Source of the DNA: Sphingomonas sp. J315
Lineage (GTDB): Bacteria; Pseudomonadota; Alphaproteobacteria; Sphingomonadales; Sphingomonadaceae
NCBI RefSeq assembly: GCF_024666595.1
Contig: NZ_CP088296.1
Location: 2,046,001 to 2,110,000 of the forward strand
Reading direction: 5' to 3'
DNA length: 64,000 nt
How positions within the stretch are numbered: position 1 is the stretch's first letter; the number at the start of each line of letters is the position of its first letter. A model generated the notes under the pieces. The model searched no databases and was not told the DNA's origin. It saw only the letters and a list, made by a program, of their open reading frames with translations. The position numbers were made by a program, and so were the translations under genes. Positions 1 through 64,000 of the stretch are shown piece after piece.

Positions 1-147
1 GGCATCGTCGATCCAGCAGAGAAACTCGTTGCGACCGAGCGGCGTCAGGCCTTCCCATTGCGCGAGCAGACCAGCGTCTTTGCGCAGCGCCGCCGCGACA
101 TCGCTCGACACGTGGTGCACGGTGCCGGGGGCGATGGGATCGGCCAC
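1..147 (-). CDS. YdeI/OmpD-associated family protein, partial (5' end only)
   Basis: Only the first 49 codons lie in the window; the gene runs off the left edge. It opens with GTG five bases after the glmM stop, so the two are probably co-transcribed. The visible peptide ends in a segment with the signature LTPLGRNEFLCWIDDA, which is characteristic of the YdeI/OmpD-associated (bacteriocin-protection-like) family, where it precedes a K/R-rich tail. The biochemical function of that family is not established. The start is uncertain because no ATG is available near the junction. Confidence 0.6.
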   Translation of the reverse strand, partial: MADPIAPGTVHHVSSDVAAALRKDAGLLAQWEGLTPLGRNEFLCWIDDA

Positions 148-152
148 CGCGA

Positions 153-1493
153 TCAGGCTGCCGCCGCGCGTACCGCGTCGCAGATACGATCGACCACTGC
201 GGTGACCTGCGCCATGTCCTCGCCCTCCGCCATCACGCGGATTACCGGTTCGGTGCCCGACGGGCGGATGACGAGGCGGCCGGTGCCCTGCAATTCGGCC
301 TCGGCGGCGGCGATCACATCCTGGACCGAACCATGCTCCAGCGGCTTGCCCCCGGCGAAGCGGACATTCTTGAGCAACTGCGGCAGCGGGTCGAAGCGGT
401 GGAGCACCTCGCTCGCGGGTGCACCCGCGCGGACGATTTCGGCGAGCACCTGAAGCGCGGCGATCAGGCCGTCGCCGGTGGTGGCATAGTCGGACAGGAT
501 GATGTGGCCCGACTGCTCGCCGCCGACATTATAGCCCGAGGCGCGCATCTTTTCGAGGACATGGCGGTCGCCGACCTTGGTGCGAACGAGGCCGAGCCCC
601 TGCGCAGCGAGATGGCGTTCGAGGCCGAGGTTCGACATGACCGTGGCGACCAGGCCGCCGCCGGCGAGCCGCCCCTGTCGCGCCCATCCGCCCGCGATCG
701 CCGCCATCAGCTGGTCGCCATCGACCACCTCGCCATGTTCGTCCGCGACGATCAGCCGGTCGGCGTCGCCGTCGAGTGCGATGCCGATATGCGCGCCGGA
801 TGCGACCACGGTCTCGCACAAGGTGAGCGGAGCGGTGGAGCCGACCTGGTCATTGATGTTCTTGCCATTGGGCGACACGCCGATCGCGACGACTTCGGCG
901 CCGAGCTCCCACAAAGCCGAGGGCGCAACCTGATAGGCGGCTCCATTGGCGCAATCGACCACGATCTTGAGGCCGTCGAGGCTGAGTTCGGCGGGGAAGG
1001 TTGCCTTGGCAAAGTGGATGTAGCGGCCCTTCACATCGTCGACGCGGCGGACGCGGCCAATTTCGGACGAGGGGGCAAGGTCCACCTCCGCGTCGATCAG
1101 CGCTTCGATCGCGGCCTCGTCCTCGTCTGACAGCTTGTAGCCATCCGGACCGAACAGCTTGATGCCGTTGTCCGCATAGGGATTGTGGCTGGCGGAGATC
1201 ATCACGCCAAGGTCCGCGCGCATCGAATGGGTGAGCATCGCGACAGCCGGGGTCGGCATCGGGCCGACGAGCGTCACGTCCATGCCGACGCTGGCGAACC
1301 CGGCGACCAGCGCGTTTTCGATCATATAGCCCGAGAGGCGGGTGTCCTTGCCGATCACCACGCGGTGGCGGTGATCGCCGCGCACGAAATGCTTGCCGGC
1401 CGCCATGCCGACCTTCATCGCCATCGCTGCGGTCATGTGGCCCGCATTGGTCTTGCCGCGGATTCCATCGGTGCCGAAATATTTTCTTGCCAT
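153..1493 (-). CDS. glmM: phosphoglucosamine mutase GlmM
   Basis: GlmM interconverts glucosamine-6-phosphate and glucosamine-1-phosphate in the cytoplasm, on the route to UDP-GlcNAc for peptidoglycan and lipid A. The protein begins [13 protein letters not shown], has the phosphoserine loop SASHNP near residue 102 (the catalytic serine), the metal-binding DGDADR near 241 and the C-terminal phosphate-binding RPSGTEP. About 446 residues is normal for the family. An ATG two codons upstream (base 1499) is also possible; the internal one at 1493 sits at a better distance from the weak purine-rich stretch. It is divergent from the symporter gene and is followed by a YdeI-family gene. Confidence 0.96.
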
Positions 1494-1565
1494 ATTCATC
1501 CGCTTTGCGACGTTGCATCACTCTCTTCGGCGCGGTCATAGCGCCGCTTTTTCTCAAGGGCGAGC

Positions 1566-2870
1566 ATGTCGCAAGCAACCCGTATCTTTGTTGCCCTCAT
1601 CCTGGCGCTGGTCATCGGCGTCACGGCCGCGGCGCTGGCCCCCGAACGCGCGCTGATCGCCGCCGACTGGGTCCAGCCAATCGGGACGATGTGGCTCCAC
1701 GCGCTGCAGATGACGATCGTGCCGCTGGTGGTGTCGCTGCTGATCACCGGCATCGCCGCGACTGCCGAAGCCGCGCGGGCGAGCACGCTGGCGACACGGG
1801 CGTTCATCACCTTCATCATCCTGTTGTGGATCAGCTCGGCCTTGGGCGGGGCGCTGACCCTGGGCCTGTTGTCGGCATTTCCGCTGGGCGCGGATCTCGC
1901 CAATGCGCTGCGCGAGGCATTGGGCAGCGCGCCGCCGACCGGAGAGGTGCCGCCCTTCTCCGCCTTCCTCGTCGCCTTGGTGCCGTCCAACCCGATCGCG
2001 TCGGCGGTCAACGACGCGTTCCTGCCGATGATCCTGTTCACCACCGTCTTCGCCTTCGCGATCACGCGGTTGCCGGTGGAGGAGCGCGCGCGGCTGACCG
2101 GGTTCTTCCAGGCGCTGGGCAATGCGATGCTGGTCGTGATCAACTGGGTGTTGTGGCTGGGGCCGATCGGGGTCGGCGCGCTCGCCTATGTCGTCGGGGC
2201 GCGGGCGGGGACGTCGGCGTTCGGGGCGCTGCTCCATTATGTCGCGATCGTGAGCGCGGTGGGGATCGTGCTGTGGCTGCTCGCGGTGCCGTTCGCCTGG
2301 GGCGTGGCGAAGGTGTCGCCGGGGCGGTTCGTGCGCGCGATCCTGCCGAGCCAGGTGGTGGCGGCATCGACCCAGAGCTCGCTCGCCAGCCTGCCCGCGA
2401 TGCTGCGCTCGACCGAATCGCTCGGCGTGCCGGTGGCGCGGGCGGGCGTGGTGCTGCCGCTGGCGGTGGCGCTGTTCCGCTGGACCGGGCCGGCGATGAA
2501 CTTTGCCGTCGCCATCTATGTCGCGCACTGGTTCGGGATGGAGCTGACCGCGGGACAGATCGCCGCGGGCTGGGCGGCGGCGGCGATCACCACGATGGGC
2601 GCGGTGGGGCTGCCCGGGACGATCAGCTTCGTCTCGTCGATCGCGCCGATCGCCATCGCGATGGGCGTGCCGATCGCGCCCCTGGGGCTGCTGGTCGCGG
2701 TCGAGACGATTCCGGACATCTTCCGCACGTTGGGCAATGTCGCGATGGACGTGGGCGCGACGCGGGCGATTGCGGGCGAGGGCGAGGCCGACAGCGAGGC
2801 GGATGCGTTGCTGCGCGAGGGGGGTAAGGCTTGCTCAAATGGTTTATGCGCATATATGATGCGCATATGA
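1566..2870 (+). CDS. dicarboxylate/amino acid:cation symporter (DAACS family)
   Basis: A 434-residue polytopic inner-membrane protein of the GltP/DctA superfamily, expected to import acidic amino acids or C4-dicarboxylates with H+ or Na+. Visible hallmarks are the strongly hydrophobic N-terminal helices, a TQSS/SSLAS-type serine-rich hairpin near residue 265, and a hydrophobic segment with the motif GAVGLPGT near 345 corresponding to the second re-entrant loop. The substrate cannot be told from sequence. The last ~16 residues (GGKACSNGLCAYMMRI) are encoded by DNA that also contains the likely ccdAB operator, and the stop codon overlaps the ccdA start, so the C-terminus may have been extended by insertion of the toxin-antitoxin module. 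Confidence 0.88.
   Translation: MSQATRIFVALILALVIGVTAAALAPERALIAADWVQPIGTMWLHALQMTIVPLVVSLLITGIAATAEAARASTLATRAFITFIILLWISSALGGALTLGLLSAFPLGADLANALREALGSAPPTGEVPPFSAFLVALVPSNPIASAVNDAFLPMILFTTVFAFAITRLPVEERARLTGFFQALGNAMLVVINWVLWLGPIGVGALAYVVGARAGTSAFGALLHYVAIVSAVGIVLWLLAVPFAWGVAKVSPGRFVRAILPSQVVAASTQSSLASLPAMLRSTESLGVPVARAGVVLPLAVALFRWTGPAMNFAVAIYVAHWFGMELTAGQIAAGWAAAAITTMGAVGLPGTISFVSSIAPIAIAMGVPIAPLGLLVAVETIPDIFRTLGNVAMDVGATRAIAGEGEADSEADALLREGGKACSNGLCAYMMRI
2845..2866 (+). promoter_or_regulatory. double palindrome, candidate CcdA operator
   Basis: Two copies of the self-complementary octamer ATGCGCAT lie at 2846-2853 and 2859-2866, 13 bases apart centre to centre, immediately before the ccdA start; the first extends to a perfect decamer (2845-2854). 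CcdA proteins autorepress by binding palindromes at their own promoter, so this is a plausible operator. It lies inside the 3' end of the symporter gene and leaves no obvious Shine-Dalgarno site for ccdA. This is an inference from position and symmetry. Confidence 0.45.
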
Positions 2871-3103
2871 CTCGACAGGCTGTCCGCCGTAGGGCGACCA
2901 ACATCTCACTCGACACCGATCTGCTCGAAGTCGCGCGCGCGTTGGATATTAACGTATCGCGGGCGTGCGAGCGCGGGCTGACGGAACAGATCGCGGAAAC
3001 CCGCGCGCAGCGCTGGCTGGCCGAGAATGCGGAGGCGATTGCGGCGTCGAACCGGCATGTCGAGACGCATGGCCTGCCGCTGGCGCGTTATCGCCAGTTC
3101 TGA
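2867..3103 (+). CDS. ccdA: CcdA family antitoxin
   Basis: A 78-residue antitoxin expected to bind DNA through an N-terminal ribbon-helix-helix domain (RRATNISLDTDLLEVARAL, residues 9-27) and to neutralise CcdB with a disordered C-terminal tail (WLAENAEAIAASN followed by LPLARYRQF). The ATG at 2867 overlaps the stop of the symporter, and the stop overlaps the ccdB start (TGATG), the usual coupled antitoxin-toxin order. In-frame upstream starts exist at 2846 (ATG) and 2831 (TTG), but they would add residues that CcdA proteins lack. Chromosomal ccdAB pairs are common in proteobacteria. Confidence 0.88.
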   Translation: MTRQAVRRRATNISLDTDLLEVARALDINVSRACERGLTEQIAETRAQRWLAENAEAIAASNRHVETHGLPLARYRQF

Positions 3104-3402
3104 TGGCGCGCTACGACGTGTGTGTCGGCCCGGAGGCGGGAACCTATCTGCTTGATTGCCAGACCGACCTGTTGTCGGGACTGAACACGCGGCTGGTTGT
3201 GCCTCTGCTGCCGCTCGCTGCTGCGCCCCGACCGGCGGCGCGGCTCAACCCGGTGTTCGAGATTGCGGGGGTGCCTCATGTGATGGCGACACAGTTCATG
3301 GCAGCGGTCCCGGCGTCGCTGTGCCGTGAGCGTGTCGCATCGCTACAGGATGAGGCGCTGACGATCGGCAACGCGATCGACATGCTGCTGTCTGGGTTCT
3401 GA
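3103..3402 (+). CDS. ccdB: CcdB family toxin
   Basis: A 99-residue protein of the CcdB/MazF fold, the partner of the preceding antitoxin. F-plasmid CcdB poisons DNA gyrase by trapping its DNA-cleavage complex. Family features are the N-terminal ARYDVCVGP strand, LLDCQTDLLSGLNTRLVVPLLP (central part seen at residues 16-37) and the C-terminal helix NAIDMLLSGF. In F CcdB the last three residues Trp-Gly-Ile contact gyrase and are needed for killing; here the corresponding residues are Ser-Gly-Phe. The fold and antitoxin binding should be kept, but gyrase poisoning is in doubt. Confidence 0.85.
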   Translation: MARYDVCVGPEAGTYLLDCQTDLLSGLNTRLVVPLLPLAAAPRPAARLNPVFEIAGVPHVMATQFMAAVPASLCRERVASLQDEALTIGNAIDMLLSGF

Positions 3403-3407
3403 ATTGC

Positions 3408-3423
3408 TCCCGCTTGCGCGGGA
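3408..3423. terminator. short hairpin between convergent ccdB and gor
   Basis: Inverted arms TCCCGC and GCGGGA separated by four bases lie just after the ccdB stop and just before the gor stop. The position between convergent genes suggests a bidirectional terminator, although the flanking T-runs are poor. Confidence 0.35.
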
Positions 3424-3431
3424 AGGCCATA

Positions 3432-4778
3432 TCACTTCATCAACACCAGTTCTTCCGCCATGCTCGGATGCAGCGCGACGGTCTGGTCGAAATCGTCCTT
3501 CGTGAGGCCCGCCTTCACTGCCACTGCCGCCGCCTGAAGGATTTCGGGGGCGTCGGGGCCGATCATGTGGAGCCCGAGGACTTTGCCTGACGTCGGCTCG
3601 CAGATCATCTTGTACAGCGCGCGTTCGTTGCGGTTGGCGAGGACGTTCTTCATCGCGCGGAAGTCCGAGGTGTAGACCTTCACCGCGCCGAATTTCTGCT
3701 TCGCCTGGCTCTCGGTCATGCCGACCCCCGCGATTGGCGGGTGGCTGAACACGGCAGCGGGGATGCAGTTGTAGTCGACGGTCGTCGGCTTGTTGCCGAA
3801 GATGGTGTCGGCGAACGCCTGCCCCTCACGGATCGCGATGGGGGTGAGCTGGACGCGGTTGGTGACGTCGCCGACCGCGTAGATCGACTCGACGCTCGAC
3901 TTGTTGTCCGCATCGACCACGACCGCCCCCTTGGCGTCGAGCTCGACCCCGGCTTCGGCCAGGCCCAGATCATCGGTGTTGGGGACGCGGCCGGTGGCGA
4001 AGAGGACGCAGTCGACCTCCATATCCTCATGGTTGGTCATGCTGACCTTGAGCGAGCCATCAGCCTGCTTCTCGATCCCCTTGAACTCGGCGTGGAAACG
4101 GAAATCGATACCCTTGGTCATCGAAATCTGGAGCAGCCGGTCGCGGATCTGCTCGTCATAGCCGCGCAGGATGACGTCGGAGCGGTTGATCAGCGTCACC
4201 TTGCTGCCGAATTCGTTGAAGATGCCGGCGAACTCATTGGCGATGTACCCGGCGCCCGCGATCAGCACGCGCTTGGGCAGCGCGTCGAGGTGGAACACCT
4301 CGTTCGAGGTGATGCCATGTTCGTGGCCGGGGCAGGAGGGGACCAGCGGGCGCGCGCCGACCGCGATCAGGATCTTGCCGGCGGTGACTTTCCGCCCGCT
4401 CGCCAGCGTGACCTCGTTCGGGCCGGAGACGGTGGCGCGTTCGTGGACGATCTCCACGCCGTGGCTGTCGAGCGTGTTGGTATAGGCGCCATTGAGCCGG
4501 TCGACCTCCGACAGGACATTGTCGCGCAGCACCGCCCAGTCGAAATCGCAATCGGGGACGTTCCAGCCAAAGCGGCGCGCGTCCTTCAGATCCTCGGCGA
4601 AATGCGCGCCATAGACGAGCAGCTTCTTGGGCACGCAGCCGCGGATGACGCAGGTGCCGCCGACGCGATATTCCTCGGCAATCGCGACCTTCGCGCCGTG
4701 CGCGGCTGCGACGCGCGAGGCGCGGACGCCGCCCGAGCCTGCGCCGATGACGAAGAGGTCGTAGTCGTAATCGGCCAT
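3432..4778 (-). CDS. gor: glutathione-disulfide reductase
   Basis: A cytoplasmic FAD flavoenzyme that reduces oxidised glutathione with NADPH. The N-terminus has the FAD-binding GAGSGGVRASR fingerprint near residue 11 and the redox disulfide GGTCVIRGCVPKK near 40. A second Rossmann motif (GAGYIANEFAG) lies near residue 175, followed by the FAD-binding DLGLAEAGV/AVGDV region, and the C-terminus carries the HPSMAEE motif with the catalytic His-Glu pair. The length of 448 residues is typical. The start at 4778 is preceded by CAGGAG; the longer upstream frame lacks flavoenzyme sequence. It converges with ccdB. Confidence 0.95.
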   Translation of the reverse strand: MADYDYDLFVIGAGSGGVRASRVAAAHGAKVAIAEEYRVGGTCVIRGCVPKKLLVYGAHFAEDLKDARRFGWNVPDCDFDWAVLRDNVLSEVDRLNGAYTNTLDSHGVEIVHERATVSGPNEVTLASGRKVTAGKILIAVGARPLVPSCPGHEHGITSNEVFHLDALPKRVLIAGAGYIANEFAGIFNEFGSKVTLINRSDVILRGYDEQIRDRLLQISMTKGIDFRFHAEFKGIEKQADGSLKVSMTNHEDMEVDCVLFATGRVPNTDDLGLAEAGVELDAKGAVVVDADNKSSVESIYAVGDVTNRVQLTPIAIREGQAFADTIFGNKPTTVDYNCIPAAVFSHPPIAGVGMTESQAKQKFGAVKVYTSDFRAMKNVLANRNERALYKMICEPTSGKVLGLHMIGPDAPEILQAAAVAVKAGLTKDDFDQTVALHPSMAEELVLMK

Positions 4779-4885
4779 TTGGGGCTCCTGTTGGGTCGTC
4801 GGAGCGGGAGATAGGGGGCTGGGGTGGGATTGCCAACGCGAGTGGTGCAATTGCGGAGGTGCCATCGGCGTGCCATTCCCTGGCG

Positions 4886-5323
4886 ATGAACTGCACCCTG
4901 ACCTTTGAGTATGAGTTCAGCCGCGACGACGACGATTTCGGGTGGCTCCTCGCGCGCTTGCAAACGCCCGATTTCAGCGGGCGCAACGGGATGTGGGTAC
5001 AGTGGCAGGACCTGACGGAGTTTGCCGCGTCGTTGTCGCGATACCCGTTTGATGCCGCGAACCCAGCCGCCTGCGAATGGGGCTTTGGTGACGAGGCGAA
5101 GTTTACGCCGGTCACGAAACTCAGTCTCAGTGCCGCTGGGGTGAGGGGCGGTTTGATCGCCGATGTATTTCTCGCCAACTATTACGAGCCGGCCAATTTC
5201 GCTCAAAGCAGGTTCCAGACCGACTATCCCTCGGTCACCGAGTTCCAGCGCCAGCTTGAGAGGATGATGCGCCGAGAGGGTTCGGACGCGACGCTGATTG
5301 GGTCCAAGTTAGACCATAGTTAG
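4886..5323 (+). CDS. conserved hypothetical protein, possibly immunity-like
   Basis: A 145-residue acidic, aromatic-rich soluble protein without signal peptide or membrane segment. The N-terminal part (LTFEYEFSRDDDDFGWLLAR) and its tryptophan pattern recall small WapI/SMI-type immunity proteins, but the similarity is only an impression. No toxin gene is visible next to it. The ATG at 4886 was chosen over one at 4859 because the latter would add a short tail overlapping the gor leader. It is followed by a long palindromic repeat. Function unknown. Confidence 0.5.
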   Translation: MNCTLTFEYEFSRDDDDFGWLLARLQTPDFSGRNGMWVQWQDLTEFAASLSRYPFDAANPAACEWGFGDEAKFTPVTKLSLSAAGVRGGLIADVFLANYYEPANFAQSRFQTDYPSVTEFQRQLERMMRREGSDATLIGSKLDHS

Positions 5324-5332
5324 TCACCCCGG

Positions 5333-5428
5333 ACTTATTCCGGGGTCAACGGTGCCGCGCTTCCAGCGCTTGAACCTCTTGCTTCGCGCCCCGCCTCCCG
5401 GTGGACCCCGGCACAAGGCCGGGGTGAC
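5333..5428. repeat. palindromic repeat family A, copy 1
   Basis: A 96-bp element bounded by GTCACCCCGG and its complement, each end itself a hairpin (around ATTCCGGGGT and CCCCGGCACAAGGCCGGGG). A second copy lies at 59418-59523 with the same borders and a similar centre. The layout, two inward hairpins joined by a linker, resembles a bipartite REP/BIME element. Confidence 0.75.
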
Positions 5429-5441
5429 GATGGGGTGGGGG

Positions 5442-5741
5442 TCACCGTTTGCGGACGAATTCGGCGTGGAGGACGAGGCCCTTGATCCCGTCGAACTTGC
5501 AGTCGATCTCCTGCGGGTCGCCGGTGAGGCGGATCGATTTGATGAGGGTGCCGCGCTTGAGGGTCTGCCCCGCGCCCTTGACCGTCAGGTCCTTGATCAG
5601 CGTCACCTGATCGCCATCGGCCAGCAAATTGCCGACCGAGTCGCGGACTTCGACCACGTCCTCCGCCGGAGCCGCGGTCACCTGCGAGGCGGGGACCCAT
5701 TCGCCGCTGGCCTCGTCATAGACATAGTCTTCGTCGGACAT
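5442..5741 (-). CDS. PhnA/YjdM domain protein, short form
   Basis: A 99-residue protein containing the C-terminal PhnA (YjdM) beta-rich domain: VRDSVGNLLADGDQV at about residues 32-46, then KDLTVKGAGQTLKRGT and IDCKFDGIKGLVLHAEFVRK to the end. Full-length PhnA proteins carry an N-terminal zinc ribbon, which is absent here; the first 30 residues are acidic and unlike it. Despite the name, YjdM-type proteins are not proven to act on phosphonates, and no phn genes are near. The start overlaps the pgi stop by one base (TGATG), so the gene is translationally coupled to pgi. Confidence 0.8.
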   Translation of the reverse strand: MSDEDYVYDEASGEWVPASQVTAAPAEDVVEVRDSVGNLLADGDQVTLIKDLTVKGAGQTLKRGTLIKSIRLTGDPQEIDCKFDGIKGLVLHAEFVRKR

Positions 5742-7235
5742 CAGCCGAACGCCCGCCGGATCAGGTCGTCGGTCGACGGGTCGAATTCCTGTCCGCCGCG
5801 CTCGGCCGCCTTGGCCATTTCCTTGCCCAGCTCGACGCCGAACTGGTCGAAGGGGTTGATGCCGAGCAGCGCCGCGCTGACGAAGGTGCGGTGTTCGTAG
5901 AAGGCGATCAGCGCGCCGAGCGTGCGCGGGTCGAGTTCGTCGAGCAGGAGCGTCATCGACGGGCGGTCGCCGGCATAGGCGCGGGCGGGGTCGTCATTGG
6001 CGCGGCCGGCCATCAGCGCGGCACCCTGTGCGAAGCAGTTGAGCAGCAGGGCGCGGTGGTGATCCTCGGCCAGCGTGTCGCCGCCCTCGATCACCGCCAG
6101 GAATTCGAGCGGGATGAGGTGCGTGCCCTGGTGCAGCAGCTGGAACACCGCGTGCTGCGCATCGGTGCCGACGCCGCCCCAGGTGACCGGCGCGGTGGCG
6201 CGGCCGACGGGCTGGCCGTCGGCGGTGACCGACTTGCCGTTCGATTCCATCTCGAGCTGTTGCAGATAGCTGGGGAGCAGGCGCAGCCGCTCGTCATAGG
6301 CGAACACGCCGCGCGTCTCGCAGCCGCGATCTCTGGGTGTAATAAAGGTCGGCAAAGGCGGCGAGGACCGGCGCGTTGCTGCGCAGATCGGTCAGGCGGA
6401 AATGGCGGTCCATCTCCGCCGCGCCGTCGAGCAGTTCCTCGAACGCGTCCCAGCCCAATGCGATCGCGGCGGGGAAGCCGATCGACGACCAGAGCGAATA
6501 GCGCCCGCCCACGCTCTCGGCGAAGGGCAGGATGCGGGTTTCGTCGACGCCCCATTCGACCGCCTTGTCCGGGGCGGCGGTGAGCGCGATGACGCGGCCA
6601 TAGGGATCCTCGACCCCATGTTCGCGCATCCAGTCGAGCGCGCTGGTGGCGTTGAGCAGGGTTTCGGTGGTCGTGAAGGTCTTCGACGCGACCGCGATCA
6701 GCGTGGCGTGGGGGTCGAAGGCGTCGATCGCCTCCTCGAGCGCGCAGCCGTCGATATTGGAGACGATGGCGACGTCGTAGCGGTCCATGTCGCGGCCGAG
6801 CGCGTCGATCAGCAGCTCCGGCCCCAGCGCAGAGCCGCCGATGCCGATGTGCAGGATGTGGCGGACGGGGCCAAGCGCCTCAGCCTCGATCGCGTCGATC
6901 AGGCCGCGCATGCGGGCATGATAGGCGGCAGCGCGGGCAACGCTGTCCTCAGCGCCCTCGCCGCGTTCGGCGGTGTGCTCGGCGGCGCGGCCTTCGGTGG
7001 TGTTGACCGCTTCGCCCGCGAACAGCGCCTCACGCTTGCCGGCAAGGTCGGTCGCCTTGGCGAGCGCGGCGAAGGCGTCGAGGGCGGCGGCGTCGAGATG
7101 CGTCTTGGAAAAGTCGAAATGGATGCCCGCGACATCGGTGCTGAGCGATGCGAGGCGGTTCGCGTCGGCGGCGAACAGGTCCTTGAGCGGGGTGCGCGGC
7201 AGCGATTCGATCGCGCTCCAGTCGGGGGTCGCCAT
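5741..7235 (-). pseudogene. pgi: glucose-6-phosphate isomerase, one frameshift
   Basis: Pgi interconverts glucose-6-phosphate and fructose-6-phosphate. The first frame (from 7235) carries the sugar-phosphate loops HIGIGGSALGPELL and VASKTFTTTETL and reads normally to FADLYYTQ. The sequence then continues in the next frame with RGCETRGVFAYDERL, MESNGKSV and QLLHQGTHLIP to a normal C-terminus at 5741. One extra base near 6329-6334 explains the break, since CAG-GAT-CGC would restore a continuous family-like protein of about 497 residues. No other damage is visible, so a sequencing error or very recent mutation is likely. The stop overlaps the PhnA-like gene. Confidence 0.9.
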
Positions 7236-7331
7236 GTGCCTGTCTCCTTTTGGGTCGCGGGGCGTGTAGCGTGATGGGTGGGGGAGTGAAAGCGGGGGAG
7301 TTTTGTTTTGGGGCTTCGGCTGCGCCGAAGC

Positions 7332-7419
7332 GCGGCACCGGCCGGTTCCTCCACCCGGCCACCCATTTCAGAATATCCTGCCGATGGGTGGCCGGGTGGG
7401 GGGAGCGGGCCGGTGCCGC
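7332..7419. repeat. palindromic repeat family B, copy 1
   Basis: An 88-bp near-perfect inverted repeat with arms starting GCGGCACCGGCC, continuing through CCACCCGGCCACCCA, and a central AGAATATCCT-containing loop. Copies 2 and 3 lie at 30413-30493 and 40814-40896. It sits between the divergent pgi and lepB genes. Confidence 0.85.
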
Positions 7420-7472
7420 AAACCAAACAAAGGTGCCTTGACGATGCCACACACCCAATTCACAGCAGCACC

Positions 7473-8315
7473 ATGGACGATACCGCCCCGGCCCAGCCCG
7501 CCGCCGCCACCGAAACCCTGAAGCCGCGCTCCGAGCTTCGCGACACGATCAGCTTCCTCGTGAAGCTGGTGATCCTGGTGTTCATCGTGCGCAGTTTTGT
7601 CTTCGCGCCGTTCAGCATCCCGTCGGGGTCGATGCTGCCGCGCCTGCTGGTCGGCGACTATCTGTTCATCACCAAATGGAATTACGGCTATTCGAAGCAT
7701 TCGCTGCCGTGGAGCATGCCGCTGATCCCCGGGCGCGTGTTCGCCAAGGATCCGGCGCGCGGCGACGTGGTGGTGTTCAAGGCGCCGCCGGACGCCAAAA
7801 CCGACTGGATCAAGCGCGTGATCGGCGTTCCGGGCGACACGGTGCAGATGCGCGACGGGCAGTTGATCCTCAACGGACAGGCGATCCCCAAGCAGCGCGT
7901 GGCGGATTTCGTGCTCCCGATGACGCCCAATGCCACGTGCGACGGGACGCTCGAGGCGGCGGCGGACGGCACCGCAGTGTGCCGAATCCCGCGCTTCCGC
8001 GAGACGCTGCCGGGCGGGAAGAGCTATGACGTGCTCGACGCCGGGGAGAGCGAAGGCGACAATACCGAAATCTTCACCGTGCCTGCCGGCCATGTCTTCC
8101 TGATGGGGGACAATCGCGACAATTCGAGCGACAGCCGGTTCGAGCCGCTGATCGTGGGGGGCGAGAACAAGCGCGGTATCCGCTTTGTCCCGATGGAGAA
8201 TATCCAGGGCAAGGCGGTGGTCAGCTTCTGGTCGACCGATGGCAGCGCGAGCTGGCCACTGCCCTGGACCTGGTTCAGCGCGGCGCGGTTCGAGCGGATC
8301 GGGGAAGGCTTTTGA
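7473..8315 (+). CDS. lepB: signal peptidase I
   Basis: An inner-membrane serine protease that removes signal peptides from exported proteins. A single hydrophobic helix (about residues 24-45) is followed by the catalytic-serine motif IPSGSMLPRLLVGD (Ser near 52) and the general-base lysine region DWIKRVIGVPGD (Lys near 113). The C-terminal box is FLMGDNRDNSSDSR. The length of 280 residues is usual for alphaproteobacteria. The ATG at 7473 was chosen because the upstream frame encodes only repeat DNA. The stop overlaps the rnc start by four bases. Confidence 0.95.
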   Translation: MDDTAPAQPAAATETLKPRSELRDTISFLVKLVILVFIVRSFVFAPFSIPSGSMLPRLLVGDYLFITKWNYGYSKHSLPWSMPLIPGRVFAKDPARGDVVVFKAPPDAKTDWIKRVIGVPGDTVQMRDGQLILNGQAIPKQRVADFVLPMTPNATCDGTLEAAADGTAVCRIPRFRETLPGGKSYDVLDAGESEGDNTEIFTVPAGHVFLMGDNRDNSSDSRFEPLIVGGENKRGIRFVPMENIQGKAVVSFWSTDGSASWPLPWTWFSAARFERIGEGF

Positions 8316-8980
8316 GCGAAGACCTGCCCGGCTGGCTGGCCGGGGTGCTGGGCCATGCGCCGGACGATCTGGCGGTGTATCGGCGCGCACTGACGCATGG
8401 CAGCCAGGGCGCGGACAATTACGAGCGGCTGGAATTTCTGGGCGACCGGGTGCTCGGGCTGACGCTGGCGCAATGGCTGTATGAACGGTTTCCCGGTGAG
8501 CCCGAGGGGAAATTGTCGCGCCGCTTCAACGCGCTGGTGACCGGGGCGATGTGCGCCGAGGTCGCGCGCGAGATCGGCGTGTCGACGCATCTGCGCCTCG
8601 GCAAACAAGCGCGTGACGATGGCGCGTCGGACAGCGACAATGTGCTGGGCGACGTGATGGAGGCGCTGATCGGCGCGACCTTCCTCGACCAGGGGTTCGA
8701 CGCGGCGCGCGCGCTGGTGCGGCGATTGTGGGACAGCCGGATCGACGCGCAGGCGGCGGCACCCAAGCATCCCAAGTCGGCGTTGCAGGAATGGGCGGCG
8801 GCGAACAACCGCCGCGCACCCGATTATGTGCTGGTCGAGCGATCGGGACCGGGCCATGCGCCGCGCTTTCGGGTAAAGGCGGAGATCGCCAAGCTGGCCG
8901 AGGCCGAAGGCGCGGGGTCGAGCAAGCAGGAAGCCGAGACTGCGGCGGCGGCGGCGTTGCTGGCGAAATTGAGCGGCTGA
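8312..8980 (+). CDS. rnc: ribonuclease III
   Basis: A double-strand-specific endoribonuclease that matures rRNA and cleaves structured mRNAs. The RNase III signature [13 protein letters not shown] is near residue 32, with the second acidic site [15 protein letters not shown] near 112. A C-terminal double-stranded-RNA-binding domain occupies about residues 148-222 (PKSALQEWA ... AAAALLAKL). It starts at a TTG inside the lepB stop (TTGA), indicating translational coupling in the conserved lepB-rnc-era operon. Confidence 0.96.
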
Positions 8981-8999
8981 ACGCCGCGACGGAGTGATG

Positions 9000-9903
9000 A
9001 TGAGCGAGAATGAACAACGCTGCGGCCTGATCGCCGTGGTCGGCGCGCCCAATGCGGGCAAGTCGACTCTGGTGAACGCGCTGGTCGGGCAGAAGGTGGC
9101 GATCGTCAGCCCCAAGGCGCAGACGACGCGTGCGCGGCTGATGGGAATCGCGATCGAGGATCAGACCCAGCTGTTGCTCGTCGACACGCCGGGCATCTTC
9201 GATCCGGCGCGGCGGCTGGACCGCGCGATGGTCGCGGCGGCGTGGGAAGGGTCGCAGGGGGGCGGACCTGATCGCGCTGGTCGTCGACGGCAAGGGCGGG
9301 ATCGGGCCGAAGGTGCGCAGCGTGGTCGCGGGGCTGAAGGATCGGCGCGAGCGGAAGATCCTGATCCTCAACAAGGTCGATATCGCCGACAAGCCGCGCC
9401 TGCTGGGCCATGCTGCGAGCCTCAACGAGCTGGCGGCGTTCGAGGATACGTTCTTTGTATCGGCGACGACCGGGGACGGGGTGGCGGAGCTGAAGGCGGA
9501 GCTGGCGAAGCGCATGCCGGAGGGGCCGTGGCATTTCCCGGCGGATCAGGTGTCGGACGCGACCGACCGCATGCTGGCGTCGGAGATCACGCGCGAGCAG
9601 CTCTATCACCTGCTCCACGCCGAACTGCCCTATGCGACCGCGATCGAGACCGAACGCTATACCGAAAAGCCCGACGGGTCGGTCGAGATCTACCAGCAGA
9701 TCCTGGTCGAACGGCCGACGCAGCGCGCGATCGTGCTGGGGCAGGGCGGGTCCAAGATCAAGGAGATCGGATCGCGCGCGCGGGCCGAGCTGGCGAACCT
9801 GCTGGGGGTCAAGGTCCAGCTGTTTCTGCACGTGAAGGTGCGGCCGGGCTGGGAGGAGGATCGGTCGCTGTACCGCGAGATCGGGCTGGATTGGGTGGAT
9901 TGA
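9000..9903 (+). pseudogene. era: GTPase Era, one frameshift
   Basis: Era is a membrane-associated GTPase with a KH domain that assists 16S rRNA maturation and 30S assembly. G1 (GAPNAGKST), switch (AQTTRARL) and G3 (VDTPG) lie in the first frame. After AWEGSQG the protein continues in the next frame with [14 protein letters not shown]4 (NKVD), G5 (SAT) and the KH motif [17 protein letters not shown]. One extra G in the six-G run at 9257-9262 accounts for the shift; five G would restore an uninterrupted protein of about 300 residues. Era is normally essential, so sequencing error is likely. The ATG at 9000 lies five bases after GGAG; ATG 8997 and GTG 8994 are alternatives. Confidence 0.92.
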
Positions 9904-9910
9904 GGCTTCT

Positions 9911-10048
9911 TCAATCCTCCCCCGCCAGGGGGAGGTGTCAGCACAGCTGACGGAGGGGGCGGAAACGATGGTCCAGAGGCTCGAGCACATAGCCGTCCTC
10001 CCCCTCCGTCGCCTTCGGCGCCACCTCCCCCTGGCGGGGGAGGATTGA
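9911..10048. repeat. palindromic repeat family C
   Basis: A 138-bp element whose ends are perfect 25-base inverted repeats (9911-9935 and 10024-10048), rich in CCTCCCCC/GGGGGAGG. The interior has further complementary pieces around CTCCGTC and GACGGAG. It fills the gap between convergent era and sirtuin genes and could act as a terminator as well as being a dispersed repeat. Only one copy is in this window. Confidence 0.8.
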
Positions 10049-10053
10049 TTGGG

Positions 10054-10752
10054 TCAGCCCAGCAACGACTCCACCCACTCCGGCACTAGCGTACCGGCGA
10101 GGCCGAGGCGCGATTCCGCGAACCACGCGCTGCCTTCCGAGCGGTCAAGGTTGAGTTCGAGCGTATCCGCCCCGTGGTAGCGCGCGGTGCGGACGAAGCC
10201 GGCGGCGGGATAGACCGCGCCCGAGGTGCCGATCGACACGAACAGGTCGGCGCGGGCCAGCGCGGCGTCGATCACGTCCATGTGATAGGGCATCTCGCCG
10301 AAGAACACGATGTCGGGGCGCAGCGCGGGCGCGTCGCACGATGGGCAGGACGTGCCGGGCGGGAGCGGGTCGGGCCATTCGCTCTGCACGCCGCAGAGCG
10401 CGCACAGCGCGGACTTCAGCTCGCCATGCATGTGGAGCATGCGCCTCGATCCGGCGCGATCGTGCAGGTCGTCGACATTCTGGGTGACCAGCAGCAGCTC
10501 GCCGGGCCACTCCGCGTCTAGCCGGGCGAGCGCGTGGTGCGCGGCATTGGGTTCGACCTTCGCCAGGTTGGCGCGGCGTTCGTCGTAGAAACGGTGGACC
10601 AGATCGGGGTCGTGCGCGAGCGCTTGCGGCGTGCACACATCCTCGACGCGATGCCCCTCCCACAGCCCGCCGGGACCGCGGAACGTGGCGACGCCGGATT
10701 CGGCGGAGACGCCTGCGCCAGTGAGGATGACGATGTTGCGGGGGTGCGTCAT
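10054..10752 (-). CDS. cobB: NAD-dependent protein deacylase, sirtuin (CobB-type)
   Basis: A class III sirtuin that uses NAD+ to remove acyl groups from lysines, classically activating acetyl-CoA synthetase. Visible are the NAD-binding GAGVSAESG near residue 11, the FRGPGGLW loop, TQNVDDLHDRAG near 98 and the catalytic HMHGEL. A zinc-binding CxxC pair follows (CALC near 120 and CPSC near 140), then DIVFFGE and IGTSGAVYPAA. The Tyr-Arg pair FYDERRAN fits the desuccinylase-like class. The length of 232 residues is normal. The upstream frame beyond 10752 is only repeat-encoded sequence. Confidence 0.93.
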   Translation of the reverse strand: MTHPRNIVILTGAGVSAESGVATFRGPGGLWEGHRVEDVCTPQALAHDPDLVHRFYDERRANLAKVEPNAAHHALARLDAEWPGELLLVTQNVDDLHDRAGSRRMLHMHGELKSALCALCGVQSEWPDPLPPGTSCPSCDAPALRPDIVFFGEMPYHMDVIDAALARADLFVSIGTSGAVYPAAGFVRTARYHGADTLELNLDRSEGSAWFAESRLGLAGTLVPEWVESLLG

Positions 10753-10770
10753 GGGGGTGGTGTAGCCATC

Positions 10771-10907
10771 TCCCTCTCCCATTGGGAGAGGGAAGGGGCC
10801 CGCGCGCGGAGCGCGTGGGAGGGGTGAGGGTGAGTGGGGGGTGGGGCAGTCACCCTCACCCTTCCGCCGACTGCGTCGGCTCCCTCCCTCTCCCAATGGG
10901 AGAGGGA
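10771..10907. repeat. palindromic repeat family D
   Basis: A 137-bp element flanked by 23-base self-complementary ends (10771-10793 and 10885-10907) of the form TCCCTCTCCC-A-x-T-GGGAGAGGGA. Inside, CACCCTCACCC pairs with GGGTGAGGGTG. It lies between the tandem sirtuin and exonuclease genes. Only one copy is in the window. Confidence 0.8.
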
Positions 10908-10910
10908 TTC

Positions 10911-11906
10911 TTAGTCATCCTCGTCCTCATAGCCCGCTAGTTCCAGCGCGCGCGCCTTGATCTGGTGGGTGCGGCACCAGTGGACCAGGGCGTCTTCGCG
11001 GCCGTGGGTGACCCACACTTCCTTCGGGGCGATTTCGCGCAGCGTCGTGGTCAGCTCGTCCCAGTCGGCATGGTCGGAGAGGATCAGCGGGAGTTCGACA
11101 TTGCGCTGGCGGGCGCGCTGGCGGACGGTCATCCAGCCACTGGCCATCGCGGTGACCGGGTCGGGCAGGCGGCGCGACCAGCGGTCGTTGAGCGCGCCGG
11201 GCGGGGCGAGGATGATGCGTCCCTGCAATTCCTTCTTCGCGACGCCGGTGGCGGGGCGCAGCTCGCCGAGCGGCACGCCATGGTCGATGTACAGGTCGCA
11301 CAACCGTTGCAGCGCGCCATGGATGTAGATCGGGTCGTCGAACCCCATGCCGCGCAGTTCGGCGATCACCCGCTGCGCCTTGCCCAGCGCATAGGCGCCG
11401 ACCAGCACGCAGCGTTCGGGTTCTGCGCGCAGCGCGGCGAGGAGCTTGTCGATCTCGTCGGTGGTTTCGGGGTGGCGGAAGACGGGGAGGCCGAACGTCG
11501 CTTCGGTCACGAACACATCGCATTTGACCGGGCGAAAGGGTTCGCAGGTGGGATCGGGGCGGCGCTTGTAGTCGCCCGAGACGACGATCCGCTCGCCGCG
11601 ATGATCGAGCACGATCTGCGCCGAGCCCAGGACATGGCCGGCGGGGACGAAGCCGATGTCGACGTCCCCGGCCTTCACGGTCTCGCCATAGGCGACCGGG
11701 CGGGCGGTCTGGGGGCCGTAACGCGCCTCCATGATCGCCAGCGTTTCGGGGGTCGCCCACACTTCGCCATGCCCGCCGCGCGCGTGGTCGGCATGGCCGT
11801 GAGTGACGAACGCGCGCGCCTTGGGCTGTGACGGATCGATCCAGATGTCCGGGCCGGGGACATGGATGCCTTCGGGATGCGGGGTGATCCAGTCGCCCAA
11901 TGCCAT
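10911..11906 (-). CDS. ligase-associated DNA exonuclease, MBL-fold
   Basis: A metallo-beta-lactamase/beta-CASP nuclease of the group found with Lhr-like helicases, PdeM and an ATP-dependent DNA ligase. It is predicted to process DNA ends during damage repair. The metal-site motif THGHADHARGGH lies near residue 34, with further ligands in AGHVLGSAQ near 89 and SDHADWDEL near 270; WVTHGRED closes the fold. The start MALGDWITPHPEG at 11906 matches the family N-terminus. The gene is divergent from a small membrane protein and the helicase at 12202. Function is assigned from the family and context. Confidence 0.88.
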   Translation of the reverse strand: MALGDWITPHPEGIHVPGPDIWIDPSQPKARAFVTHGHADHARGGHGEVWATPETLAIMEARYGPQTARPVAYGETVKAGDVDIGFVPAGHVLGSAQIVLDHRGERIVVSGDYKRRPDPTCEPFRPVKCDVFVTEATFGLPVFRHPETTDEIDKLLAALRAEPERCVLVGAYALGKAQRVIAELRGMGFDDPIYIHGALQRLCDLYIDHGVPLGELRPATGVAKKELQGRIILAPPGALNDRWSRRLPDPVTAMASGWMTVRQRARQRNVELPLILSDHADWDELTTTLREIAPKEVWVTHGREDALVHWCRTHQIKARALELAGYEDEDD

Positions 11907-11991
11907 GGATGCGATATGCGCGAGCGGGCCGCGTGGTTCCAGAGGATCAATCGCACCCGCCTTTCGTTGGGGCAGTGAAGGAGATGGTGAC

Positions 11992-12180
11992 ATGGTCGAT
12001 ACTGGCGGCGGCGGTCTGTGGGGCGTGATGACGATCCTCGGCCCGATCATCCTGGCGGCGGTGATCCTTTGGGCGATTTTCAACAACCGCACGACCAAGC
12101 GCGAGAAAGAGCGTACCGAAGACGCGACGCGCGCGATGTATGACGCGCAGAATGAAGAGGACACGCGACGCGAGCCTTGA
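11992..12180 (+). CDS. small single-pass membrane protein
   Basis: A 62-residue protein with one hydrophobic helix (GVMTILGPIILAAVILWAIF, about residues 11-30) followed by a highly charged cytoplasmic tail (TTKREKERTEDATRAMYD). The ATG at 11992 is preceded by GAAGGAGATGG. It is 21 bases upstream of the helicase gene and may be in its operon. Such short membrane proteins occur next to these genes in sphingomonads, but no function is known to me. Confidence 0.7.
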   Translation: MVDTGGGGLWGVMTILGPIILAAVILWAIFNNRTTKREKERTEDATRAMYDAQNEEDTRREP

Positions 12181-12201
12181 GCCTGCGCTAAGACGCCGCG
12201 T

Positions 12202-14610
12202 GTGAGCGATCTTCCCGCCCCGTTGGCAGACTGGTTTGCGGCGCGCGGCTGGGCACCGCGGCGGCATCAGATGGAGATGCTGGCGGCGGCGCGGCGGGGA
12301 AGCCATGCGCTGCTGGTCGCGGCGACCGGGGCGGGCAAGACGCTGGCGGGATTCCTGCCGACGCTGAGCGAGCTGATCGAAGCGCCGGGCGAGGGGCTGC
12401 ACACCCTCTATATCTCGCCGTTGAAGGCGCTGGCGGTGGACGTGCAGCGCAATTTGCTGACCCCGATCGACGAAATGGGGCTGAACATCCGGGTCGAGAC
12501 GCGGACCGGCGATACGTCGCATGAGAAGAAGGTGCGCCAGCGCGCACGGCCACCGCAGATTCTGCTGACCACCCCGGAATCGCTCAGCCTGTTGCTGTCC
12601 TATGAGGACAGTTTCCGGATGTTCGCGGGGCTGAAGACGGTGGTGGTGGACGAGGTGCATGCCTTTGCCACCGGCAAGCGCGGCGACCTGCTGGCGCTGG
12701 CGCTGGCGCGGTTGCAGGCGATTGCACCGGACATGCGGCGGGTGGCGCTGTCGGCGACGGTGGCGGACCCGGACGGCTATCGCGCCTGGCTCGCCCCGCA
12801 TGGCGATATCGACAGCGTGGAGCTGGTGGTGGGGGAGAAGGGGGCGGACCCCGATATCGCGATCCTGCTGCCTGAAGGACGCGTGCCGTGGTCGGGGCAT
12901 AGCGGCGTCTATGCGATCCCGCAGGTGATGGCGGAGATCGAGACGCACAACACCACCATCGTGTTCTGCAACACGCGCGGGCTGTGCGAGCTGGTGTTCC
13001 AGAATCTGTGGAAGGCCAATGACCTGCAGCTGCCGATCGGGGTGCATCACGGCAGTTTGAGCCTGGAGGCGCGGCGCAAGGCCGAACAGGCGATGGCCGA
13101 TGGCAAGCTGCGCGCTTTGGTCGCCACCGCCAGCCTCGATCTGGGCGTCGATTGGGGCGATGTCGATTGCGTGATCCAGATGGGTGCACCCAAGGGATCG
13201 TCGCGCCTGCTGCAGCGGATCGGGCGCGCCAATCATCGGCTGGACGAACCGAGCGAGGCGGTGCTCGTGCCGGGGAACCGGTTCGAATATCTGGAGGCGC
13301 GCGCGGCGCTCGATGCGGTCGAAGCGGGCGAGCTGGACACTGACATCTTCCGCCCCGGTGCGCTCGACGTGCTGGCGCAGCATGTGATGGGAGTAGCGTG
13401 CGCCGCGCCGTTCGATGCCGCGAACTTGCTGCGCGAGGTGCAGGGGGCGTTGCCCTATTCGGCGCTGGATGCCGAGACGTTCGACCGCGTGCTGAACTTC
13501 ATCTCCGATGGCGGTTACGCGCTGCGCGCCTATGACAAGTTCAAGCGGCTGACGCGCACGCCCGACGGGCTGTGGCGCGTGACCAAGCCGGCCTTTGTTG
13601 CGCAGCATCGGCTGAATGCGGGGATCATCGTCGAGGCGCCGATGCTCGACGTGCGGTTCAGGAACGGGCGGCGGCTCGGCAAGGTCGAGGAGAATTTTGG
13701 AAGCCAGCTCTCGCCCGGCGACAGTTTCTTCTTCGCGGGACTGGCGGTCGAGGTGGAGCGCATCGAGCTGACCGATGTGATCGTGCGCGCGACCGCAAAG
13801 CCGGCGCGGATCGTGTCCTATATGGGCCTGCGGCTGTCGATCAGCTCGACACTGGCGGAGCGGGTGCGGCGGTTTCTCGCCGATCCGCGCGAATGGGCGC
13901 GCTTCCCCGACGATGTCCGCGAATGGCTCGAGGTGCAGCAGCGCCGCTCGCAGCTGCCCGCGCCGGGGCGGTTGCTGGTCGAGACCTTCCCGCATGAAGG
14001 GCGGCACCATATGGTGGTGTACAGTTTCGAGGGGTGGAACGCGCACCAGTCGCTGGGCATGCTGGTGACGCGGCGGATGGAGGCGCTGGGGCTCAAGCCG
14101 ATCGGCTTCGTCGCAAATGACTATGCGCTGGCGGTGTACGGGCTCGAGAAGATCGATGATCCGGCGGCGCTGTTTTCGCCCGATATCCTCGAGCATGAGT
14201 TTGTCGACTGGGTGCAGGGATCGGCATTACTCAAGCGCGCATTTCGCGAGGTCGCGATCATCGGCGGGCTGGTCGAGCGGCAGCAGCCGGGGAAGAAGAA
14301 GACCGGGCGGCAGGTCACCTTCTCGACCGACCTGATCTACGACGTGCTGCGCAAGTACGAGCCCGATCATCTGCTGTTGAAGGCGGCATGGGCCGATGCG
14401 CGGGCGCGGATGACCGATGTCGGGAGGCTGGCGCATCTGCTCGATACTGCGGCAGCGCAGATGGTGCATGTCGACCTCGACCGCGTCAGTCCGATGGCGG
14501 TGCCGGTGCTGATCATGATCGGGCGCGAGACTGTGGCGCAGGGCGCGGCGGAGGATGCGATGCTGATCGAGGCCGAGGCGCTGGCGGTCGAGGCGATGCG
14601 GCTCGACTGA
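12202..14610 (+). CDS. ligase-associated DNA damage response DEXH-box helicase (Lhr-like)
   Basis: An 802-residue superfamily 2 helicase of the Lhr-core type. Domain order: helicase N-lobe with Walker A ATGAGKT near residue 46 and DEVH near 149, SATVADP near 190, then the C-lobe with VATASLDLGVDWG and the arginine-finger motif QRIGRANH near 338. It ends with the winged-helix and Lhr-specific C-terminal domain. Lhr-core enzymes translocate 3' to 5' on single-stranded DNA and unwind RNA:DNA hybrids; this subfamily is the partner of the MBL exonuclease, PdeM and ligase. It starts with GTG at 12202. Confidence 0.92.
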   Translation: MSDLPAPLADWFAARGWAPRRHQMEMLAAARRGSHALLVAATGAGKTLAGFLPTLSELIEAPGEGLHTLYISPLKALAVDVQRNLLTPIDEMGLNIRVETRTGDTSHEKKVRQRARPPQILLTTPESLSLLLSYEDSFRMFAGLKTVVVDEVHAFATGKRGDLLALALARLQAIAPDMRRVALSATVADPDGYRAWLAPHGDIDSVELVVGEKGADPDIAILLPEGRVPWSGHSGVYAIPQVMAEIETHNTTIVFCNTRGLCELVFQNLWKANDLQLPIGVHHGSLSLEARRKAEQAMADGKLRALVATASLDLGVDWGDVDCVIQMGAPKGSSRLLQRIGRANHRLDEPSEAVLVPGNRFEYLEARAALDAVEAGELDTDIFRPGALDVLAQHVMGVACAAPFDAANLLREVQGALPYSALDAETFDRVLNFISDGGYALRAYDKFKRLTRTPDGLWRVTKPAFVAQHRLNAGIIVEAPMLDVRFRNGRRLGKVEENFGSQLSPGDSFFFAGLAVEVERIELTDVIVRATAKPARIVSYMGLRLSISSTLAERVRRFLADPREWARFPDDVREWLEVQQRRSQLPAPGRLLVETFPHEGRHHMVVYSFEGWNAHQSLGMLVTRRMEALGLKPIGFVANDYALAVYGLEKIDDPAALFSPDILEHEFVDWVQGSALLKRAFREVAIIGGLVERQQPGKKKTGRQVTFSTDLIYDVLRKYEPDHLLLKAAWADARARMTDVGRLAHLLDTAAAQMVHVDLDRVSPMAVPVLIMIGRETVAQGAAEDAMLIEAEALAVEAMRLD

Positions 14611-14672
14611 CCGCATCTGCCTTTCGACCAACCGCAATTGCTGCGCAGCATGGAGAGGTGTAGTCTGTCGCC

Positions 14673-15623
14673 ATGCGGTACGCACTTCTTCTGCCGCTTG
14701 TCGTGGCATTCGGCGCGGCTCCGGCCGTGCCCCAGGACGTGCCCGCGATCGCGGGGCAGGCTGATGCCGGCGAGGAACTCGTCGAGCTGGGCGCGCTCGC
14801 GACGCGGATGACCGTGCCGGTGTCGATCAACGGCGCTGCACCCCGACCCTTTGTCATCGACACCGGGGCCGAGCGATCGGTGGTGTCGCGCCAGCTCGCC
14901 GGACAACTCGGATTGACGGCGGGGCCGCATGTCCGGTTGACGACGATGACCGGCATCTCGCGCGTTTCGACCGTGGTCGTGCCGTCGCTGTCCGTCGGCC
15001 CGGTGCGTGACCAGCGTGCGTTCAATGCCCCGGCGCTGGAAGCGACGCATCTGGGCGCGCATGGCCTGCTGGGGGTCGAGCAGTTGCGCGGGCATATGGT
15101 CGCGATCGACTTTACCCGGAAGGAGATGGCAGTACGCCCCTCGCGCGGGGCGATCGCCCCGAAGCTTTTTCGCGGCGATGCGGACGAGATCGTGATCGTC
15201 GCGCGCAGCCGGATGGGCCAGCTGATCGTCACCGAAGCCACGTTCGAGGGGCATCGGGTGACCGTGGTGCTGGATACCGGGTCACAGATCAGCATGGGGA
15301 ATCTGGCGCTGCAGCGGCGGTTGCGGCGCATCCCGCTGAAAGGTCCGATCGAGCTGACCAGCGTGACCGGCGAGAAGCTGATGGCCAATTACCACATCGC
15401 CAGCAATGTGCGGATCGGCGGCGTGGTGATGGGCGGCGTGCCGGTGGCGTTTGCCGATGTTCCGCCCTTCGCCCATTTCGGGCTGCAGGATCGGCCCGCG
15501 CTGATGCTGGGGATGGATGCCCTGCGTGCGTTCAAGCGGGTCGAGATCGATTTTCCCGCACGCCGGGTGCGATTCATGATGACCCGCCGCGACGTGCCGC
15601 GCACGGGTTCGCTGATCAGTTGA
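14673..15623 (+). CDS. exported retropepsin-like aspartic protease with two DTG sites
   Basis: A 316-residue protein with a Sec signal peptide (LLLPLVVAFGAAPAVPQ). It has two related domains: the first carries FVIDTGAERSVVSR near residue 65 and the second VVLDTGSQISMG near 200. Each looks like one lobe of a retroviral-type aspartic protease (D-T-G flap-forming fold), so the chain could supply both catalytic aspartates of an active site by itself. Most bacterial retropepsin-like proteins have one DTG and dimerise. It is exported or periplasmic; the substrate is unknown. It lies between the repair helicase and PdeM on the same strand. Confidence 0.8.
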   Translation: MRYALLLPLVVAFGAAPAVPQDVPAIAGQADAGEELVELGALATRMTVPVSINGAAPRPFVIDTGAERSVVSRQLAGQLGLTAGPHVRLTTMTGISRVSTVVVPSLSVGPVRDQRAFNAPALEATHLGAHGLLGVEQLRGHMVAIDFTRKEMAVRPSRGAIAPKLFRGDADEIVIVARSRMGQLIVTEATFEGHRVTVVLDTGSQISMGNLALQRRLRRIPLKGPIELTSVTGEKLMANYHIASNVRIGGVVMGGVPVAFADVPPFAHFGLQDRPALMLGMDALRAFKRVEIDFPARRVRFMMTRRDVPRTGSLIS

Positions 15624-15654
15624 CGCCGCGCCCCGGCGGCGCGATAGCGGGCGC

Positions 15655-16332
15655 ATGGTTCCCTTTTCGTTCGCTGGCCACGAGTTGTGCGCGCTGCCCG
15701 AGGCGGCGCTCTACTGGTCGGCGCGGCGTGCGCTGATCGTCGCCGACCTGCATTTCGAGAAGGCGAGCTGGTTTGCGCGCTGGGGCCAGATGCTGCCGCC
15801 CTATGACAGCCTGGCGACGCTCGATGCCTTGGAGGCGCTGGCAGCACGGACAGGGGCGCGGGAGCTGTGGTGCCTGGGCGACAGCTTCCACGATTCGGAA
15901 GGGTGTGACCGGCTTCCCGAAGCGGCGCGCGAGCGGCTGCGTGCGCTGACCGGCGCGCTGGACTGGACCTGGATTACCGGCAACCATGACGCGGCGCTGG
16001 CCGACCAGAGGGCGATCGACCATTGTGGCGGGCGCGTCGTCGTCGAGGCCGAGGTCGATGGGTTGTTGTTGCGGCATGAGGCCGAGCCGGGCGAGCTGCG
16101 CCCCGAACTGTCGGGGCATTTTCACCCCAAATTGCGCGTGCGGTCGCGCGGACGACAGGTGGCGCGGCGCTGTTTCGTGGCGACCGGAACCAAGCTGATC
16201 CTGCCCGCATTCGGCGCGCTGACCGGCGGGCTGGACGTCGATCACCCCGAGATCGTCCGTGCGGTCGGACGCGGCGCGGAGGCGCTGGTGGCGCTGGAGG
16301 ATCGGCTGCTCAGGTTTCCGATCGCGGCTTGA
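15655..16332 (+). CDS. pdeM: ligase-associated DNA damage response endonuclease PdeM
   Basis: A calcineurin-like metallophosphoesterase of about 225 residues. Metal-ligand motifs are visible in order: DLHFEKASWF near residue 26, CLGDSFHD near 77, TGNHD near 108 and SGHFHPKLR near 145. PdeM belongs to the ligase-associated repair group with the helicase and exonuclease immediately upstream, which supports the assignment over a generic phosphatase. The precise nucleic-acid substrate is not resolved. It starts 32 bases after the retropepsin gene. Confidence 0.88.
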   Translation: MVPFSFAGHELCALPEAALYWSARRALIVADLHFEKASWFARWGQMLPPYDSLATLDALEALAARTGARELWCLGDSFHDSEGCDRLPEAARERLRALTGALDWTWITGNHDAALADQRAIDHCGGRVVVEAEVDGLLLRHEAEPGELRPELSGHFHPKLRVRSRGRQVARRCFVATGTKLILPAFGALTGGLDVDHPEIVRAVGRGAEALVALEDRLLRFPIAA

Positions 16333-16368
16333 TCTGCTCGGCTTCGCTGGGGCGCGGCGCCGGCCTCC

Positions 16369-17082
16369 CTACTTCCGCCGGTCGGTCTTGCCCGTGCAGC
16401 TCGCCGGGCCGGGGCCGCTGATCAGGCAGGCGGCGTTGCCGGTCACGCGCACCGTGCCGGTGCCGAGCGTCGCGATCTGTGCGGTGTAGCGCGCGGCGAA
16501 GCGGCTGTCCCCGGCGCTTTGCGACTGGACGGTGAGGTCGTTGACGCTCATCCCCGTCGCGTCGATCGATCCCGCGCCATAGGTGGCGAAGCGGGCGGCG
16601 CGGGTCATGCCGCCGTTGAGCCGTACCGCACCGGTGCCGGTCAGCGTGACCGCGAGCTGGTCGGCGTCGAGCCGCGCGATGTTGAGTGATCCCGCGCCGT
16701 TGACGCCCAGATCGACGCGCTGTCCGCTCATCCGGTCGACATCGACCGATCCGCCGCCATTGATGTTGATGCCGCGCAGCCCGCGTGCGCCGACCGTGAC
16801 GGTGACCGCGCCGCTTTGCTCGCTCCAGCCTTCGAAGGTCTGGTTGCGCGGGCCGATCACCAGCTGGCCGCCCATGTTGCGGACGCTGACCCTGTCGACC
16901 GCGCGGCGGTCGCCGGTGACGATCGCCTTGGGCGGCTGGCCGTCGATGACCTTGACGAGGAACGGGCCGTCGACGCGCAGCCGCTCGAACCCGGTGAGCA
17001 TGACGGTGGTGCTCTCCGCCGCCTGGGGCACAGGAGCCGCAGCGGAGGCGAAAAGCAGGACGGGCAGTGCAAGCATGCGCAT
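16369..17082 (-). CDS. exported DUF2807 (GIN domain) protein
   Basis: A 237-residue protein with a signal peptide (MLALPVLLFASAAAPVPQA) followed by a putative auto-transporter adhesin head GIN domain. The domain shows the repeating V-x-GxxGLxGIxINGGGSVDVDRMSG and GAGSLNIARL pattern of a right-handed beta-helix. The domain is common in Bacteroidetes and alphaproteobacteria but its role is not established. The start at 17082 was chosen because an upstream ATG would spoil the signal peptide; a second ATG two codons later is equally good. It lies downstream of a second DUF2807 gene in the same orientation. Confidence 0.8.
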   Translation of the reverse strand: MRMLALPVLLFASAAAPVPQAAESTTVMLTGFERLRVDGPFLVKVIDGQPPKAIVTGDRRAVDRVSVRNMGGQLVIGPRNQTFEGWSEQSGAVTVTVGARGLRGININGGGSVDVDRMSGQRVDLGVNGAGSLNIARLDADQLAVTLTGTGAVRLNGGMTRAARFATYGAGSIDATGMSVNDLTVQSQSAGDSRFAARYTAQIATLGTGTVRVTGNAACLISGPGPASCTGKTDRRK

Positions 17083-17128
17083 CAGGCGAGCATCGCACTG
17101 ATTGCCCGCCCCGCGCAAGTGAGGGGGC

Positions 17129-17857
17129 TCAGCTACAGCGCGCGTCGCCCGAGCCCATCTTGCTGACCGAGCATTTCGCGCCGCCGGTCAGCTCGACATC
17201 GCCCGACCCGACCAGCGAGATATCGGCGTCGCCGCTCACCTGGGCGCGGACATTGCCGGAGCCGGCGATTGAGATGTCGGCGCTACCCGCCTTCAGGCCC
17301 GCGGCGCCGACATTGCCGGAGCCAGCGATCGACACGTCGAGCGCGGTCGCGGTGCCGCCGCCGACATTGATGTCACCCGACCCGGCGATCGACAAATCGG
17401 CCTTGCCTCCGGCGAGGCTGGCGAGGGTCATGTTGCCCGATCCGGCAACCGCGCCCGAGAAATCGCCCTTGGCCTGGTCGATCGTCATGTCGCCCGACCC
17501 GGCGATGTCGGCGCTGGCGAGCGCGGGGAGGGTGACGATGACCTTCGCGGCCTTGTCGCCGCCCCAGTTCCATTCGCCGTCCTTGCGGCCGATGCGTAGC
17601 GTGTTGCCGTCCTTGCGGATTTCCAGCCGGTCGAGCAGCGCCGTATCGCCCTCGGCGGTGACCGAAAAGGCGCCGGTGCGGACCTCGACATTGTCCGCGC
17701 CGCGCAGCGACACGCCGGTGAAGTCGGCGACCTGGAAGCTGCGCGTGCCGCCCTGGCCGCTCGGCTGGACGACGTCTCCAGTCATGCCGTTGGCGAAGTT
17801 GCAGGCGGACAGCGACAGCGCGGCGGTGGCGACAAGTGCGATGCGGAAGCGGGTCAT
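17129..17857 (-). CDS. DUF2807 lipoprotein with GSG repeats
   Basis: A 242-residue paralogue of the preceding gene. It has a lipoprotein signal (ALVATAALSLSAC, Cys near residue 18), followed by a GIN domain and a run of at least seven short repeats of the type SIAGSGNV or DISLVGSGDV from about residue 110 to the end. This is the expected ladder of a beta-helix. It may be anchored at the outer membrane facing the periplasm. The C-terminus has two cysteines (AKCSVSKMGSGDARCS). The 46-bp gap to its neighbour suggests one transcription unit. Confidence 0.82.
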   Translation of the reverse strand: MTRFRIALVATAALSLSACNFANGMTGDVVQPSGQGGTRSFQVADFTGVSLRGADNVEVRTGAFSVTAEGDTALLDRLEIRKDGNTLRIGRKDGEWNWGGDKAAKVIVTLPALASADIAGSGDMTIDQAKGDFSGAVAGSGNMTLASLAGGKADLSIAGSGDINVGGGTATALDVSIAGSGNVGAAGLKAGSADISIAGSGNVRAQVSGDADISLVGSGDVELTGGAKCSVSKMGSGDARCS

Positions 17858-17971
17858 CGGCTCTCTCCAATGTGTGTTGTTGAGATAATACACGCTGTGC
17901 GCGGCGGGTGCAACGAAAAAGGGCGGCCCCGGCGGGACCGCCCCCTTCGTCATCGGATCGGCGGGGCGCGA

Positions 17972-18505
17972 TCAGGCGCTCGCCTTCTCCTTGTTGTAGA
18001 TCGCGGCCGAGGCGCGCAGGATCTCGAGCAGCTTTTCCAGTGCGGCCTTTTCGTCGATCTGCTCCATCGCCGCGAGTTCGCGCGCGAGGCGCGAGGCGGC
18101 GGCTTCGAAGATCTGGCGTTCGGAATAGCTCTGCTCGGGCTGGTCGTCGGCGCGGAACAGGTCGCGGACCACTTCGGCGATCGACACCAGGTCGCCCGAA
18201 TTGATCTTGGCTTCATATTCCTGGGCGCGGCGCGACCACATGGTGCGCTTGACCTTGGGCTTGCCCTTGAGCGTGTCGAGCGCCTCACGCAGCGTCTTGT
18301 CGCTCGACAGCTTGCGCATGCCGACGCTTTCCGCCTTGTTGGTCGGAACGCGCAGGGTCATTTTCTCTTTTTCGAAGCGGAGCACATACAGCTCGAGCTG
18401 CATGCCCGCGATTTCCTGTTTCTGGAGCTCAATCACACGGCCAACGCCGTGCTTGGGGTATACGACATAATCGCCGACATCGAAGGACAGCGCCTTGGCA
18501 GCCAT
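17972..18505 (-). CDS. carD: CarD family transcriptional regulator
   Basis: A 177-residue CarD/CdnL-type factor that binds the RNA polymerase beta subunit and stabilises open promoter complexes, typically at rRNA and biosynthetic promoters. The N-terminal RID/Tudor-like domain has VGDYVVYPKHGVGRV at residues 10-24 and KMTLRVPTNKAES near 48. The helical C-terminal part (RAQEYEAKINSGDLVSIAEV) is the DNA-contacting domain. The length agrees with alphaproteobacterial homologues. fdxA lies upstream in the same orientation, as in many relatives. Confidence 0.94.
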   Translation of the reverse strand: MAAKALSFDVGDYVVYPKHGVGRVIELQKQEIAGMQLELYVLRFEKEKMTLRVPTNKAESVGMRKLSSDKTLREALDTLKGKPKVKRTMWSRRAQEYEAKINSGDLVSIAEVVRDLFRADDQPEQSYSERQIFEAAASRLARELAAMEQIDEKAALEKLLEILRASAAIYNKEKASA

Positions 18506-18557
18506 GTGCGGGAAGCCTTTCTTTTGAACTCAAGCCCCTGAAGGGATTGCTTCACAG

Positions 18558-18577
18558 GCCCGGTGCAGTTACCGGGC
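18558..18577. terminator. hairpin between fdxA and carD
   Basis: A perfect 7-bp stem, GCCCGGT and ACCGGGC, with a six-base loop lies in the 274-base gap between fdxA and carD. There is no T-run in either direction, so it could be a weak terminator for fdxA or a leader structure of carD. Nothing else recognisable was seen in the gap. Confidence 0.3.
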
Positions 18578-18779
18578 GGGTGAAGGCGGTTCGGGGCAAA
18601 TCAACAACGGTCTCCAGTACCGAAACGCGATTCCTCGCGTCCGACGCCGTATTTAACACAGATGCAATAAAATTACCACCCCGGAATCGCGCGCGCCCGA
18701 AGGCAGCGCGCGGCGTGATGCCGCGTGGAATAAGGATCGGGGCCGCAGCCGGTCGCCGAACCGGCCGGACTGGAAAACC

Positions 18780-19121
18780 TCAGTCGCCCTTGCCGGGTTC
18801 GGGCGAGAAATACTTCTCGTACTTGCCCTCTTCGCCCTTGTGCGCGTCGGCGTCTTCGGGGGTTTGCCCCGCATTGCGCGTGACGTTGGGCCATTGCGCG
18901 GAGAAGGTGTTGTTGAGTTCCAGCCACTGTTCCAGCCCGCTCTCGGTATCGGGCAGGATCGCTTCGGCCGGGCATTCGGGTTCGCACACGCCGCAATCGA
19001 TGCACTCGCTCGGGTTGATGACGAGCATATTCTCGCCCTCATAGAAGCAGTCGACCGGGCAGACCTCGACGCAGTCCATATATTTGCAGCGGATGCAGGC
19101 GTCGGTGACGACATAGGTCAT
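18780..19121 (-). CDS. fdxA: seven-iron ferredoxin FdxA
   Basis: A 113-residue [3Fe-4S][4Fe-4S] ferredoxin for low-potential electron transfer. The N-terminus has [18 protein letters not shown] (the cluster ligands of which are spaced as in Azotobacter-type ferredoxin I) and the second motif [16 protein letters not shown] near residue 40. The long acidic C-terminal extension is normal for this type. Gene order with carD and the S4/helicase pair is usual in alphaproteobacteria. Confidence 0.95.
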
Positions 19122-19236
19122 GGCAGGTTCGGCCCCTCATGCGCCCGATCGGGCGGTGTTATCCCCTTTCTGCTATGCCCGGCTTTCGGCAAGGTCAATC
19201 AAGACGCGCTTTCTGCGATACATTCTCAATTTTGGA

Positions 19237-19524
19237 TCAATCCGGCGGAGGGGCCGTGCCGGGGGTGAGTTCGGTGTAGCAGTCGCGTGCCTCGGCAGGT
19301 GGGCCGCGGCGATGTGGTAGCGCCTCGACCCTTACGACGCGCACCTGGCCACCATGGGTGACAAAGGCGAGGATGTTGCCGGGCCGCACCGGAAGGTGGC
19401 AGCGCTCGACCCGGCGCCCGTCGATGCGAAAATGGCCGGACTCCGCGAGCGCGCGGGCAAAGTTGCGCGACGCGGAGATGCGCGACCACCACAGGAAGCG
19501 GTCGAGGCGCATCGCGTCAGCCAT
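19237..19524 (-). CDS. S4 domain RNA-binding protein (HslR-like)
   Basis: A 95-residue protein with an N-terminal S4 RNA-binding domain: MRLDRFLWWSRISASRNFA, then AESGHFRIDGRRVERCH and RPGNILAF. It resembles HslR/Hsp15, which recycles stalled 50S subunits carrying nascent chains, although the C-terminal tail differs and is short. It overlaps the 3' end of the helicase gene by eight bases on the same strand, so it is probably translated from the same mRNA. An RNA-related role with the helicase is an inference. Confidence 0.88.
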   Translation of the reverse strand: MADAMRLDRFLWWSRISASRNFARALAESGHFRIDGRRVERCHLPVRPGNILAFVTHGGQVRVVRVEALPHRRGPPAEARDCYTELTPGTAPPPD

Positions 19525-21991
19525 CGATCAGGTCCGCAAGCGCCGCAAAGGCGTTGTCGCGCGGCGCGGCCCTGGGCTTGGCGAGCGGGGTCAGCCCCTT
19601 CCACACCCAATGTTGCGGCTGGCCGGGGCGGGCGCGGACGCTCTGAAAGCCGAGCTGCGCCATCAGCCGCGCGAGCGTGTCTGCGGTAAGGCCCATCGAG
19701 GTGGCGAGCGCGGGGTCGGGGGCGAAGGGTGTCCGGCCCTTGCGCGCATCATGCGCGGCGCGGGCGATGCGTTCGGCCAGATCGACGCGCACCGCCTGTT
19801 GCCCCAGTGGGCGATAGCCATGATTGAGCGATGCGCCGGGCGCACCGCGTGGGAGCACGCTCGCGCCCTCCGCCGGACCTTCGCCAAGGTTCAGCAGAGC
19901 GCGACGCGCGGCGGCGGTGCGGGGCTTGAGCAGGCCGGGCATGAACAGGTCGAGCGTGCCGATCACCAGCCCCGCCTTGCGCAGCCGCTTGCGGTCGTCG
20001 GGTTCGAGCGCCTCGACCAATGCCCCGGCGGCGCGGCGCGGCATCAGCCCGCCCGACCGGACCAGCAGCCCGGCGAGCGCGCGCACCCGGCTGCCCGCCG
20101 CCGCATCGCGGCTGAGCGCGTCGAGCGTGGCGAGATCGGGCAGGTCGGATGCAATGCGGGCGTCGAGCCAGTTGGCCACTCGAGCCTGCGCGGCGGCCTT
20201 TTCGCGCACATCGAGGATGTCGAGGGTTCGGCACAGCCGGATCGCGGGGCGGATCGGATTGGCGGTCGCGTCGAGATGCGCGACGCGCACCCCCTGCCAG
20301 TGCAGCTCGTCACCCACGCGGCTGAGCGTATCGTCGCGCGCATCGGCCAGTGCGGCGGCGCGGCGGCGCAGTTCGGGGGCGAGCCCCTTTTCGGCAGCGG
20401 CGAGCAGCATCCTTTTATCCGCCGCGCGCGCATCGGGCGACACCGCAAAGTGGAAGCCGCTGAGCTGGCCAAGGACATGATCCTCGACCGTCACCTCGCC
20501 TTCGGGGCCGATGACGACCGGAAGGTGCGATGCGTCCGCGCCGATCTGGCGCAGCAGCACGGTGGTGCGCTTGTCGACGAAACGCTGGGTGAGGCTGGCG
20601 TGGAGCGCGTCGGAGAGCTTTTCCTCCAGCGCGCGGGTGCGGTCGGCCCAGTGCGCGGGATCGTCGAGCCAGTCTGCGCGGTGCGCGATATAGGCCCAGC
20701 TGCGTGCGGCGGCGATCCGGCCCGCGATGCTTTCGACATCGCCATCGACTCGATCGAGCCGGGCGATCTCGTCGGCGAACCATGTGTGCGGGAGATGGCC
20801 CTTGCCCTCGCTCAGATGGCGGAAGATGCGCGAGACGAAGCGGGCATGCGGGTCGAGCCCGAGCTTGCGGAAATCGGGCAGGCCGCACGCCGCCCAGAGC
20901 CGCGCGACGGCGCGGGGCGAGCGGACACGGTCGCGCACCCACGCCTCATCGGCGAGGCGCTTGAGCACCATCAGGTCCGCCGCCTCGGGCGCGGCGCGCA
21001 GCATCGGGTGATCGGGCTTGGCCTCAAGGCTGGCGATCAGCGCATCGATGCTGGACAGGTCGGGCTCGCCCTCGCGCCAGTAGAGATGTTCGAGCGGGGG
21101 GACGCGATGCCCTTCGATCGCCGCAATCTCCTCGGGGGTAAATGCGCCCGGCCCTTCCTCGACCAAGGCGCCGAAGCTGCCGTCGCGCTGGTGGCGGCCG
21201 GCGCGCCCGGCGATCTGCGCCATTTCGGCGACGGTCAGGCGGCGCTGGCGCCGGCCGTCGAACTTGTTGAGGCTGGCGAAGGCGACATGATGGACATCGA
21301 GGTTGAGGCCCATGCCGATCGCATCGGTGGCGACGAGATAATCGACCTCGCCCGCCTGGAACATCGCGACCTGCGCATTGCGGGTGCGGGGCGAGAGCGC
21401 GCCCATCACGACCGCCGCGCCGCCGCGCAGCCGCCGCAGCGCCTCGGCCACCGCGTACACCTCCTCGGCGCTGAACGCGACGATGGCGGAGCGTTTGGGC
21501 AGGCGCGAGAGCTTCTTCGCGCCGGCATAGCTGAGCGTCGAGAAGCGCGGGCGGGTGACGATCTCGGCATCCGGCACCAGCCTGCGCAGCACCGGGCGCA
21601 GGCTGTCCGATCCCAGGATCATCGTTTCGTCGCGGCCGCGCGCGCGCAGGATGCGGTCGGTGAAGACATGGCCGCGCTCCGGGTCCGCGCCCAGCTGTCC
21701 TTCGTCGAGCGCGACGAAGCTCACTTCGCGGTCGAGCGGCATCGATTCCGCCGTGCACAGGAACCAGCGCGCGCCGGGCGGTACGATGCGTTCCTCGCCC
21801 GTGACCAGCGCGACTTCCTTGGGCCCCTTGAGCGCGACCAGCCGGTCATAGACCTCGCGCGCAAGCAACCGCAGCGGAAAGCCGATGATGCCGCTCGAAT
21901 GCGCGGCCATCCGTTCGATCGCCAGATGCGTCTTGCCGGTATTGGTCGGGCCGAGCACCGCAGTGACCGGGCTGGTGGAGAAGAGACTCAT
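19517..21991 (-). CDS. SUV3-like helicase-related protein
   Basis: An 824-residue superfamily 2 nucleic-acid helicase related to mitochondrial SUV3. Walker A GPTNTGKTH is near residue 14, the Walker B region FVALDEGQLG near 92, with C-lobe motifs DAIGMGLNLDVHHVAF near 215 and AQIAGRAGRHQRDG near 248. The remaining C-terminal half is helical with the SUV3-type region. SUV3 unwinds RNA in the degradosome; the bacterial version is found mainly in alphaproteobacteria and its substrate is not settled. It is divergent from an M23 peptidase gene across a 230-base gap, where I see no distinctive element. Confidence 0.9.
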   Translation of the reverse strand: MSLFSTSPVTAVLGPTNTGKTHLAIERMAAHSSGIIGFPLRLLAREVYDRLVALKGPKEVALVTGEERIVPPGARWFLCTAESMPLDREVSFVALDEGQLGADPERGHVFTDRILRARGRDETMILGSDSLRPVLRRLVPDAEIVTRPRFSTLSYAGAKKLSRLPKRSAIVAFSAEEVYAVAEALRRLRGGAAVVMGALSPRTRNAQVAMFQAGEVDYLVATDAIGMGLNLDVHHVAFASLNKFDGRRQRRLTVAEMAQIAGRAGRHQRDGSFGALVEEGPGAFTPEEIAAIEGHRVPPLEHLYWREGEPDLSSIDALIASLEAKPDHPMLRAAPEAADLMVLKRLADEAWVRDRVRSPRAVARLWAACGLPDFRKLGLDPHARFVSRIFRHLSEGKGHLPHTWFADEIARLDRVDGDVESIAGRIAAARSWAYIAHRADWLDDPAHWADRTRALEEKLSDALHASLTQRFVDKRTTVLLRQIGADASHLPVVIGPEGEVTVEDHVLGQLSGFHFAVSPDARAADKRMLLAAAEKGLAPELRRRAAALADARDDTLSRVGDELHWQGVRVAHLDATANPIRPAIRLCRTLDILDVREKAAAQARVANWLDARIASDLPDLATLDALSRDAAAGSRVRALAGLLVRSGGLMPRRAAGALVEALEPDDRKRLRKAGLVIGTLDLFMPGLLKPRTAAARRALLNLGEGPAEGASVLPRGAPGASLNHGYRPLGQQAVRVDLAERIARAAHDARKGRTPFAPDPALATSMGLTADTLARLMAQLGFQSVRARPGQPQHWVWKGLTPLAKPRAAPRDNAFAALADLIDG

Positions 21992-22221
21992 TATGCGCCA
22001 AGATTGCCCCGACTCGATTGCGGCGCAAGCGGCGCATACGCAGTTTCCGTAGCGTTTTCGGTTAACAACACGACCCGTCCCCGCGCCAGAACGACTCGCC
22101 GCAAGAACTTGGCCGCCGCGACCTGCTTAATTTGACTTTAGCATATACTATCCACAACCGTTCGGGCTGAAGCCGGGGGAACGGCGTTTCGTTCAATCGA
22201 TTTGGGTGGGGGCAGCGCGCC

Positions 22222-23727
22222 TTGTTTCTGCGCAATGATCATGGGTTGGAGCAATCGGGCGGCGCTGCGGCGTTGTCGTTCGGGCGCGGCGTCGACAGCC
22301 GCAAGCCCGGCCTCGCCGAGCGGTTCCGCGAACGCTATCCCGATTTCGAGCTGATCCCCGACCTGGGGTCTCGCATCGGCAGCCGCGAATGGTTTCGCGG
22401 CGCGGCGACGTGCGGCGGGCTGTGCGCGTTCGTATTTCTGCTGTCGCCGGGGTTCGAGCGCCCGATCTATGGCGGGGTCCCCTCTGCCCATGCCGCCAGC
22501 GCCGACCTGATGCGTGCTCAGTCGATCGCACCGTTGGACAAGGGCGGCGTGACCGGCACCCGGCTCGCCGCCAACCGGCTGGTCACGACGCTGACCGACA
22601 CCCCCGAACGCCCGATCATCCAGCACAGCGTGACTTTGGGTTCGGGCAGCGGGCTGCAGGCGGCGCTCGCCCGCTCGGGCGTTGGCAAGGGTGAGGCGGC
22701 GCAGGCAGCCGACCTGATCGCTGGCGCGATGGCGCTGGGCGATTTGAAGTCGGGCACGCAGCTCGACCTGACGCTCGGCCGCCGCGTCGACAAGTCTGCG
22801 CCGCGCCCGCTGGAGAAGCTGGCGTTCCGCGCGCGCTTCGACCTCAGCCTTGAGCTGGTTCGCACGCCGACCGGTCTCGCGCTCAACGAAATTCCGATCG
22901 CGGTGGATCATACCCCGCTGCGCATCCGTGGCCGGGTGGGTGAGAGCCTCTACCGCTCGGCGCGGGCCGCTGGCGCGCCTGCGCGCGCGGTCGAAGCCTA
23001 TATCCGTTCGATCGCCACCCGCATGCCGATCGGCCGGGTCGGATCGGACGCGGAGTTCGACATCATCGTCGAACAGGCTCGCGCCGCAACCGGCGAAGTC
23101 CAGATGGGGAACCTCCTCTTCGCGGGGCTCAGCGGCGGCGGGTCGGGCAAGCTTCAGCTCGTCCGCTGGGAAGAGGATGGCAAGGTCAGCTGGTATGACG
23201 GGGCCGGGAAGGGCGAGCGCAAGGGCCAGATGGCGATGCCCGCAGCGGGCCGGATCAGCTCCGGCTTCGGCTTGCGCCGCCACCCGGTGCTGCGCTTCAC
23301 CCGGATGCACAAGGGACTCGACATCGCCGCAGGCTATGGCGCGCCGATCCGCGCCGCGAATGACGGTGTCGTCGCCTTCGCCGGGCGCAATGGCGGTTAT
23401 GGCAATTTCGTGCGGCTCAACCATAGCGGCGGCATGGGCACCGGCTATGGCCATATGAGCCGGATCGCGGTGCGCGGGGGCCAGCGGGTCAGCCGGGGCC
23501 AGGTGATCGGCTATGTCGGATCGACCGGCATCTCGACCGGTCCGCATTTGCATTACGAACTCTATCGCAACGGCGTCGCGATCAACCCGCGCTCGGTCAG
23601 CTTCTCGGTGGTCCAGCAGCTGGGCGGCAACGATCTGCGCGCGTTCAAGTCGAAGCTGGCGCAGCTGCTCGCGGTGCCGGTTGGGGGCACGCGCGGCAAG
23701 CCCGCCGACACCGCCGACGCGGAGTGA
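22222..23727 (+). CDS. M23 family metallopeptidase (LytM-type)
   Basis: A 501-residue cell-envelope protein with a hydrophobic anchor or signal near residue 68 (CGGLCAFVFLLSPGF). The C-terminal peptidase domain shows MHKGLDIAAGYGAPI and GPHLHYELY, giving the H-x3-D and H-x-H zinc ligands of LytM. It also has GNFVRLNHSGGMGTGYGHMS between them. A central domain (about residues 120-320) resembles the OapA/LysM-like region of envelope M23 proteins. It probably cuts peptidoglycan crosslinks. The start is a TTG at 22222; no in-frame ATG is nearby. Its stop overlaps the next gene (GTGA). Confidence 0.9.
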   Translation: MFLRNDHGLEQSGGAAALSFGRGVDSRKPGLAERFRERYPDFELIPDLGSRIGSREWFRGAATCGGLCAFVFLLSPGFERPIYGGVPSAHAASADLMRAQSIAPLDKGGVTGTRLAANRLVTTLTDTPERPIIQHSVTLGSGSGLQAALARSGVGKGEAAQAADLIAGAMALGDLKSGTQLDLTLGRRVDKSAPRPLEKLAFRARFDLSLELVRTPTGLALNEIPIAVDHTPLRIRGRVGESLYRSARAAGAPARAVEAYIRSIATRMPIGRVGSDAEFDIIVEQARAATGEVQMGNLLFAGLSGGGSGKLQLVRWEEDGKVSWYDGAGKGERKGQMAMPAAGRISSGFGLRRHPVLRFTRMHKGLDIAAGYGAPIRAANDGVVAFAGRNGGYGNFVRLNHSGGMGTGYGHMSRIAVRGGQRVSRGQVIGYVGSTGISTGPHLHYELYRNGVAINPRSVSFSVVQQLGGNDLRAFKSKLAQLLAVPVGGTRGKPADTADAE

Positions 23728-24410
23728 TCGGTCGCCGCGCGCTGATCGCCGGCGCGGCGTTCGCCGGCGTCGTGCCCGCATTCGCGAAGTCGCGTGGCGA
23801 AATCTGGAAATTTGATTCGCTCTCCCGCATCGGCGGGCTTGTCCCGCAGGTCGAGGGCGCGCCGAAGCTGATCGACAGCCCGTTGGGCAAGGCGGTCTTG
23901 TTCGACGGCGTGCGCGACCGGCTGTTGATCCCGCGCCATCCGCTTGCGGGCACGCCGCGCTTCACCTTCGAGGCGCTGTTTCGCCCCGATGGCGGCGCGT
24001 TCGAACAGCGCTGGTTCCATCTCGAGAGCGGCGACGGAGCGAACTCGACTGCGCGCGACGGCCAGCGGATGCTGTTCGAGATCCGCACCGAGGGGAGCGA
24101 ATGGTGGCTCGACACCTTCCTGCTCGGCCCCGGCTATCGCGCGCCGCTGATCGATGCGACCAAGCGTTGGCCGGTCGGGCGTTGGCACCATGTCGCGCAA
24201 AGCTATGACGGGCGGGTCTATCGGGCCTTCGTCAACGGGGTGGAGCAGGCACGCGCCGAACTCGCCTTTGTGCCGCAAGCAGCGGGGGTGGCGTCGGTGG
24301 GGATGCGGATGAACGCGGTGAACCCGTTCAACGGAGCGGTGCGCGCGGCGGCGTTTACGCGGGGGGCGGCGCTGGGGCCGCGTCGTTACGTGCTGAAGAT
24401 TCCGCGCTGA
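23724..24410 (+). CDS. exported LamG/concanavalin A-like domain protein
   Basis: A 228-residue protein that begins GRRALIAGAAFAGVVPAFA, a twin-arginine-like or Sec signal. It continues as a single LamG-type jelly-roll: GKAVLFDGVRDRLLIP, FTFEALFRP and WHHVAQSYDGRVYRAFVNG. Such domains bind sugars or serve as structural adhesive modules. The GTG start overlaps the M23 stop by four bases, so both are translated together; the pair might act on the same cell-wall substrate. The substrate is unknown. Confidence 0.75.
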   Translation: MIGRRALIAGAAFAGVVPAFAKSRGEIWKFDSLSRIGGLVPQVEGAPKLIDSPLGKAVLFDGVRDRLLIPRHPLAGTPRFTFEALFRPDGGAFEQRWFHLESGDGANSTARDGQRMLFEIRTEGSEWWLDTFLLGPGYRAPLIDATKRWPVGRWHHVAQSYDGRVYRAFVNGVEQARAELAFVPQAAGVASVGMRMNAVNPFNGAVRAAAFTRGAALGPRRYVLKIPR

Positions 24411-24421
24411 GAGGGTCCCGT

Positions 24422-24441
24422 GCTCCTGCCTTCGCAGGAGC
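24422..24441. terminator. hairpin between convergent genes
   Basis: Arms GCTCCTG and CAGGAGC around a six-base loop, located between the stops of the LamG protein and the HerA-type ATPase. It is a likely bidirectional terminator; T-runs are weak. Confidence 0.4.
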
Positions 24442-24450
24442 GCAAGAAAC

Positions 24451-26124
24451 TCAGCGCCCCTGTGCGCGCCAGCGGCGAATCGTGCGGTCGAGGATCTGGT
24501 CCTCGCCGCCCATGTGCCGCCACAGTTCGGAGAAGAGCGGGTCGCCCGATGCGGGACGCTTGTTTTCCTCGAGCGCGTCGAATGCGACGCGGACCGGGGT
24601 GGCGACGCCTTCGCCGACCATGATGCACTCGCGGTTGCGCAGCGCGGGGATCGCGTCGAGGAAGCCGCGCGCGCCTTCGGGCATGGCCGCGCGGACGAAC
24701 GCCTGGTCGCGGTCGTTGTTGAGGCGCATCGAGATGATCGTGCCGCACTGCGACAGCACGCCTTCCGCCAGGTCGGACGGGCGCTGGGTGATCAGGCCCA
24801 GCGACACGCCGTATTTGCGGCCTTCCTTGGCGATGCGGCTGAGGATGCGGCCGACCGACGACCCATCGGCGTTGCGCTCATTTGGGACGTAGCGGTGCGC
24901 CTCTTCGCAGACCAGCAGGATCGGGCGCTGCGCCTCGCCGCGCGACCAGATCGCATAGTCGAACACCATGCGGCTGAGCACCGCCACGACGACGCTGGTG
25001 ATCTCGCTCGGCACGCCGGACACATCGATGATCGAAATCGGCTTGCCGTCACCGGGCAGGCGGAAAATGCGGCCGATGAAGCTCGCCATCGTGTCGGAAA
25101 CGAGCATACCGCTGAACATGAAGGTGTAGCGCGGGTCGGCCTTGATTTCGTCGATCTTGCCCCTCAGCCGCAAATAGGGGGCGGTGTCGGTCGCCTTGTC
25201 CATCTTGCCCATTTCGAGCTGGATGATTTGCGTAAGGTCCGACAAGAGATAGGGGATCGGCGCATCGACGGTCAGCTTGCCGAATTCGGCGGCGAGCCGG
25301 TTCTTCTGCTTGGCCATCAGGATGCAGCGCGCAAGGATGTCGGCATCGACCTGGCGATCCGACCCCTGAGTGGTCAGGAACACCTCGCAATGTTCCTCGA
25401 AATTCATCAGCCAGTACGGCATGGCGAGGTTCGACACGTCGTACAGCGCGCCATTGGTCTTGAAGGCCGCGGAATATTCGCCGTGCGGGTCGATCATCAC
25501 GATATGACCCTGCGGCGCCAGCTCGCAAATGCGGTGGAGGATCAGGGCGGCAGCAGTCGACTTGCCGGTACCGGTCGAACCGAGCAGCGCGAAATGCTTG
25601 CCCAGCATCGAATCGATATAGAGCGCGGCGCGGATGTCGCGGGTCGGATAGACGTTGCCGACCTCGATATGCGCGCGGTCGTCGGCAGCGTAGATTTGCT
25701 TGAGGTCGGCGGTCGAGACCGGAAAGATCGGGGTGCCGGGGACGGGGTAGCGGGTGACCCCGCGCCGGAAGCTGTAGAGCTTGCCGGTCAGCTTTTCCTC
25801 ATCGCCCTCGCCCAGGAAGTCGACCTGTGCCACCACCGACCCGCTGCGCTCGTCGAGGCGAAGCGCACGGACGTTGGCGATCAGCCAGCTGCTGCCGGCG
25901 CGCAGCTTGATCTGGCTGCCCACCGTGCCCGCACCCGCAACTGCCGGATCGGCGCTGTTGGCGAGCGATTCGAGCGCCGCGGTGTCGAACACGACCTCGC
26001 TCGAGGCACCGCCGATCGCCGACACCGCGCCGATGCCATGGGCCGCTGCGCCAGCGTTATGGTCGCTGGCTTCGGAGGCCGGACGGATACGGTCGAATCG
26101 TTGGCCGCCCAGATCTTCGCTCAT
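24451..26124 (-). CDS. HerA-type ATPase (DUF87/HAS-barrel)
   Basis: A 557-residue hexameric pump-like ATPase. The N-terminal HAS-barrel region (to about residue 150, SGSVVAQVDFLGEGDEE) is followed by the RecA-like core with Walker A GSTGTGKST near 186, Walker B ILLVCEEAHRY near 410 and a conserved LGLITQRPSDL. HerA proteins usually act with the nuclease NurA in DNA-end processing, or with other effectors in antiphage systems; no NurA or nuclease gene is adjacent. The ATG at 26124 was preferred to the GTG one codon earlier. It follows TIGR02186/TauE genes on the same strand. Confidence 0.88.
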   Translation of the reverse strand: MSEDLGGQRFDRIRPASEASDHNAGAAAHGIGAVSAIGGASSEVVFDTAALESLANSADPAVAGAGTVGSQIKLRAGSSWLIANVRALRLDERSGSVVAQVDFLGEGDEEKLTGKLYSFRRGVTRYPVPGTPIFPVSTADLKQIYAADDRAHIEVGNVYPTRDIRAALYIDSMLGKHFALLGSTGTGKSTAAALILHRICELAPQGHIVMIDPHGEYSAAFKTNGALYDVSNLAMPYWLMNFEEHCEVFLTTQGSDRQVDADILARCILMAKQKNRLAAEFGKLTVDAPIPYLLSDLTQIIQLEMGKMDKATDTAPYLRLRGKIDEIKADPRYTFMFSGMLVSDTMASFIGRIFRLPGDGKPISIIDVSGVPSEITSVVVAVLSRMVFDYAIWSRGEAQRPILLVCEEAHRYVPNERNADGSSVGRILSRIAKEGRKYGVSLGLITQRPSDLAEGVLSQCGTIISMRLNNDRDQAFVRAAMPEGARGFLDAIPALRNRECIMVGEGVATPVRVAFDALEENKRPASGDPLFSELWRHMGGEDQILDRTIRRWRAQGR

Positions 26125-26196
26125 CACGCGGTGCTGCTCCCCTGCAAGACGGGGTGGTTCTACCGGGCGTCGGTAAAGAACTCGTTGGTAAAAGGA

Positions 26197-26964
26197 TTAG
26201 AATCTTCGCCAGATTGCGCCGGCGGCCCAGCCCAGGCCAATCGACAGCAGCACGGCGGCAATGCCGTAGAGGATCGAGTTGCGTTCGGCGGCGCGCGCGA
26301 CCCAGCGTTCGAAGCCCGATTTGCGAATGTCGATCTCGCGCACTGCCGCCGCGAGCACGCGGCCGTCGCGGATCAGGAAGGTTTCGGCGGTGAAGCGCCC
26401 CACGGGCACGCGCGCGGGAATCTCGATGCGCCCGCGATACAGGACATTGTCGGTGATCTCGACCGTGCCCGGGGCTTCGTAATAGAGGCCGGCGCGGCGC
26501 TTGAGGTCGACCAGCCCCGCGTCGAAGCGCGACTGGACCGTCGGCGTGTCGCCCGAGGCGGGGGAAAGCTGGAGGCTGTCGAGCCCGAGCTCGTAGATCG
26601 CGCGGGTGCGTGCATCGACGATGCGCTTGATCGGCCGCGACGAGGCGATCGCGTAAAAGGACGGGGCGGAGCGGTAGCGGGTGCGGTCGGCATTGACCCA
26701 GATCCCGGCAACCCGCTGTTTCTCGCGGACGATCACCGATTCGGTCGGTCCCTTGACCACCACGACGATGTCGGTGGGCGGATCGCCCGGCCGTGGCGTG
26801 CTGTTGCCCGGCTGGACGATCGCGCCGAACAGCAGCAGCTCGGCCCCGGTGAAGGAGTAGATGATCTCGATCTCGCGCTGCGACACGTCGGGGACGAGCG
26901 TCGGCTTGGCCTGGCCGAGAAGGAGCGGCGCAGCGAGGATGAGGAGGAGCGGTGGGAGCTTCAT
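26197..26964 (-). CDS. TIGR02186 family membrane-anchored protein
   Basis: A 255-residue protein with a signal peptide (LPPLLLILAAPLLLGQA), a beta-rich extracytoplasmic domain containing IEIIYSFTGAELLLFGA and VVVKGP near residues 33-85, and a C-terminal helix (ILYGIAAVLLSIGLGWAAG) near 232 that anchors it in the membrane. This is the pattern of the uncharacterised TIGR02186 family. Its start overlaps the TauE gene stop (ATGA), and the pair is widespread in alphaproteobacteria, suggesting a joint role in transport. Confidence 0.85.
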   Translation of the reverse strand: MKLPPLLLILAAPLLLGQAKPTLVPDVSQREIEIIYSFTGAELLLFGAIVQPGNSTPRPGDPPTDIVVVVKGPTESVIVREKQRVAGIWVNADRTRYRSAPSFYAIASSRPIKRIVDARTRAIYELGLDSLQLSPASGDTPTVQSRFDAGLVDLKRRAGLYYEAPGTVEITDNVLYRGRIEIPARVPVGRFTAETFLIRDGRVLAAAVREIDIRKSGFERWVARAAERNSILYGIAAVLLSIGLGWAAGAIWRRF

Positions 26965-27875
26965 CCCAATTCCACCGAATAGATCTCGTCAGGACGCCAG
27001 GCGAGGCCGAGCACCATCTGGAGCGCGACCAGCAGCACCATCACGCCGAGCGCGAGCCGCAGATATTCCGGGCGTGCGCGGGCGGCGAAGCGCGCGCCGA
27101 GTTGTGCGCCGATCACCGACCCGAGCAGCAGCAGCGCCGCCAGCACGATATCGACCGCCTTGGTCGTCATCGAATGGACCATTGTCGCCGCAGCGCTGAC
27201 GAACAGGATCTGGAACAGCGACGTGCCGACCACGACCTGCGCGGGCATGCCGAGCAGATAGAGCATCGCCGGAATCAGGATGAACCCGCCGCCGACGCCG
27301 AGCAGCATCGTCAGGATCCCGGTCGCGAATCCCAGCAGCAACGGCGCGAACGGCGAGATGTACAGGCCCGATCTGTAGAAGCGCCAGCGCAACGGCAACG
27401 CGGCGACCATCGGATGATGCCGCCGACGCTTGGCTCGTGCCACTGTTCCGGTTCGCGCGGTGCGGATCGCGCCGAGCGATTCGGACAGCATCAGCCAGCC
27501 GATCGACCCCAGCATCACGACATAGAGCAGCGCGATCACGGTATCGATCTGCCCGCTCGCCTGGAGCAGGCGGAACAGCAATGCCCCAGCCCCCGACCCC
27601 AGCACGCCCCCACCGATCAGCACCCAGGCCATGTGCAGATCGACGCCGTTGCGGCGGAAATGGGCGAACACGCCCGATACGCTCGCTCCGGTTACCTGGC
27701 TCGCCGCCGATGCCGCCGCGACGGTGGGCGGGATGCCATAGACGATCAGCAACGGCGTGGTCAGGAACCCGCCGCCGACCCCGAACATCCCCGACAGCAG
27801 TCCGACGCCCAGCCCCAGCACCACGATGACGAGCGCGTTGACCGAGAGGTTGGCGATGGGGAGATAGAGGTCCAT
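26961..27875 (-). CDS. sulfite exporter TauE/SafE family permease
   Basis: A 304-residue integral membrane protein with about eight helices in two repeated halves. Each half has a glycine-rich signature: GLGVGLLSGMFGVGGGFL near residue 22 and GFATGILTMLLGVGGGFI near 180. TauE/SafE permeases move sulfur oxyanions or organosulfonates, but the substrate cannot be decided here. Translation is coupled to the TIGR02186 protein downstream. Confidence 0.9.
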   Translation of the reverse strand: MDLYLPIANLSVNALVIVVLGLGVGLLSGMFGVGGGFLTTPLLIVYGIPPTVAAASAASQVTGASVSGVFAHFRRNGVDLHMAWVLIGGGVLGSGAGALLFRLLQASGQIDTVIALLYVVMLGSIGWLMLSESLGAIRTARTGTVARAKRRRHHPMVAALPLRWRFYRSGLYISPFAPLLLGFATGILTMLLGVGGGFILIPAMLYLLGMPAQVVVGTSLFQILFVSAAATMVHSMTTKAVDIVLAALLLLGSVIGAQLGARFAARARPEYLRLALGVMVLLVALQMVLGLAWRPDEIYSVELG

Positions 27876-27924
27876 GCGGGTTTCTGCCTAGCCGTTCGTG
27901 CGCTCAGGCGGAAGGCGAAGGGGA

Positions 27925-28950
27925 TCAGAAATCCGCCCCAAGCGTGAGCGCCGGTCCCGATCCCGGTCGGGCATCGCCGCCGATCCGCTCGCGCCAGTCC
28001 ACGGCGATGCGCAGCGTCTGGCCCGATATGGGCAGGGTGGTGACCGCGCTGGGGCCGATATCGATCCGCGCCGCGTCGCGCTGTGCCGCGCCCCATGCAC
28101 CCGCGCCGACCGCCAATTGGGCCTGGCCCGTCGCCGCGACGGTGCGCGTGATCCGCAGCGCGCCGTCGGCAAAGGGCTCGATCTGTCCGCGCGCGACTGC
28201 GCCGGCCTGGCCATAGGCTTCGAGTTCGAACGCGAAGGGCAGATCGCCGCTTACCCCCCCGACCGCAGCGACCGCCGGGCCGGATCGGCCATGATCCAGC
28301 GCGATGCGCTGTTCGGCGAGGAAGCGCATCGGCGCCCGCCACGGCCGCCATTCGATCCCCAGCGCGAGTTCGCGTCCCGTCCCCGCCATCGGCGCGCTGG
28401 CACGGGCGTAGAGCGCCAGCCGCCCGCGCCGGTCGATCGCGCGCGCAACCCGCACCCCGGCCTGATCGCCGCCGAGCATGGCCCCGCCGGCGGGACCGCC
28501 CCGGCGGGTGACCAGCCACGCGCTCGCCTGCCAGCGGTTGGGCACGGCGCGCGAGGCGAGCATCGCGGGTGGGGCCGGGATGCGCGGCAGCGGCCGGGCG
28601 TCGGGCGCGCGCTCCTGCTCGGCGCCAAAGGCGACCAGGTTGAGCAGCGCCATGCTGGCCATCGGCGGCGGCACCGCTATGGCGGGCGGCGCGGCATGGC
28701 GTGCCGGTGCGGCACCCGTGCGGAGGATGGGGCGCATCACCGCGATGCGCGGCTGGGGCGTCACGTCGACTGGCACCGGTTCCGGTGCTGCAGCCTGTGC
28801 GAGACGCAACGGCATCGCCGCCTCAATCGCCTCGGGCAGCGTCGCGTTCTCTGGCCAGAGGAGAATGACGCGCATCGCAACCCATCCGACCGCGACCATC
28901 GCCACGAAGCGCAGCGGGCGGCCCCTCCCGGTAGCCTCGACCCCAATCAC
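27925..28950 (-). CDS. NfrA C-terminal-like protein, partner of NfrB-like glycosyltransferase
   Basis: A 341-residue protein starting with GTG inside the stop of the glycosyltransferase gene (GTGA). It has a hydrophobic segment near residue 13 (FVAMVAVGWVAMRVILLW), a proline/alanine-rich linker, and a beta-rich C-terminal half (ELALGIEWRPWRAPMRFLAEQR, then AFELEAYGQAGAVARG) that resembles the NfrA C-terminal domain. In E. coli, NfrA and NfrB make an exopolysaccharide that phage N4 uses. A full NfrA with TPR repeats is missing here. The assignment rests on weak resemblance plus context. Confidence 0.6.
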   Translation of the reverse strand: MIGVEATGRGRPLRFVAMVAVGWVAMRVILLWPENATLPEAIEAAMPLRLAQAAAPEPVPVDVTPQPRIAVMRPILRTGAAPARHAAPPAIAVPPPMASMALLNLVAFGAEQERAPDARPLPRIPAPPAMLASRAVPNRWQASAWLVTRRGGPAGGAMLGGDQAGVRVARAIDRRGRLALYARASAPMAGTGRELALGIEWRPWRAPMRFLAEQRIALDHGRSGPAVAAVGGVSGDLPFAFELEAYGQAGAVARGQIEPFADGALRITRTVAATGQAQLAVGAGAWGAAQRDAARIDIGPSAVTTLPISGQTLRIAVDWRERIGGDARPGSGPALTLGADF

Positions 28951-30322
28951 GCGGCTTCCTCGCCCGGTTCGGGAAAGTGGTGCGCAGTCTTGTCCCACCG
29001 GGCAGCATCGCCGCGCAGCGTCGGCCAATAGATCGCGACCGCGCGCCGTGCGGCGAGCAGCGCGATCAGGTTCGCGACCAGCACGCGCGGCACCGCGAGC
29101 GCGGCCTGAATGGGGCCATGCGCCGCGCCGGTGAACGCGACCCGCATCGCCACGCGCCAGCCGAGCAGCGCCGCGTTGATCGCCAGCAGCCAGGCGACAG
29201 GCCCATCCGGCACAGGAATCGCGCTGCCCGCCAGCCAATGGCCAATCAGCGACAGGCCCCATGCGACAAGCGCGAGATAGGCGATGGCGAGCACCGGAAT
29301 TGCGAGCGTCGCCCGGCGGTCGCGCATCCGCATCCAATGTTCGCCGAGCGATCCGCCGCGCTGCCACCCGACCCGGTCCCATCCGGCGAGCGCGATGCCG
29401 GTCAGCCAGCGCGCCTTTTGCCGCACCGCTGCGGGCAATTCGGCGGGGAAATAGGCGCGCACCGCGATCAGCCCGCCCGCCGCGTCGCGCGCGCGGACGA
29501 AGCGGGTGCGCCCGCCCAGCGCCGCGACAGCGAGGCCCAGCTCATAATCCTCGGTCAGGCTGGCGGCGTCGAATGGCTGGCCACCCCGGCTGTCGGCGAT
29601 GCGGCCCAGCATCTCGCGCCGGATCGCGCAGCCGACCCCGGCAAACGGAATCGCCGCGCCCAGCAACTCGCGCACAATCAGATTCTTGCCATGGCTCTCG
29701 GCAAACTCGTCGAGATAATGGCCGGCGACGAGCGGCGAGCGCGCATCGGCGAGCGGCCGGACCGGCAGCTGTACCGCGTCATGGTCGCGCAGCCAGGTGG
29801 CGAACAGCGGCAGTTCGAGCGGGTGGACCAGATCCTCGGCGTCGTGCAGCACCACCGCCGCGAAGCGGTCCCCGCCGCTTCGTCGCGCAGCAGCGCGCGC
29901 CACATGGCGTTGAGACAGTCCGCCTTGGTCGACGGACCGCGCGCGGGGCCGACAACCAGCTTCACCCGCCGATCGGTCAGCGCGACATCTGCAACCCGCA
30001 CGATGGTTTTCAGGTCATTGGGGTAGGTGCCGACATAGATGCGATAATTGCCCTCGCCGTAACGCGAGAGCGTCGCGCGCAGCATCGGTCCGATGACTGT
30101 CGCCTCATCCCATGCAGGAACGAACAGCGCCATCGGCGGTGGGGTTAGGGGAAGTCGTCGCGGCCTCGCGCGCCGCATCAGATCGCGCAGCCGCGCCACG
30201 CCATAGGCCAAGTCGACCAGCAGATCGTCGATCCCGCCGATCAGGAAGCCGATCGCCGCGAACAGCATCGCCTCGCGCGCGATGGTGTCGATAACGAACA
30301 GGATCGCCGCGCTCGCTTCCAA
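28947..30322 (-). pseudogene. NfrB-like glycosyltransferase, one frameshift
   Basis: A membrane-bound family 2 glycosyltransferase resembling the N-terminal part of phage N4 adsorption protein NfrB. The first frame (TTG start at 30322) has an N-terminal helix (MLFAAIGFLIGGIDDLLVD) and PPMALFVPAWDEATVIGPML near residue 63, ending the reading at LLRDEAA. The second frame continues with FAAVVLHDAEDLVHPLEL (acidic metal site), DAASLTEDYELGLAVAA and QKARWLTGIALAGWDR (Q-x3-RW). Three or four C-terminal helices follow. One missing base in the C4 run at 29870-29873 explains the break. NfrB's extra C-terminal domain is absent. It is translationally coupled to the NfrA-C-like gene. Confidence 0.82.
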
Positions 30323-30412
30323 CCCGACTCCCCCGATTCGGACGCGACACTCTCCGATTCTGGATCGGCGGGGATCAAGGGAATAGTTCTAACCGGCTGT
30401 GCGGATGGGTTA

Positions 30413-30493
30413 CGGCACCGGCCCGCTCCCCCACCCGACCACCCACAAGGTATCTTCGATGGGTGGTCGGGTGGGGGACGGGCCGGGGCCCGC
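30413..30493. repeat. palindromic repeat family B, copy 2
   Basis: An 81-bp inverted repeat with arms CGGCACCGGCCCG and CACCCGACCACCCA and their complements. It differs from copies 1 and 3 by compensatory changes (GACC/GGTC in place of GGCC), which keep the stem paired. It lies between the glycosyltransferase start and the rpoZ terminator. Confidence 0.8.
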
Positions 30494-30505
30494 CCCCCAA
30501 CAACG

Positions 30506-30538
30506 AAAAGGCCGCCGCCCGATGGGGCAGCGGCCTTT
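30506..30538 (-). terminator. rpoZ: intrinsic terminator of rpoZ
   Basis: A stem with arms AAAGGCCGC and GCGGCCTTT closes around a C/G-rich loop 25 bases after the rpoZ stop. On the minus strand the second arm ends in a short U-rich tail. This is the clearest intrinsic terminator in the window. Confidence 0.75.
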
Positions 30539-30562
30539 CGTCAGGCAGCGATAGCGGCGGGA

Positions 30563-30907
30563 TCAGCCGTCGTAATCGGCACCCAGATTCTGGTTGCGCG
30601 GCGGCGCAGCGGCGGTGAGGCGCAGCGCTTCTGCCGATGCGGCGAGGCTGCCGACGTCATCGGGCGCTTCCTCGTCGTCGATCTGCACGCGCTGCAGGCT
30701 TCCGACCAGCGATTCCTCGAGATTGTCGGGACGCACGGTCTCTTCGGCGATCTCGCGCAGTGCGACGACCGGGTTCTTGTCGCGATCGCGATCGATGGTC
30801 AGCTCCGCGCCGCCCGAAATCTGGCGCGCACGCTGGGCCGCGAGCAGCACGAGATCGAAACGGTTGGAGACCTTGTCGACGCAATCCTCGACAGTGACGC
30901 GCGCCAT
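30563..30907 (-). CDS. rpoZ: DNA-directed RNA polymerase subunit omega
   Basis: The small omega subunit assists assembly of RNA polymerase and, with beta-prime, forms a ppGpp site. The 114-residue protein starts [29 protein letters not shown] (first part at residues 1-20), with the conserved [13 protein letters not shown] near residue 45. The C-terminal acidic/alanine-rich tail is longer than in E. coli, as usual for alphaproteobacteria. The ATG at 30907 was chosen from the conserved MARVTVEDC start. Confidence 0.96.
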
Positions 30908-31031
30908 GGAACGCTTCCTTTGGGCAGAGATACAGGAAAGGGGGGCCATCTAGTTGGTGTCCTCCGCCGAGTCAAGGAAATCGCCCGATGCCCGGCGGGG
31001 CTGGCGCAGTCGGGACAAAGGGTGCAATCCC

Positions 31032-32261
31032 ATGAGGATGGAGCCGGCCCCCGATCCCTCGCCCGCCATTGCCACCGGCCTGCCGCCCGAACCGCCGCCC
31101 CAGCCGGTCTTTGCGATCGCGGGCAGTCGGCTGCAACTGCTCGACACCGGGCCGCGCCGACTCGACGCGCTGCTCGGGCTGATCGCGGGCGCGCGGCATT
31201 CGCTGCGTCTGCTCTATTACATCTACACCGACGATACGGTGGGGGAGCAGATGCGCGACGCGCTGGTCGCGGCCGTCGCGCGCGGGGTCGAGGTGACGCT
31301 GATCGTCGACGGGTTGGGCAGCGATCCGGCCTATGACACCGACTTCTTCGCACCGCTCCGCGATGCGGGCGGGCGGGTGTGCTTCTTCGTACCGCGGCTG
31401 GGGCGGCGCTATCTGTTGCGCAACCACCAGAAGATCGCGCTGGCCGATGGCGAGAGCGGCGATACCGCGCGAATCATCATCGGCGGGTTCAACATCCAGG
31501 ACGATTATTTCGGCGCGCCGGGCAGCGACGGATGGCGCGACCTGGGGCTGCTGGTCGAGGGGCCGGCCGCGGCGCGGCTGACCGGCTATTTCGACGCGCT
31601 ATGGCGCTGGACAGTGCGACCGCGCGCGCCGATGCGGGTGCTGCGCCGTGCGCTCAAGCAGTGGAGCGAGCCGGAGGGACAATTGCGCTGGCTGCTCGGC
31701 GGACCGACGCGGCGCCTGTCGCCTTGGGCACGCGCGGTGCGCCGCGACATGAAGGGCGCGCGCACGATCGACATCCTCGCCGCCTATTTCTTCCCGAGTC
31801 CCGCAATGTTGCTGCGCCTCGGTCGCGCGGCGCGGCGGGGCGGGGAGGTGCGGGTCGTGGTGCCGTCGATCACCGACAATCATCTGACGCTGCACGCCGC
31901 GCGCTTCACCTATCGCGGGCTGTTGCGGCGCGGCGTTCGGGTGTTCGAATATCTGCCGACCAAGTTGCACACCAAATTGTTCGTGATCGACGACAAGGTG
32001 CAGATCGGATCGGCCAATTTCGACATGCGCAGCCTGTTTCTGAACCTCGAGGTGATGCTGCGGATCGAGGATCCGGGGTTCGCGCATCACGTCCGCGCCT
32101 ATGTCGATGCGGAGGTCGCCCGCTCGCTGGAGGTAACGCGGGAACTGCATCGCGCGCGCACCGGCTGGTGGACGCGGATCATGCAGGCGGCGGTCTATTT
32201 CGTGGTCGGCGTGCTCGATTATCGGGTAACCCGATCGCTCAACCTGACCCGCGAGGATTAG
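31032..32261 (+). CDS. phospholipase D-like/cardiolipin synthase-type protein
   Basis: A 409-residue member of the phospholipase D superfamily with two HKD sites. The first is degenerate in spacing, RNHQKIALADGESGDTA near residue 136; the second is LHTKLFVIDDKVQIGSANFD near 315. Two-HKD proteins of this kind condense phosphatidylglycerol to cardiolipin or transfer phosphatidyl groups. Typical N-terminal membrane helices of Cls are absent; a hydrophobic stretch near the C-terminus (IMQAAVYFVVGVLDYRV) may attach it to the membrane. A start at 31038 is also possible. It is divergent from rpoZ. Confidence 0.85.
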   Translation: MRMEPAPDPSPAIATGLPPEPPPQPVFAIAGSRLQLLDTGPRRLDALLGLIAGARHSLRLLYYIYTDDTVGEQMRDALVAAVARGVEVTLIVDGLGSDPAYDTDFFAPLRDAGGRVCFFVPRLGRRYLLRNHQKIALADGESGDTARIIIGGFNIQDDYFGAPGSDGWRDLGLLVEGPAAARLTGYFDALWRWTVRPRAPMRVLRRALKQWSEPEGQLRWLLGGPTRRLSPWARAVRRDMKGARTIDILAAYFFPSPAMLLRLGRAARRGGEVRVVVPSITDNHLTLHAARFTYRGLLRRGVRVFEYLPTKLHTKLFVIDDKVQIGSANFDMRSLFLNLEVMLRIEDPGFAHHVRAYVDAEVARSLEVTRELHRARTGWWTRIMQAAVYFVVGVLDYRVTRSLNLTRED

Positions 32262-32285
32262 CCCCGGACGTCGCGCGCCCGGGGC
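32261..32285. terminator. hairpin between convergent genes
   Basis: Arms GCCCCGG and CCGGGGC with an 11-base loop fill the gap between the stops of the phospholipase D-like gene and the small exported protein gene. It is probably a bidirectional terminator without a strong T-run. Confidence 0.4.
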
Positions 32286-32292
32286 CAAGCCA

Positions 32293-32607
32293 TCACTCCA
32301 CCGCAGCGAGATCCTTCTCGACCTTCGCGAGCACTTCCGGCGTCAGCTTGTCGGCGGCATAGGCCTTGAGCTGGTTGAGGCTCATGCCCTTGAACATTTC
32401 ATAGCTTTCATGCGTCGAAACGCCGGGCAGCGCGGCGTCGAACGCGGCCTTTGCTGCCGGATTGGCGACGATGTCCTGGATCGGGGTGTCGAGGTTGAAC
32501 TTGGCGGCGGTCGCTGCGGTCGCGGCGGGCGCGGCGGCGTCCTGCGCGAACGAAGCGGGGGCGAGCGGCAGGGCCGACAGCGCAACGGCAAGCAACAGGG
32601 TCTTCAT
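32293..32607 (-). CDS. small exported protein of unknown function
   Basis: A 104-residue protein with a clear signal peptide (LLLAVALSALPLAPASFAQ) and an alanine-rich mature part of about 80 residues. The motif TPIQDIVANPAAKAAFDAALPG at about 40-61 (core IQDIVANP) and a helical FKGMSLNQLKAYAADKLTPE near 72 recur in sphingomonad periplasmic proteins of unknown role. No cofactor or catalytic motif is visible. It is divergent from the DNA ligase gene. Confidence 0.7.
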   Translation of the reverse strand: MKTLLLAVALSALPLAPASFAQDAAAPAATAATAAKFNLDTPIQDIVANPAAKAAFDAALPGVSTHESYEMFKGMSLNQLKAYAADKLTPEVLAKVEKDLAAVE

Positions 32608-32748
32608 CTGGTAATCCCTCCCACGGCGCGCGCAGAATCGCGCACCGACCTTTCCGGTGGGTTGACGCTAGCGTGAAGCCGGGAGCTTCGCGAGTGGGAT
32701 TGGCGCGGCGCTGGCGGAACCGGTCGCATCGCGCCATGTTGAGCGCCC

Positions 32749-34328
32749 ATGCGCGCCTTTGCCGACCTGCTCGACCGGTTGATCTACACGCGATCGCGCA
32801 ATGCGAAGCTGCGGCTGATCGGCGCGTGGCTGCGCGAAACGCCCGACCCCGATCGCGGCTGGGGGCTGGCCGCGCTGACCGGCACGCTGGACCTGCCGGC
32901 GGTGAAACCCGCCGTGATCCGCGCGCTGGTGGGCGAGCGGGTCGATCCGGTGCTGTTTCGGCTCAGCCGCGATTTCGTCGGCGACACGGCGGAGACAGTT
33001 GCGCTGATCTGGCCCGAACCGCTGACACCACCGCCCGAGTCCGAACCGCTGACGCTCGGAGCGGTGGTTGACCGCCTTGCCAGCCTGTCGCGTTCGGACG
33101 CGCCCGCCGCGCTCGGCGCGATGCTCGACCGGCTGGCGGCGGACGAGCGCTATGCCCTGCTCAAGCTCGCCACCGGCGGCTTGCGGGTCGGGGTGTCGGC
33201 GCGGCTTGCCAAAACCGCGTTCGCCGAGGCGTTCGGGGTCGATGTCGAGGCGGTGGAGGAGGTGTGGCACGGCCTCACCCCGCCCTATGCCCCGCTGTTC
33301 GACTGGGGCGAGGGGCGCGGGCCACAGCCGACCACGACCGACGTCCCGGTGTTCCGCCCATTCATGCTCGCCCACCCGCTGGAGGAGACGCAGGTCGACC
33401 TTGCCGACTATGCAGCCGAATGGAAATGGGACGGCATCCGCGTCCAGATCGTCCACGTCGCGGGCGAGACGCGGCTCTACAGCCGTGCGGGCGACGACAT
33501 CACCGCCAGCTTCCCCGATGTGGCGAGCGCGTTCGCGACGCCGGGCGTGCTCGACGGCGAGTTGCTGGTGCGCGGCGAGGCGCAGGGGGGGTGAGGCAGG
33601 GAGCTTTAATGCGTTGCAGCAGCGCTTGGGACGGAAGGTCGTGTCGGCGAAGACGCTGGCGGAGTTTCCGGCGTTCGTGCGGCTGTACGACCTGTTGTTC
33701 GATGGCCTAGAGGATCTGCGCGAGTTGCCGTGGCATGCGCGGCGCGCCAGGCTGGAGGCATTCGCCGCGCCGCTCGACCCACAGCGGTTCGATGTCTCCG
33801 CGCTGATCGAAGCGGAGGATTTCGCCGCGCTCGAAGAATTGCGCGCCGGTGCGCGCGACGCGGCGATCGAGGGGGTGATGCTCAAGCGGCGCGATCTCCC
33901 CCTATGTCGCCGGGCGGCGCGTCGGGCTGTGGTACAAATGGAAACGCGACCCGCTCACCGCCGATTGCGTGCTGATGTATGCCCAGCGCGGCAGCGGCAA
34001 GCGCTCATCCTTCTATTCCGACTATACCTTCGGCGCATGGACCGATGGCGGCGAGCTGTTGCCGGTCGGCAAGGCCTATTTCGGGTTCACCGACGAAGAG
34101 CTGAAATGGCTCGACCGCTTCGTGCGCAACCACACCGTTGCGCGCTTCGGCCCTGTGCGTGAGGTGGAGAAGTCGTTGGTGCTGGAGGTCGCGTTCGATT
34201 CGATCCACGCATCCAAGCGGCACAAATCGGGCCTCGCGATGCGCTTCCCGCGGATCAGCCGCATCCGCACCGACAAACCCGCGCATGAGGCGGATACGAT
34301 CGCGGGGCTGGAGCGGCTGGCTACGTAG
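32749..34328 (+). pseudogene. cis-type ATP-dependent DNA ligase of the damage-response set, two frameshifts
   Basis: An ATP-dependent DNA ligase of the type linked to the MBL exonuclease, Lhr-like helicase and PdeM. The N-terminal helical domain is intact, as is the adenylation motif EWKWDGIRVQI (Lys near residue 226). The first break is one extra G in a seven-G run at 33585-33591, which creates a stop just after LVRGEAQGG. The next frame restores FNALQQRLGRK and EGVMLKRRD. A second extra base near 33896 shifts to the frame with LMYAQRGSGKRSS, YFGFTDEELKWLDRF and a normal C-terminus. The repaired length is about 525 residues. As read the gene is non-functional; two indels in otherwise conserved sequence suggest sequencing error. 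Its 3' end overlaps nadE by eight bases. Confidence 0.9.
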
Positions 34329-36369
34329 GCACGTTCGCCTCCAGCTCGTCGAGCCACGGCCTCGCCACGCCGTCCGACGGCGCGCGCCAGTCGCCGCGGG
34401 GGGAGAGCGCGCCGCCGGCCGACACCTTTGGCCCATTCGGGATCGCGCTGCGCTTGAACTGGCTCTGCGCGAAGAAGCGGATCAGGAATCTCTCCAGCCA
34501 GTGGCGGATCGTGGGCAGGTCATAGGCGACGCGCTGGTGCGGCGGCACGCCCAGCGGCCATTCGCCCGCATCGGCATCCTTCCACGCCTGCCATGCCAGA
34601 AACGCGATCTTCGACGGCGCGAGGCCGTGGCGCACGACATAATGGACGAAGAAATCGTTGAGCGCGTACGGACCGATCTTCGCCTCGGTGCTCTGCATCG
34701 CGCCGCTGGCGTCGGCGGGGACGAGTTCGGGCGAGATTTCCTGCGCCAGGATCGCGTCGAGCACCGCATCGGTCTCCGCGTCGAACTGGTTGGTCGCGAC
34801 GCACCAGCGGATCAGGAACTGGATCAGCGTCTTGGGGACGCCGGCATTGACGGCGTAGTGCGACATATGGTCGCCGACGCCATAGGTGCACCAGCCCAGC
34901 GCCAGCTCCGACAGGTCGCCAGTACCCAGCACGAACCCGCCGCGCTGATTGGCGAGGCGGAAGAGATAATCGGTGCGCAGCCCGGCCTGAACATTCTCGA
35001 AGGTGATGTCGTAGACCGGCTCGCCGTCCGCATAGGGATGGCCCATGTCGGTCAGCATTTGCCGCGCAGCCGGGCGGATATCGACCTCTTCGGCGGTGAT
35101 GCCCAGCGCCTTCATCAGCGCCCAGGCATTGCCCTTGCTCCTCTCGCCGGTGGCAAAGCCGGGCATGGTGAAGCCGAGAATGTCGCTGCGCGGTCGGCCC
35201 AGCCGGTCCATCGCCTTGGCCGCGACGATCAGCGCATGGGTCGAATCGAGCCCGCCCGAAATGCCGATGATGATCTTGCCATTGCCGGTCGCGACCATGC
35301 GCTTGCGCAGCCCCTCGACCTGGATGTTGAAGGCTTCGTAGCAATCCTCGTCGAGCTTTTCGGGCGCGTTGGGGACGAACGGAAAGCGGCGGATCGCGCG
35401 GTGGAGGCCGATATCGTCGAACCCCGGCTGATGCTCGAACGCGATGCGGCGAAAGCGCTGCTCGGGATGACCGGCGGCGGCGGCATTGTCGTTGAACGTG
35501 CCGAAGCGCATCCGCTCCTGCCGCAGCCGCGCGACATCGATATCGGCGGTGATCAGCTCGTCCTCGAGGTCGAACCGGCCCGATGCGGCGAGCAGTTCGC
35601 CCAGCTCATAGATCAGGCTCTGCCCGTCCCAGGCGAGGTCGGTGGTGCTCTCACCCGGCCCCGATGCGGAGAAGAGATAGGCCGATGCGGTGCGGCTGGA
35701 TTGCGCCGCGCACAGCAATGCCCGCTCGCGCGCCTTCCCGATGACGATGTTGCTGGCCGATAGGTTGCACAGGATTGTCGCGCCCGCCATCGCGCCGAAG
35801 GTGGAAGGGGGCAGCGGCCCCCAGAAATCCTCACAAATCTCGGCATGGAAGACGAAATCGGGCAGGTCGGCGGCGGCAAAGATCAGGTCGGTGCCGAATG
35901 GTGCGGTCTGGCCAGCAAGTTCGACCGTGCCCGACAGGCCGATGCCCGAAGCAAACCAGCGCTTCTCATAATATTCGCGGTAATTGGGGAAATAGCTTTT
36001 GGGCACCACGCCCAGCACCCGCCCGCGTGCGATGATCACCGCGCAATTATACAGCCGCCCGTTGCGTTCCAGCGCCGCGCCGACCAGCAGCACGGGTTTC
36101 AGCTTCGCGCTCGCCGCGATCAGCTCGTCCAGGCCCTGCGTCGTGGCGCGCAGCACCGCATCCTGCAGGTGCAGATCGTCGATCGCGTATCCGGTGATGC
36201 CAAGCTCGGGGAACAGCAGCAGGTCGGCACCCGCCGCATCGCCCTGTTTCGCCAGCGCGATGTGCGACGCGGTGTTCGCGGCGATATCGCCCGCGCTCGC
36301 GCTGGGTGTGCACGCGCCGACGCGCACCATTCCATGCGCGTGGATCGAGTGGAACCGGTGCTTTGCCAC
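34321..36369 (-). CDS. nadE: glutamine-dependent NAD+ synthase
   Basis: A 682-residue two-domain enzyme that amidates NaAD to NAD+ using ATP and ammonia from glutamine. The N-terminal nitrilase-type glutaminase domain has the Glu-Lys-Cys triad: LFPELGITGY (Glu55), VVPKSYFPNY (Lys124) and HAEICEDFWG (Cys179). The C-terminal synthetase domain has the ATP-pyrophosphatase loop GISGGLDST near 355. This long form is the one fed by glutamine. It starts at a GTG that overlaps the pncC stop (TAGTG), linking NAD synthesis with recycling. Confidence 0.95.
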   Translation of the reverse strand: MAKHRFHSIHAHGMVRVGACTPSASAGDIAANTASHIALAKQGDAAGADLLLFPELGITGYAIDDLHLQDAVLRATTQGLDELIAASAKLKPVLLVGAALERNGRLYNCAVIIARGRVLGVVPKSYFPNYREYYEKRWFASGIGLSGTVELAGQTAPFGTDLIFAAADLPDFVFHAEICEDFWGPLPPSTFGAMAGATILCNLSASNIVIGKARERALLCAAQSSRTASAYLFSASGPGESTTDLAWDGQSLIYELGELLAASGRFDLEDELITADIDVARLRQERMRFGTFNDNAAAAGHPEQRFRRIAFEHQPGFDDIGLHRAIRRFPFVPNAPEKLDEDCYEAFNIQVEGLRKRMVATGNGKIIIGISGGLDSTHALIVAAKAMDRLGRPRSDILGFTMPGFATGERSKGNAWALMKALGITAEEVDIRPAARQMLTDMGHPYADGEPVYDITFENVQAGLRTDYLFRLANQRGGFVLGTGDLSELALGWCTYGVGDHMSHYAVNAGVPKTLIQFLIRWCVATNQFDAETDAVLDAILAQEISPELVPADASGAMQSTEAKIGPYALNDFFVHYVVRHGLAPSKIAFLAWQAWKDADAGEWPLGVPPHQRVAYDLPTIRHWLERFLIRFFAQSQFKRSAIPNGPKVSAGGALSPRGDWRAPSDGVARPWLDELEANVPT

Positions 36370-36875
36370 TAACCTATCGCCTCGCCGATCATCTCCAGTG
36401 CGACGCGCATACAGGCAATTCGGGTCGGTCCGCGACCAATATCGCCAAAATGTTCTTCGCGATGCGCGGTCGGGCGGCCATTTCGGGCGCAGGCGAAGTG
36501 GACAAGGCCGGGTTCGTCATCAGGTCCGCCGGGTCCGGCAAAGCCGGTGATGGCGAGCGCGATATCCGCGTGACTCGCCGCCAGCGCCCCCTCCGCCATC
36601 GCCACCGCGACCTCGCGGCTGACCGCATTGCAACGCTCGACCGTGTCGCGCGCAATGTGCAGCAACTCGCACTTGGCATCCTTCGAATAGACCACGAAGC
36701 CGCGCTCGAACGCGGAGCTGACACCTTCGACATCGGTGAGCAGCGATGCGAGCATCCCGCCCGTGCAGCTTTCGGCCGTGGAGAGACTCAGCTTCGCGTC
36801 GCAGGCGGCCTGAAGTACGTCGCGCGCGGCGCGATCAACGTCGTCGGGCAGCGCCGGATGAAGCGTTTCGGTCAT
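36369..36875 (-). CDS. pncC: nicotinamide-nucleotide amidohydrolase PncC (CinA C-terminal type)
   Basis: A 168-residue stand-alone CinA C-terminal domain that deamidates NMN to nicotinate mononucleotide for NAD recycling. Motifs are LSTAESCTGGMLASLLTDVEG near residues 30-50 (core AESCTGG), FERGFVVYSKDAK and AITGFAGPGG near 110. Translational coupling to nadE strongly supports a role in pyridine-nucleotide salvage. Confidence 0.92.
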   Translation of the reverse strand: MTETLHPALPDDVDRAARDVLQAACDAKLSLSTAESCTGGMLASLLTDVEGVSSAFERGFVVYSKDAKCELLHIARDTVERCNAVSREVAVAMAEGALAASHADIALAITGFAGPGGPDDEPGLVHFACARNGRPTAHREEHFGDIGRGPTRIACMRVALEMIGEAIG

Positions 36876-36930
36876 GCGATCCTCCCGATGGTGGGGGGAT
36901 CAACGCGTGGGGCGGGCCGGTTGCTCCGCC

Positions 36931-37644
36931 TCAGACCTTGGTCGCGTAGATCATCCGGCCTTCGCCGAGCAGCGCGAACAGCGTGTCGAGGTCGCGCTCA
37001 CCCACCGCGAAACAGCCCTGGCTGCGGCCGAGCTTGCCATGCTTGGCGATCATCTCGGGGTTCGAATACCAGGCGGCATGGACCACGATCGCGCGGTCGA
37101 GCGCGTTGTAATTGGTCGGGTCGAGCCCGATCAGCCGCTGTGACAGCTGATGCTTGCCGACATAATAGTTGGCGGCGAGGAACGCGCCTTCGCAGGTCGC
37201 TTCCGAATTCACCTCGTTCGAGAAGCGCTGGAGCATGCCGGTATGCTCAGGGTCGGACCCGATGCCGTGGCTGACCAGCATCGAGCGCGTGGCGCCGTTG
37301 ATCATGTCCACGAAGTGGAAGCGCAGTCGCGAGCTGGGCAGCGAAAAATCGGCGATCGCGATCCGGTCCTGCTGGCGGATGCGGGTCGAATGGCGCTGCA
37401 TCGCCGCGACCGCGCGCTCGAACAATTCGGGGCGAATGCCGCGCGGCGCACTGGCGACCGCGCGCGGCGCGGCGGGAACTGGCGTGGCGACCGGCGGTGG
37501 CGGCACGGGAACCGGCGTGGCGGGGAGAACCGCAGTGGTCACGCTGCGCGCGGCGCATCCGGCGAGCAGGCCGGTGCCCGCAACCATGCCGGCGGTCCTC
37601 AGGAAAGCGCGGCGGGATGCCGCAACGTCAATCATCTTGTCCAT
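36931..37644 (-). CDS. murein L,D-transpeptidase catalytic-domain family lipoprotein
   Basis: A 237-residue exported protein. It starts with a twin-arginine lipoprotein-like signal (SRRAFLRTAGMVAGTGLLAGC, core RRAFLR) and a proline-rich linker. The mature domain has the YkuD-like_2 pattern with MLVSHGIGSDP, LDRAIVVHAAWY near residue 190 and the active-site segment GRSQGCFAV (Cys near 216). Such enzymes form or edit 3-3 crosslinks or attach proteins to peptidoglycan. A start at 37635 is possible. A second L,D-transpeptidase of another subtype lies 2.4 kb away. Confidence 0.85.
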   Translation of the reverse strand: MDKMIDVAASRRAFLRTAGMVAGTGLLAGCAARSVTTAVLPATPVPVPPPPVATPVPAAPRAVASAPRGIRPELFERAVAAMQRHSTRIRQQDRIAIADFSLPSSRLRFHFVDMINGATRSMLVSHGIGSDPEHTGMLQRFSNEVNSEATCEGAFLAANYYVGKHQLSQRLIGLDPTNYNALDRAIVVHAAWYSNPEMIAKHGKLGRSQGCFAVGERDLDTLFALLGEGRMIYATKV

Positions 37645-37806
37645 GCGACCTCTGTGCCCCCACAAACTTCGCCTATCGGATGTGAACTATAGCAAAGGTC
37701 GCGGCCGATCTGTCCTAAGGGACTCCACGGTTGTGCGTCGGTTCGCCGCAGAGTCGGAGCGCCTTGTCGAAGCTTGTGCCAAATCGAGCGTGGCGATCAA
37801 CGCGGC

Positions 37807-39839
37807 TTACGGCTTCGTGGCGGGTGCCAGGCACGCGTTCGAATCTGCGACCCAATCCACTTCATCTGTCGCAGGGACCTTGACCTTTGCGGGTGGCGCG
37901 GTCTTGGCCGCACCGGGCGTATAGGTGATCCAGCCCATGCTGTTGTCGAACCCGGCGATTCGCTGATTGTCCTTGCGCGCAGCATCTGCGTCAATCTCCG
38001 GCTGCTCGACCCTGGAGGCGCGCACCATGCGGATCGACTCCGGGCGGACGTCGAAGGCGCGGTAATAGTTGATCCCGAACATGCGCGTGTCGAAGCCGGC
38101 TCGCGTCGTCCAGGCGCCTGTCCGCGCGGATGCAGGAACGCGCACCGTTGTCACATGGCAGGTAAAACTCGGCTCCTTGTAGAACGGGATCTGTTGATCC
38201 TGTTGCGCTGCGCGCACCCGCCGCTCTGGCGGACTGAAGCCGCCGCCAGGCAGCGCCATCGATCGCTCGCCGCCGTCATCGTCCCAATCTGGAGCCCATG
38301 TCCCGGTGACCGTGAGTATGCTGGCCCCGGCCTTTGTGTCGTAGCGCCATTTGACATCCTCGACGCTTTGCCACGTGTCGCCGACGATCTCCTGCCGAAA
38401 GCTCTCGGTAAGCTGGCCCGGGGTCAGCCCGGACAGCTGGACCTGCTGCTGCAGGCCCTTGATGCCGCGCATGATCGACGTCGTGGTGACACGGGGAGGC
38501 GCATCGAATCCAGCACTCGCGTCAAGATCGACCAGCTGGGTCTCATCCGGCTTCTGTGCCGGCGACCACGGCCGCGCCTCGATCCCGCTGCCTTCCGCGC
38601 TGAGCGGAAGCACCCAACGATAGGGCAGTATCGGCGCGGTGGACGGCGGGGCGGCCGACGGCAAGGTTCCGTCCATCCAGTAAATGCCATCGCCGATCCG
38701 TGCCCGGACCAGGACATGGTCAAACATGCGCGGGCTGGGCAGACGGGCGTCGAGACCGTCGTCGCTGCCGTTGTTGTTGGCGAGCACCGCCTCCGCCGTG
38801 ATCCGAGACGGGCGAGCAGGGCGAGCAGCATGGCCGTCTTGCCCTTGCAATCGCCATAGCGCCGTTGCCATGTTTCCTCGGCGGTCGCGGGGGTCAGATT
38901 GCCGCTGTCCAGGCCGACATAGATGTAGCGGACATCCTGCTGGACCAGCTTCAGCGCCGCCCGCGCCCGTTCCATCGGATCGGCATGCGCCGCAGCGATG
39001 CGGTCGGCTTCGCGGGCGAGTGCCGATCCATCGGCCAGCTTCGCCGCCCTGACATAGAGTGGCGCGAAATGGCGTGAGATCGACTTCCAGTCCGCGAAGT
39101 CGCTATATTCGACGATCCGTTGCCATTGGTACCGCGACGGTGCGTCCTTTGGGGGTACAAGCAGGGCGGGGTTGTCGAACTTGAGTTCAAGTCCGTCCTC
39201 GCTCAGCTGTGCGGCTCCGGTCAGATCGGGTGTCAGCTTGATTGCGGGCTTCTGACCCTTGTCCCAGCTCAGTCCGAGCCGGTAGCGCCCTGGGGCGGGG
39301 TTCGGCCCAAGCATCAGGAAACCTGAATCCTGCCCGGCGAGCGTGGGATCACTTACCCGCGTGGTAAAGGCAACTTCCAGCTCATCTCCCACGCGCAGGT
39401 CAGCGACCTTCAGCACCGCCGTAAGCACGCCGTTGAGCATCATCGCCTCGAGCTGATCCTCTCGACGCAGTACCTCGAACTTGGTGGTCTTGAGCACATC
39501 GATGATCTGTCCGTCGCGATGCACCCTGACCATGTGGACAATCGGCGCCCCGTGTGCGGGATTCCATGCGATCGAAATATTGCCCGCCTGCAGGGCGTTG
39601 GGGTGAAGAATGCGGAAATGATAGCCAAGATGCTGGTTCAGTCCTTTGGCATCCAACCGCACCAGCACGTCCTGCCGCCGCACGAAAACCAGTCCGCCGG
39701 GATTATCCGGAACCGCGAGCGGCGTGGACGGTGACACCCAATTCGGAACCGGGCCGCGCCCGACACCATCCGCCTGAGCGAGTGCAGGCAGTGGCCCAAC
39801 CAGCGCTGCGACCAGCAGCGGAGCAACGAAACGGCGCAT
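37807..39839 (-). pseudogene. exported DUF3857/transglutaminase-like protein, one frameshift
   Basis: A periplasmic protein of about 677 residues after repair. A signal peptide (VAPLLVAALVGPLPALAQA) is followed by the DUF3857 beta-sandwich (to about residue 260). A transglutaminase-like core comes next, with GDCKGKTAMLLALL near 330 (catalytic Cys) and, after the frameshift, ANNNGSDDGLDARLPSPRMFDHVLV (core FDHVLV, catalytic His). A C-terminal beta domain ends the chain. The break is one missing base near 38802-38804, between LLARLG and the expected I-T/E-A continuation. Proteins of this type are common in Bacteroidetes and sphingomonads; substrates are unknown. Confidence 0.85.
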
Positions 39840-40031
39840 CTTATCCCCCCGATTTCACTCCATAATGTCCCAGCGGGCTTCAGATGCAACGCCAATCAGG
39901 TGGGGCGAGCCCACTGTACTTAGGAAATTTCCGTGATGTGCGGGGGGAAAGGGCTACGGCACCACCTTGCCCTGAACGGCGTTAACCATGATATGTGGGG
40001 CATTCGCCCGCGTAACGATGGAGTCTTGCGA

Positions 40032-40790
40032 ATGGCGTCTGCGATGGCGCGGACAGTGCGGGCAGTGGCATTCGGCCTAATGCTGTGCGTGGCGGTTCCG
40101 GCCGGTGCGCAGGAGGTAGCGGCGGATAGCTCGGCCGAAATCCTGCTCCGCAACGGCCAGTGGACCTGGATCGAGGACGCGGCTTTTCAGCCTGCGGGCG
40201 GCGCGTCGGGCGTCACCATCCTGATCAGCATTCCCGCCCAGGTCGCCTATGTTTATCGCGACGGCGTGCTGATCGCGGCCTCGACGATCTCGACCGGAAA
40301 GCCGGGCAAGCGCACGCCCGCGGGTGAGTTCACCATCCTGCAAAAGCGGGTGCATCACCGCTCCAATCTCTACAGCAACGCGCCGATGCCGTTCATGCAG
40401 CGGCTGACCTGGGACGGGATCGCGCTGCATGCGGGGAAGCTGCCCGGCTATCCCGCATCGCATGGCTGCATCCGTTTCCCGATGGAGTTTGCGAGACGCC
40501 TGTTCGGGATCACCGCACTCGGCACCGCAGTCTCGGTCGTGGATTACGAGATCGTCGATCCCCGCGTCCGCCGCGGCGCGCCGCGCCTTCCGCCGACGCA
40601 AATGGCGAAGCGCGCCGATCCGCCCTTTCTGCGCGCCGACTATGCCGCTTTCCGCACCGGCGATTATGACGTGGTGACGTCGAGCAACGATGTGATCATC
40701 CCCGCTTCAGGCGGCCAGTCGGTCTCACCTGAAGGTGTCGTCTTCGCGCCCATGGAACCGGTGGTGCAGAAGACGCGGCGGAAGCGCTAG
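40032..40790 (+). CDS. L,D-transpeptidase (YkuD domain)
   Basis: A 252-residue exported enzyme. Signal peptide AVAFGLMLCVAVPAGAQ, then a YkuD catalytic domain with ISTGKPGKRTPAGEFTI near residue 90 and the active-site block ALHAGKLPGYPASHGCIR near 135-152 (His...Ser-His-Gly-Cys-Ile-Arg). It crosslinks peptidoglycan or anchors lipoproteins. The ATG at 40032 was chosen for the GGAG eight bases upstream; ATG 40044 is the alternative and ATGs further upstream give a signal peptide that is too long. It is divergent from the DUF3857 gene. Confidence 0.9.
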   Translation: MASAMARTVRAVAFGLMLCVAVPAGAQEVAADSSAEILLRNGQWTWIEDAAFQPAGGASGVTILISIPAQVAYVYRDGVLIAASTISTGKPGKRTPAGEFTILQKRVHHRSNLYSNAPMPFMQRLTWDGIALHAGKLPGYPASHGCIRFPMEFARRLFGITALGTAVSVVDYEIVDPRVRRGAPRLPPTQMAKRADPPFLRADYAAFRTGDYDVVTSSNDVIIPASGGQSVSPEGVVFAPMEPVVQKTRRKR

Positions 40791-40813
40791 GCTTGTTTCA
40801 GCTTCGCTGAAAT

Positions 40814-40896
40814 GCGGCACTGGCCCGTTCCCCCACCCGGCCGCCCAAGCAGAATATCCTAGATGGGTGGCCGGGTGGGGAGCGGGCCGGTGCCGC
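40814..40896. repeat. palindromic repeat family B, copy 3
   Basis: An 83-bp inverted repeat that shares the AGAATATCCT centre and GGGTGGCCGGGTGGGG arm with copy 1 (7332-7419). It fills the gap between convergent L,D-transpeptidase and plsC genes. Confidence 0.85.
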
Positions 40897-40917
40897 ACCC
40901 GGCGTTAGCCGGGTCAA

Positions 40918-41775
40918 CTAACTGTCGGTGGGCTTGTAGTTCACCGGTTCGACCGACCAGGCGAACGGTCGCAACGGCCCGCCGAGTGCGGCGACCAGCG
41001 CGTCCTCGATCCGCCGCCGACTCTCCGCCGCGATCGCCTTGCGACCGGGAAAGTCATGCGGGTCGAACGGGTCGAGATAGGTGATGCGCAGCGGAAAGCT
41101 GCCCTTGCGCGACAGAATGCGCCGCGCATTGTTGATCCCGCCCTCATCGCCGACCCAACCGATCTCTTCACCCGCCGCGCCATAATCGAGCAGAACCGGC
41201 TGGACCATCACGCCCGGCGGCGGGGGTTCGAGCACGCGCAACATCGGCGTCTTGAACGGCAGCAATGACTTGCCGTCGGTGGTCGTCCCCTCCGGAAATA
41301 CGGTGATCGCCCAGTTTTCCGCGAGCGCGTCGCGCAGCGCGTTGATCTGTTCGGCGACCCCCATCCGGTTCTCGCGCTTCACATAGACGGTGCGGTTGAG
41401 CCCCGCGAGCCATCCGACAACCGGCGATGCGCCGATCTCCGCCTTGGCGACGAAGGCAGTCCCGCTCGCCCCGCCCAGCGCGAGGATGTCGATCCACGAC
41501 AGATGGTTGGAGACGTAAAAGACGTCGCGCCGCAACGGCGTGCCGACGATCTCGACCCGCGCCCCGGCGATCCGCCCGGCGCGTCCCAGAAACCAGCGCG
41601 GCCACGGGGAGGGGAGGCGCAGCAGCCGCCAAAGGTAATGCATCGGCACATGGGTCAGCACCGCGAGCAGCAACAGCCCGACCCGCCGCCAGAATCGAAA
41701 CAATTCTGTTGCGGTCAGCGGGGTCGGCAGCCCAAGGGCGGCGTCGTGGCGCCGCGGATCGACGCCATCGGCCAT
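40918..41775 (-). CDS. plsC: 1-acyl-sn-glycerol-3-phosphate acyltransferase
   Basis: A 285-residue membrane-associated acyltransferase that makes phosphatidic acid from lysophosphatidate. It has an N-terminal hydrophobic helix (VGLLLLAVLTHVPMHYL, residues 32-48). The catalytic NHLSWID (H-x4-D) is near 90 and the substrate-binding FPEGTTTDG near 160. It lies four bases after fur on the same strand, so the two are probably co-transcribed. A lyso-ornithine lipid acyltransferase is a less likely alternative within the same family. Confidence 0.88.
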   Translation of the reverse strand: MADGVDPRRHDAALGLPTPLTATELFRFWRRVGLLLLAVLTHVPMHYLWRLLRLPSPWPRWFLGRAGRIAGARVEIVGTPLRRDVFYVSNHLSWIDILALGGASGTAFVAKAEIGASPVVGWLAGLNRTVYVKRENRMGVAEQINALRDALAENWAITVFPEGTTTDGKSLLPFKTPMLRVLEPPPPGVMVQPVLLDYGAAGEEIGWVGDEGGINNARRILSRKGSFPLRITYLDPFDPHDFPGRKAIAAESRRRIEDALVAALGGPLRPFAWSVEPVNYKPTDS

Positions 41776-41779
41776 TGCC

Positions 41780-42202
41780 TCAGGTCTTGCGCTCGAGCGC
41801 GACGCCGTACAGTTCCATTCGGTGATCGACCAGTCGGAAGCCGAGCCGCTCGGCGATCTGCTTTTGCAGCAATTCCAGCTCGGGATCGACGAACTCGATC
41901 ACCTTGCCCGTTTCGACATCGATCAGGTGATCGTGATGCGCCTCGGGCGCGGGTTCGTAACGCGCACGGCCGTCACCGAAATCGTGGCGGTCGAGAATGC
42001 CCGCCTCCTCGAACAGCCGCACCGTGCGATAGACGGTCGCGATCGAGATGCCCGGATCGATCGCCGATGCGCGGGCATAGACCTTCTCGACGTCGGGATG
42101 GTCATCCGCTTCGGACAGGACGCGCGCGATCACCTTGCGCTGTTCGGTAATGCGCAGGCCCTTTTCGTGGCACAGCGCTTCGAGATCGATCTTGCGGCTC
42201 AT
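41780..42202 (-). CDS. fur: Fur family transcriptional regulator
   Basis: A 140-residue metal-dependent repressor. The N-terminal winged helix has KGLRITEQRKVIARVLSE and the recognition region ISIATVYRTVRLFEEAGI near residues 52-69. The metal-binding dimer domain has HHDHLIDVETGKVIEF (H89-H92) near 89-104. The CxxC zinc pairs of some Fur proteins are missing, as in many alphaproteobacterial Fur. In some alphaproteobacteria such a protein acts as the manganese regulator Mur, so iron versus manganese response is not decided by sequence. Confidence 0.9.
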   Translation of the reverse strand: MSRKIDLEALCHEKGLRITEQRKVIARVLSEADDHPDVEKVYARASAIDPGISIATVYRTVRLFEEAGILDRHDFGDGRARYEPAPEAHHDHLIDVETGKVIEFVDPELELLQKQIAERLGFRLVDHRMELYGVALERKT

Positions 42203-42363
42203 TGGGACGGTGTAGCGGCAACCGCGGCGGGGGAAAAGGGGCGGAGCGCGTTTGCTGTGCCGGTCGGCGCGTTCGGTCCCGGGCCGGTGCCACCAATCCG
42301 CAACGCAAAAACGCCGGGGCGGGGGTGATCCGCTCCGGCGTCTGCAAATCCGATATGGAAACT

Positions 42364-42780
42364 TCAGCGCTTGCGGCGCTTGGTGCCCAGGCCGATCTTC
42401 TTCGCCAGGGTGCGGCGCTGTTCGGCATAGTTCGGCGCGACCATCGGATAGTCGGCGGGCAGGTTCCACTTGGCGCGATAGTCATCCGGGGTCATCTGAT
42501 AATGAGTCATCAGATGGCGCTTCAGCATCTTCAGCTTCTTTCCGTCCTCAAGGCAAACAATGAAGTCCGGCTTGATCGAAGAGCGAATCGAAACGGCAGG
42601 CTCCTGCTTCTTCACTTCGGGTTCAGGCTTCGCACTACCCAGATTGGCGAGTGCGCCGTGAACGTTGGAAATGAGCAGCGGAAGATCGGAAACTGCCACG
42701 CTATTATTGCTGACATGCGCCGCAACAATATCCGCGGTCAGCGTGATCAGCGTTTCCTGCATGTCATTCTGCGTGTCCAT
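42364..42780 (-). CDS. MucR family transcriptional regulator
   Basis: A 138-residue zinc-finger DNA-binding protein of the Ros/MucR family, which regulates exopolysaccharide, motility and cell-cycle genes in alphaproteobacteria. The N-terminal oligomerisation region (LITLTADIVAAHVSNN) is followed by the finger CLEDGKKLKMLKRHLMTH (one visible cysteine, at residue 76, and a His near 90). MTPDDYRAKWNLPADYPMVAPNYA follows (core YRAKWNLP) and a basic tail ends it. The usual second cysteine of the Ros finger is replaced, as is common in MucR paralogues. Confidence 0.92.
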   Translation of the reverse strand: MDTQNDMQETLITLTADIVAAHVSNNSVAVSDLPLLISNVHGALANLGSAKPEPEVKKQEPAVSIRSSIKPDFIVCLEDGKKLKMLKRHLMTHYQMTPDDYRAKWNLPADYPMVAPNYAEQRRTLAKKIGLGTKRRKR

Positions 42781-42888
42781 TTTCGTCCTTTCACATAACG
42801 CGGCGGCGATAAGATTTACGGGCCGTCAATTGAGCTATCACGCCATGACGCGACCTTTGCAAGTCATTCTGTCCGATTTCGGGTGGGA

Positions 42889-43365
42889 TCAGTCGAGCAT
42901 TTTGGAAAATGTGTGCGCGTCGAACAGCTTGCCGTCATTTCCGCGATAGTAATCGCGACGTTCACCTATCTTCCGGAATCCTTCGCCCTGATAGAGCGCA
43001 ACCGCGTCGTTGTTCGCGCGGACTTCCAGATGCATCATCGTCGCGCCGCGAATCCGTGCATCGGCGATCACCGACCGCAGCAGAACCCCGCCGATCCCGC
43101 GACGGCGCAATGTGGGGCAGGTCGCCAGCAACAGCAGTTCGGATTCGTCGAGCACCGCGCGGGCGAGCGCGAATCCCGCGACCCGCTCGTCGACACGGGC
43201 CAATGTCAGCCACGCGCCGGGCAGCGCCAGCATCCCCAGGCACTGGCTGGGCGTCCATGCCTCGCCATAGCGAGGTTCGAACGCCTCGCCCATGATCGCG
43301 TTCACCGCGCGCAAATCGGCGGCGTCGCCGCGAACGATCTCGATCGGCCAGGGCGCGGTGCTCAT
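42889..43365 (-). CDS. rimI: ribosomal protein S18-alanine N-acetyltransferase
   Basis: A 158-residue GNAT acetyltransferase. The acetyl-CoA loop is CPTLRRRGIGGVLLRSV near residues 82-98, followed by MHLEVRANNDAVALYQGEGFRKIG, the RimI pattern (core VRANNDAVALY). It acetylates the N-terminus of S18, although homologues can have other protein targets. Its start overlaps the tsaB stop (ATGA), the usual tsaB-rimI coupling. Confidence 0.88.
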   Translation of the reverse strand: MSTAPWPIEIVRGDAADLRAVNAIMGEAFEPRYGEAWTPSQCLGMLALPGAWLTLARVDERVAGFALARAVLDESELLLLATCPTLRRRGIGGVLLRSVIADARIRGATMMHLEVRANNDAVALYQGEGFRKIGERRDYYRGNDGKLFDAHTFSKMLD

Positions 43366-43982
43366 GCCGCGATCGGTTTGGCGTCCGGCGCGCGACCATA
43401 GATCGGGCGCGGCGGCAATGCGCAGAGGGCGGCGGGGAGCAGTCGGGCGTCGGCGGCGCGGGGCAATGCCTCGCGCAGATCGAGTGCGGGGTCGAGCACG
43501 GCGAGGTGGCGCACGCCGTTGCCGACCGCGACCCGCCCGGCCAATTGCGCGCGCGCGGCTTCGGGCTTCAGCGACGCAAAGGGCGCGATCTGCGCGAGCT
43601 GGCGGTCATAGGCGGCCATGAACACCTCACCATGCCCGCCTTCGAGCACGACCGCCACCTCCGCGATACCCGGATCGGCAGCAAACGCGCCGGCGGCAAC
43701 CAGCGGCAGCGAGGAAAAGCCCTGCGCCGTGATGCCCCAACCAAATGACAGCCCGCGCGCAGCGGCGATGCCGACGCGGATTCCGGTAAAGCTGCCCGGC
43801 CCGCAATCGACCAGGATCGCTCCGGCGCGGCCGCCATCGGGCAACTCGGCGATCATCGGCACCAGCCGCTCGGCATGGCCGCGTCCGACTTCCGCGTGAT
43901 TTTCGGCGACCAGCGTGTCGCCGTCAATCAGGGCGACCGAACAGGCGGCGGTCGCCGTCTCGATGACGAGAAGCCTAGGCAA
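43362..43982 (-). CDS. tsaB: tRNA threonylcarbamoyladenosine biosynthesis protein TsaB
   Basis: TsaB works with TsaD and TsaE to make t6A37 in tRNAs that read ANN codons. The 206-residue protein shows LVIETATAACSVAL near the start, the actin-like GPGSFTGIRVGIAAARGLS near residues 68-86 and a divergent C-terminal half. The best start is a TTG at 43982, eight bases inside the nitroreductase gene; upstream sequence does not look like TsaB. Coupled to rimI. Confidence 0.9.
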   Translation of the reverse strand: MPRLLVIETATAACSVALIDGDTLVAENHAEVGRGHAERLVPMIAELPDGGRAGAILVDCGPGSFTGIRVGIAAARGLSFGWGITAQGFSSLPLVAAGAFAADPGIAEVAVVLEGGHGEVFMAAYDRQLAQIAPFASLKPEAARAQLAGRVAVGNGVRHLAVLDPALDLREALPRAADARLLPAALCALPPRPIYGRAPDAKPIAA

Positions 43983-44568
43983 TCTTGTTGAACTTCCCGA
44001 ATTCGGGGCGCGGCGAGCGGCCGAAGATGGTCGCGGGATCGCCCTTGCCGAAGGTCGAGATGAAATTGACGCGCACCGACGGCTGGTCGGCGAGGAATGC
44101 CGCCTCGACCTTTGCCGCGTCGAACCCCGACATCGGCCCGGTGTCCCAGCCCAGTGCGCGCGCCGCCATGATGAAATAGGCGCCCTGCAGCGACCCGTTG
44201 CGGAACGCGCTGTCGCGGCGCTTTTCCTGCGGCCCGACGAACCAGCTCTTGGCGTCGGTATGCGGGAACAGCCAGGGCAGTTCCTCATGGAAGTCGAGAT
44301 CCATGCCGATCACCACCGCAGCGGGTGCCTTGCGGATCTTGTCGGGGTTGGTCCCGGTCGCGCATTCGGCCAGCTTGTCCTTCGATGCCTGCGACAGGCA
44401 CCAGACGAAGCGCGCCGGCTGCTGGTTGGCCGAGGTCGGCCCCATCTTCACCAGATCGTAGATCGCCTCGATATCCGCCTGGGTCACTTCACCCGGCAGA
44501 TAGCCATTATAGGTGCGCGCGGTGCGGAACAGCGTGTCGAGCGCGGCGTCGTCGAGCGGCGTTCCCAT
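43975..44568 (-). CDS. nitroreductase family protein, RutE-like malonic semialdehyde reductase
   Basis: A 197-residue FMN oxidoreductase. The N-terminus has FRTARTYNGYLPGEV, then VKMGPTSANQQPARFVW near residues 45-60 (FMN-binding), and NGSLQGAYFIMAARALGWDTGPMSGFD near 120-146 (core AARALGWDTGPM). This matches the RutE/HadB subgroup, which reduces malonic semialdehyde or other carbonyl or nitro substrates with NAD(P)H. No other rut genes are near, so the physiological substrate is unsure. It overlaps nifU-like and tsaB genes on either side. Confidence 0.88.
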   Translation of the reverse strand: MGTPLDDAALDTLFRTARTYNGYLPGEVTQADIEAIYDLVKMGPTSANQQPARFVWCLSQASKDKLAECATGTNPDKIRKAPAAVVIGMDLDFHEELPWLFPHTDAKSWFVGPQEKRRDSAFRNGSLQGAYFIMAARALGWDTGPMSGFDAAKVEAAFLADQPSVRVNFISTFGKGDPATIFGRSPRPEFGKFNKIA

Positions 44569-45141
44569 CAGACGGCCCGCACTTCGGTGACTTCGGGTAC
44601 ATAATATTTGAGCAATTGTTCGATCCCGTTCTTGAGTGTCGCACTCGATGAGGGGCATCCGGCGCAGGCACCCTGCATCTGCAGATAGACCTTGCCCTTG
44701 TCGAAGCCGCGATAGACGATATCGCCGCCATCATTGGCGACGGCGGGGCGCACGCGCGTCTCGATCAGATCCTTGATCTGCGCGACGATGTCGGCATCCT
44801 CGGGATCGTCGGTGAAGTCGGCTTCGGGCGGGGGGGACGCTGAAGCCGGCGCTGCCCTGGCGGAACAATGGCATGTCGGCGCTGAAATGGTCGAGCAATA
44901 TGCCGAGCACATCGGGCTTCAGGCCGGACCAGTCGACCCCCGGCGCGGCGGTTACCGAGATGAAGTCGCGGCCGAAGAATACGCCGGTGACATCACCCAA
45001 TCGGAACAGCGCATCGGCCAGCGGCGACACCTCTGCTTCCTCGGGCGTGGCAAAGTCGCGCGTGCCGCTGTCCATCACGGAGCGGCCGGGCAGGAATTTG
45101 AGCGTCGCCGGGTTGGGCGTCAATTCGGTTTCGATCAGCAT
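44568..45141 (-). pseudogene. NifU family iron-sulfur scaffold protein, one frameshift
   Basis: A NfuA-like scaffold for Fe-S cluster delivery. The N-terminal Nfu domain is seen in the first frame: MLIETELTPNPATLKFLPGR (core TPNPATLKF), DVTGVFFGRDFISVT near residue 60. The C-terminal NifU domain lies in the next frame: IETRVRPAVANDGGDI and GACAGCPSSSATLKNGIE with the cluster-binding C-x2-C. One extra base in the seven-G run at 44830-44836 causes the shift; six restores VPPPEADF and a protein of about 190 residues. The gene is usually important in aerobes, so the break may be an artefact. Confidence 0.9.
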
Positions 45142-45294
45142 GGCCCCCATTTGGCGACGAACGCGCGCCGCATCAAGCGAACAGCGGGAAACCATTTGTT
45201 GCCGCGCCATCGGCGCATGATCGGCGCGCTTCCCTTTTGCGTGCAGTCGGAGTAAGGCACCGCGACTTTTTCTGATCCGTACCAAGAGGTTTGT

Positions 45295-45513
45295 TTGGCC
45301 AAGGAAGAACTGCTTGAAATGCGCGGCCGTGTTGTGGAGCTTCTCCCCAACGCGATGTTCCGTGTGAAGCTTGAGAATGATCACGAGATTCTCGGCCATA
45401 CCGCCGGCAAGATGCGCAAGAACCGCATCCGCGTGCTGGTCGGTGACGAGGTGCTCGTCGAACTGACGCCCTATGACCTGACCAAGGGCCGCATCACCTA
45501 TCGCTTCAAATAA
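45295..45513 (+). CDS. infA: translation initiation factor IF-1
   Basis: A 72-residue S1/OB-fold protein that occupies the ribosomal A site during initiation. The sequence [20 protein letters not shown] (first 20 residues) and [20 protein letters not shown] near 40 are diagnostic. It starts with TTG preceded by AAGAGGT four bases upstream, an unusual start for such an abundant protein; this is typical of sphingomonads as far as I recall. Confidence 0.97.
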
Positions 45514-45523
45514 GGGCCGCGTC

Positions 45524-46093
45524 ATGCGGCTCGTGCTTGCCTCCACCTCCCCGCGCCGCCGCGATCTGCTGGCGCGGATCGGCGTCGTGCCGGATCGCGT
45601 GGCGGCTCCCGATATCGACGAGAACCCGTTGAAGGCCGAGTTGCCGCGTACCTATGCGCTGCGGCTGGCGGAGGCCAAGGCGCGCGCGGTGGACCGGGCT
45701 GACGATGAGATTGTCCTGGCGGGCGACACCACCATCGCGCTCGGTCGCCGCATCCTGCCGCCTGCCGAGACCGAGGATGTGCAGCGCGACCTGTTGGCCA
45801 AGCTCTCCGGACGCCGCCATCATTGCCTGTCGGCGGTGTGCCTGATCGGCCGTGACGGGCGTGCCCGCGTGCGCCTGTCCGACACGGTCGTCGCGTTCAA
45901 GCGGCTGAGCGAAGCCGAGATCGATCGTTACATCGCGTGCGGCGAGGGGCTGGGCAAGGCGGGGGGCTACGCCATTCAGGGTCGCGCAGAAGCGTTCGTG
46001 CGCTTTATCTCCGGCACCCATTCGGGCGTGGTCGGGCTGCCGCTCTACGACACCCGCGCCTTGCTGGAGACTGCCGGATACGATCTTGGCTGA
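45524..46093 (+). CDS. maf: Maf family nucleotide pyrophosphatase
   Basis: A 189-residue house-cleaning nucleoside-triphosphate pyrophosphatase. The signature LVLASTSPRRRDLL lies at residues 3-16, with VLAGDTTIALG near 63 (catalytic Asp) and GGYAIQGRAEAFV near 145. It removes modified nucleotides such as 5-methyl-UTP or dTTP analogues. It follows infA by ten bases and overlaps the RNase gene by eight, so it sits in the middle of an operon. Confidence 0.93.
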   Translation: MRLVLASTSPRRRDLLARIGVVPDRVAAPDIDENPLKAELPRTYALRLAEAKARAVDRADDEIVLAGDTTIALGRRILPPAETEDVQRDLLAKLSGRRHHCLSAVCLIGRDGRARVRLSDTVVAFKRLSEAEIDRYIACGEGLGKAGGYAIQGRAEAFVRFISGTHSGVVGLPLYDTRALLETAGYDLG

Positions 46094-47024
46094 GTGGCTC
46101 TACGAAGCAGGGATCGGCGAGAACCGCGCTGCGCTCGTCGCACGCGGCACCATCCGCAAGGCGCGGATCGAGCTGCCGGGCCTCCGCGCCGACACGGTCG
46201 CCATCGCCAAGCTGATCGACCGCGGCACCGGCAAGGTGATGCTGGCAGATCGCGGTGAGGCGCTGTGCGACCCGCTGCCCAAGGGGGTGACGCAGGGCGT
46301 GTCCTTCCCGGTGCGCATCGTCCGCGAAGCCGTCGCCGAGCGCGGACGGATCAAGCTGCCCAAGGCGGTACCCGCGCCCGATGCCACGCCTGCGCCCGGC
46401 CCCGATTTGCTCGCGCGCATCACCGCGAGTGGCATTCCCGTCCGCCATTGCCGGCCGCATGAAGCGGATGCGCTGGAGGAAGCGGGCTGGTCCGAAGTGC
46501 TGGAGGAAGCGCGCGCCGGCGAGATTCGCTTCGCCAGCGGCGCGCTGCTGCTCTCGCTCACCCCGGCGATGAACCTGTTCGATGTCGATGGCGGCCCGCC
46601 GTTGGGACCGCTGTCGATCGACGCCGCGCATGCGGTTGCCGCAGCGATGGAGCGGCTCGACATTGCCGGGTCGGTCGGGGTCGATTTCCCGACGCTCGCC
46701 AACAAGAATGAGCGCAACGCGGTCGGCGAGGCAATCGACGCCGCCTTGCCCCAGCCGTTCGAGCGGACTGCGATGAACGGTTTCGGCTTCCTTCAGATCG
46801 TCCGGCGCAAGACGCGCATGTCGCTGCCCGAGCTGATCGCCGCCGACCCGGTCGGCGCAGCGCTGCGGGCCGAATTGCGCCGCCTCGAACGCCTTCCCCC
46901 GCCCGCGCCGGATACCCATATCCTGCCCGCAGCGCTGCTGCGCCGGATCGAGCGTGAGCCCGACTGGACCGCGCAACTCCACCGCCGCACCGGCGGACAT
47001 ACGCGTTTTGTGGAAGCAACATGA
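46086..47024 (+). CDS. ribonuclease E/G family protein, short form
   Basis: A 312-residue member of the RNase E/G family with the catalytic core only. Visible pieces are the S1-like N-terminus (WLYEAGIGENRAALVARG), the acidic metal-site region MNLFDVDGGPP near residue 162 and SVGVDFPTLANKNER near 198. The C-terminal zinc-link of RNase E and any scaffold region are missing, and the length is well under the 480 residues of RNase G. It starts with TTG inside maf and overlaps yacG. Confidence 0.85.
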   Translation: MAEWLYEAGIGENRAALVARGTIRKARIELPGLRADTVAIAKLIDRGTGKVMLADRGEALCDPLPKGVTQGVSFPVRIVREAVAERGRIKLPKAVPAPDATPAPGPDLLARITASGIPVRHCRPHEADALEEAGWSEVLEEARAGEIRFASGALLLSLTPAMNLFDVDGGPPLGPLSIDAAHAVAAAMERLDIAGSVGVDFPTLANKNERNAVGEAIDAALPQPFERTAMNGFGFLQIVRRKTRMSLPELIAADPVGAALRAELRRLERLPPPAPDTHILPAALLRRIEREPDWTAQLHRRTGGHTRFVEAT

Positions 47025-47203
47025 AGACCGATTGCCCGATCTGCGGCGCCAAGCCGACGCCCGAGTTCAAGCCGTTCTGCAGCCGCGGCTGCAAGGATCG
47101 CGACCTGCTGCAATGGCTGGGCGAAGGCTATCGCATCCCCGGCCGCGCCGCCGATCCGGAAGAATTGCAAAGCGGGCTGGACAGCGGCCAACCCCGCGAC
47201 TAA
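47021..47203 (+). CDS. yacG: DNA gyrase inhibitor YacG
   Basis: A 60-residue zinc-finger protein with CPICGAKP at residues 4-11 and FCSRGCKDRDLLQWL at about 23-37, giving the C-x2-C...C-x3-C site of YacG. E. coli YacG binds GyrB and inhibits gyrase. It is coupled to the RNase gene by an ATGA overlap and precedes tRNA-Phe. Confidence 0.9.
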   Translation: MKTDCPICGAKPTPEFKPFCSRGCKDRDLLQWLGEGYRIPGRAADPEELQSGLDSGQPRD

Positions 47204-47221
47204 GAGCGCGCCTTCATCCGT

Positions 47222-47297
47222 GCCCGGATAGCTCAGTTGGTAGAGCATGCGACTGAAAATCGCAGTGTCGGCGGTTCGAATCCGTCTCCGGGCACCA
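47222..47297 (+). tRNA. tRNA-Phe (GAA)
   Basis: A complete 76-base cloverleaf. The acceptor stem pairs GCCCGGA with TCCGGGC, the D loop contains AGCTCAGTTGGTAGAGC, the anticodon loop is CTGAAAA with anticodon GAA, and the T arm has GGTTCGAATCC. The CCA end is encoded. Confidence 0.97.
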
Positions 47298-47356
47298 CTT
47301 TCCAGACATTGTCGAGTGTATGTTTCAGCCAGGCGTGAAACACGTGCGGCACCGCC

Positions 47357-47713
47357 TCACTGGCGGCGCAGCGTCTTGTCGAACCCCTCATTCGCCTTGG
47401 TCATTTTCGCCACCTTCCTGAACCAGGCGCGTACATGCCGCTCGAACCGGGCGTCGTCGTACAGGCCGGTCGCGCGATACTCGTCCTGAGCGATCAGATC
47501 CTTGATGCGTTTGGCGAACGCCACCTGATCGTCGACCGGGGCGTCGGCCAGCGCGCGGCACGCATATTCCTCTGCAGCGGCCTGATCATAGTCGTCGCGA
47601 TAGTCATAGCCGCGCCGATCCGCCGCCGCCTGATCCAGCCGCGATGCCACGAGGCGGCGTTCGAGCCAGGTGCGGACCAGCGCCGCGTCCCAGGGCTTGG
47701 ATGGGGTCGTCAT
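47357..47713 (-). CDS. conserved hypothetical protein
   Basis: A 118-residue soluble, highly charged helical protein with no signal or membrane segment. It contains RRGYDYRDDYDQAAAEEYAC near residue 33 and ends VAKMTKANEGFDKTLRRQ. No known family is recognised. An upstream ATG at 47746 would add 11 residues; the start at 47713 is a choice by position. It is divergent from the HNH gene. Confidence 0.55.
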   Translation of the reverse strand: MTTPSKPWDAALVRTWLERRLVASRLDQAAADRRGYDYRDDYDQAAAEEYACRALADAPVDDQVAFAKRIKDLIAQDEYRATGLYDDARFERHVRAWFRKVAKMTKANEGFDKTLRRQ

Positions 47714-47763
47714 GGCAGGTTCCAGTTCGTTTCGCGGCAACTTCATGATAGCGGCATCGCGCT

Positions 47764-48102
47764 ATGGCCCGCAGGCGTTCAAAACACGATCCCTATGATC
47801 ACCTTCCACCGGAGGACGAGGCGCCACCTGCGCCGGTGCTCTGCTGGCTGTGCGGCCGCCCGACCGGCAAGACAATCGTCTGGCACCATCCCGTACCCAA
47901 GAGCCGTGGCGGCCGCGACGTCGTGCCGATGCATTCGATCTGTCAGCAGACGGTGATCGCCAACTTCACCAATTCCGAACTGCAGCGCCACGGGATGGAA
48001 GTCGCGGGGCTGCTCGACAATCCGAATGTCCGCAAGTTCGTCGATTGGGTTGCCAACAAGGATCCCGATTTCACCGCGACCATCGCCAAGAAGCAGCGGT
48101 GA
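47764..48102 (+). CDS. HNH endonuclease-like protein
   Basis: A 112-residue protein with a zinc-ribbon start CWLCGRPTG near residue 27 and the HNH-type core IVWHHPVPKSRGGRDVV near 38-55. VPMHSICQQTVIANFTNSEL follows (core HSICQQ, the N-terminal part of the finger). Such stand-alone proteins are widespread in sphingomonads and their nuclease activity is usually unproven. No intron or restriction gene is nearby. A basic N-terminus (MARRRSKHDPYDH) may bind nucleic acid. Confidence 0.7.
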   Translation: MARRRSKHDPYDHLPPEDEAPPAPVLCWLCGRPTGKTIVWHHPVPKSRGGRDVVPMHSICQQTVIANFTNSELQRHGMEVAGLLDNPNVRKFVDWVANKDPDFTATIAKKQR

Positions 48103-48105
48103 AAG

Positions 48106-48570
48106 CTATACCGGCAGCGCCGTGGTCGACTTGATCTCCGACAGCGCGACCGTCGAGTTGATTTCCTGCACCCCGGGCAGGCGCGAGAGTTTTTCGAAGA
48201 AGAATTGCTCATAGGCCTCGATATCCGCCGCGACCACGCGCAGCATGAAATCGACCGTCCCCATCAACACATAGCATTCGAGCACTTCGGGCAGCTCGTG
48301 AATCGACGCGGCGAATTCGTCGAGATTGGCGCGGCCATGCGCGTTGAGTTTCACCAGAGCGAAGACCTGCGCGCGCAGCCCGATCTTGCGCCGGTCGAGC
48401 AGGGCGACGCGCCGCTTGATATAGCCCTCGCGCTCCAACCGGTCGATCCGCCGCCAGCAGGGGGAGGGCGACAGGCCGACCGCTTCGGCCACCGCCGCAG
48501 TCGAGAGCGAGGCATCCTCCTGGAGCACGCGGAGAATGCGGCGATCGTGCGAGTCGAGTGGTTCGGGCAT
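48106..48570 (-). CDS. Lrp/AsnC family transcriptional regulator
   Basis: A 154-residue feast/famine regulator. An N-terminal helix-turn-helix (STAAVAEAVGLSPSPCWRRI, residues 23-42) is followed by the RAM/ACT-like effector domain (VFALVKLNAHGRANLDEF, then GTVDFMLRVVAADIEAYEQF). It is divergent from an amino-acid dehydrogenase, which is likely its target and whose substrate (a branched-chain or aromatic amino acid) may be the effector. Confidence 0.93.
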   Translation of the reverse strand: MPEPLDSHDRRILRVLQEDASLSTAAVAEAVGLSPSPCWRRIDRLEREGYIKRRVALLDRRKIGLRAQVFALVKLNAHGRANLDEFAASIHELPEVLECYVLMGTVDFMLRVVAADIEAYEQFFFEKLSRLPGVQEINSTVALSEIKSTTALPV

Positions 48571-48698
48571 GAATTGACCTAGATTGCGGCGATATGCGGT
48601 CAGAGTTTAGCCAATTCTCGCCAAAACGCGAACAAATAGGTCAGAAAATTCCGGTGTCAGCCGTTACGATCGGGGCTTCGCGATCAAGGTGACCCGCT
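48571..48698. promoter_or_regulatory. divergent promoter region of lrp-type regulator and dehydrogenase
   Basis: A 128-base A+T-richer gap shared by two divergent genes. It contains AATTGACCTAGATT close to the regulator start and CGAACAAATAGGTCAGAAAATTCC towards the dehydrogenase (core AATAGGTCAGAAAAT), with TGACCTA and TAGGTCA as inverted copies (48574 and 48638 regions). This is a plausible pair of Lrp-type binding sites, but it is inferred from symmetry only. Confidence 0.4.
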
Positions 48699-49757
48699 AT
48701 GCCCGAATTCTCCGCCCCCGTTCCGCCCGAAGAGGTGCTGCGCCTCGACGACCCGCAATCGGGCCTGTCGGGGGTGATCGTGATCCATTCGACCGCGCTC
48801 GGCCCGGCGGCGGGCGGGTGCCGGTTCCACCGCTACGCCAGCGATGCCGACGCAGTGACCGACGCGCTGCGGTTGGCGGAGGGGATGAGCTACAAGAATG
48901 CGCTGGCCGGGCTGCCGCTGGGCGGGGGCAAGGCGGTGGTGCGGATGCCCGACGGGCCGTTCGATCGCACCGCATTGTTCCGCGCATTCGGGCGTGCGGT
49001 CGCATCGCTGGGCGGGCGCTATGTGACCGCCGAGGATGTCGGGACGAGCGTCTCGGATATGCAGTGCGTCGCCGATAGCACGCGCCATGTCGCGGGCCTT
49101 CCAGCGCGCGTCGGAGCGGCGGGGGGCGATCCGTCGCCCTGGACCGCGCTCGGCGTGCTGCGGTCGATGGAGGTTGCAGTGCAGCGCCATCTGGGTGCGT
49201 CGCTGTCGGACGTGACCGTCGCGGTGCAGGGGCTGGGCCATGTCGGCTTCGCGCTGTGCGAACAACTCCACGACGCGGGCGCACGGCTGGTCGTCGCCGA
49301 ACCGCGTGCCGAAGTGGCGGCGGAGGCCGCGCGGCGCTTTGGCGCGAGCGTGGTGGCGTCGGAGGAACTGGTCTCCGCAAAGGCCGAGGTGTTCGCCCCC
49401 TGCGCGCTCGGCGGCGTGCTCGACGCGGTCGCAGTGGAGCGGATTCAGGCCGCAGTGGTATGCGGCGCGGCGAACAACCAGCTGGCAAGCCCGGCACAGG
49501 GCGATGCGCTGCTCGCGCGCGGCATCCTGTATGCGCCCGATTATGTCGTCAACGCGGGCGGGATCATCAACGTCGCCGCCGAACATCTCGGCTGGGGCGT
49601 CGATGAAGCCCGCGCGCGGGTCGAGGCGACTGGCGAGCGGCTGGCTGCGGTGCTCGACCATGCAGCCGCCGAACGGATCGCGCCGCATGCTGCCGCCGAT
49701 CGCCTCGCCCGCGCGGCCATCGCCCGCGCGCCTCGCCAGCCGGGGCTCGCCGCCTGA
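48699..49757 (+). CDS. Leu/Phe/Val-type amino acid dehydrogenase
   Basis: A 352-residue NAD+-dependent oxidative deaminase. The substrate domain shows GPAAGGCRFHRY near residue 35 and the catalytic-lysine block MSYKNALAGLPLGGGKAVV near 63-81, followed by EDVGTS. The Rossmann domain has VAVQGLGHVGFALCE near 173-187 and ends VVNAGGIINVAAE. The length and the GGGKAV motif fit leucine/valine/phenylalanine dehydrogenases rather than hexameric glutamate dehydrogenase. Substrate choice cannot be made from sequence. An ACT-like gene follows one base after the stop. Confidence 0.9.
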   Translation: MPEFSAPVPPEEVLRLDDPQSGLSGVIVIHSTALGPAAGGCRFHRYASDADAVTDALRLAEGMSYKNALAGLPLGGGKAVVRMPDGPFDRTALFRAFGRAVASLGGRYVTAEDVGTSVSDMQCVADSTRHVAGLPARVGAAGGDPSPWTALGVLRSMEVAVQRHLGASLSDVTVAVQGLGHVGFALCEQLHDAGARLVVAEPRAEVAAEAARRFGASVVASEELVSAKAEVFAPCALGGVLDAVAVERIQAAVVCGAANNQLASPAQGDALLARGILYAPDYVVNAGGIINVAAEHLGWGVDEARARVEATGERLAAVLDHAAAERIAPHAAADRLARAAIARAPRQPGLAA

Positions 49758-49758
49758 C

Positions 49759-50013
49759 ATGTCCTTCAGCGAGTCGATGGGCACCGCGACCTTTGTCGTG
49801 ACCGCTGCGCGCTGCCCGCAATTGCTGTGCCGCCTGCTCGGGCTGTTCGCGCAACAGGACCGGATGGTCGACGCTCTATCGGTCGAGGCACGCCCGCGCG
49901 GCTATCGCGCCGCGATCACCATTGCCGGGATCGACGCGCACCGCGCCGAGATCATCGGACACAAGATGCGCGCAATCGTCAGCGTGCGCACCGTGCGGCT
50001 TCGGTTCGGCTGA
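49759..50013 (+). CDS. small ACT-like protein, IlvM-related
   Basis: An 84-residue single ACT-fold candidate: FVVTAARCPQLLCRLLGLFAQQDRMVDAL has the beta-alpha start of an ACT domain (core CRLLGLFAQQ), and IVSVRTVRLRF is the end strand. It resembles acetolactate synthase small subunits but lies one base after the amino-acid dehydrogenase. It may be a sensor for branched-chain amino acids or a regulatory partner of the dehydrogenase. No ilv gene is adjacent. Confidence 0.65.
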   Translation: MSFSESMGTATFVVTAARCPQLLCRLLGLFAQQDRMVDALSVEARPRGYRAAITIAGIDAHRAEIIGHKMRAIVSVRTVRLRFG

Positions 50014-50143
50014 CTCCGATATCTCGCGATCCGATTTGACAATTCTCTAAATAGGATCATCATCGCCAGATCAGGACGATTCACCCGCGTCGCGCCATTG
50101 GCTGCACGGGAAGGGTCGCGACGTTACGGGGAAGGGAAACGCG

Positions 50144-52129
50144 ATGCGCGTATGGACGCATAAGGTCAAACTGGCGGTAGCGGCGGTACTCGCGCTGACC
50201 GTCGCGATACCGGCTTCAACCCAGCAGGCGCCATTGGTGCCTAAACCGACCGAGGTTCCGGTCGGTGAGACCGCATCGCCCACCACCCCGGTCGGGCTGG
50301 ACCGGCTGACCAAGACCGATGTCGACACCTGGCTCGACGGATATATGCCCTATGCGCTCGCGCGCGGCGATATCGCCGGCGCGGTGGTCGTGGTGGTCAA
50401 GGACGGCGCGGTGCTGACGCAGCGCGGCTTTGGCTATTCCGATGTCGCCAAGCGCGCGCCGGTCGATCCCGACAAGACGCTGTTCCGCCCCGGTTCGACC
50501 TCGAAGCTGTTCACCTGGACCGCGGTGATGCAGCAGGTCGAGGCGGGCAAGATCGACCTTGACGCGGACATCAACAAGTACCTCGATTTCACGATTCCCG
50601 CCTATGACGGCAAGCCGATCACGATGCGCCAGGTGATGACGCATACGGCGGGGTTCGAGGAGATCATCAAGGGTCTGCTGGCGTTCGATATCCAGCTGAA
50701 ACCCCTGGGCGACATCCTGAAGGAGCGGATTCCCGAGCGCATCTACGCCCCCGGCACCACGCCGGCCTACTCCAACTATGCGACGGCGCTGGCCGGCTAC
50801 GTCGTCGAGCGCGTGTCGGGTCAGACGTTCGACGATTATGTCGAGCGCAACATCTTCGGACGCCTCGGCATGCAATATGCCAGCTTCCGTCAGCCGCTCC
50901 CCGCCCGGCTCAAGCCGTTCATGTCGCAGGGTTATGAATCGGGTGCGGGCAAGGCGCAGCGGTTCGAACTGATCGGCATGGCGCCCGCCGGCGCGATGTC
51001 GGCGAGCGGTGCGGACATGGGCAAGTTCATGCTGGCGTTCCTCAACGACGGCGGCCCGCTGCTCAAGCCCGCGACCACCGCAGAGATGCTCACCGCGCAG
51101 AATCTGAGCGTCAAGGGCGGCAACCAGATGGCGCTCGGCTTCTACGAAAACTGGATCAATGGTCGCCGTGCGCTCGGCCATGGCGGCGACACCGTCTATT
51201 TCCACACCGACCTGAAGATTTTCCCGGCGGAGAAGGTCGGCATCTATGTCTCGGTCAACAGCCAGGGCAAGGGCGGCGCGCCCGGCGCGGTGCGCGGCGC
51301 TTTGGTCGACGGCTTTGCCGATCGCTACCTCCCTGCCGCCGACGCAAAGCCGCCGGTCGAGCTGGCGACCGCGAAGGAACATGCCAAGATGCTCGTCGGC
51401 AGCTGGACCAACAGCCGTCGTGTCGCATCGAGCTTCGCATCCTTCGTCTATCTGCTCGGTGAGCAAAAGATCGGGCTCGACGAGGATGGTCGCCCGCTGG
51501 TTTCCGGCATCCCCTCGCTCGGCGGCGCGCCGCGCAAGTGGATCGAGGTCGAACCGTTCGTGTGGCAGGATGCCTATGGCAAGGAGCGCCTCGTCGCCGA
51601 AGTCCGCGACGGAAAGATCGTCCGCTGGACCTTCGGCATGGTCTCGCCCTTCATGGTGTGGGATCGTACTCCCTGGTATGCGACGGGCGCGTGGCTGATC
51701 CCGGCCCTGCTGTTCGCGCTCGCCGTCATCCTGATTACCGCACTCGGCTGGCCGATCGGCTGGATCGCGCGCAAGCGGTACGGGGCGCAGCTTGCACTGA
51801 CCGGCCCGTCGCGCACGGCCTTCCGTGCCGTGCGCGGGCTTGCCTGGCTGGTCGTGCTGGTGCTGGTCGGCTGGCTGGTCGTGGTCACCGGAATCGAGAA
51901 TTTCGAAGGCCATGGCAAGAATGACTGGCTGATCCTGACGCTGCAGGCGGTGGGCACGCTCGCCTATCTGGGCCTGCTCGCTGCCTCGGTGTGGAACGCC
52001 TGGCTTGCGTTCAAGGGGCGTCGCGGCTGGTTCTCCAAGCTCTGGTCGGTACTGCTGGTGCTCGGCGCCTTCGTCCTTCTGTGGGTGGCGTTGGTGTTCA
52101 AGCTGGTGAGTTTCGGCACCGGCTACTGA
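50144..52129 (+). CDS. serine hydrolase, beta-lactamase family, with C-terminal membrane helices
   Basis: A 661-residue exported protein. A signal peptide (AVAAVLALTVAIPAS) precedes a class C beta-lactamase/DD-peptidase domain with the nucleophile motif STSK (Ser118-Lys121), YSNYA near 206 and GHGGDT near 345. A beta-rich middle follows and four membrane helices end the chain (for example WLIPALLFALAVILITALGW near 517). Members hydrolyse D-Ala-containing peptides, esters or lactams. Here it stands before a TonB receptor and the D-Glu genes, which suggests a D-aminopeptidase or esterase role. Confidence 0.85.
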   Translation: MRVWTHKVKLAVAAVLALTVAIPASTQQAPLVPKPTEVPVGETASPTTPVGLDRLTKTDVDTWLDGYMPYALARGDIAGAVVVVVKDGAVLTQRGFGYSDVAKRAPVDPDKTLFRPGSTSKLFTWTAVMQQVEAGKIDLDADINKYLDFTIPAYDGKPITMRQVMTHTAGFEEIIKGLLAFDIQLKPLGDILKERIPERIYAPGTTPAYSNYATALAGYVVERVSGQTFDDYVERNIFGRLGMQYASFRQPLPARLKPFMSQGYESGAGKAQRFELIGMAPAGAMSASGADMGKFMLAFLNDGGPLLKPATTAEMLTAQNLSVKGGNQMALGFYENWINGRRALGHGGDTVYFHTDLKIFPAEKVGIYVSVNSQGKGGAPGAVRGALVDGFADRYLPAADAKPPVELATAKEHAKMLVGSWTNSRRVASSFASFVYLLGEQKIGLDEDGRPLVSGIPSLGGAPRKWIEVEPFVWQDAYGKERLVAEVRDGKIVRWTFGMVSPFMVWDRTPWYATGAWLIPALLFALAVILITALGWPIGWIARKRYGAQLALTGPSRTAFRAVRGLAWLVVLVLVGWLVVVTGIENFEGHGKNDWLILTLQAVGTLAYLGLLAASVWNAWLAFKGRRGWFSKLWSVLLVLGAFVLLWVALVFKLVSFGTGY

Positions 52130-52140
52130 TCGGCTCCGGC

Positions 52141-52173
52141 GATCCGGGCGCGGCACGCCGCCGCGCCCGGATC
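52141..52173 (+). terminator. strong hairpin after serine hydrolase gene
   Basis: A perfect 14-bp stem (GATCCGGGCGCGGC and its complement) with a five-base loop lies 12 bases after the stop. It lacks a clear T-run but is the strongest hairpin of the region and probably separates the hydrolase from the TonB-receptor operon. Confidence 0.6.
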
Positions 52174-52187
52174 GCGCCAAATCACGA

Positions 52188-52217
52188 TTGACAATTGTCC
52201 ATTTGAGACAACACTAT
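52188..52217 (+). promoter_or_regulatory. candidate sigma-70 promoter of the TonB receptor operon
   Basis: TTGACA at 52188-52193 is followed after 18 bases by CACTAT (52212-52217), and the receptor starts 64 bases further on. The -35 box overlaps the palindrome GACAATTGTC (52190-52199). A near copy, TTGACAATTCTC, lies at 50036-50047 in front of the serine hydrolase gene. This could be a shared promoter or operator of the locus. Confidence 0.4.
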
Positions 52218-52280
52218 CCCAATCAGAAATACCGCGCGCCGGATTGGACCCGTGCGACAGGCGGGCTCAGGGAGACTCAC

Positions 52281-54464
52281 ATGACACGGCATATCAACTC
52301 GACCCGTATCGTCCTGTCCCTCTCGACGGCTGCCGCCGCGCTGATGCTCCCGGCATCGGCGCTCGCACAGGATGACGGCACCGGCGTCACCGTCGATCGC
52401 GACGAGGTCGTCGTGACCGCGCAAAAGCGCAGCGAGCGCGTCCAGGACGTTCCGATCTCGATCACCGTGGTCAGTGGCGCGGCGATGCAGCAGAGTGGCG
52501 CGTCGCAGCTCTCCGACTATGCCGCGTCGATCCCCGGGCTTCAGGTCGACAATGCCGGCTCCCCCGGCCGCTCCACCCTGTCGCTGCGCGGCGTCGCACC
52601 GATCGGCCCCAGCGCCACGGTCGGTATGTACCTGGACGATGCCCCGATCGGATCGAGCGGCATCTACAACCGCTCACAGGTCTTCACGCTCGACCTGATG
52701 CCCTATGATATCGAGCGGCTGGAGGTGCTGCGCGGGCCGCAGGGGACACTGTACGGCGCCAGCTCGATCGGCGGGCTGCTCAAATATGTGACCGTCCAGC
52801 CGGATCTGAACAATCTCACTGTCCGTGGCGGCGCTGAAGTCTTTACCGTGGCGCATGGTGACGGAGTTGGCTGGGCGGGGAACGCCATGGTCAATGTGCC
52901 GCTCGTGCCCGATCAGCTCGCGGTCAGCGCCAGCTATGCGCGCCGCGAGACGCCGGGTTATGTCGACAACATCCAGACCGGTGAGGAGGACGTCAACGAC
53001 GCGGTCCAGCAGGGCGGCCGGGTGGCGTTGCTGTGGCGGCCGGATCCCGCGCTCACCATCAAGCTGAGCGGCGTGTGGCAGTCGGTCGACTCCGACAATG
53101 TCAGCATCGTCTACGAAGGCATGGGCAATACGCCGATCGCGCCGGGCAGGTCGTTCTTCAGCACCAACACCCAGCTGGCCGAACCCTTCACCAGCGACTT
53201 TCAATTCTACTCGGCCACGATCGGCTATGATCTGGGCTTTGCCGAGCTGAGCTCGACCACCTCCTACAGCAAGCTCGAGATTCTCGAGGTGACCGACGCG
53301 AGCCGCGTGTTCGGCGGTATCTTCGGCGGCTTCGCGCCCTATCCGGCGACGCTGGAACAGAAGAAATGGACCGAGGAGCTGCGCCTGACCTCAGCGCCGA
53401 GCACCAGCCTCGAATGGATGGTCGGCTTCTTCTACACCGATGAGGACAACACCCACAGCCAGGTGGTCCGCGCGCTCGACGCCAGCGGCACGCCGATCCC
53501 CGGCTTCGATCCGTTCGCGATCGTCGGCCTGCCCAACACGTACAAGGAATATGCCGTCTTCGGGAACGCGACCTGGAAGATCAGCGAGAAGTTCCATTTG
53601 ACCGGCGGACTGCGCTGGGCGCGCAACGACCAGACCTTCACCCAGTCGACCGCAATCCCGCTGCTCGGCCTCAACGCCAGCGGCGACGGCGAATCGTCGG
53701 AAGAGATCGTCACCTACAGCGTCAGCCCCCAGATCAATCTGAGCCGCAACTCGATGATCTATGCCCGCGTCGCCAGCGGCTATAAGCCGGGCGGGCCGAA
53801 CGTCGCGCTGCCGGGCTTCCCCGCCACCGTCGATGCCGAGAAAGTGACGAGCTATGAAGTCGGCGTGAAGGCCAGCTTCCTCGACCGTGCAGTCAGCCTC
53901 GATGCGGCCGTGTTCATGCTCGACTGGACCGACCTGCAGACCGCAGCCGCCTTTGCCGCCGGCATCAATGGATTGGTCAACGCCGGCACCGCGCGCAGTC
54001 AGGGCGTCGAGGCATCGCTGTCCATCACGCCGATCACGGGCCTGAATGTCGGCGCGAACTTTGCCTATACCGACGCCAAATGCACCGAGACGACGGCTGC
54101 CTGTACCGATGGCGACCAGTTGCCGAGCGTGCCGAAGATCGCGGCGGCGATGACTGCGGACTATAGCTTTGCGGTCGGCAGTTCGGCTGAGGCCCGGCTG
54201 GGCGGTTCGGTGCGCATCGTCGGGGATCGTATCTCTGCGGTCGAGAGTTCGGCGCTGGCGGTGCCGATCGACGGCTATGCTGCGCTCGACCTCAACGCAG
54301 CCGTCACCTTCAACGACAAATGGACATTGCGTGCCTATGCCCGCAACCTCACCGATTCCGAGGGGCGGATCACCAGCAACGTCGCAACCACCAATCCCGG
54401 CTTCCTGTCGACCGTGCCGCTGCAACCCCGCACGTTGGGCCTGGCCATCGACCTGTCCTTCTGA
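52281..54464 (+). CDS. TonB-dependent receptor
   Basis: A 727-residue outer-membrane receptor. A signal peptide (LSTAAAALMLPASALAQ) is followed by the TonB-box-like DEVVVTAQKRSERVQDVPIS (residues 39-58), the plug (about 60-170, with LRGVAPIGPSATVGMYLDD) and a 22-strand barrel ending in LGLAIDLSF with terminal aromatic. Sphingomonad receptors of this type take up varied substrates; the operon context points to peptides or amino-acid derivatives. It starts after GGGAGACTCAC. Confidence 0.92.
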   Translation: MTRHINSTRIVLSLSTAAAALMLPASALAQDDGTGVTVDRDEVVVTAQKRSERVQDVPISITVVSGAAMQQSGASQLSDYAASIPGLQVDNAGSPGRSTLSLRGVAPIGPSATVGMYLDDAPIGSSGIYNRSQVFTLDLMPYDIERLEVLRGPQGTLYGASSIGGLLKYVTVQPDLNNLTVRGGAEVFTVAHGDGVGWAGNAMVNVPLVPDQLAVSASYARRETPGYVDNIQTGEEDVNDAVQQGGRVALLWRPDPALTIKLSGVWQSVDSDNVSIVYEGMGNTPIAPGRSFFSTNTQLAEPFTSDFQFYSATIGYDLGFAELSSTTSYSKLEILEVTDASRVFGGIFGGFAPYPATLEQKKWTEELRLTSAPSTSLEWMVGFFYTDEDNTHSQVVRALDASGTPIPGFDPFAIVGLPNTYKEYAVFGNATWKISEKFHLTGGLRWARNDQTFTQSTAIPLLGLNASGDGESSEEIVTYSVSPQINLSRNSMIYARVASGYKPGGPNVALPGFPATVDAEKVTSYEVGVKASFLDRAVSLDAAVFMLDWTDLQTAAAFAAGINGLVNAGTARSQGVEASLSITPITGLNVGANFAYTDAKCTETTAACTDGDQLPSVPKIAAAMTADYSFAVGSSAEARLGGSVRIVGDRISAVESSALAVPIDGYAALDLNAAVTFNDKWTLRAYARNLTDSEGRITSNVATTNPGFLSTVPLQPRTLGLAIDLSF

Positions 54465-54475
54465 TCGCGCCGGGC

Positions 54476-55522
54476 ATGAACGCTCCGTTCAACGCGCCGT
54501 CGTCGGACGCGACGCTGCCTCAGCCCTATCTGCTCTTTCTGGGGGATACGGTCGAGCGCGGCTTTGCCAAGACCGCGCTGGGGTTGCGCGACTGGGCGGC
54601 GGACAAATGCGTGGGGGAGCTGCGGCTGACCGACGCGACCGTGTCGACCGGGCTCCCGCAAATGACGCCGGCTCAGGCGCGGGCACAGGGCGCGCGGGCG
54701 ATGGTGATCGGGGTCGCCAATCAGGGCGGGATCATCCCGCTCGCCTGGCGCGCGTCATTGGTCGAGGCGCTGGAGGCGGGACTCGATCTGATCGCGGGGA
54801 TGCATATGCGCCTTGCCGATCTGCCCGAGATCGCGGCCACGGCGCAGCGGCTGGGGCGGACGCTGCACGATGTGCGCGTGCCGCCCGCCGACATCCCGGT
54901 CGCGACCGGGCGGAAGCGTAGCGGCAAGCGCCTGCTGACCGTCGGCACCGATTGCGCCTTGGGCAAGAAATACACCGCACTGGCGCTCGCCCGCGCCTTT
55001 GCGACACGCGGCGTGCCGACCGATTTCCGCGCGACGGGGCAGACCGGGATCATGATCGCGGGCAGCGGCATCCCGATGGACGCGGTCGTCTCGGATTTCG
55101 AGGCGGGTGCGGCTGAGATCCTGTCGCCCGACGCCGCGCCCGATCATTGGGACGTGATCGAGGGGCAGGGGTCGCTGGCGCACCCCGCCTATGCCGCCGT
55201 GTCGCTCGGTCTGCTCCATGGCAGCCAGCCCGATGTGTTCGTGGTGTGCCATGAGCCGGGGCGCACTGCGATGCTTGGCACGGCAGGCTATGGCGTGGTC
55301 AGCGTCGAGGAGATAGCGAGCCTCGCCATCGCGCTCGGGCGCCGCACCAATCCCGCTATCCGTTGCGGCGGATATTCGTACAACACCGCTGCGCTTGACG
55401 CCGACGAGGCCGAGGCGCTGATGGCCGCCGAAAGCGCGCGGCTGGGCCTGCCCGTCGCCGATCCAATCCGCGGCGGTGCCGCATTCGACGCGCTGGTCGA
55501 CAATTGCCTGAAGGGCGCATGA
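54476..55522 (+). CDS. dgcN: D-glutamate N-acetyltransferase family protein (DUF1611, DgcN)
   Basis: A 348-residue member of DUF1611. The N-terminal half has PYLLFLGDTVERGFAKTALG near residue 17, the middle VIGVANQGGIIPLAW near 80, and the C-terminal half a P-loop-like GTDCALGKKYTALALARAF near 158 and HEPGRT near 262. The characterised member DgcN acetylates D-Glu as the first step of a catabolic pathway in which DgcA racemises N-acetyl-D-Glu. A dgcA-type gene lies at 62400-63389 in this locus, which supports the assignment. It begins 12 bases after the receptor and overlaps the transporter gene (ATGA). Confidence 0.85.
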   Translation: MNAPFNAPSSDATLPQPYLLFLGDTVERGFAKTALGLRDWAADKCVGELRLTDATVSTGLPQMTPAQARAQGARAMVIGVANQGGIIPLAWRASLVEALEAGLDLIAGMHMRLADLPEIAATAQRLGRTLHDVRVPPADIPVATGRKRSGKRLLTVGTDCALGKKYTALALARAFATRGVPTDFRATGQTGIMIAGSGIPMDAVVSDFEAGAAEILSPDAAPDHWDVIEGQGSLAHPAYAAVSLGLLHGSQPDVFVVCHEPGRTAMLGTAGYGVVSVEEIASLAIALGRRTNPAIRCGGYSYNTAALDADEAEALMAAESARLGLPVADPIRGGAAFDALVDNCLKGA

Positions 55523-56634
55523 CGATGACCCAACCGACGCTGTTCCAGCGCTTCCTGCTCCCCGGCCTCGCCTTCAAGGGGGTGGTGATCGGGGGCGGCT
55601 ATGCCACCGGGCGCGAGCTGGCTGAATTCTTCATCCCCAGTGGGCCGCAAGGCGGGTTGATGGCGATGATCCTCGCGATGCTGATCTGGAGCGCGGTGTG
55701 CGCCGCGACCTTCGCTTTCGCGCATCTGACGCGCAGCTATGACTATCGCAGCTTCTTCCAGAAACTGCTCGGCCCCGGCTGGATCGCGTTCGAGATCGTC
55801 TATGTCCTGCTCCTGGTGCTGATCCTCGCGGTGGTCGGGGCGGCGGCGGGGGAGATCGGGGCGAGCTTTGGCGCACCCGCGATCCTCGGCACGTTGCTCC
55901 TCACCGTGACAATCGCTGTGGTGACCGGCATGGGCACCGCATCGGTCGAGCGTCTGTTCAAATATGCTTCGACCCTGCTCTACATCGTCTATGCGCTGTT
56001 CCTGATCCTCGGCCTGTGGCTGTTCGGCGACCGCATCGGTGCGAACCTCGCCACGCCGACCCCGACGACGGGCTGGGTGATGGGGGGCATCGCCTATGCC
56101 GGCTATAACCTGATCGCCGCCGCCGCAGTGCTGCCGCTCACCGCGCATTTCACCAGCCGCCGCGATGCCGTGATCGCCGGATCGATCGCCGGGCCGCTGG
56201 CGATGCTGCCGGCGTTTGGTTTTTTCCTGTGCATGATCGCCTTCTACCCTGCGATCGGCGACGAAACCCTTCCGTCCGCTTTTCTGCTGGGACAGATGAA
56301 TATTCCGGTGTTCACGATCGCGTTCCAGGCGATGATCTTCGCCGCCTTGCTCGAAACCGGGGTCGGCATCATCCACGCGGTCAATGAGCGCGTGTCCGGC
56401 GTCTGGCAGACAAGGCGTGGCGTGCCGCTCGGCAGCGGGCCGCGCGCCGGCATCGCGCTCGCCTTGCTGCTTGGCTGCGTGTTCGTCGCCACCGCGATCG
56501 GCCTGATCGACCTGATCGGCAGTGGCTATCGCATGCTCGCCTTCGCGATGCTCGCCGTCTTCGTCCTTCCCGTGATGACCCTGGGCGTCGTGCGCATCCT
56601 GCGCGCGCGGCCCGAAGTGGAGACTGTTGCATGA
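55519..56634 (+). CDS. YkvI-like membrane transporter
   Basis: A 371-residue integral membrane protein with about ten helices and the APC-like opening LLPGLAFKGVVIGGGYATGREL (core GGGYATGREL). Other visible segments are IVYVLLLVLILAVVGAAAGE and GGIAYAGYNLIAAAAVLPL. The YkvI group is of unproven specificity but has the fold of amino-acid transporters. Its place between dgcN and a serine hydrolase suggests inner-membrane transport of D-Glu or small peptides. It overlaps both neighbours by four bases. Confidence 0.8.
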   Translation: MTMTQPTLFQRFLLPGLAFKGVVIGGGYATGRELAEFFIPSGPQGGLMAMILAMLIWSAVCAATFAFAHLTRSYDYRSFFQKLLGPGWIAFEIVYVLLLVLILAVVGAAAGEIGASFGAPAILGTLLLTVTIAVVTGMGTASVERLFKYASTLLYIVYALFLILGLWLFGDRIGANLATPTPTTGWVMGGIAYAGYNLIAAAAVLPLTAHFTSRRDAVIAGSIAGPLAMLPAFGFFLCMIAFYPAIGDETLPSAFLLGQMNIPVFTIAFQAMIFAALLETGVGIIHAVNERVSGVWQTRRGVPLGSGPRAGIALALLLGCVFVATAIGLIDLIGSGYRMLAFAMLAVFVLPVMTLGVVRILRARPEVETVA

Positions 56635-58214
56635 TCCGCGCCCTGATCGCGCTTCCCGCGCTGCTGCTCGCCACCGCGCTCCCCGCCGCCGCCGACCTGC
56701 CCAAGGGGTTCGCCGAGAAGGTCGAGACGCTCCGCGCGAAAAGCGGCGCGCCCGGCATCGCCATCGCGGTGGTGCACAAGGGCAAGGTCGAACTGGCGCA
56801 GGGCTGGGGCACGACCAAGCTCGGCGGCACGCAAAAGGTCGATGCCGACACGATTTTCCAGACCGGATCGACCGGCAAGGCAATGACCGCCGCCGCGCTC
56901 GCCATCCTCGTCGATCGCGGCAAGATCAAATGGGACGACCGCGTGATCGACCACATGCCCTGGTTCCGCATGGCCGATCCGTGGGTCACGCGCGAGATCA
57001 CGATCCGCGACCTGCTGGTCCATCGCAGCGGGCTGGGGCTCGGTGCGGGCGACCTGCTCTACGTCCCGCGCGGCAAGCTGTCGCGCAAGGAGACGGTGAA
57101 GCGCCTCGCCTATATCCAGCCCGCGCGCAGCTTCCGATCGGGCTATGCCTATGACAATATCCTCTATTCGGTCGCCGGGCAGCTGATCGAGGAAGTCAGC
57201 GGCAAGAGCTGGGAAGACTTCATGGCGCAGGACGTGTTCGCCGCGGGCGGGATGACCAGCGCGACGGCGAATTACGAAAGCCGCCTCGCCAACCCCAATC
57301 GCGCGCATCCGCACGCTCGGATCGGCGGCGCAGTGCGCGGCGATGGCCCCGTGTCGATGCTCGACGAGCGTGCGGCGGAGCTTGGCCGCGCGGCGCTCCC
57401 GGCGGGCGGCCTCGCGCTCAGTGCCAAGGATCTCGCGCGCTGGCTCCAGATCCAGTTGGCCAAGGGCGCGCTGCCCGGTGGCGGGCGCCTGTTCAGCGCG
57501 GCGCAGTCGGCGGAGATGTGGAAGGGGGTGACGCTCCAGCCGATCTCACCGATGCCCGGCCAGCTCGCGCCGCTGACCCCCAATTTCAGCTCTTACGCGC
57601 TCGGTTGGAGCGTCACCGACTATCGCGGTGTCCGCGTGATCGCGCATGGTGGCGCGGTATTCGGCGCGATCGCCTATGTCATCCTGCTCCCGGATCAGGA
57701 GGTCGGCATCGCCGGGGTGGTCAATGCCGAGGAGACGGCGCTGCTGCGCGGGGTGATCCATACATTGGTCGACCATTATCTGGGCGTGCCAGATCAGGAT
57801 TGGCCGACGCGCTTCAACAGCTTCATCGAACAACGCATCACCGGGGCGAAGGCGGCGCTGTCGACCACCCGCGCTGCACCCGCCAAGGTCGGGCCGTCGC
57901 TGGCGCTGGACCGCTATGTCGGCACCTATCGCGACGCCTGGTATGGCGATGTCGTGGTGGGCAAGGGCGCGGATGGCGGGCTGACCATCGACTTCACGAC
58001 TACCCCGGCGATGAAGGGGAAGCTGGTTCACTGGCAGTATGACAGCTTCGTCACCCGCTTCGACGACAAGTCGCTCGAGCCCGCCTATGTCACCTTCGCG
58101 CTCGACGCCGATGGCAAGGTCGCGCGCGTGTCGATGAAGGCCGAAAGCCCGATCGCCGACTTCAGCTACAATTACCAGGATCTGGACCTGCGTCCGGTGG
58201 GAGCGGGCAAGTGA
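56631..58214 (+). CDS. exported serine hydrolase, beta-lactamase/D-aminopeptidase family
   Basis: A 527-residue protein. Signal peptide LIALPALLLATALPAAA; beta-lactamase-type domain with the nucleophile motif STGK (Ser80-Lys83), AYDNILYSV near residue 180 and AHGGAVFGAIAYV near 335; then a DUF3471-like beta-barrel C-terminal domain. Such two-domain proteins include D-aminopeptidases, DD-peptidases and esterases. It is coupled to the transporter before and the dipeptidase after by four-base overlaps, indicating that the operon processes D-residue peptides. Confidence 0.87.
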   Translation: MIRALIALPALLLATALPAAADLPKGFAEKVETLRAKSGAPGIAIAVVHKGKVELAQGWGTTKLGGTQKVDADTIFQTGSTGKAMTAAALAILVDRGKIKWDDRVIDHMPWFRMADPWVTREITIRDLLVHRSGLGLGAGDLLYVPRGKLSRKETVKRLAYIQPARSFRSGYAYDNILYSVAGQLIEEVSGKSWEDFMAQDVFAAGGMTSATANYESRLANPNRAHPHARIGGAVRGDGPVSMLDERAAELGRAALPAGGLALSAKDLARWLQIQLAKGALPGGGRLFSAAQSAEMWKGVTLQPISPMPGQLAPLTPNFSSYALGWSVTDYRGVRVIAHGGAVFGAIAYVILLPDQEVGIAGVVNAEETALLRGVIHTLVDHYLGVPDQDWPTRFNSFIEQRITGAKAALSTTRAAPAKVGPSLALDRYVGTYRDAWYGDVVVGKGADGGLTIDFTTTPAMKGKLVHWQYDSFVTRFDDKSLEPAYVTFALDADGKVARVSMKAESPIADFSYNYQDLDLRPVGAGK

Positions 58215-59401
58215 AGCGTTTCTCGACGCTCGCCCTGCTACTGCTCGGCGCCTGCACCGCCGCGACGCCCGAGAAACCCGCCGAAGACACTGCGGCGCTG
58301 CACAAGCGCCTGCTGGTTCTCGACACCCATCTCGACACGCCGCTTCATTTCGGACGTCCCGGGTGGAGTTTTGGCGACAGGCACGACCCCGCGACAGACA
58401 TTGCGCAGGTCGATATGGGGCGGATGGAAGAAGGCGCGCTCGATGGCGGCTTCTTCGTCATCTACACCGATCAGGGGCCGCTGACGGCCAAGGGCTATGC
58501 CGATGCGCTCGCCTTTGCGCGCGGGCGATCCGACGCGATCGACACCACCCTCGCGCAGTTCCGTGACCGCATCCTGCCTGCGACCACCGCCGAAGAAGCG
58601 CGCCGCTACAACGCTGCGGGCAAGCTGATCGCGTTCAAGAGCATGGAAAACAGCTATGCGCTGGGCGAGGACCTGACGCTGCTGGCCGAGTTCCACAAGC
58701 GCGGCGTGCGCATGGCCGGACCGGTGCACGGCAAGAACAACCAGTTCGCCGACAGCTCGGGCGACAAGCCGCGCTGGAACGGGTTGAGCCCACTCGGTCG
58801 CCAATGGGTGGCGGAGATGAACCGGCTGGGCATGGTGATCGACGCCAGCCATTCCTCCGATGCGGCATTCGACCAGATGCTCGCGGCCTCGCGCGCGCCG
58901 ATCATCCTGTCGCATTCGAGCGGGCGGGCCGCCTATGACCACCCCCGCAACCTCGACGACACCCGCCTCCGCGCGCTGGCGGCAAAGGGCGGGGCGATCT
59001 GCATCAGCACGATCTTCCTGTCGGAGATCAACCTGGCCGGTGAGCGCGGCGCATTGTTCGCGCAATATGAAAAGATCGCGACCCTCACACCCGCGGAACA
59101 GGCGGAGCTGGTGCGCAAGTGGCGCGAACTCGACAAGACCCAGCCGCTGTGGGACGCCGATTTCGAGAAGTACATGGCGATGGTGCTGTACGTCGTGAAA
59201 GTCGCCGGACCCGACCATGTCTGCTTCAGCGGCGACTGGGACGGCGGCGGCGGGGTCAAGGGGTTCGAGGATATCTCGGCGCTGCCTTTGGTCACCGCGC
59301 GGCTCAAGGCGGCGGGCTATTCGGACGAGGATCTGGCGAAGATGTGGGGCGGGAATATCCTGCGCATCGTCGCGGAGGCACAGGCGAAGGCGGAGGGCTG
59401 A
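58211..59401 (+). CDS. membrane dipeptidase, M19 family, lipoprotein
   Basis: A 396-residue zinc dipeptidase. A lipobox (LALLLLGACTA, Cys near residue 15) precedes the (beta/alpha)8 domain. Metal-site motifs in order: DTHLDTPLHF near 37, AFKSMENSYALG near 139 (bridging Glu), IDASHSSDAAFD near 214, LSHSSGRAAYDHPRN near 235 and VCFSGDWDGG near 336. M19 enzymes accept dipeptides with a D-amino acid at the C-terminal position, unlike most dipeptidases. This fits the D-Glu context. It is the last gene of the operon. Confidence 0.92.
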   Translation: MKRFSTLALLLLGACTAATPEKPAEDTAALHKRLLVLDTHLDTPLHFGRPGWSFGDRHDPATDIAQVDMGRMEEGALDGGFFVIYTDQGPLTAKGYADALAFARGRSDAIDTTLAQFRDRILPATTAEEARRYNAAGKLIAFKSMENSYALGEDLTLLAEFHKRGVRMAGPVHGKNNQFADSSGDKPRWNGLSPLGRQWVAEMNRLGMVIDASHSSDAAFDQMLAASRAPIILSHSSGRAAYDHPRNLDDTRLRALAAKGGAICISTIFLSEINLAGERGALFAQYEKIATLTPAEQAELVRKWRELDKTQPLWDADFEKYMAMVLYVVKVAGPDHVCFSGDWDGGGGVKGFEDISALPLVTARLKAAGYSDEDLAKMWGGNILRIVAEAQAKAEG

Positions 59402-59417
59402 GGGGCAAACTCCGTTG

Positions 59418-59523
59418 GTCACCCCGGCCTTGTGCCGGGGTCCACTGCGCCGCACTTCCCGCGCTCAAGCTTCTTGCGTCGCGCCTCGCCTCTCGGTGGA
59501 CCCCGGCACAAGGCCGGGGTGAC
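59418..59523. repeat. palindromic repeat family A, copy 2
   Basis: A 106-bp bipartite element with the same border (GTCACCCCGG) and linker (GCGCTCAAGCTTCTTG-like) as copy 1 at 5333-5428. Here both terminal hairpins have the full CCCCGGCxxxxTGCCGGGG form. It follows the dipeptidase stop. Confidence 0.8.
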
Positions 59524-59616
59524 GAGGGAGGGTTGAGGGTCAATCAGCTGCCGGTTGGCTTCCGACCCCATTGCGGGCGCTGACGGCAGGGGGCGCAAAA
59601 CTGCATTCCCTGGACC

Positions 59617-59952
59617 ATGCTGTCCGCTGATGTCGAAACTACAATCCGCCGGATCATCGTTGCAGTTTCGACGGGCGACTATCGAAGCGCCTTGGCGGAA
59701 GTCAGTCGATCGCGCTGTTCGGCAGAAGACCTTTCACGCGCAATTTCCGAGCATGGACGAGCGCTTTCAGCGCCCCCGTTTGCTGATTGGGACGTCATAG
59801 CGGTCGGCAATGAGGTCGGGCAGGAATGGTCAGTCCGAGCGCCGCTGTGGAGCCAAAGTGAGGGTGGGCGGTCTGATTTGGAGCTTCGCCTGACAGTGAT
59901 GAATGTGGATGGCGAAACTTCAATCGAACTGGACGACATACTTGTCGCTTGA
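59617..59952 (+). CDS. hypothetical protein (DUF7668-like)
   Basis: A 111-residue soluble protein, with TTIRRIIVAVSTGDYRSALA near residue 8 and a beta-rich C-terminal half (LELRLTVMNVDGETSIELDDILVA, core LRLTVMNVDG). The arrangement resembles small immunity-like or DUF7668 proteins. It uses ordinary codons and has no visible partner. It is the only gene between the two converging D-amino-acid operons. Confidence 0.55.
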   Translation: MLSADVETTIRRIIVAVSTGDYRSALAEVSRSRCSAEDLSRAISEHGRALSAPPFADWDVIAVGNEVGQEWSVRAPLWSQSEGGRSDLELRLTVMNVDGETSIELDDILVA

Positions 59953-60008
59953 TGGCAGTTTCCCACTCACTAGCCGTCATCCGAACGGCACCGTCGCGGT
60001 GTGCGGCC

Positions 60009-60680
60009 CTACAACGCCGACTTCGACCGCCGCTGCCCCCCCGCTTCGACCACTTCCTGCCCCTGCAGGGTCATCAGCGATTCCATCAGCCGCTCCTCGG
60101 CGCTCGAACACACGCCCAGCACGGTCGCCTCGGCACAGCCCTCGGCGGCGATATAGGCGTGGCCCATGTTCGAATCGATGTAGATCGACTCCCCCTCGTG
60201 CAGCACCACGGGGTCGTAGAATTCGGTATGCACCTCGACCGCGCCCTGCAGGACGTAGATGAATTCCTCGCCCGAATGGCGGACCAGCTCGCCGAACTCC
60301 TCGACGGTGCGCGCGCGGATCCTGGTGACGATCGGGATCATCCGCTTCCGACGGAGTTCGGTATTCATGTAGAAATAGTCGTAATTCGCGGTCTCGACCC
60401 GCACCGCGCGGTCGAGCTTGCCGACGCTGCGGCGCGCGGTCACCGGCTGCTGCTGCGGATCGGCGGGCTCGCTGCTTTCGGCGAACAGCTCCGACATGCG
60501 CAGCCCCAGCTTCTGCGCGAGCTGCAGCAATTTGTCATAGCTCAGCGTCAGGCGGTTGTGCTCGATCTTCGACAGGGTCGATACGGGAATCCCGGTCCGC
60601 TCGCTCATCTGCTTGAGCGTCCAGCCCTCCTGACCGCGCAGGCGGCGCAGGAAACTGCCAAGAGTGGGGGCATCAGACAT
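60009..60680 (-). CDS. XRE-family regulator with cupin domain
   Basis: A 223-residue regulator. The N-terminal XRE helix-turn-helix has GWTLKQMSERTGIPVSTLSKIE near residues 19-40 (core SERTGIPVSTLSKIE), and the C-terminal cupin (about 130-205) has HSGEEFIYVLQGAVEVHTEF and GESIYIDSNMGHAYIAAEG. XRE-cupin proteins often sense small metabolites and control amino-acid or polyamine catabolism next to their gene. It is downstream of the D-aminoacylase gene by 100 bases, in the same direction, and is the probable regulator of the locus. Confidence 0.9.
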   Translation of the reverse strand: MSDAPTLGSFLRRLRGQEGWTLKQMSERTGIPVSTLSKIEHNRLTLSYDKLLQLAQKLGLRMSELFAESSEPADPQQQPVTARRSVGKLDRAVRVETANYDYFYMNTELRRKRMIPIVTRIRARTVEEFGELVRHSGEEFIYVLQGAVEVHTEFYDPVVLHEGESIYIDSNMGHAYIAAEGCAEATVLGVCSSAEERLMESLMTLQGQEVVEAGGQRRSKSAL

Positions 60681-60780
60681 AGAGCGCGATCACCTCAAAG
60701 TTTCCGATCAGGACAGTCCGTCCCGATCGGCACCCTTTGGTGATAGCAGCGTCTTGCCGCCAGACAATCCCGTTGCGGAC

Positions 60781-62403
60781 CTAAATCCCCGGGCACGGAT
60801 GGCGCAGCACGCGCCCTGCGCGCGCGCCGGTCGGCTGACCCTTGTCGAGCGCCAGCGCGCCGTTGACGATCACCGTGTCGATCCCCGTGGGCGGGGTGGT
60901 CGGCGCGTCGAACGTCGCACCGTCCTTGATCGTGTCGAGGTCGAACACCACCACATCTGCGCGCATGCCCGGACGCAGCAGTCCGCGGTCGGACAGGCCC
61001 AGCCGATGCGCGGGCCATCCGCTCATCTTGCGCACCGCGTCGGGCAGGGTCAGCACCTTCCGCGCCTTCACATATTCGGCGATGATGCGTGGGAAAGTGC
61101 CGTTGGCGCGCGGATGCGGGCGTCCCTGTTTCTCGGGATCGACGGTCGAATCCGTCGCGCCGGCATCGGTGCCGACGCTGACCCAGGGCTGCTTCATCGC
61201 CAGCGCGATGTCGGCCTCGTCCATCATGAAATAGAGCGCGGTGGCGCGTGCGGGCAGTGCGTCGAGCCAGATGTCCCACGCGGCGTCGGCGGGATCCTTG
61301 CCCAGCGCCTTGCCGATCTCCGCGAAACTCTTGCCGTGGAACCGGGCGTACTTCTCGTTCTGCGCATTGGCGAGGACGACGTTCGTCCACCCGCCCGAGG
61401 CATGGACCAGGTTCGACCAGTCGGGCTGCGACCCCGCCGCCAGCTCCTTCTTGATCTTCGAGCGCACTGCCGGGTCGCGCAGCGCGGCGTGCGCCGCCTC
61501 GCGCCCCTTGGCGAAGACATGGGTGGGGACGGTGACGTCGAGTCCCGTGCCGCCCGCGCGATAGGGATAGATGTTCGCGCCGACATCGACCCCGCGGCTG
61601 CGCGCAGCCTCGATCCGCGCGATCGCCTGCGGCATCAATTTGCCCCACAGTGGTGCATAGGCGGCCTTGATGTGGAATATCTCGACCTTCGCTCCGCTGC
61701 GCTCGCCGATGCTCACCGCCTCGTCGATCGCGGTCAGCAGCTTGTCGCTCTCGTCGCGCATATGGGTGGCGTAAAATCCGCCGCATTTGCCCGGGATCGC
61801 CGCCAGCCGGGCGAGGTCGCTTTCCGACTGGAAGGATGCGGGGTGATAGATCAGCGCCGTCGAGATGCCGAACACGCCCGCACGCATCGCAGTGCGGACT
61901 TCGGCCTCCATCGCTTTCAGCTGGTCCTCGGTCGGGGTGCCGGCGGCGTCGCCCATCACCTTCACCCGCGCCTGCACCGCGCCGTAATAGGTGCCGAAAT
62001 TGACCGCGATGCCCTGGCGCTCCAGCTGGTCGAAATAGCTGGTCAGTTCGCCTGCCGGGACCGCGGTGCCGCCCTCGCCCGCGATCAGCGTGGTCACGCC
62101 CATGCGCAATTTGTTGACCGCCGACCCGTCGTTGAGCAGCGCGCGCTGGCTGTGGTCGAGCATGTCGATGAACCCGGGCGCGACATAGCGGCCGCGCGCA
62201 TCGACCTCCTGCTTGCCGGTGCCGGTGACGGTGCCGATCGCGACGATCTTGCCGTCCTTGATCGCCACGTCCCCGCTGACCCAGGGATTGCCCGCCCCGT
62301 CGAGCACGCGCCCGCCCCGGATCACGATGTCGAACATTGGATCGGCCGGGGCGGTGGCCCCGATCAGCAAAGGCACGGCGAGCAGGGCGAGCGATCGGAT
62401 CAT
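60781..62403 (-). CDS. D-aminoacylase-like amidohydrolase
   Basis: A 540-residue exported amidohydrolase (signal peptide SLALLAVPLLIGATAPA) that should hydrolyse N-acyl-D-amino acids or related amides. The start of the barrel reads PGFIDMLDHS instead of the usual PGFID-x-H-x-H, and the Cys that helps bind zinc in Alcaligenes D-aminoacylase is a Glu here (AGEGG, near residue 110). The two other zinc histidines, YATHMRDE (His214) and IFHIKAAY (His244), are present with the same 30-residue spacing as His220/His250, as is the catalytic Asp in SVGTDAGA (413). It overlaps dgcA by four bases. Confidence 0.85.
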   Translation of the reverse strand: MIRSLALLAVPLLIGATAPADPMFDIVIRGGRVLDGAGNPWVSGDVAIKDGKIVAIGTVTGTGKQEVDARGRYVAPGFIDMLDHSQRALLNDGSAVNKLRMGVTTLIAGEGGTAVPAGELTSYFDQLERQGIAVNFGTYYGAVQARVKVMGDAAGTPTEDQLKAMEAEVRTAMRAGVFGISTALIYHPASFQSESDLARLAAIPGKCGGFYATHMRDESDKLLTAIDEAVSIGERSGAKVEIFHIKAAYAPLWGKLMPQAIARIEAARSRGVDVGANIYPYRAGGTGLDVTVPTHVFAKGREAAHAALRDPAVRSKIKKELAAGSQPDWSNLVHASGGWTNVVLANAQNEKYARFHGKSFAEIGKALGKDPADAAWDIWLDALPARATALYFMMDEADIALAMKQPWVSVGTDAGATDSTVDPEKQGRPHPRANGTFPRIIAEYVKARKVLTLPDAVRKMSGWPAHRLGLSDRGLLRPGMRADVVVFDLDTIKDGATFDAPTTPPTGIDTVIVNGALALDKGQPTGARAGRVLRHPCPGI

Positions 62404-63389
62404 GTTTTGGGTCCCCAGACACTGTCGTCACAACTGACTTTGCCGTCGCGATAGACGATCGACGGGGTGCGATCCTGCTTCAGGAACGTCGGGCCGTCGA
62501 GATCGACGATGTTGCAGCGCTGCGCGAGAATGAAGGCCGGGGCCATCGACAGGCTGGTGCCGACCATGTTGCCGACCATCACGCCCAGCCCCAGCTCCTC
62601 GGCCAGATCGGCGATCCTCAGCGCCTCGGTCAGCCCGCCGCATTTGTCGAGCTTGATGTTGATCACGTCAAACCTGCCGCGCGCGCTCGCGACATCGGCG
62701 AGCGTCAGGATGCTCTCGTCGCCCGCGAGCGGGATCGGGGAGGTATAGCCGTCCAGGTCCGCCTCACGCCCGCGCTTGAGCGGCTGTTCGAGCAGGTCGA
62801 CATTCGCCTCCACCAGCACCGCGACCAATGCGTCGAGCCGGTCGATCGTATAGCCCTGATTGGCGTCGACGCCGAGCCACACATCGGGCCGCGCCGCGCG
62901 GATCGCGCGCACGCGGGCGGCGTCGAGATCGTCGTCGCCGGTCAGCTTGACCTTGATCGCGCGCGCATCGGCCCAGCCGCGCGCTGCCGCTGCCATGGCT
63001 TCGGGGTCATCCGCGCCAAGCGTGAAGGTGGTGACCACCGGATGCGGTGCGTCGATCCCGGCGACTTGCCACACCGGCACGCCCGCGCGGTCGGCCTCCA
63101 GCTCCCACAATGCCGCGTCGACCGCGTTGCGCGCACCGCCCGCCGGCATCAGCTCGCGCAGCGCCAGCCGGTTGATCCCGGCCTCGATCCCCGGCCGCGC
63201 GGTCTCGATCGCCGCGAGCATGTGATCGACGTCATCGCCCAGATAATAGACCCCCGCCGCCTCGCCGCGACCCCGCGCGCCGTCATCCTCCAGCGTGACG
63301 ACGACGATGTCCGACGTCTCGAACACATGGCCCGAAATGCGGAACGGGGCGTTGAGCGGCAGGCTCTCGCGCGCGACGGTAAGCTTCAT
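62400..63389 (-). CDS. dgcA: N-acetyl-D-glutamate racemase family protein (DgcA), enolase superfamily
   Basis: A 329-residue member of the mandelate-racemase/muconate-lactonising group related to dipeptide epimerases. The KxK catalytic base is Lys146/Lys148 (AIKVKLTG). Metal ligands are Asp175 (GVDANQGY), Glu201 (LLEQPL) and Asp224 (AGDES), and the second catalytic lysine is in NIKLDKCGG (246-249). The DgcA group turns N-acetyl-D-Glu into N-acetyl-L-Glu after DgcN acetylates D-Glu. An Ala-Glu epimerase is the alternative; dgcN in the same locus favours DgcA. GAGGGGAC precedes the start. Confidence 0.88.
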   Translation of the reverse strand: MKLTVARESLPLNAPFRISGHVFETSDIVVVTLEDDGARGRGEAAGVYYLGDDVDHMLAAIETARPGIEAGINRLALRELMPAGGARNAVDAALWELEADRAGVPVWQVAGIDAPHPVVTTFTLGADDPEAMAAAARGWADARAIKVKLTGDDDLDAARVRAIRAARPDVWLGVDANQGYTIDRLDALVAVLVEANVDLLEQPLKRGREADLDGYTSPIPLAGDESILTLADVASARGRFDVINIKLDKCGGLTEALRIADLAEELGLGVMVGNMVGTSLSMAPAFILAQRCNIVDLDGPTFLKQDRTPSIVYRDGKVSCDDSVWGPKT

Positions 63390-63398
63390 GGAGTCCCC

Positions 63399-64000
63399 TC
63401 AATCCTCGACATAGACATATTGGTTCTGCTGCCCGTCATTGATGGTCAGCGTGCGCTTGCCGTCCTTGACCCCGACCAGCGCGTCGACGCCGATATTGCC
63501 CGGCCCGACCGAGATGATCGAGATGGTGCCATCGGCATTCTTGCGTGTCGCGATCGGTCCCTCGACGAACCCGGCCTTGATCCACTTCGCGCCATTCTTC
63601 TCGCTGATCGCTATCTGGCCCACCGCCGGGTCGGAATAATGGCCTGCAAGGTTGCCGAGCACCGCCGGATCGCCCGGATAGGTCAGCCGCCCGCGCCGCG
63701 CCGCCGCGCCCGCCTTGATCCGCGCCGCCGCTGCCGCGACATCGCGCTCCGCCTCAGGCTGGCCGTCATACAGGATTTCGAGCAGGCGGCGCAGCGTCGG
63801 GGCGAGCAGTGCCGCGCCCGGATCGCTGTTGGTCAGGATCACCATGCCGACCCCGCTCTCGGGCAGCGCGTACCAGTTGCTGTGATAGCCGAGCAACGTG
63901 CCGCCATGGGTGACGACGTTGACGCCCTTCGCATTGGTCTGGAACAGGCCCATGCCGTACCAGCTGTCGGGGCCGACCTGGACGCCCTTCTTGCGCCGCT
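63399..64000 (-). CDS. serine hydrolase, beta-lactamase family, partial (3' part only)
   Basis: The last ~200 codons of a gene that begins beyond the right edge. It has the conserved late motif VVTHGGTLLGYHSNWY (the H-G-G segment that follows the SxxK domain) and a DUF3471-like C-terminal beta domain (GNLAGHYSDPAVGQIAISEK, core LAGHYSDP). It is the third beta-lactamase-family hydrolase of the locus and stands nine bases ahead of dgcA, probably as the first visible gene of that operon. Confidence 0.82.
   Translation of the reverse strand, partial: RRKKGVQVGPDSWYGMGLFQTNAKGVNVVTHGGTLLGYHSNWYALPESGVGMVILTNSDPGAALLAPTLRRLLEILYDGQPEAERDVAAAAARIKAGAAARRGRLTYPGDPAVLGNLAGHYSDPAVGQIAISEKNGAKWIKAGFVEGPIATRKNADGTISIISVGPGNIGVDALVGVKDGKRTLTINDGQQNQYVYVED

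Follow-up and report, generated by a model that had tools for sequence, protein, structure and literature searches.

The window analysed here, a stretch of 64,000 nucleotides from Sphingomonas sp. J315, carries two operons that converge on each other, the minus-strand one continuing past the window edge (Table 1). Open reading frame analysis and Pfam/NCBIfam scans recovered every gene that a first-pass annotation of this DNA had named, as well as the convergence of the two operons. The chain of 4-bp overlaps that it described links DgcN1 to the transporter T1, T1 to SH2 and SH2 to M19a; it does not extend back to the receptor, which is separated from DgcN1 by an 11-bp gap, and the listed reading frame of DgcN1 starts at 54320, within the TBDR1 gene. 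SH1 and SH2 are both of exported type, with the motifs STSK, YSN and HGG all found in the former and STGK, YDN and HGG in the latter, and membrane helices were recognised by eye at the C-terminal end of SH1. M19a has a lipoprotein-like N-terminus (LLGAC) and keeps the HLD metal motif, and the P-loop of DgcN1 reads GTDCALGKKYT. The amidohydrolase of the minus strand begins with a signal-peptide-like N-terminus, as in exported proteins, and misses the cut-off of NF006560/PRK09061 (216.1 bits against 340). The ensemble comprises a dedicated receptor, hydrolases of exported type, a transporter for the inner membrane and, in the cytoplasm, DgcN and DgcA, in agreement with the first-pass description of a locus for the uptake and digestion of D-peptides.

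Table 1. Genes of the locus and related genes of the same genome. Plain numbers are window positions; a position x given as L006 corresponds to window position x + 59000.
Feature	Position	Strand	Remarks
SDF (Glu/dicarboxylate) symporter	about 1578-2765
Lrp/AsnC regulator	48106-48528	-	PF01037 80 bits; loose associate adjoining plus operon
Glu/Leu/Phe/Val dehydrogenase family protein	48699-49757	+	PF02812 + PF00208; loose associate
SH1, serine hydrolase (beta-lactamase family)	50144-52129	+	PF00144 198.9 bits
TBDR1, TonB-dependent receptor	52188 or 52281 to 54464	+	PF00593 + PF07715
DgcN1, DUF1611 protein	54476-55522	+	PF07755 226.8 bits
T1, YkvI-like polytopic transporter	55519-56634	+	predicted LeuT/APC-type fold
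SH2, serine hydrolase with DUF3471	56631-58214	+	PF00144 203 bits, PF11954 87.3 bits
M19a, membrane dipeptidase family	58211-59401	+	PF01244 294.8 bits
XRE-cupin regulator	60009-60680	-	HTH + Cupin_2
Amidohydrolase, N-acyl-D-amino-acid deacylase kind	60781-62403	-	PF07969 75.9 bits
DgcA, window type	62400-63389	-	overlaps amidohydrolase gene by 4 bp
SH4, serine hydrolase, C-terminal part	63399-64000	-	truncated by window edge
SH4 + further serine hydrolase SH3	L006:4399-7929	-	single ORF, fused by apparent frameshift
DgcN2, second DgcN	L006:7926-8987	-	past window edge
M19b, second M19	L006:8990-10123	-	past window edge
TonB receptor, divergent	L006:10391-13207	+	past window edge
POT gene	L007:903-2066		elsewhere in own genome
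Third DgcN + second DgcA	about G000:C1:3306100-3308100		both frameshifted

Pfam and NCBIfam scans gave no match for T1. At E <= 0.001, Foldseek matched its predicted structure (pLDDT 85.6) to 64 entries, first AdiC (5j4i, E 3.2e-05, TMq 0.65), then MhsT, LAT1 and LeuT, and including Nramp, NKCC1 and choline transporters, all with modest scores. The model points to a LeuT/APC-type fold, and T1 may carry amino acids.

Both DgcN and DgcA of this locus stand apart from their canonical counterparts. DgcN1 (444.1-444.6 bits) and DgcN2 (441.2 bits in the genome search) fall below the cut-off of 480 of NCBIfam model NF041892, and the window DgcA (374.9 bits) falls below that of NF042940 (400). Within the genus, the latter model passes the four canonical DgcA scanned (426.6-446.3 bits) and none of the six window-type ones (342.9-374.1 bits). 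In the class-wide comparison DgcA scores are bimodal, with 528-596 bits for full-length window-type proteins and at most 341 for all others. A single branch parts the two types in the tree of DgcA (SH-aLRT 100; 66 of 129 rows, with every fourth named locus) and in that of DgcN (SH-aLRT 99; 65 of 117 rows). The DgcN score alone proved an imperfect marker of type, because three genus loci with window-type DgcA (L049, L057 and L086) carry a DgcN of at least 480 bits. The closest solved structure to DgcN1 by sequence is 7xrj; what the differences between the two types mean for the DgcN pocket is only suggestive.

In the DgcA alignment, all 103 window-type rows (101 distinct, with window/L006 and L056/L149 as duplicates) keep K148 and K246, which we take to be catalytic, and D175, E201 and D224, presumably the metal ligands as elsewhere in the enolase superfamily. 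Loop positions 20, 23 and 49 each carry a basic residue in every one of the 26 canonical genus copies and in none of the same 103 rows (one gap per position), the 80 named loci having been chosen by similarity to window-type DgcA, so that they do not sample these residues independently. The window protein has G20, F23 and Y49 where canonical copies have Arg or Lys. These counts leave out the broken DgcA of L007, whose N-terminal piece (PFRIAGYEFD) gives G at position 20, and L059 and L060, which have a partial DgcN and no DgcA. Class-wide, 44 of the 45 canonical-range copies have R20 and the remaining one is gapped there; since a basic residue is missing at position 23 in three of the 45 and at position 49 in two, position 20 is the only one without exception among readable copies. 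Positions 20 and 23 align with Arg24 and Arg27 of the E. coli L-Ala-D/L-Glu epimerase 1jpd, of which Arg24 presumably binds the Glu side chain; our literature search on the role of this residue in dipeptide epimerases returned nothing useful among the matches listed. The 20s-loop Arg is also found in 1jpm, 4gfi and 3iji (co-crystallised with L-Ala-D-Glu; offset by three positions), and is missing from 3jva, 3q45 (D-Ala-L-Val) and 2p88 (N-succinyl Arg/Lys racemase).

The neighbourhood, which the first-pass annotation had proposed for comparison across relatives, turned out to be conserved. Among the 80 named loci with window-type DgcA, DgcN occurs in 66, T1 in 57, a POT peptide symporter in 46, a serine hydrolase in 78, the XRE-cupin regulator in 64 and the TBDR1 type in 44, all neighbour counts here and below being lower bounds because the profiles were built from genus clusters, and those of TBDR, M19, Lrp and LysR covering the profiled subfamilies only. 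For 58 of the 82 named DgcA rows the sequence comprised 9 kb on either side. The arrangement exceeds chance because it recurs in related genomes, and it differs from the canonical one in its coupling. DgcA comes immediately after DgcN in all 26 canonical loci, as against 1/72 named and 1/19 genus DgcN copies of the window type; in the window itself the two lie on opposite strands. Window-type DgcA is instead followed by POT (45/82 named and 10/18 genus copies) and window-type DgcN by T1 (46/72 and 12/19). Within the genus, POT is found in 10/19 window-type versus 0/26 canonical loci and T1 in 13/19 versus 1/26. On the contrary, the SDF symporter for Glu/dicarboxylates, present in 22/26 canonical loci, occurs in 0/19 window-type ones (Fisher p 4.3e-09, uncorrected for relatedness), and LysR shows the same distribution (22/26 versus 0/19). 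Some TonB receptor (16/26) and some serine hydrolase (11/26) accompany canonical loci too, and neither is exclusive to the window type.

These findings bear on the substrate. According to the first-pass annotation, DgcN would acetylate D-Glu and DgcA would racemise N-acetyl-D-Glu, an ordinary D-glutamate pathway coupled to the scavenging of peptidoglycan peptides. Both enzymes belong to the families concerned and retain their catalytic residues, and M19 and beta-lactamase-family enzymes suit D-peptides; this is compatible with the proposal, and Arg206 of DgcA (Arg in 98/103 window-type rows versus Ala in 25/26 canonical ones, and Arg likewise in 3jva) could in principle stand in for the lost loop residues. 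We nevertheless dropped D-Glu as the best reading, since both enzymes miss their equivalog cut-offs, the three basic loop residues are gone, no SDF symporter was found near the window-type loci examined and gene order and coupling differ; we now regard it as improbable. Our results lean, if only somewhat, towards a locus for the use of D-peptides, with a sister branch of DgcN-DgcA that would invert neutral, probably hydrophobic or aromatic, D-residues rather than Glu. Against this interpretation, Arg206 could in principle bind a carboxylate. The clue given by the dehydrogenase beside the plus operon, of which the nearest NCBIfam model is the tryptophan dehydrogenase ScyB (290.8 bits, cut-off 600, with no more than 79.6 bits for glutamate dehydrogenase models), is weakened by its presence in just 9 of 98 loci (4/18 genus window-type and 5/80 named; canonical 0/26). 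Lrp-type genes are found in 8/18, 9/80 and 0/26 of the same loci.

We infer the following route, including its substrate, every catalytic step and its direction of flow. Peptides rich in D-residues would, judging by its family, enter through the TonB receptor; the serine hydrolases, the M19 dipeptidases and the D-aminoacylase-like enzyme would, judging by their families and N-terminal signals, trim them in the periplasm. Dipeptides would then pass the inner membrane through a POT symporter, the gene of which adjoins DgcA in more than half of the relatives and lies elsewhere in the J315 genome, and free D-amino acids through T1. In the cytoplasm DgcN would N-acylate the D-amino acid and DgcA would turn the product into its N-acyl-L form, and may invert the D-residue of imported dipeptides too; a housekeeping M20-type deacylase or peptidase would complete the route.

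That DgcA is so often followed by POT, and DgcN by T1, would also suit two separate roles, with DgcA a plain epimerase of neutral L-X-D-Y dipeptides and DgcN acting independently on free D-amino acids. Several dipeptide epimerases are among the closest solved folds of DgcA, 14 of the 80 named loci lack DgcN in the examined flank (some lie on short contigs), and the DxD motif (D296, D298) is kept in 103/103 window-type rows. That motif was rejected here as a discriminator between dipeptide and N-acyl amino acid substrates, because canonical DgcA also keeps it (26/26); DgcN and DgcA are moreover co-directional in 64 of the 66 loci that have both, and an N-acyl-D-amino acid formed where no racemase acts would be a dead end. 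We consider two independent enzymes rather unlikely. It is highly improbable that the locus primarily serves detoxification or resistance, its exported hydrolases degrading nonribosomal peptides with D-residues and nutrition being secondary. The twin locus does encode four exported beta-lactamase-family hydrolases, and a TonB receptor has a distant likeness to siderophore receptors (158.6 bits, cut-off 223.5); yet cytoplasmic inversion enzymes and importers suggest that the products are used, and the part of the neighbouring genes scanned yielded no recognisable gene for biosynthesis or immunity.

In the N-succinylamino acid racemase (NSAR) pathway, N-acylation by a GNAT-family acyltransferase, racemisation by an enolase-superfamily enzyme and deacylation convert hydrophobic amino acids from D to L. 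The window locus would share this logic of acylating, racemising and deacylating; it differs in that its acyltransferase would be a DUF1611 protein and that NSAR racemases form a more distant branch from the window DgcA (N-acylamino acid racemases, E near 1e-16 to 1e-12). No NSAR-type succinyltransferase or desuccinylase partner gene was recognised among the part of the neighbouring genes scanned. Like L-Ala-D/L-Glu epimerase, the window DgcA has the enolase-superfamily fold and the DxD motif; unlike the Glu-type dipeptide epimerases (1jpd, 1jpm) it lacks the 20s-loop Arg, and unlike these and other dipeptide epimerases (3jva, 3q45) it has a link to DgcN, from which its substrates would be N-acyl amino acids. 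With the canonical DgcN-DgcA D-glutamate pathway (EC 2.3.1.312 and 5.1.1.25; Yu et al. 2023, ISME J, as given in the references of PMC12363236) the window locus shares homologous enzymes, the P-loop, the enolase-type catalytic residues and a nearby D-aminoacylase-like gene (canonical 20/26); it departs from it in lacking the canonical-type SDF and LysR genes, in the separation of DgcN from DgcA and in the addition of the TBDR1, POT, T1 and SH2 types.

More tentatively, and with rather less confidence than we place in the neutral substrate itself, these loci may represent a widespread, undescribed system for neutral or aromatic D-residues, probably from nonribosomal peptides, in which dipeptides would pass from POT to DgcA and free D-amino acids from T1 through DgcN to DgcA, a further route of N-acylation and racemisation beside NSAR and canonical DgcN-DgcA that databases likely hide under D-glutamate names. 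Among the matches listed, we found no description of such a locus in open-access titles and abstract openings, and no enzyme assay for the window-type branch in the open-access literature. If this proposal is true, proteins likely named D-glutamate N-acetyltransferase or N-acetyl-D-Glu racemase have another function, and metagenomic dgcN counts would therefore mix two functions. It would also make the recycling of D-residues from nonribosomal and other D-peptides by soil and water bacteria accessible to genetics, and the racemases, a naturally occurring collection acting on neutral N-acyl amino acids, might find use in biotechnology.

The remainder of the genome completes this picture. No POT gene lies within the window locus itself, a point against the proposed route. 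A missing Glu symporter was considered for the organism as a whole and rejected, for the genome has four SDF genes away from the locus; one of these four lies inside the window, about 50 kb from it. The first-pass annotation had also suggested that the exported D-aminoacylase might supply the final deacetylation. It is a poor candidate, because its N-terminus is signal-peptide-like and the substrate to be freed would be a cytoplasmic N-acyl-L-amino acid; its relatives, we assume, act on N-acyl-D-amino acids. The M20 family, with 13 matches in the genome and 10 above cut-off, could provide the last-step deacylase. A canonical DgcN-DgcA pair was sought in this genome and none was found; the frameshifted third DgcN and second DgcA are closer to the window type than to the canonical type.

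The D-peptide locus proposed by the first-pass annotation is real; it is also fuller and much better conserved than could be gathered from that reading of the window (positions 2046001-2110000 in a genome of 3.93 Mb assembled as one contig). Its plus strand carries, in order, the serine hydrolase SH1, a TonB receptor, DgcN1 (a DUF1611 protein), the YkvI-like transporter T1, SH2 and the M19 dipeptidase M19a. On the minus strand lie the serine hydrolase SH4 (cut by the window edge), DgcA (an enolase-superfamily racemase/epimerase), a D-aminoacylase-like enzyme and an XRE-cupin regulator. Past the edge, the minus operon also includes SH3, DgcN2 and M19b, accompanied by a divergent TonB receptor; because SH3, DgcN2 and M19b fall outside the window, only part of a twin locus had been seen. 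The twin arrangement is also found, as far as the sequence extends, in Sphingomonas sp. R647, the nearest named relative by D-peptide locus (DgcA 89% identical). A third locus of the same genome contains DgcN3, DgcA2, a second D-aminoacylase-like gene, M19c, a peptide symporter (POT), Lrp genes and TonB receptors. Apparent frameshifts, which look like assembly indel errors, break up or join five genes (see table); the two serine hydrolases of R647 are separate open reading frames, unlike the fused copy here. Between the converging operons we noted by eye a long inverted repeat of about 28 bases per arm, as well as a gene for a small DUF7668 protein.

Positions of features in and around the D-peptide loci (L006, locus past the window edge, where window x = L006 x + 59000; L007, third locus)
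Feature	Frame of reference	Position	Remark
Lrp regulator and amino-acid dehydrogenase	window	48106-49757	
Inverted repeat	window	59418-59530	
DUF7668 protein	window	59617-59952	
SH4 and SH3, run together in one open reading frame	L006	4399-7929	frameshifted
M19b	L006	8990-10123	
Genes past the divergent TonB receptor	L006	13315-19993	
Chondroitinase-B-like gene	L006	14363-16545	frameshifted
DPPIV-type peptidase	L007	4968-6990	frameshifted
DgcN3	L007	9108-10123	frameshifted
DgcA2	L007	10002-11119	frameshifted

We searched 61 genomes of the genus, including this one, for DgcN and examined the loci of every listed place. DgcN is present in 31 of them, and the loci that also carry DgcA fall into two kinds, 26 canonical (D-glutamate type) and 19 of the window type, this genome's own among the latter. 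Canonical loci usually contain an SDF glutamate/dicarboxylate symporter (22/26), a LysR regulator (22/26) and an S13 carboxypeptidase (18/26), none of which occurs in the 19 window-type loci, where POT (10/19), T1 (13/19) and XRE-cupin (14/19) are found instead. Since some TonB receptor (16/26) and some serine hydrolase (11/26) also accompany canonical pairs, neither alone marks the window type. In a wider scan, with an alignment of window-type DgcA as query and each species represented by a single genome, we analyzed the best 80 of at least 558 confirmed relatives. These 80 comprise three Verrucomicrobiota MAGs and 77 Pseudomonadota, the latter from genera such as Sphingomonas, Sphingopyxis, Sphingobium, Novosphingobium, Massilia, Duganella, Luteimonas, Lysobacter, Stenotrophomonas and Caulobacter. 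Within the flanks examined, they carry DgcN (66), T1 (57), POT (46), TBDR1, the locus type of TonB receptor (44), XRE-cupin (64), some serine hydrolase (78) and M19 type a or b (41), while the SDF, LysR and S13 profiles match in 0/80. One frequent arrangement has XRE-cupin divergent from SH-DgcA-POT-(M19b)-TBDR1-DgcN-T1-SH2-(M19a). A second layout, mainly in Sphingopyxis, forms one run, DgcN-T1-alpha/beta hydrolase-D-aminoacylase-SH-DgcA (loci L099, L102, L105, L106, L109, L115, L116, L124 and L127; L099 only to the contig end), and possibly serves a different substrate class.

The two kinds of locus also differ in the capping loops of DgcA, typically PFRI(S/A)RGVKT and PYPRYGE in canonical genus copies and PFRISG(H/Y)VF and GVYYLGDD in window-type ones. 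Positions 20, 23 and 49 are all basic in 26/26 canonical genus copies and none is basic in 103/103 window-type rows (101 distinct), which mostly have G (99), F (96) and Y (97), respectively. Position 20 aligns with Arg24 of the E. coli L-Ala-D/L-Glu epimerase. Among the solved relatives whose loop sequences were compared, this loop arginine is present in 1jpd, 1jpm and 3iji, named or crystallised for Ala-Glu, and also in 4gfi and 3r0k, the latter of unknown specificity; it is absent from 3jva, from 3q45 (crystallised with D-Ala-L-Val) and from the N-succinyl Arg/Lys racemase 2p88. The structures 3s5s and 3u9i, whose function is unknown, are uninformative. A class-wide check of 142 genomes gave DgcA matches in 46 at E <= 1e-80, with scores of at most 341 bits outside this genome and one G073 copy, against 528-596 for full-length window-type proteins. 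R20 is kept in 44 of 45 canonical-range copies, the 45th having a gap (position 23 is non-basic in three copies and position 49 in two); its loss is therefore confined to the window-type branch in this sample. Position 263 of DgcN (trimmed window sequence) is Arg in 26/26 canonical copies and in 7xrj, Leu in 83/91 window-type rows and Arg in 0/91, a split that parallels that of DgcA. What speaks for neutral residues as those handled is the loss of the loop cations, the hydrophobic character of their replacements and the lack of a glutamate symporter; the earlier assignment to D-glutamate is most likely incorrect. Counting against neutral residues is Arg206, gained in 98/103 window-type DgcA rows. 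The D-glutamate pathway is treated as established in the portions consulted of PMC10845958 and PMC11747546; neither these nor the consulted part of PMC8142540, a review of N-succinylamino acid racemases and dipeptide epimerases, mentions a DgcN-DgcA branch of other specificity. Three loci (L049, L057 and L086) may represent an intermediate branch: each pairs one of the more divergent window-type DgcA copies with a DgcN whose score reaches or exceeds the canonical cut-off.

DgcN is directly followed by DgcA in 26/26 canonical loci. In the window type, DgcA is followed by POT (45/82 named, 10/18 genus copies) and DgcN by T1 (46/72 and 12/19), adjacencies that suggest two branches, for dipeptides and for free D-amino acids. 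Judging from gene order, POT would supply dipeptides to DgcA, and free D-amino acids would pass from T1 to DgcN and on to DgcA. No family model matched T1, whose predicted structure (pLDDT 85.6) has a LeuT/APC fold, common to amino-acid and other transporters. Read by eye, N-termini are signal-like in SH1 to SH4, M19a (lipoprotein-like, LLGAC), M19b (twin-arginine-like, RRQAIGG) and the D-aminoacylase-like enzyme, and no such N-terminus was seen in DgcN or DgcA. All four serine hydrolases have SxxK, YxN and HGG motifs (SNTK of SH4 read by eye). M19b shows no HxD motif close to the N-terminus and is possibly a mononuclear or non-classical member of the M19 family.

Next to the plus operon lie genes for an Lrp regulator and an amino-acid dehydrogenase of the Leu/Phe/Trp type, which are also met beside the loci of some relatives. 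The dehydrogenase accompanies 4/18 genus loci and 5/80 named window-type loci (best 80 of at least 558), and together with the Lrp regulator it is a weak further clue to a neutral substrate. The genes past the divergent TonB receptor, which code for a Crp-type regulator, an MFS transporter and enzymes of the chondroitinase-B-like and heparinase/alginate-lyase types, suggest a neighbouring polysaccharide utilisation locus.
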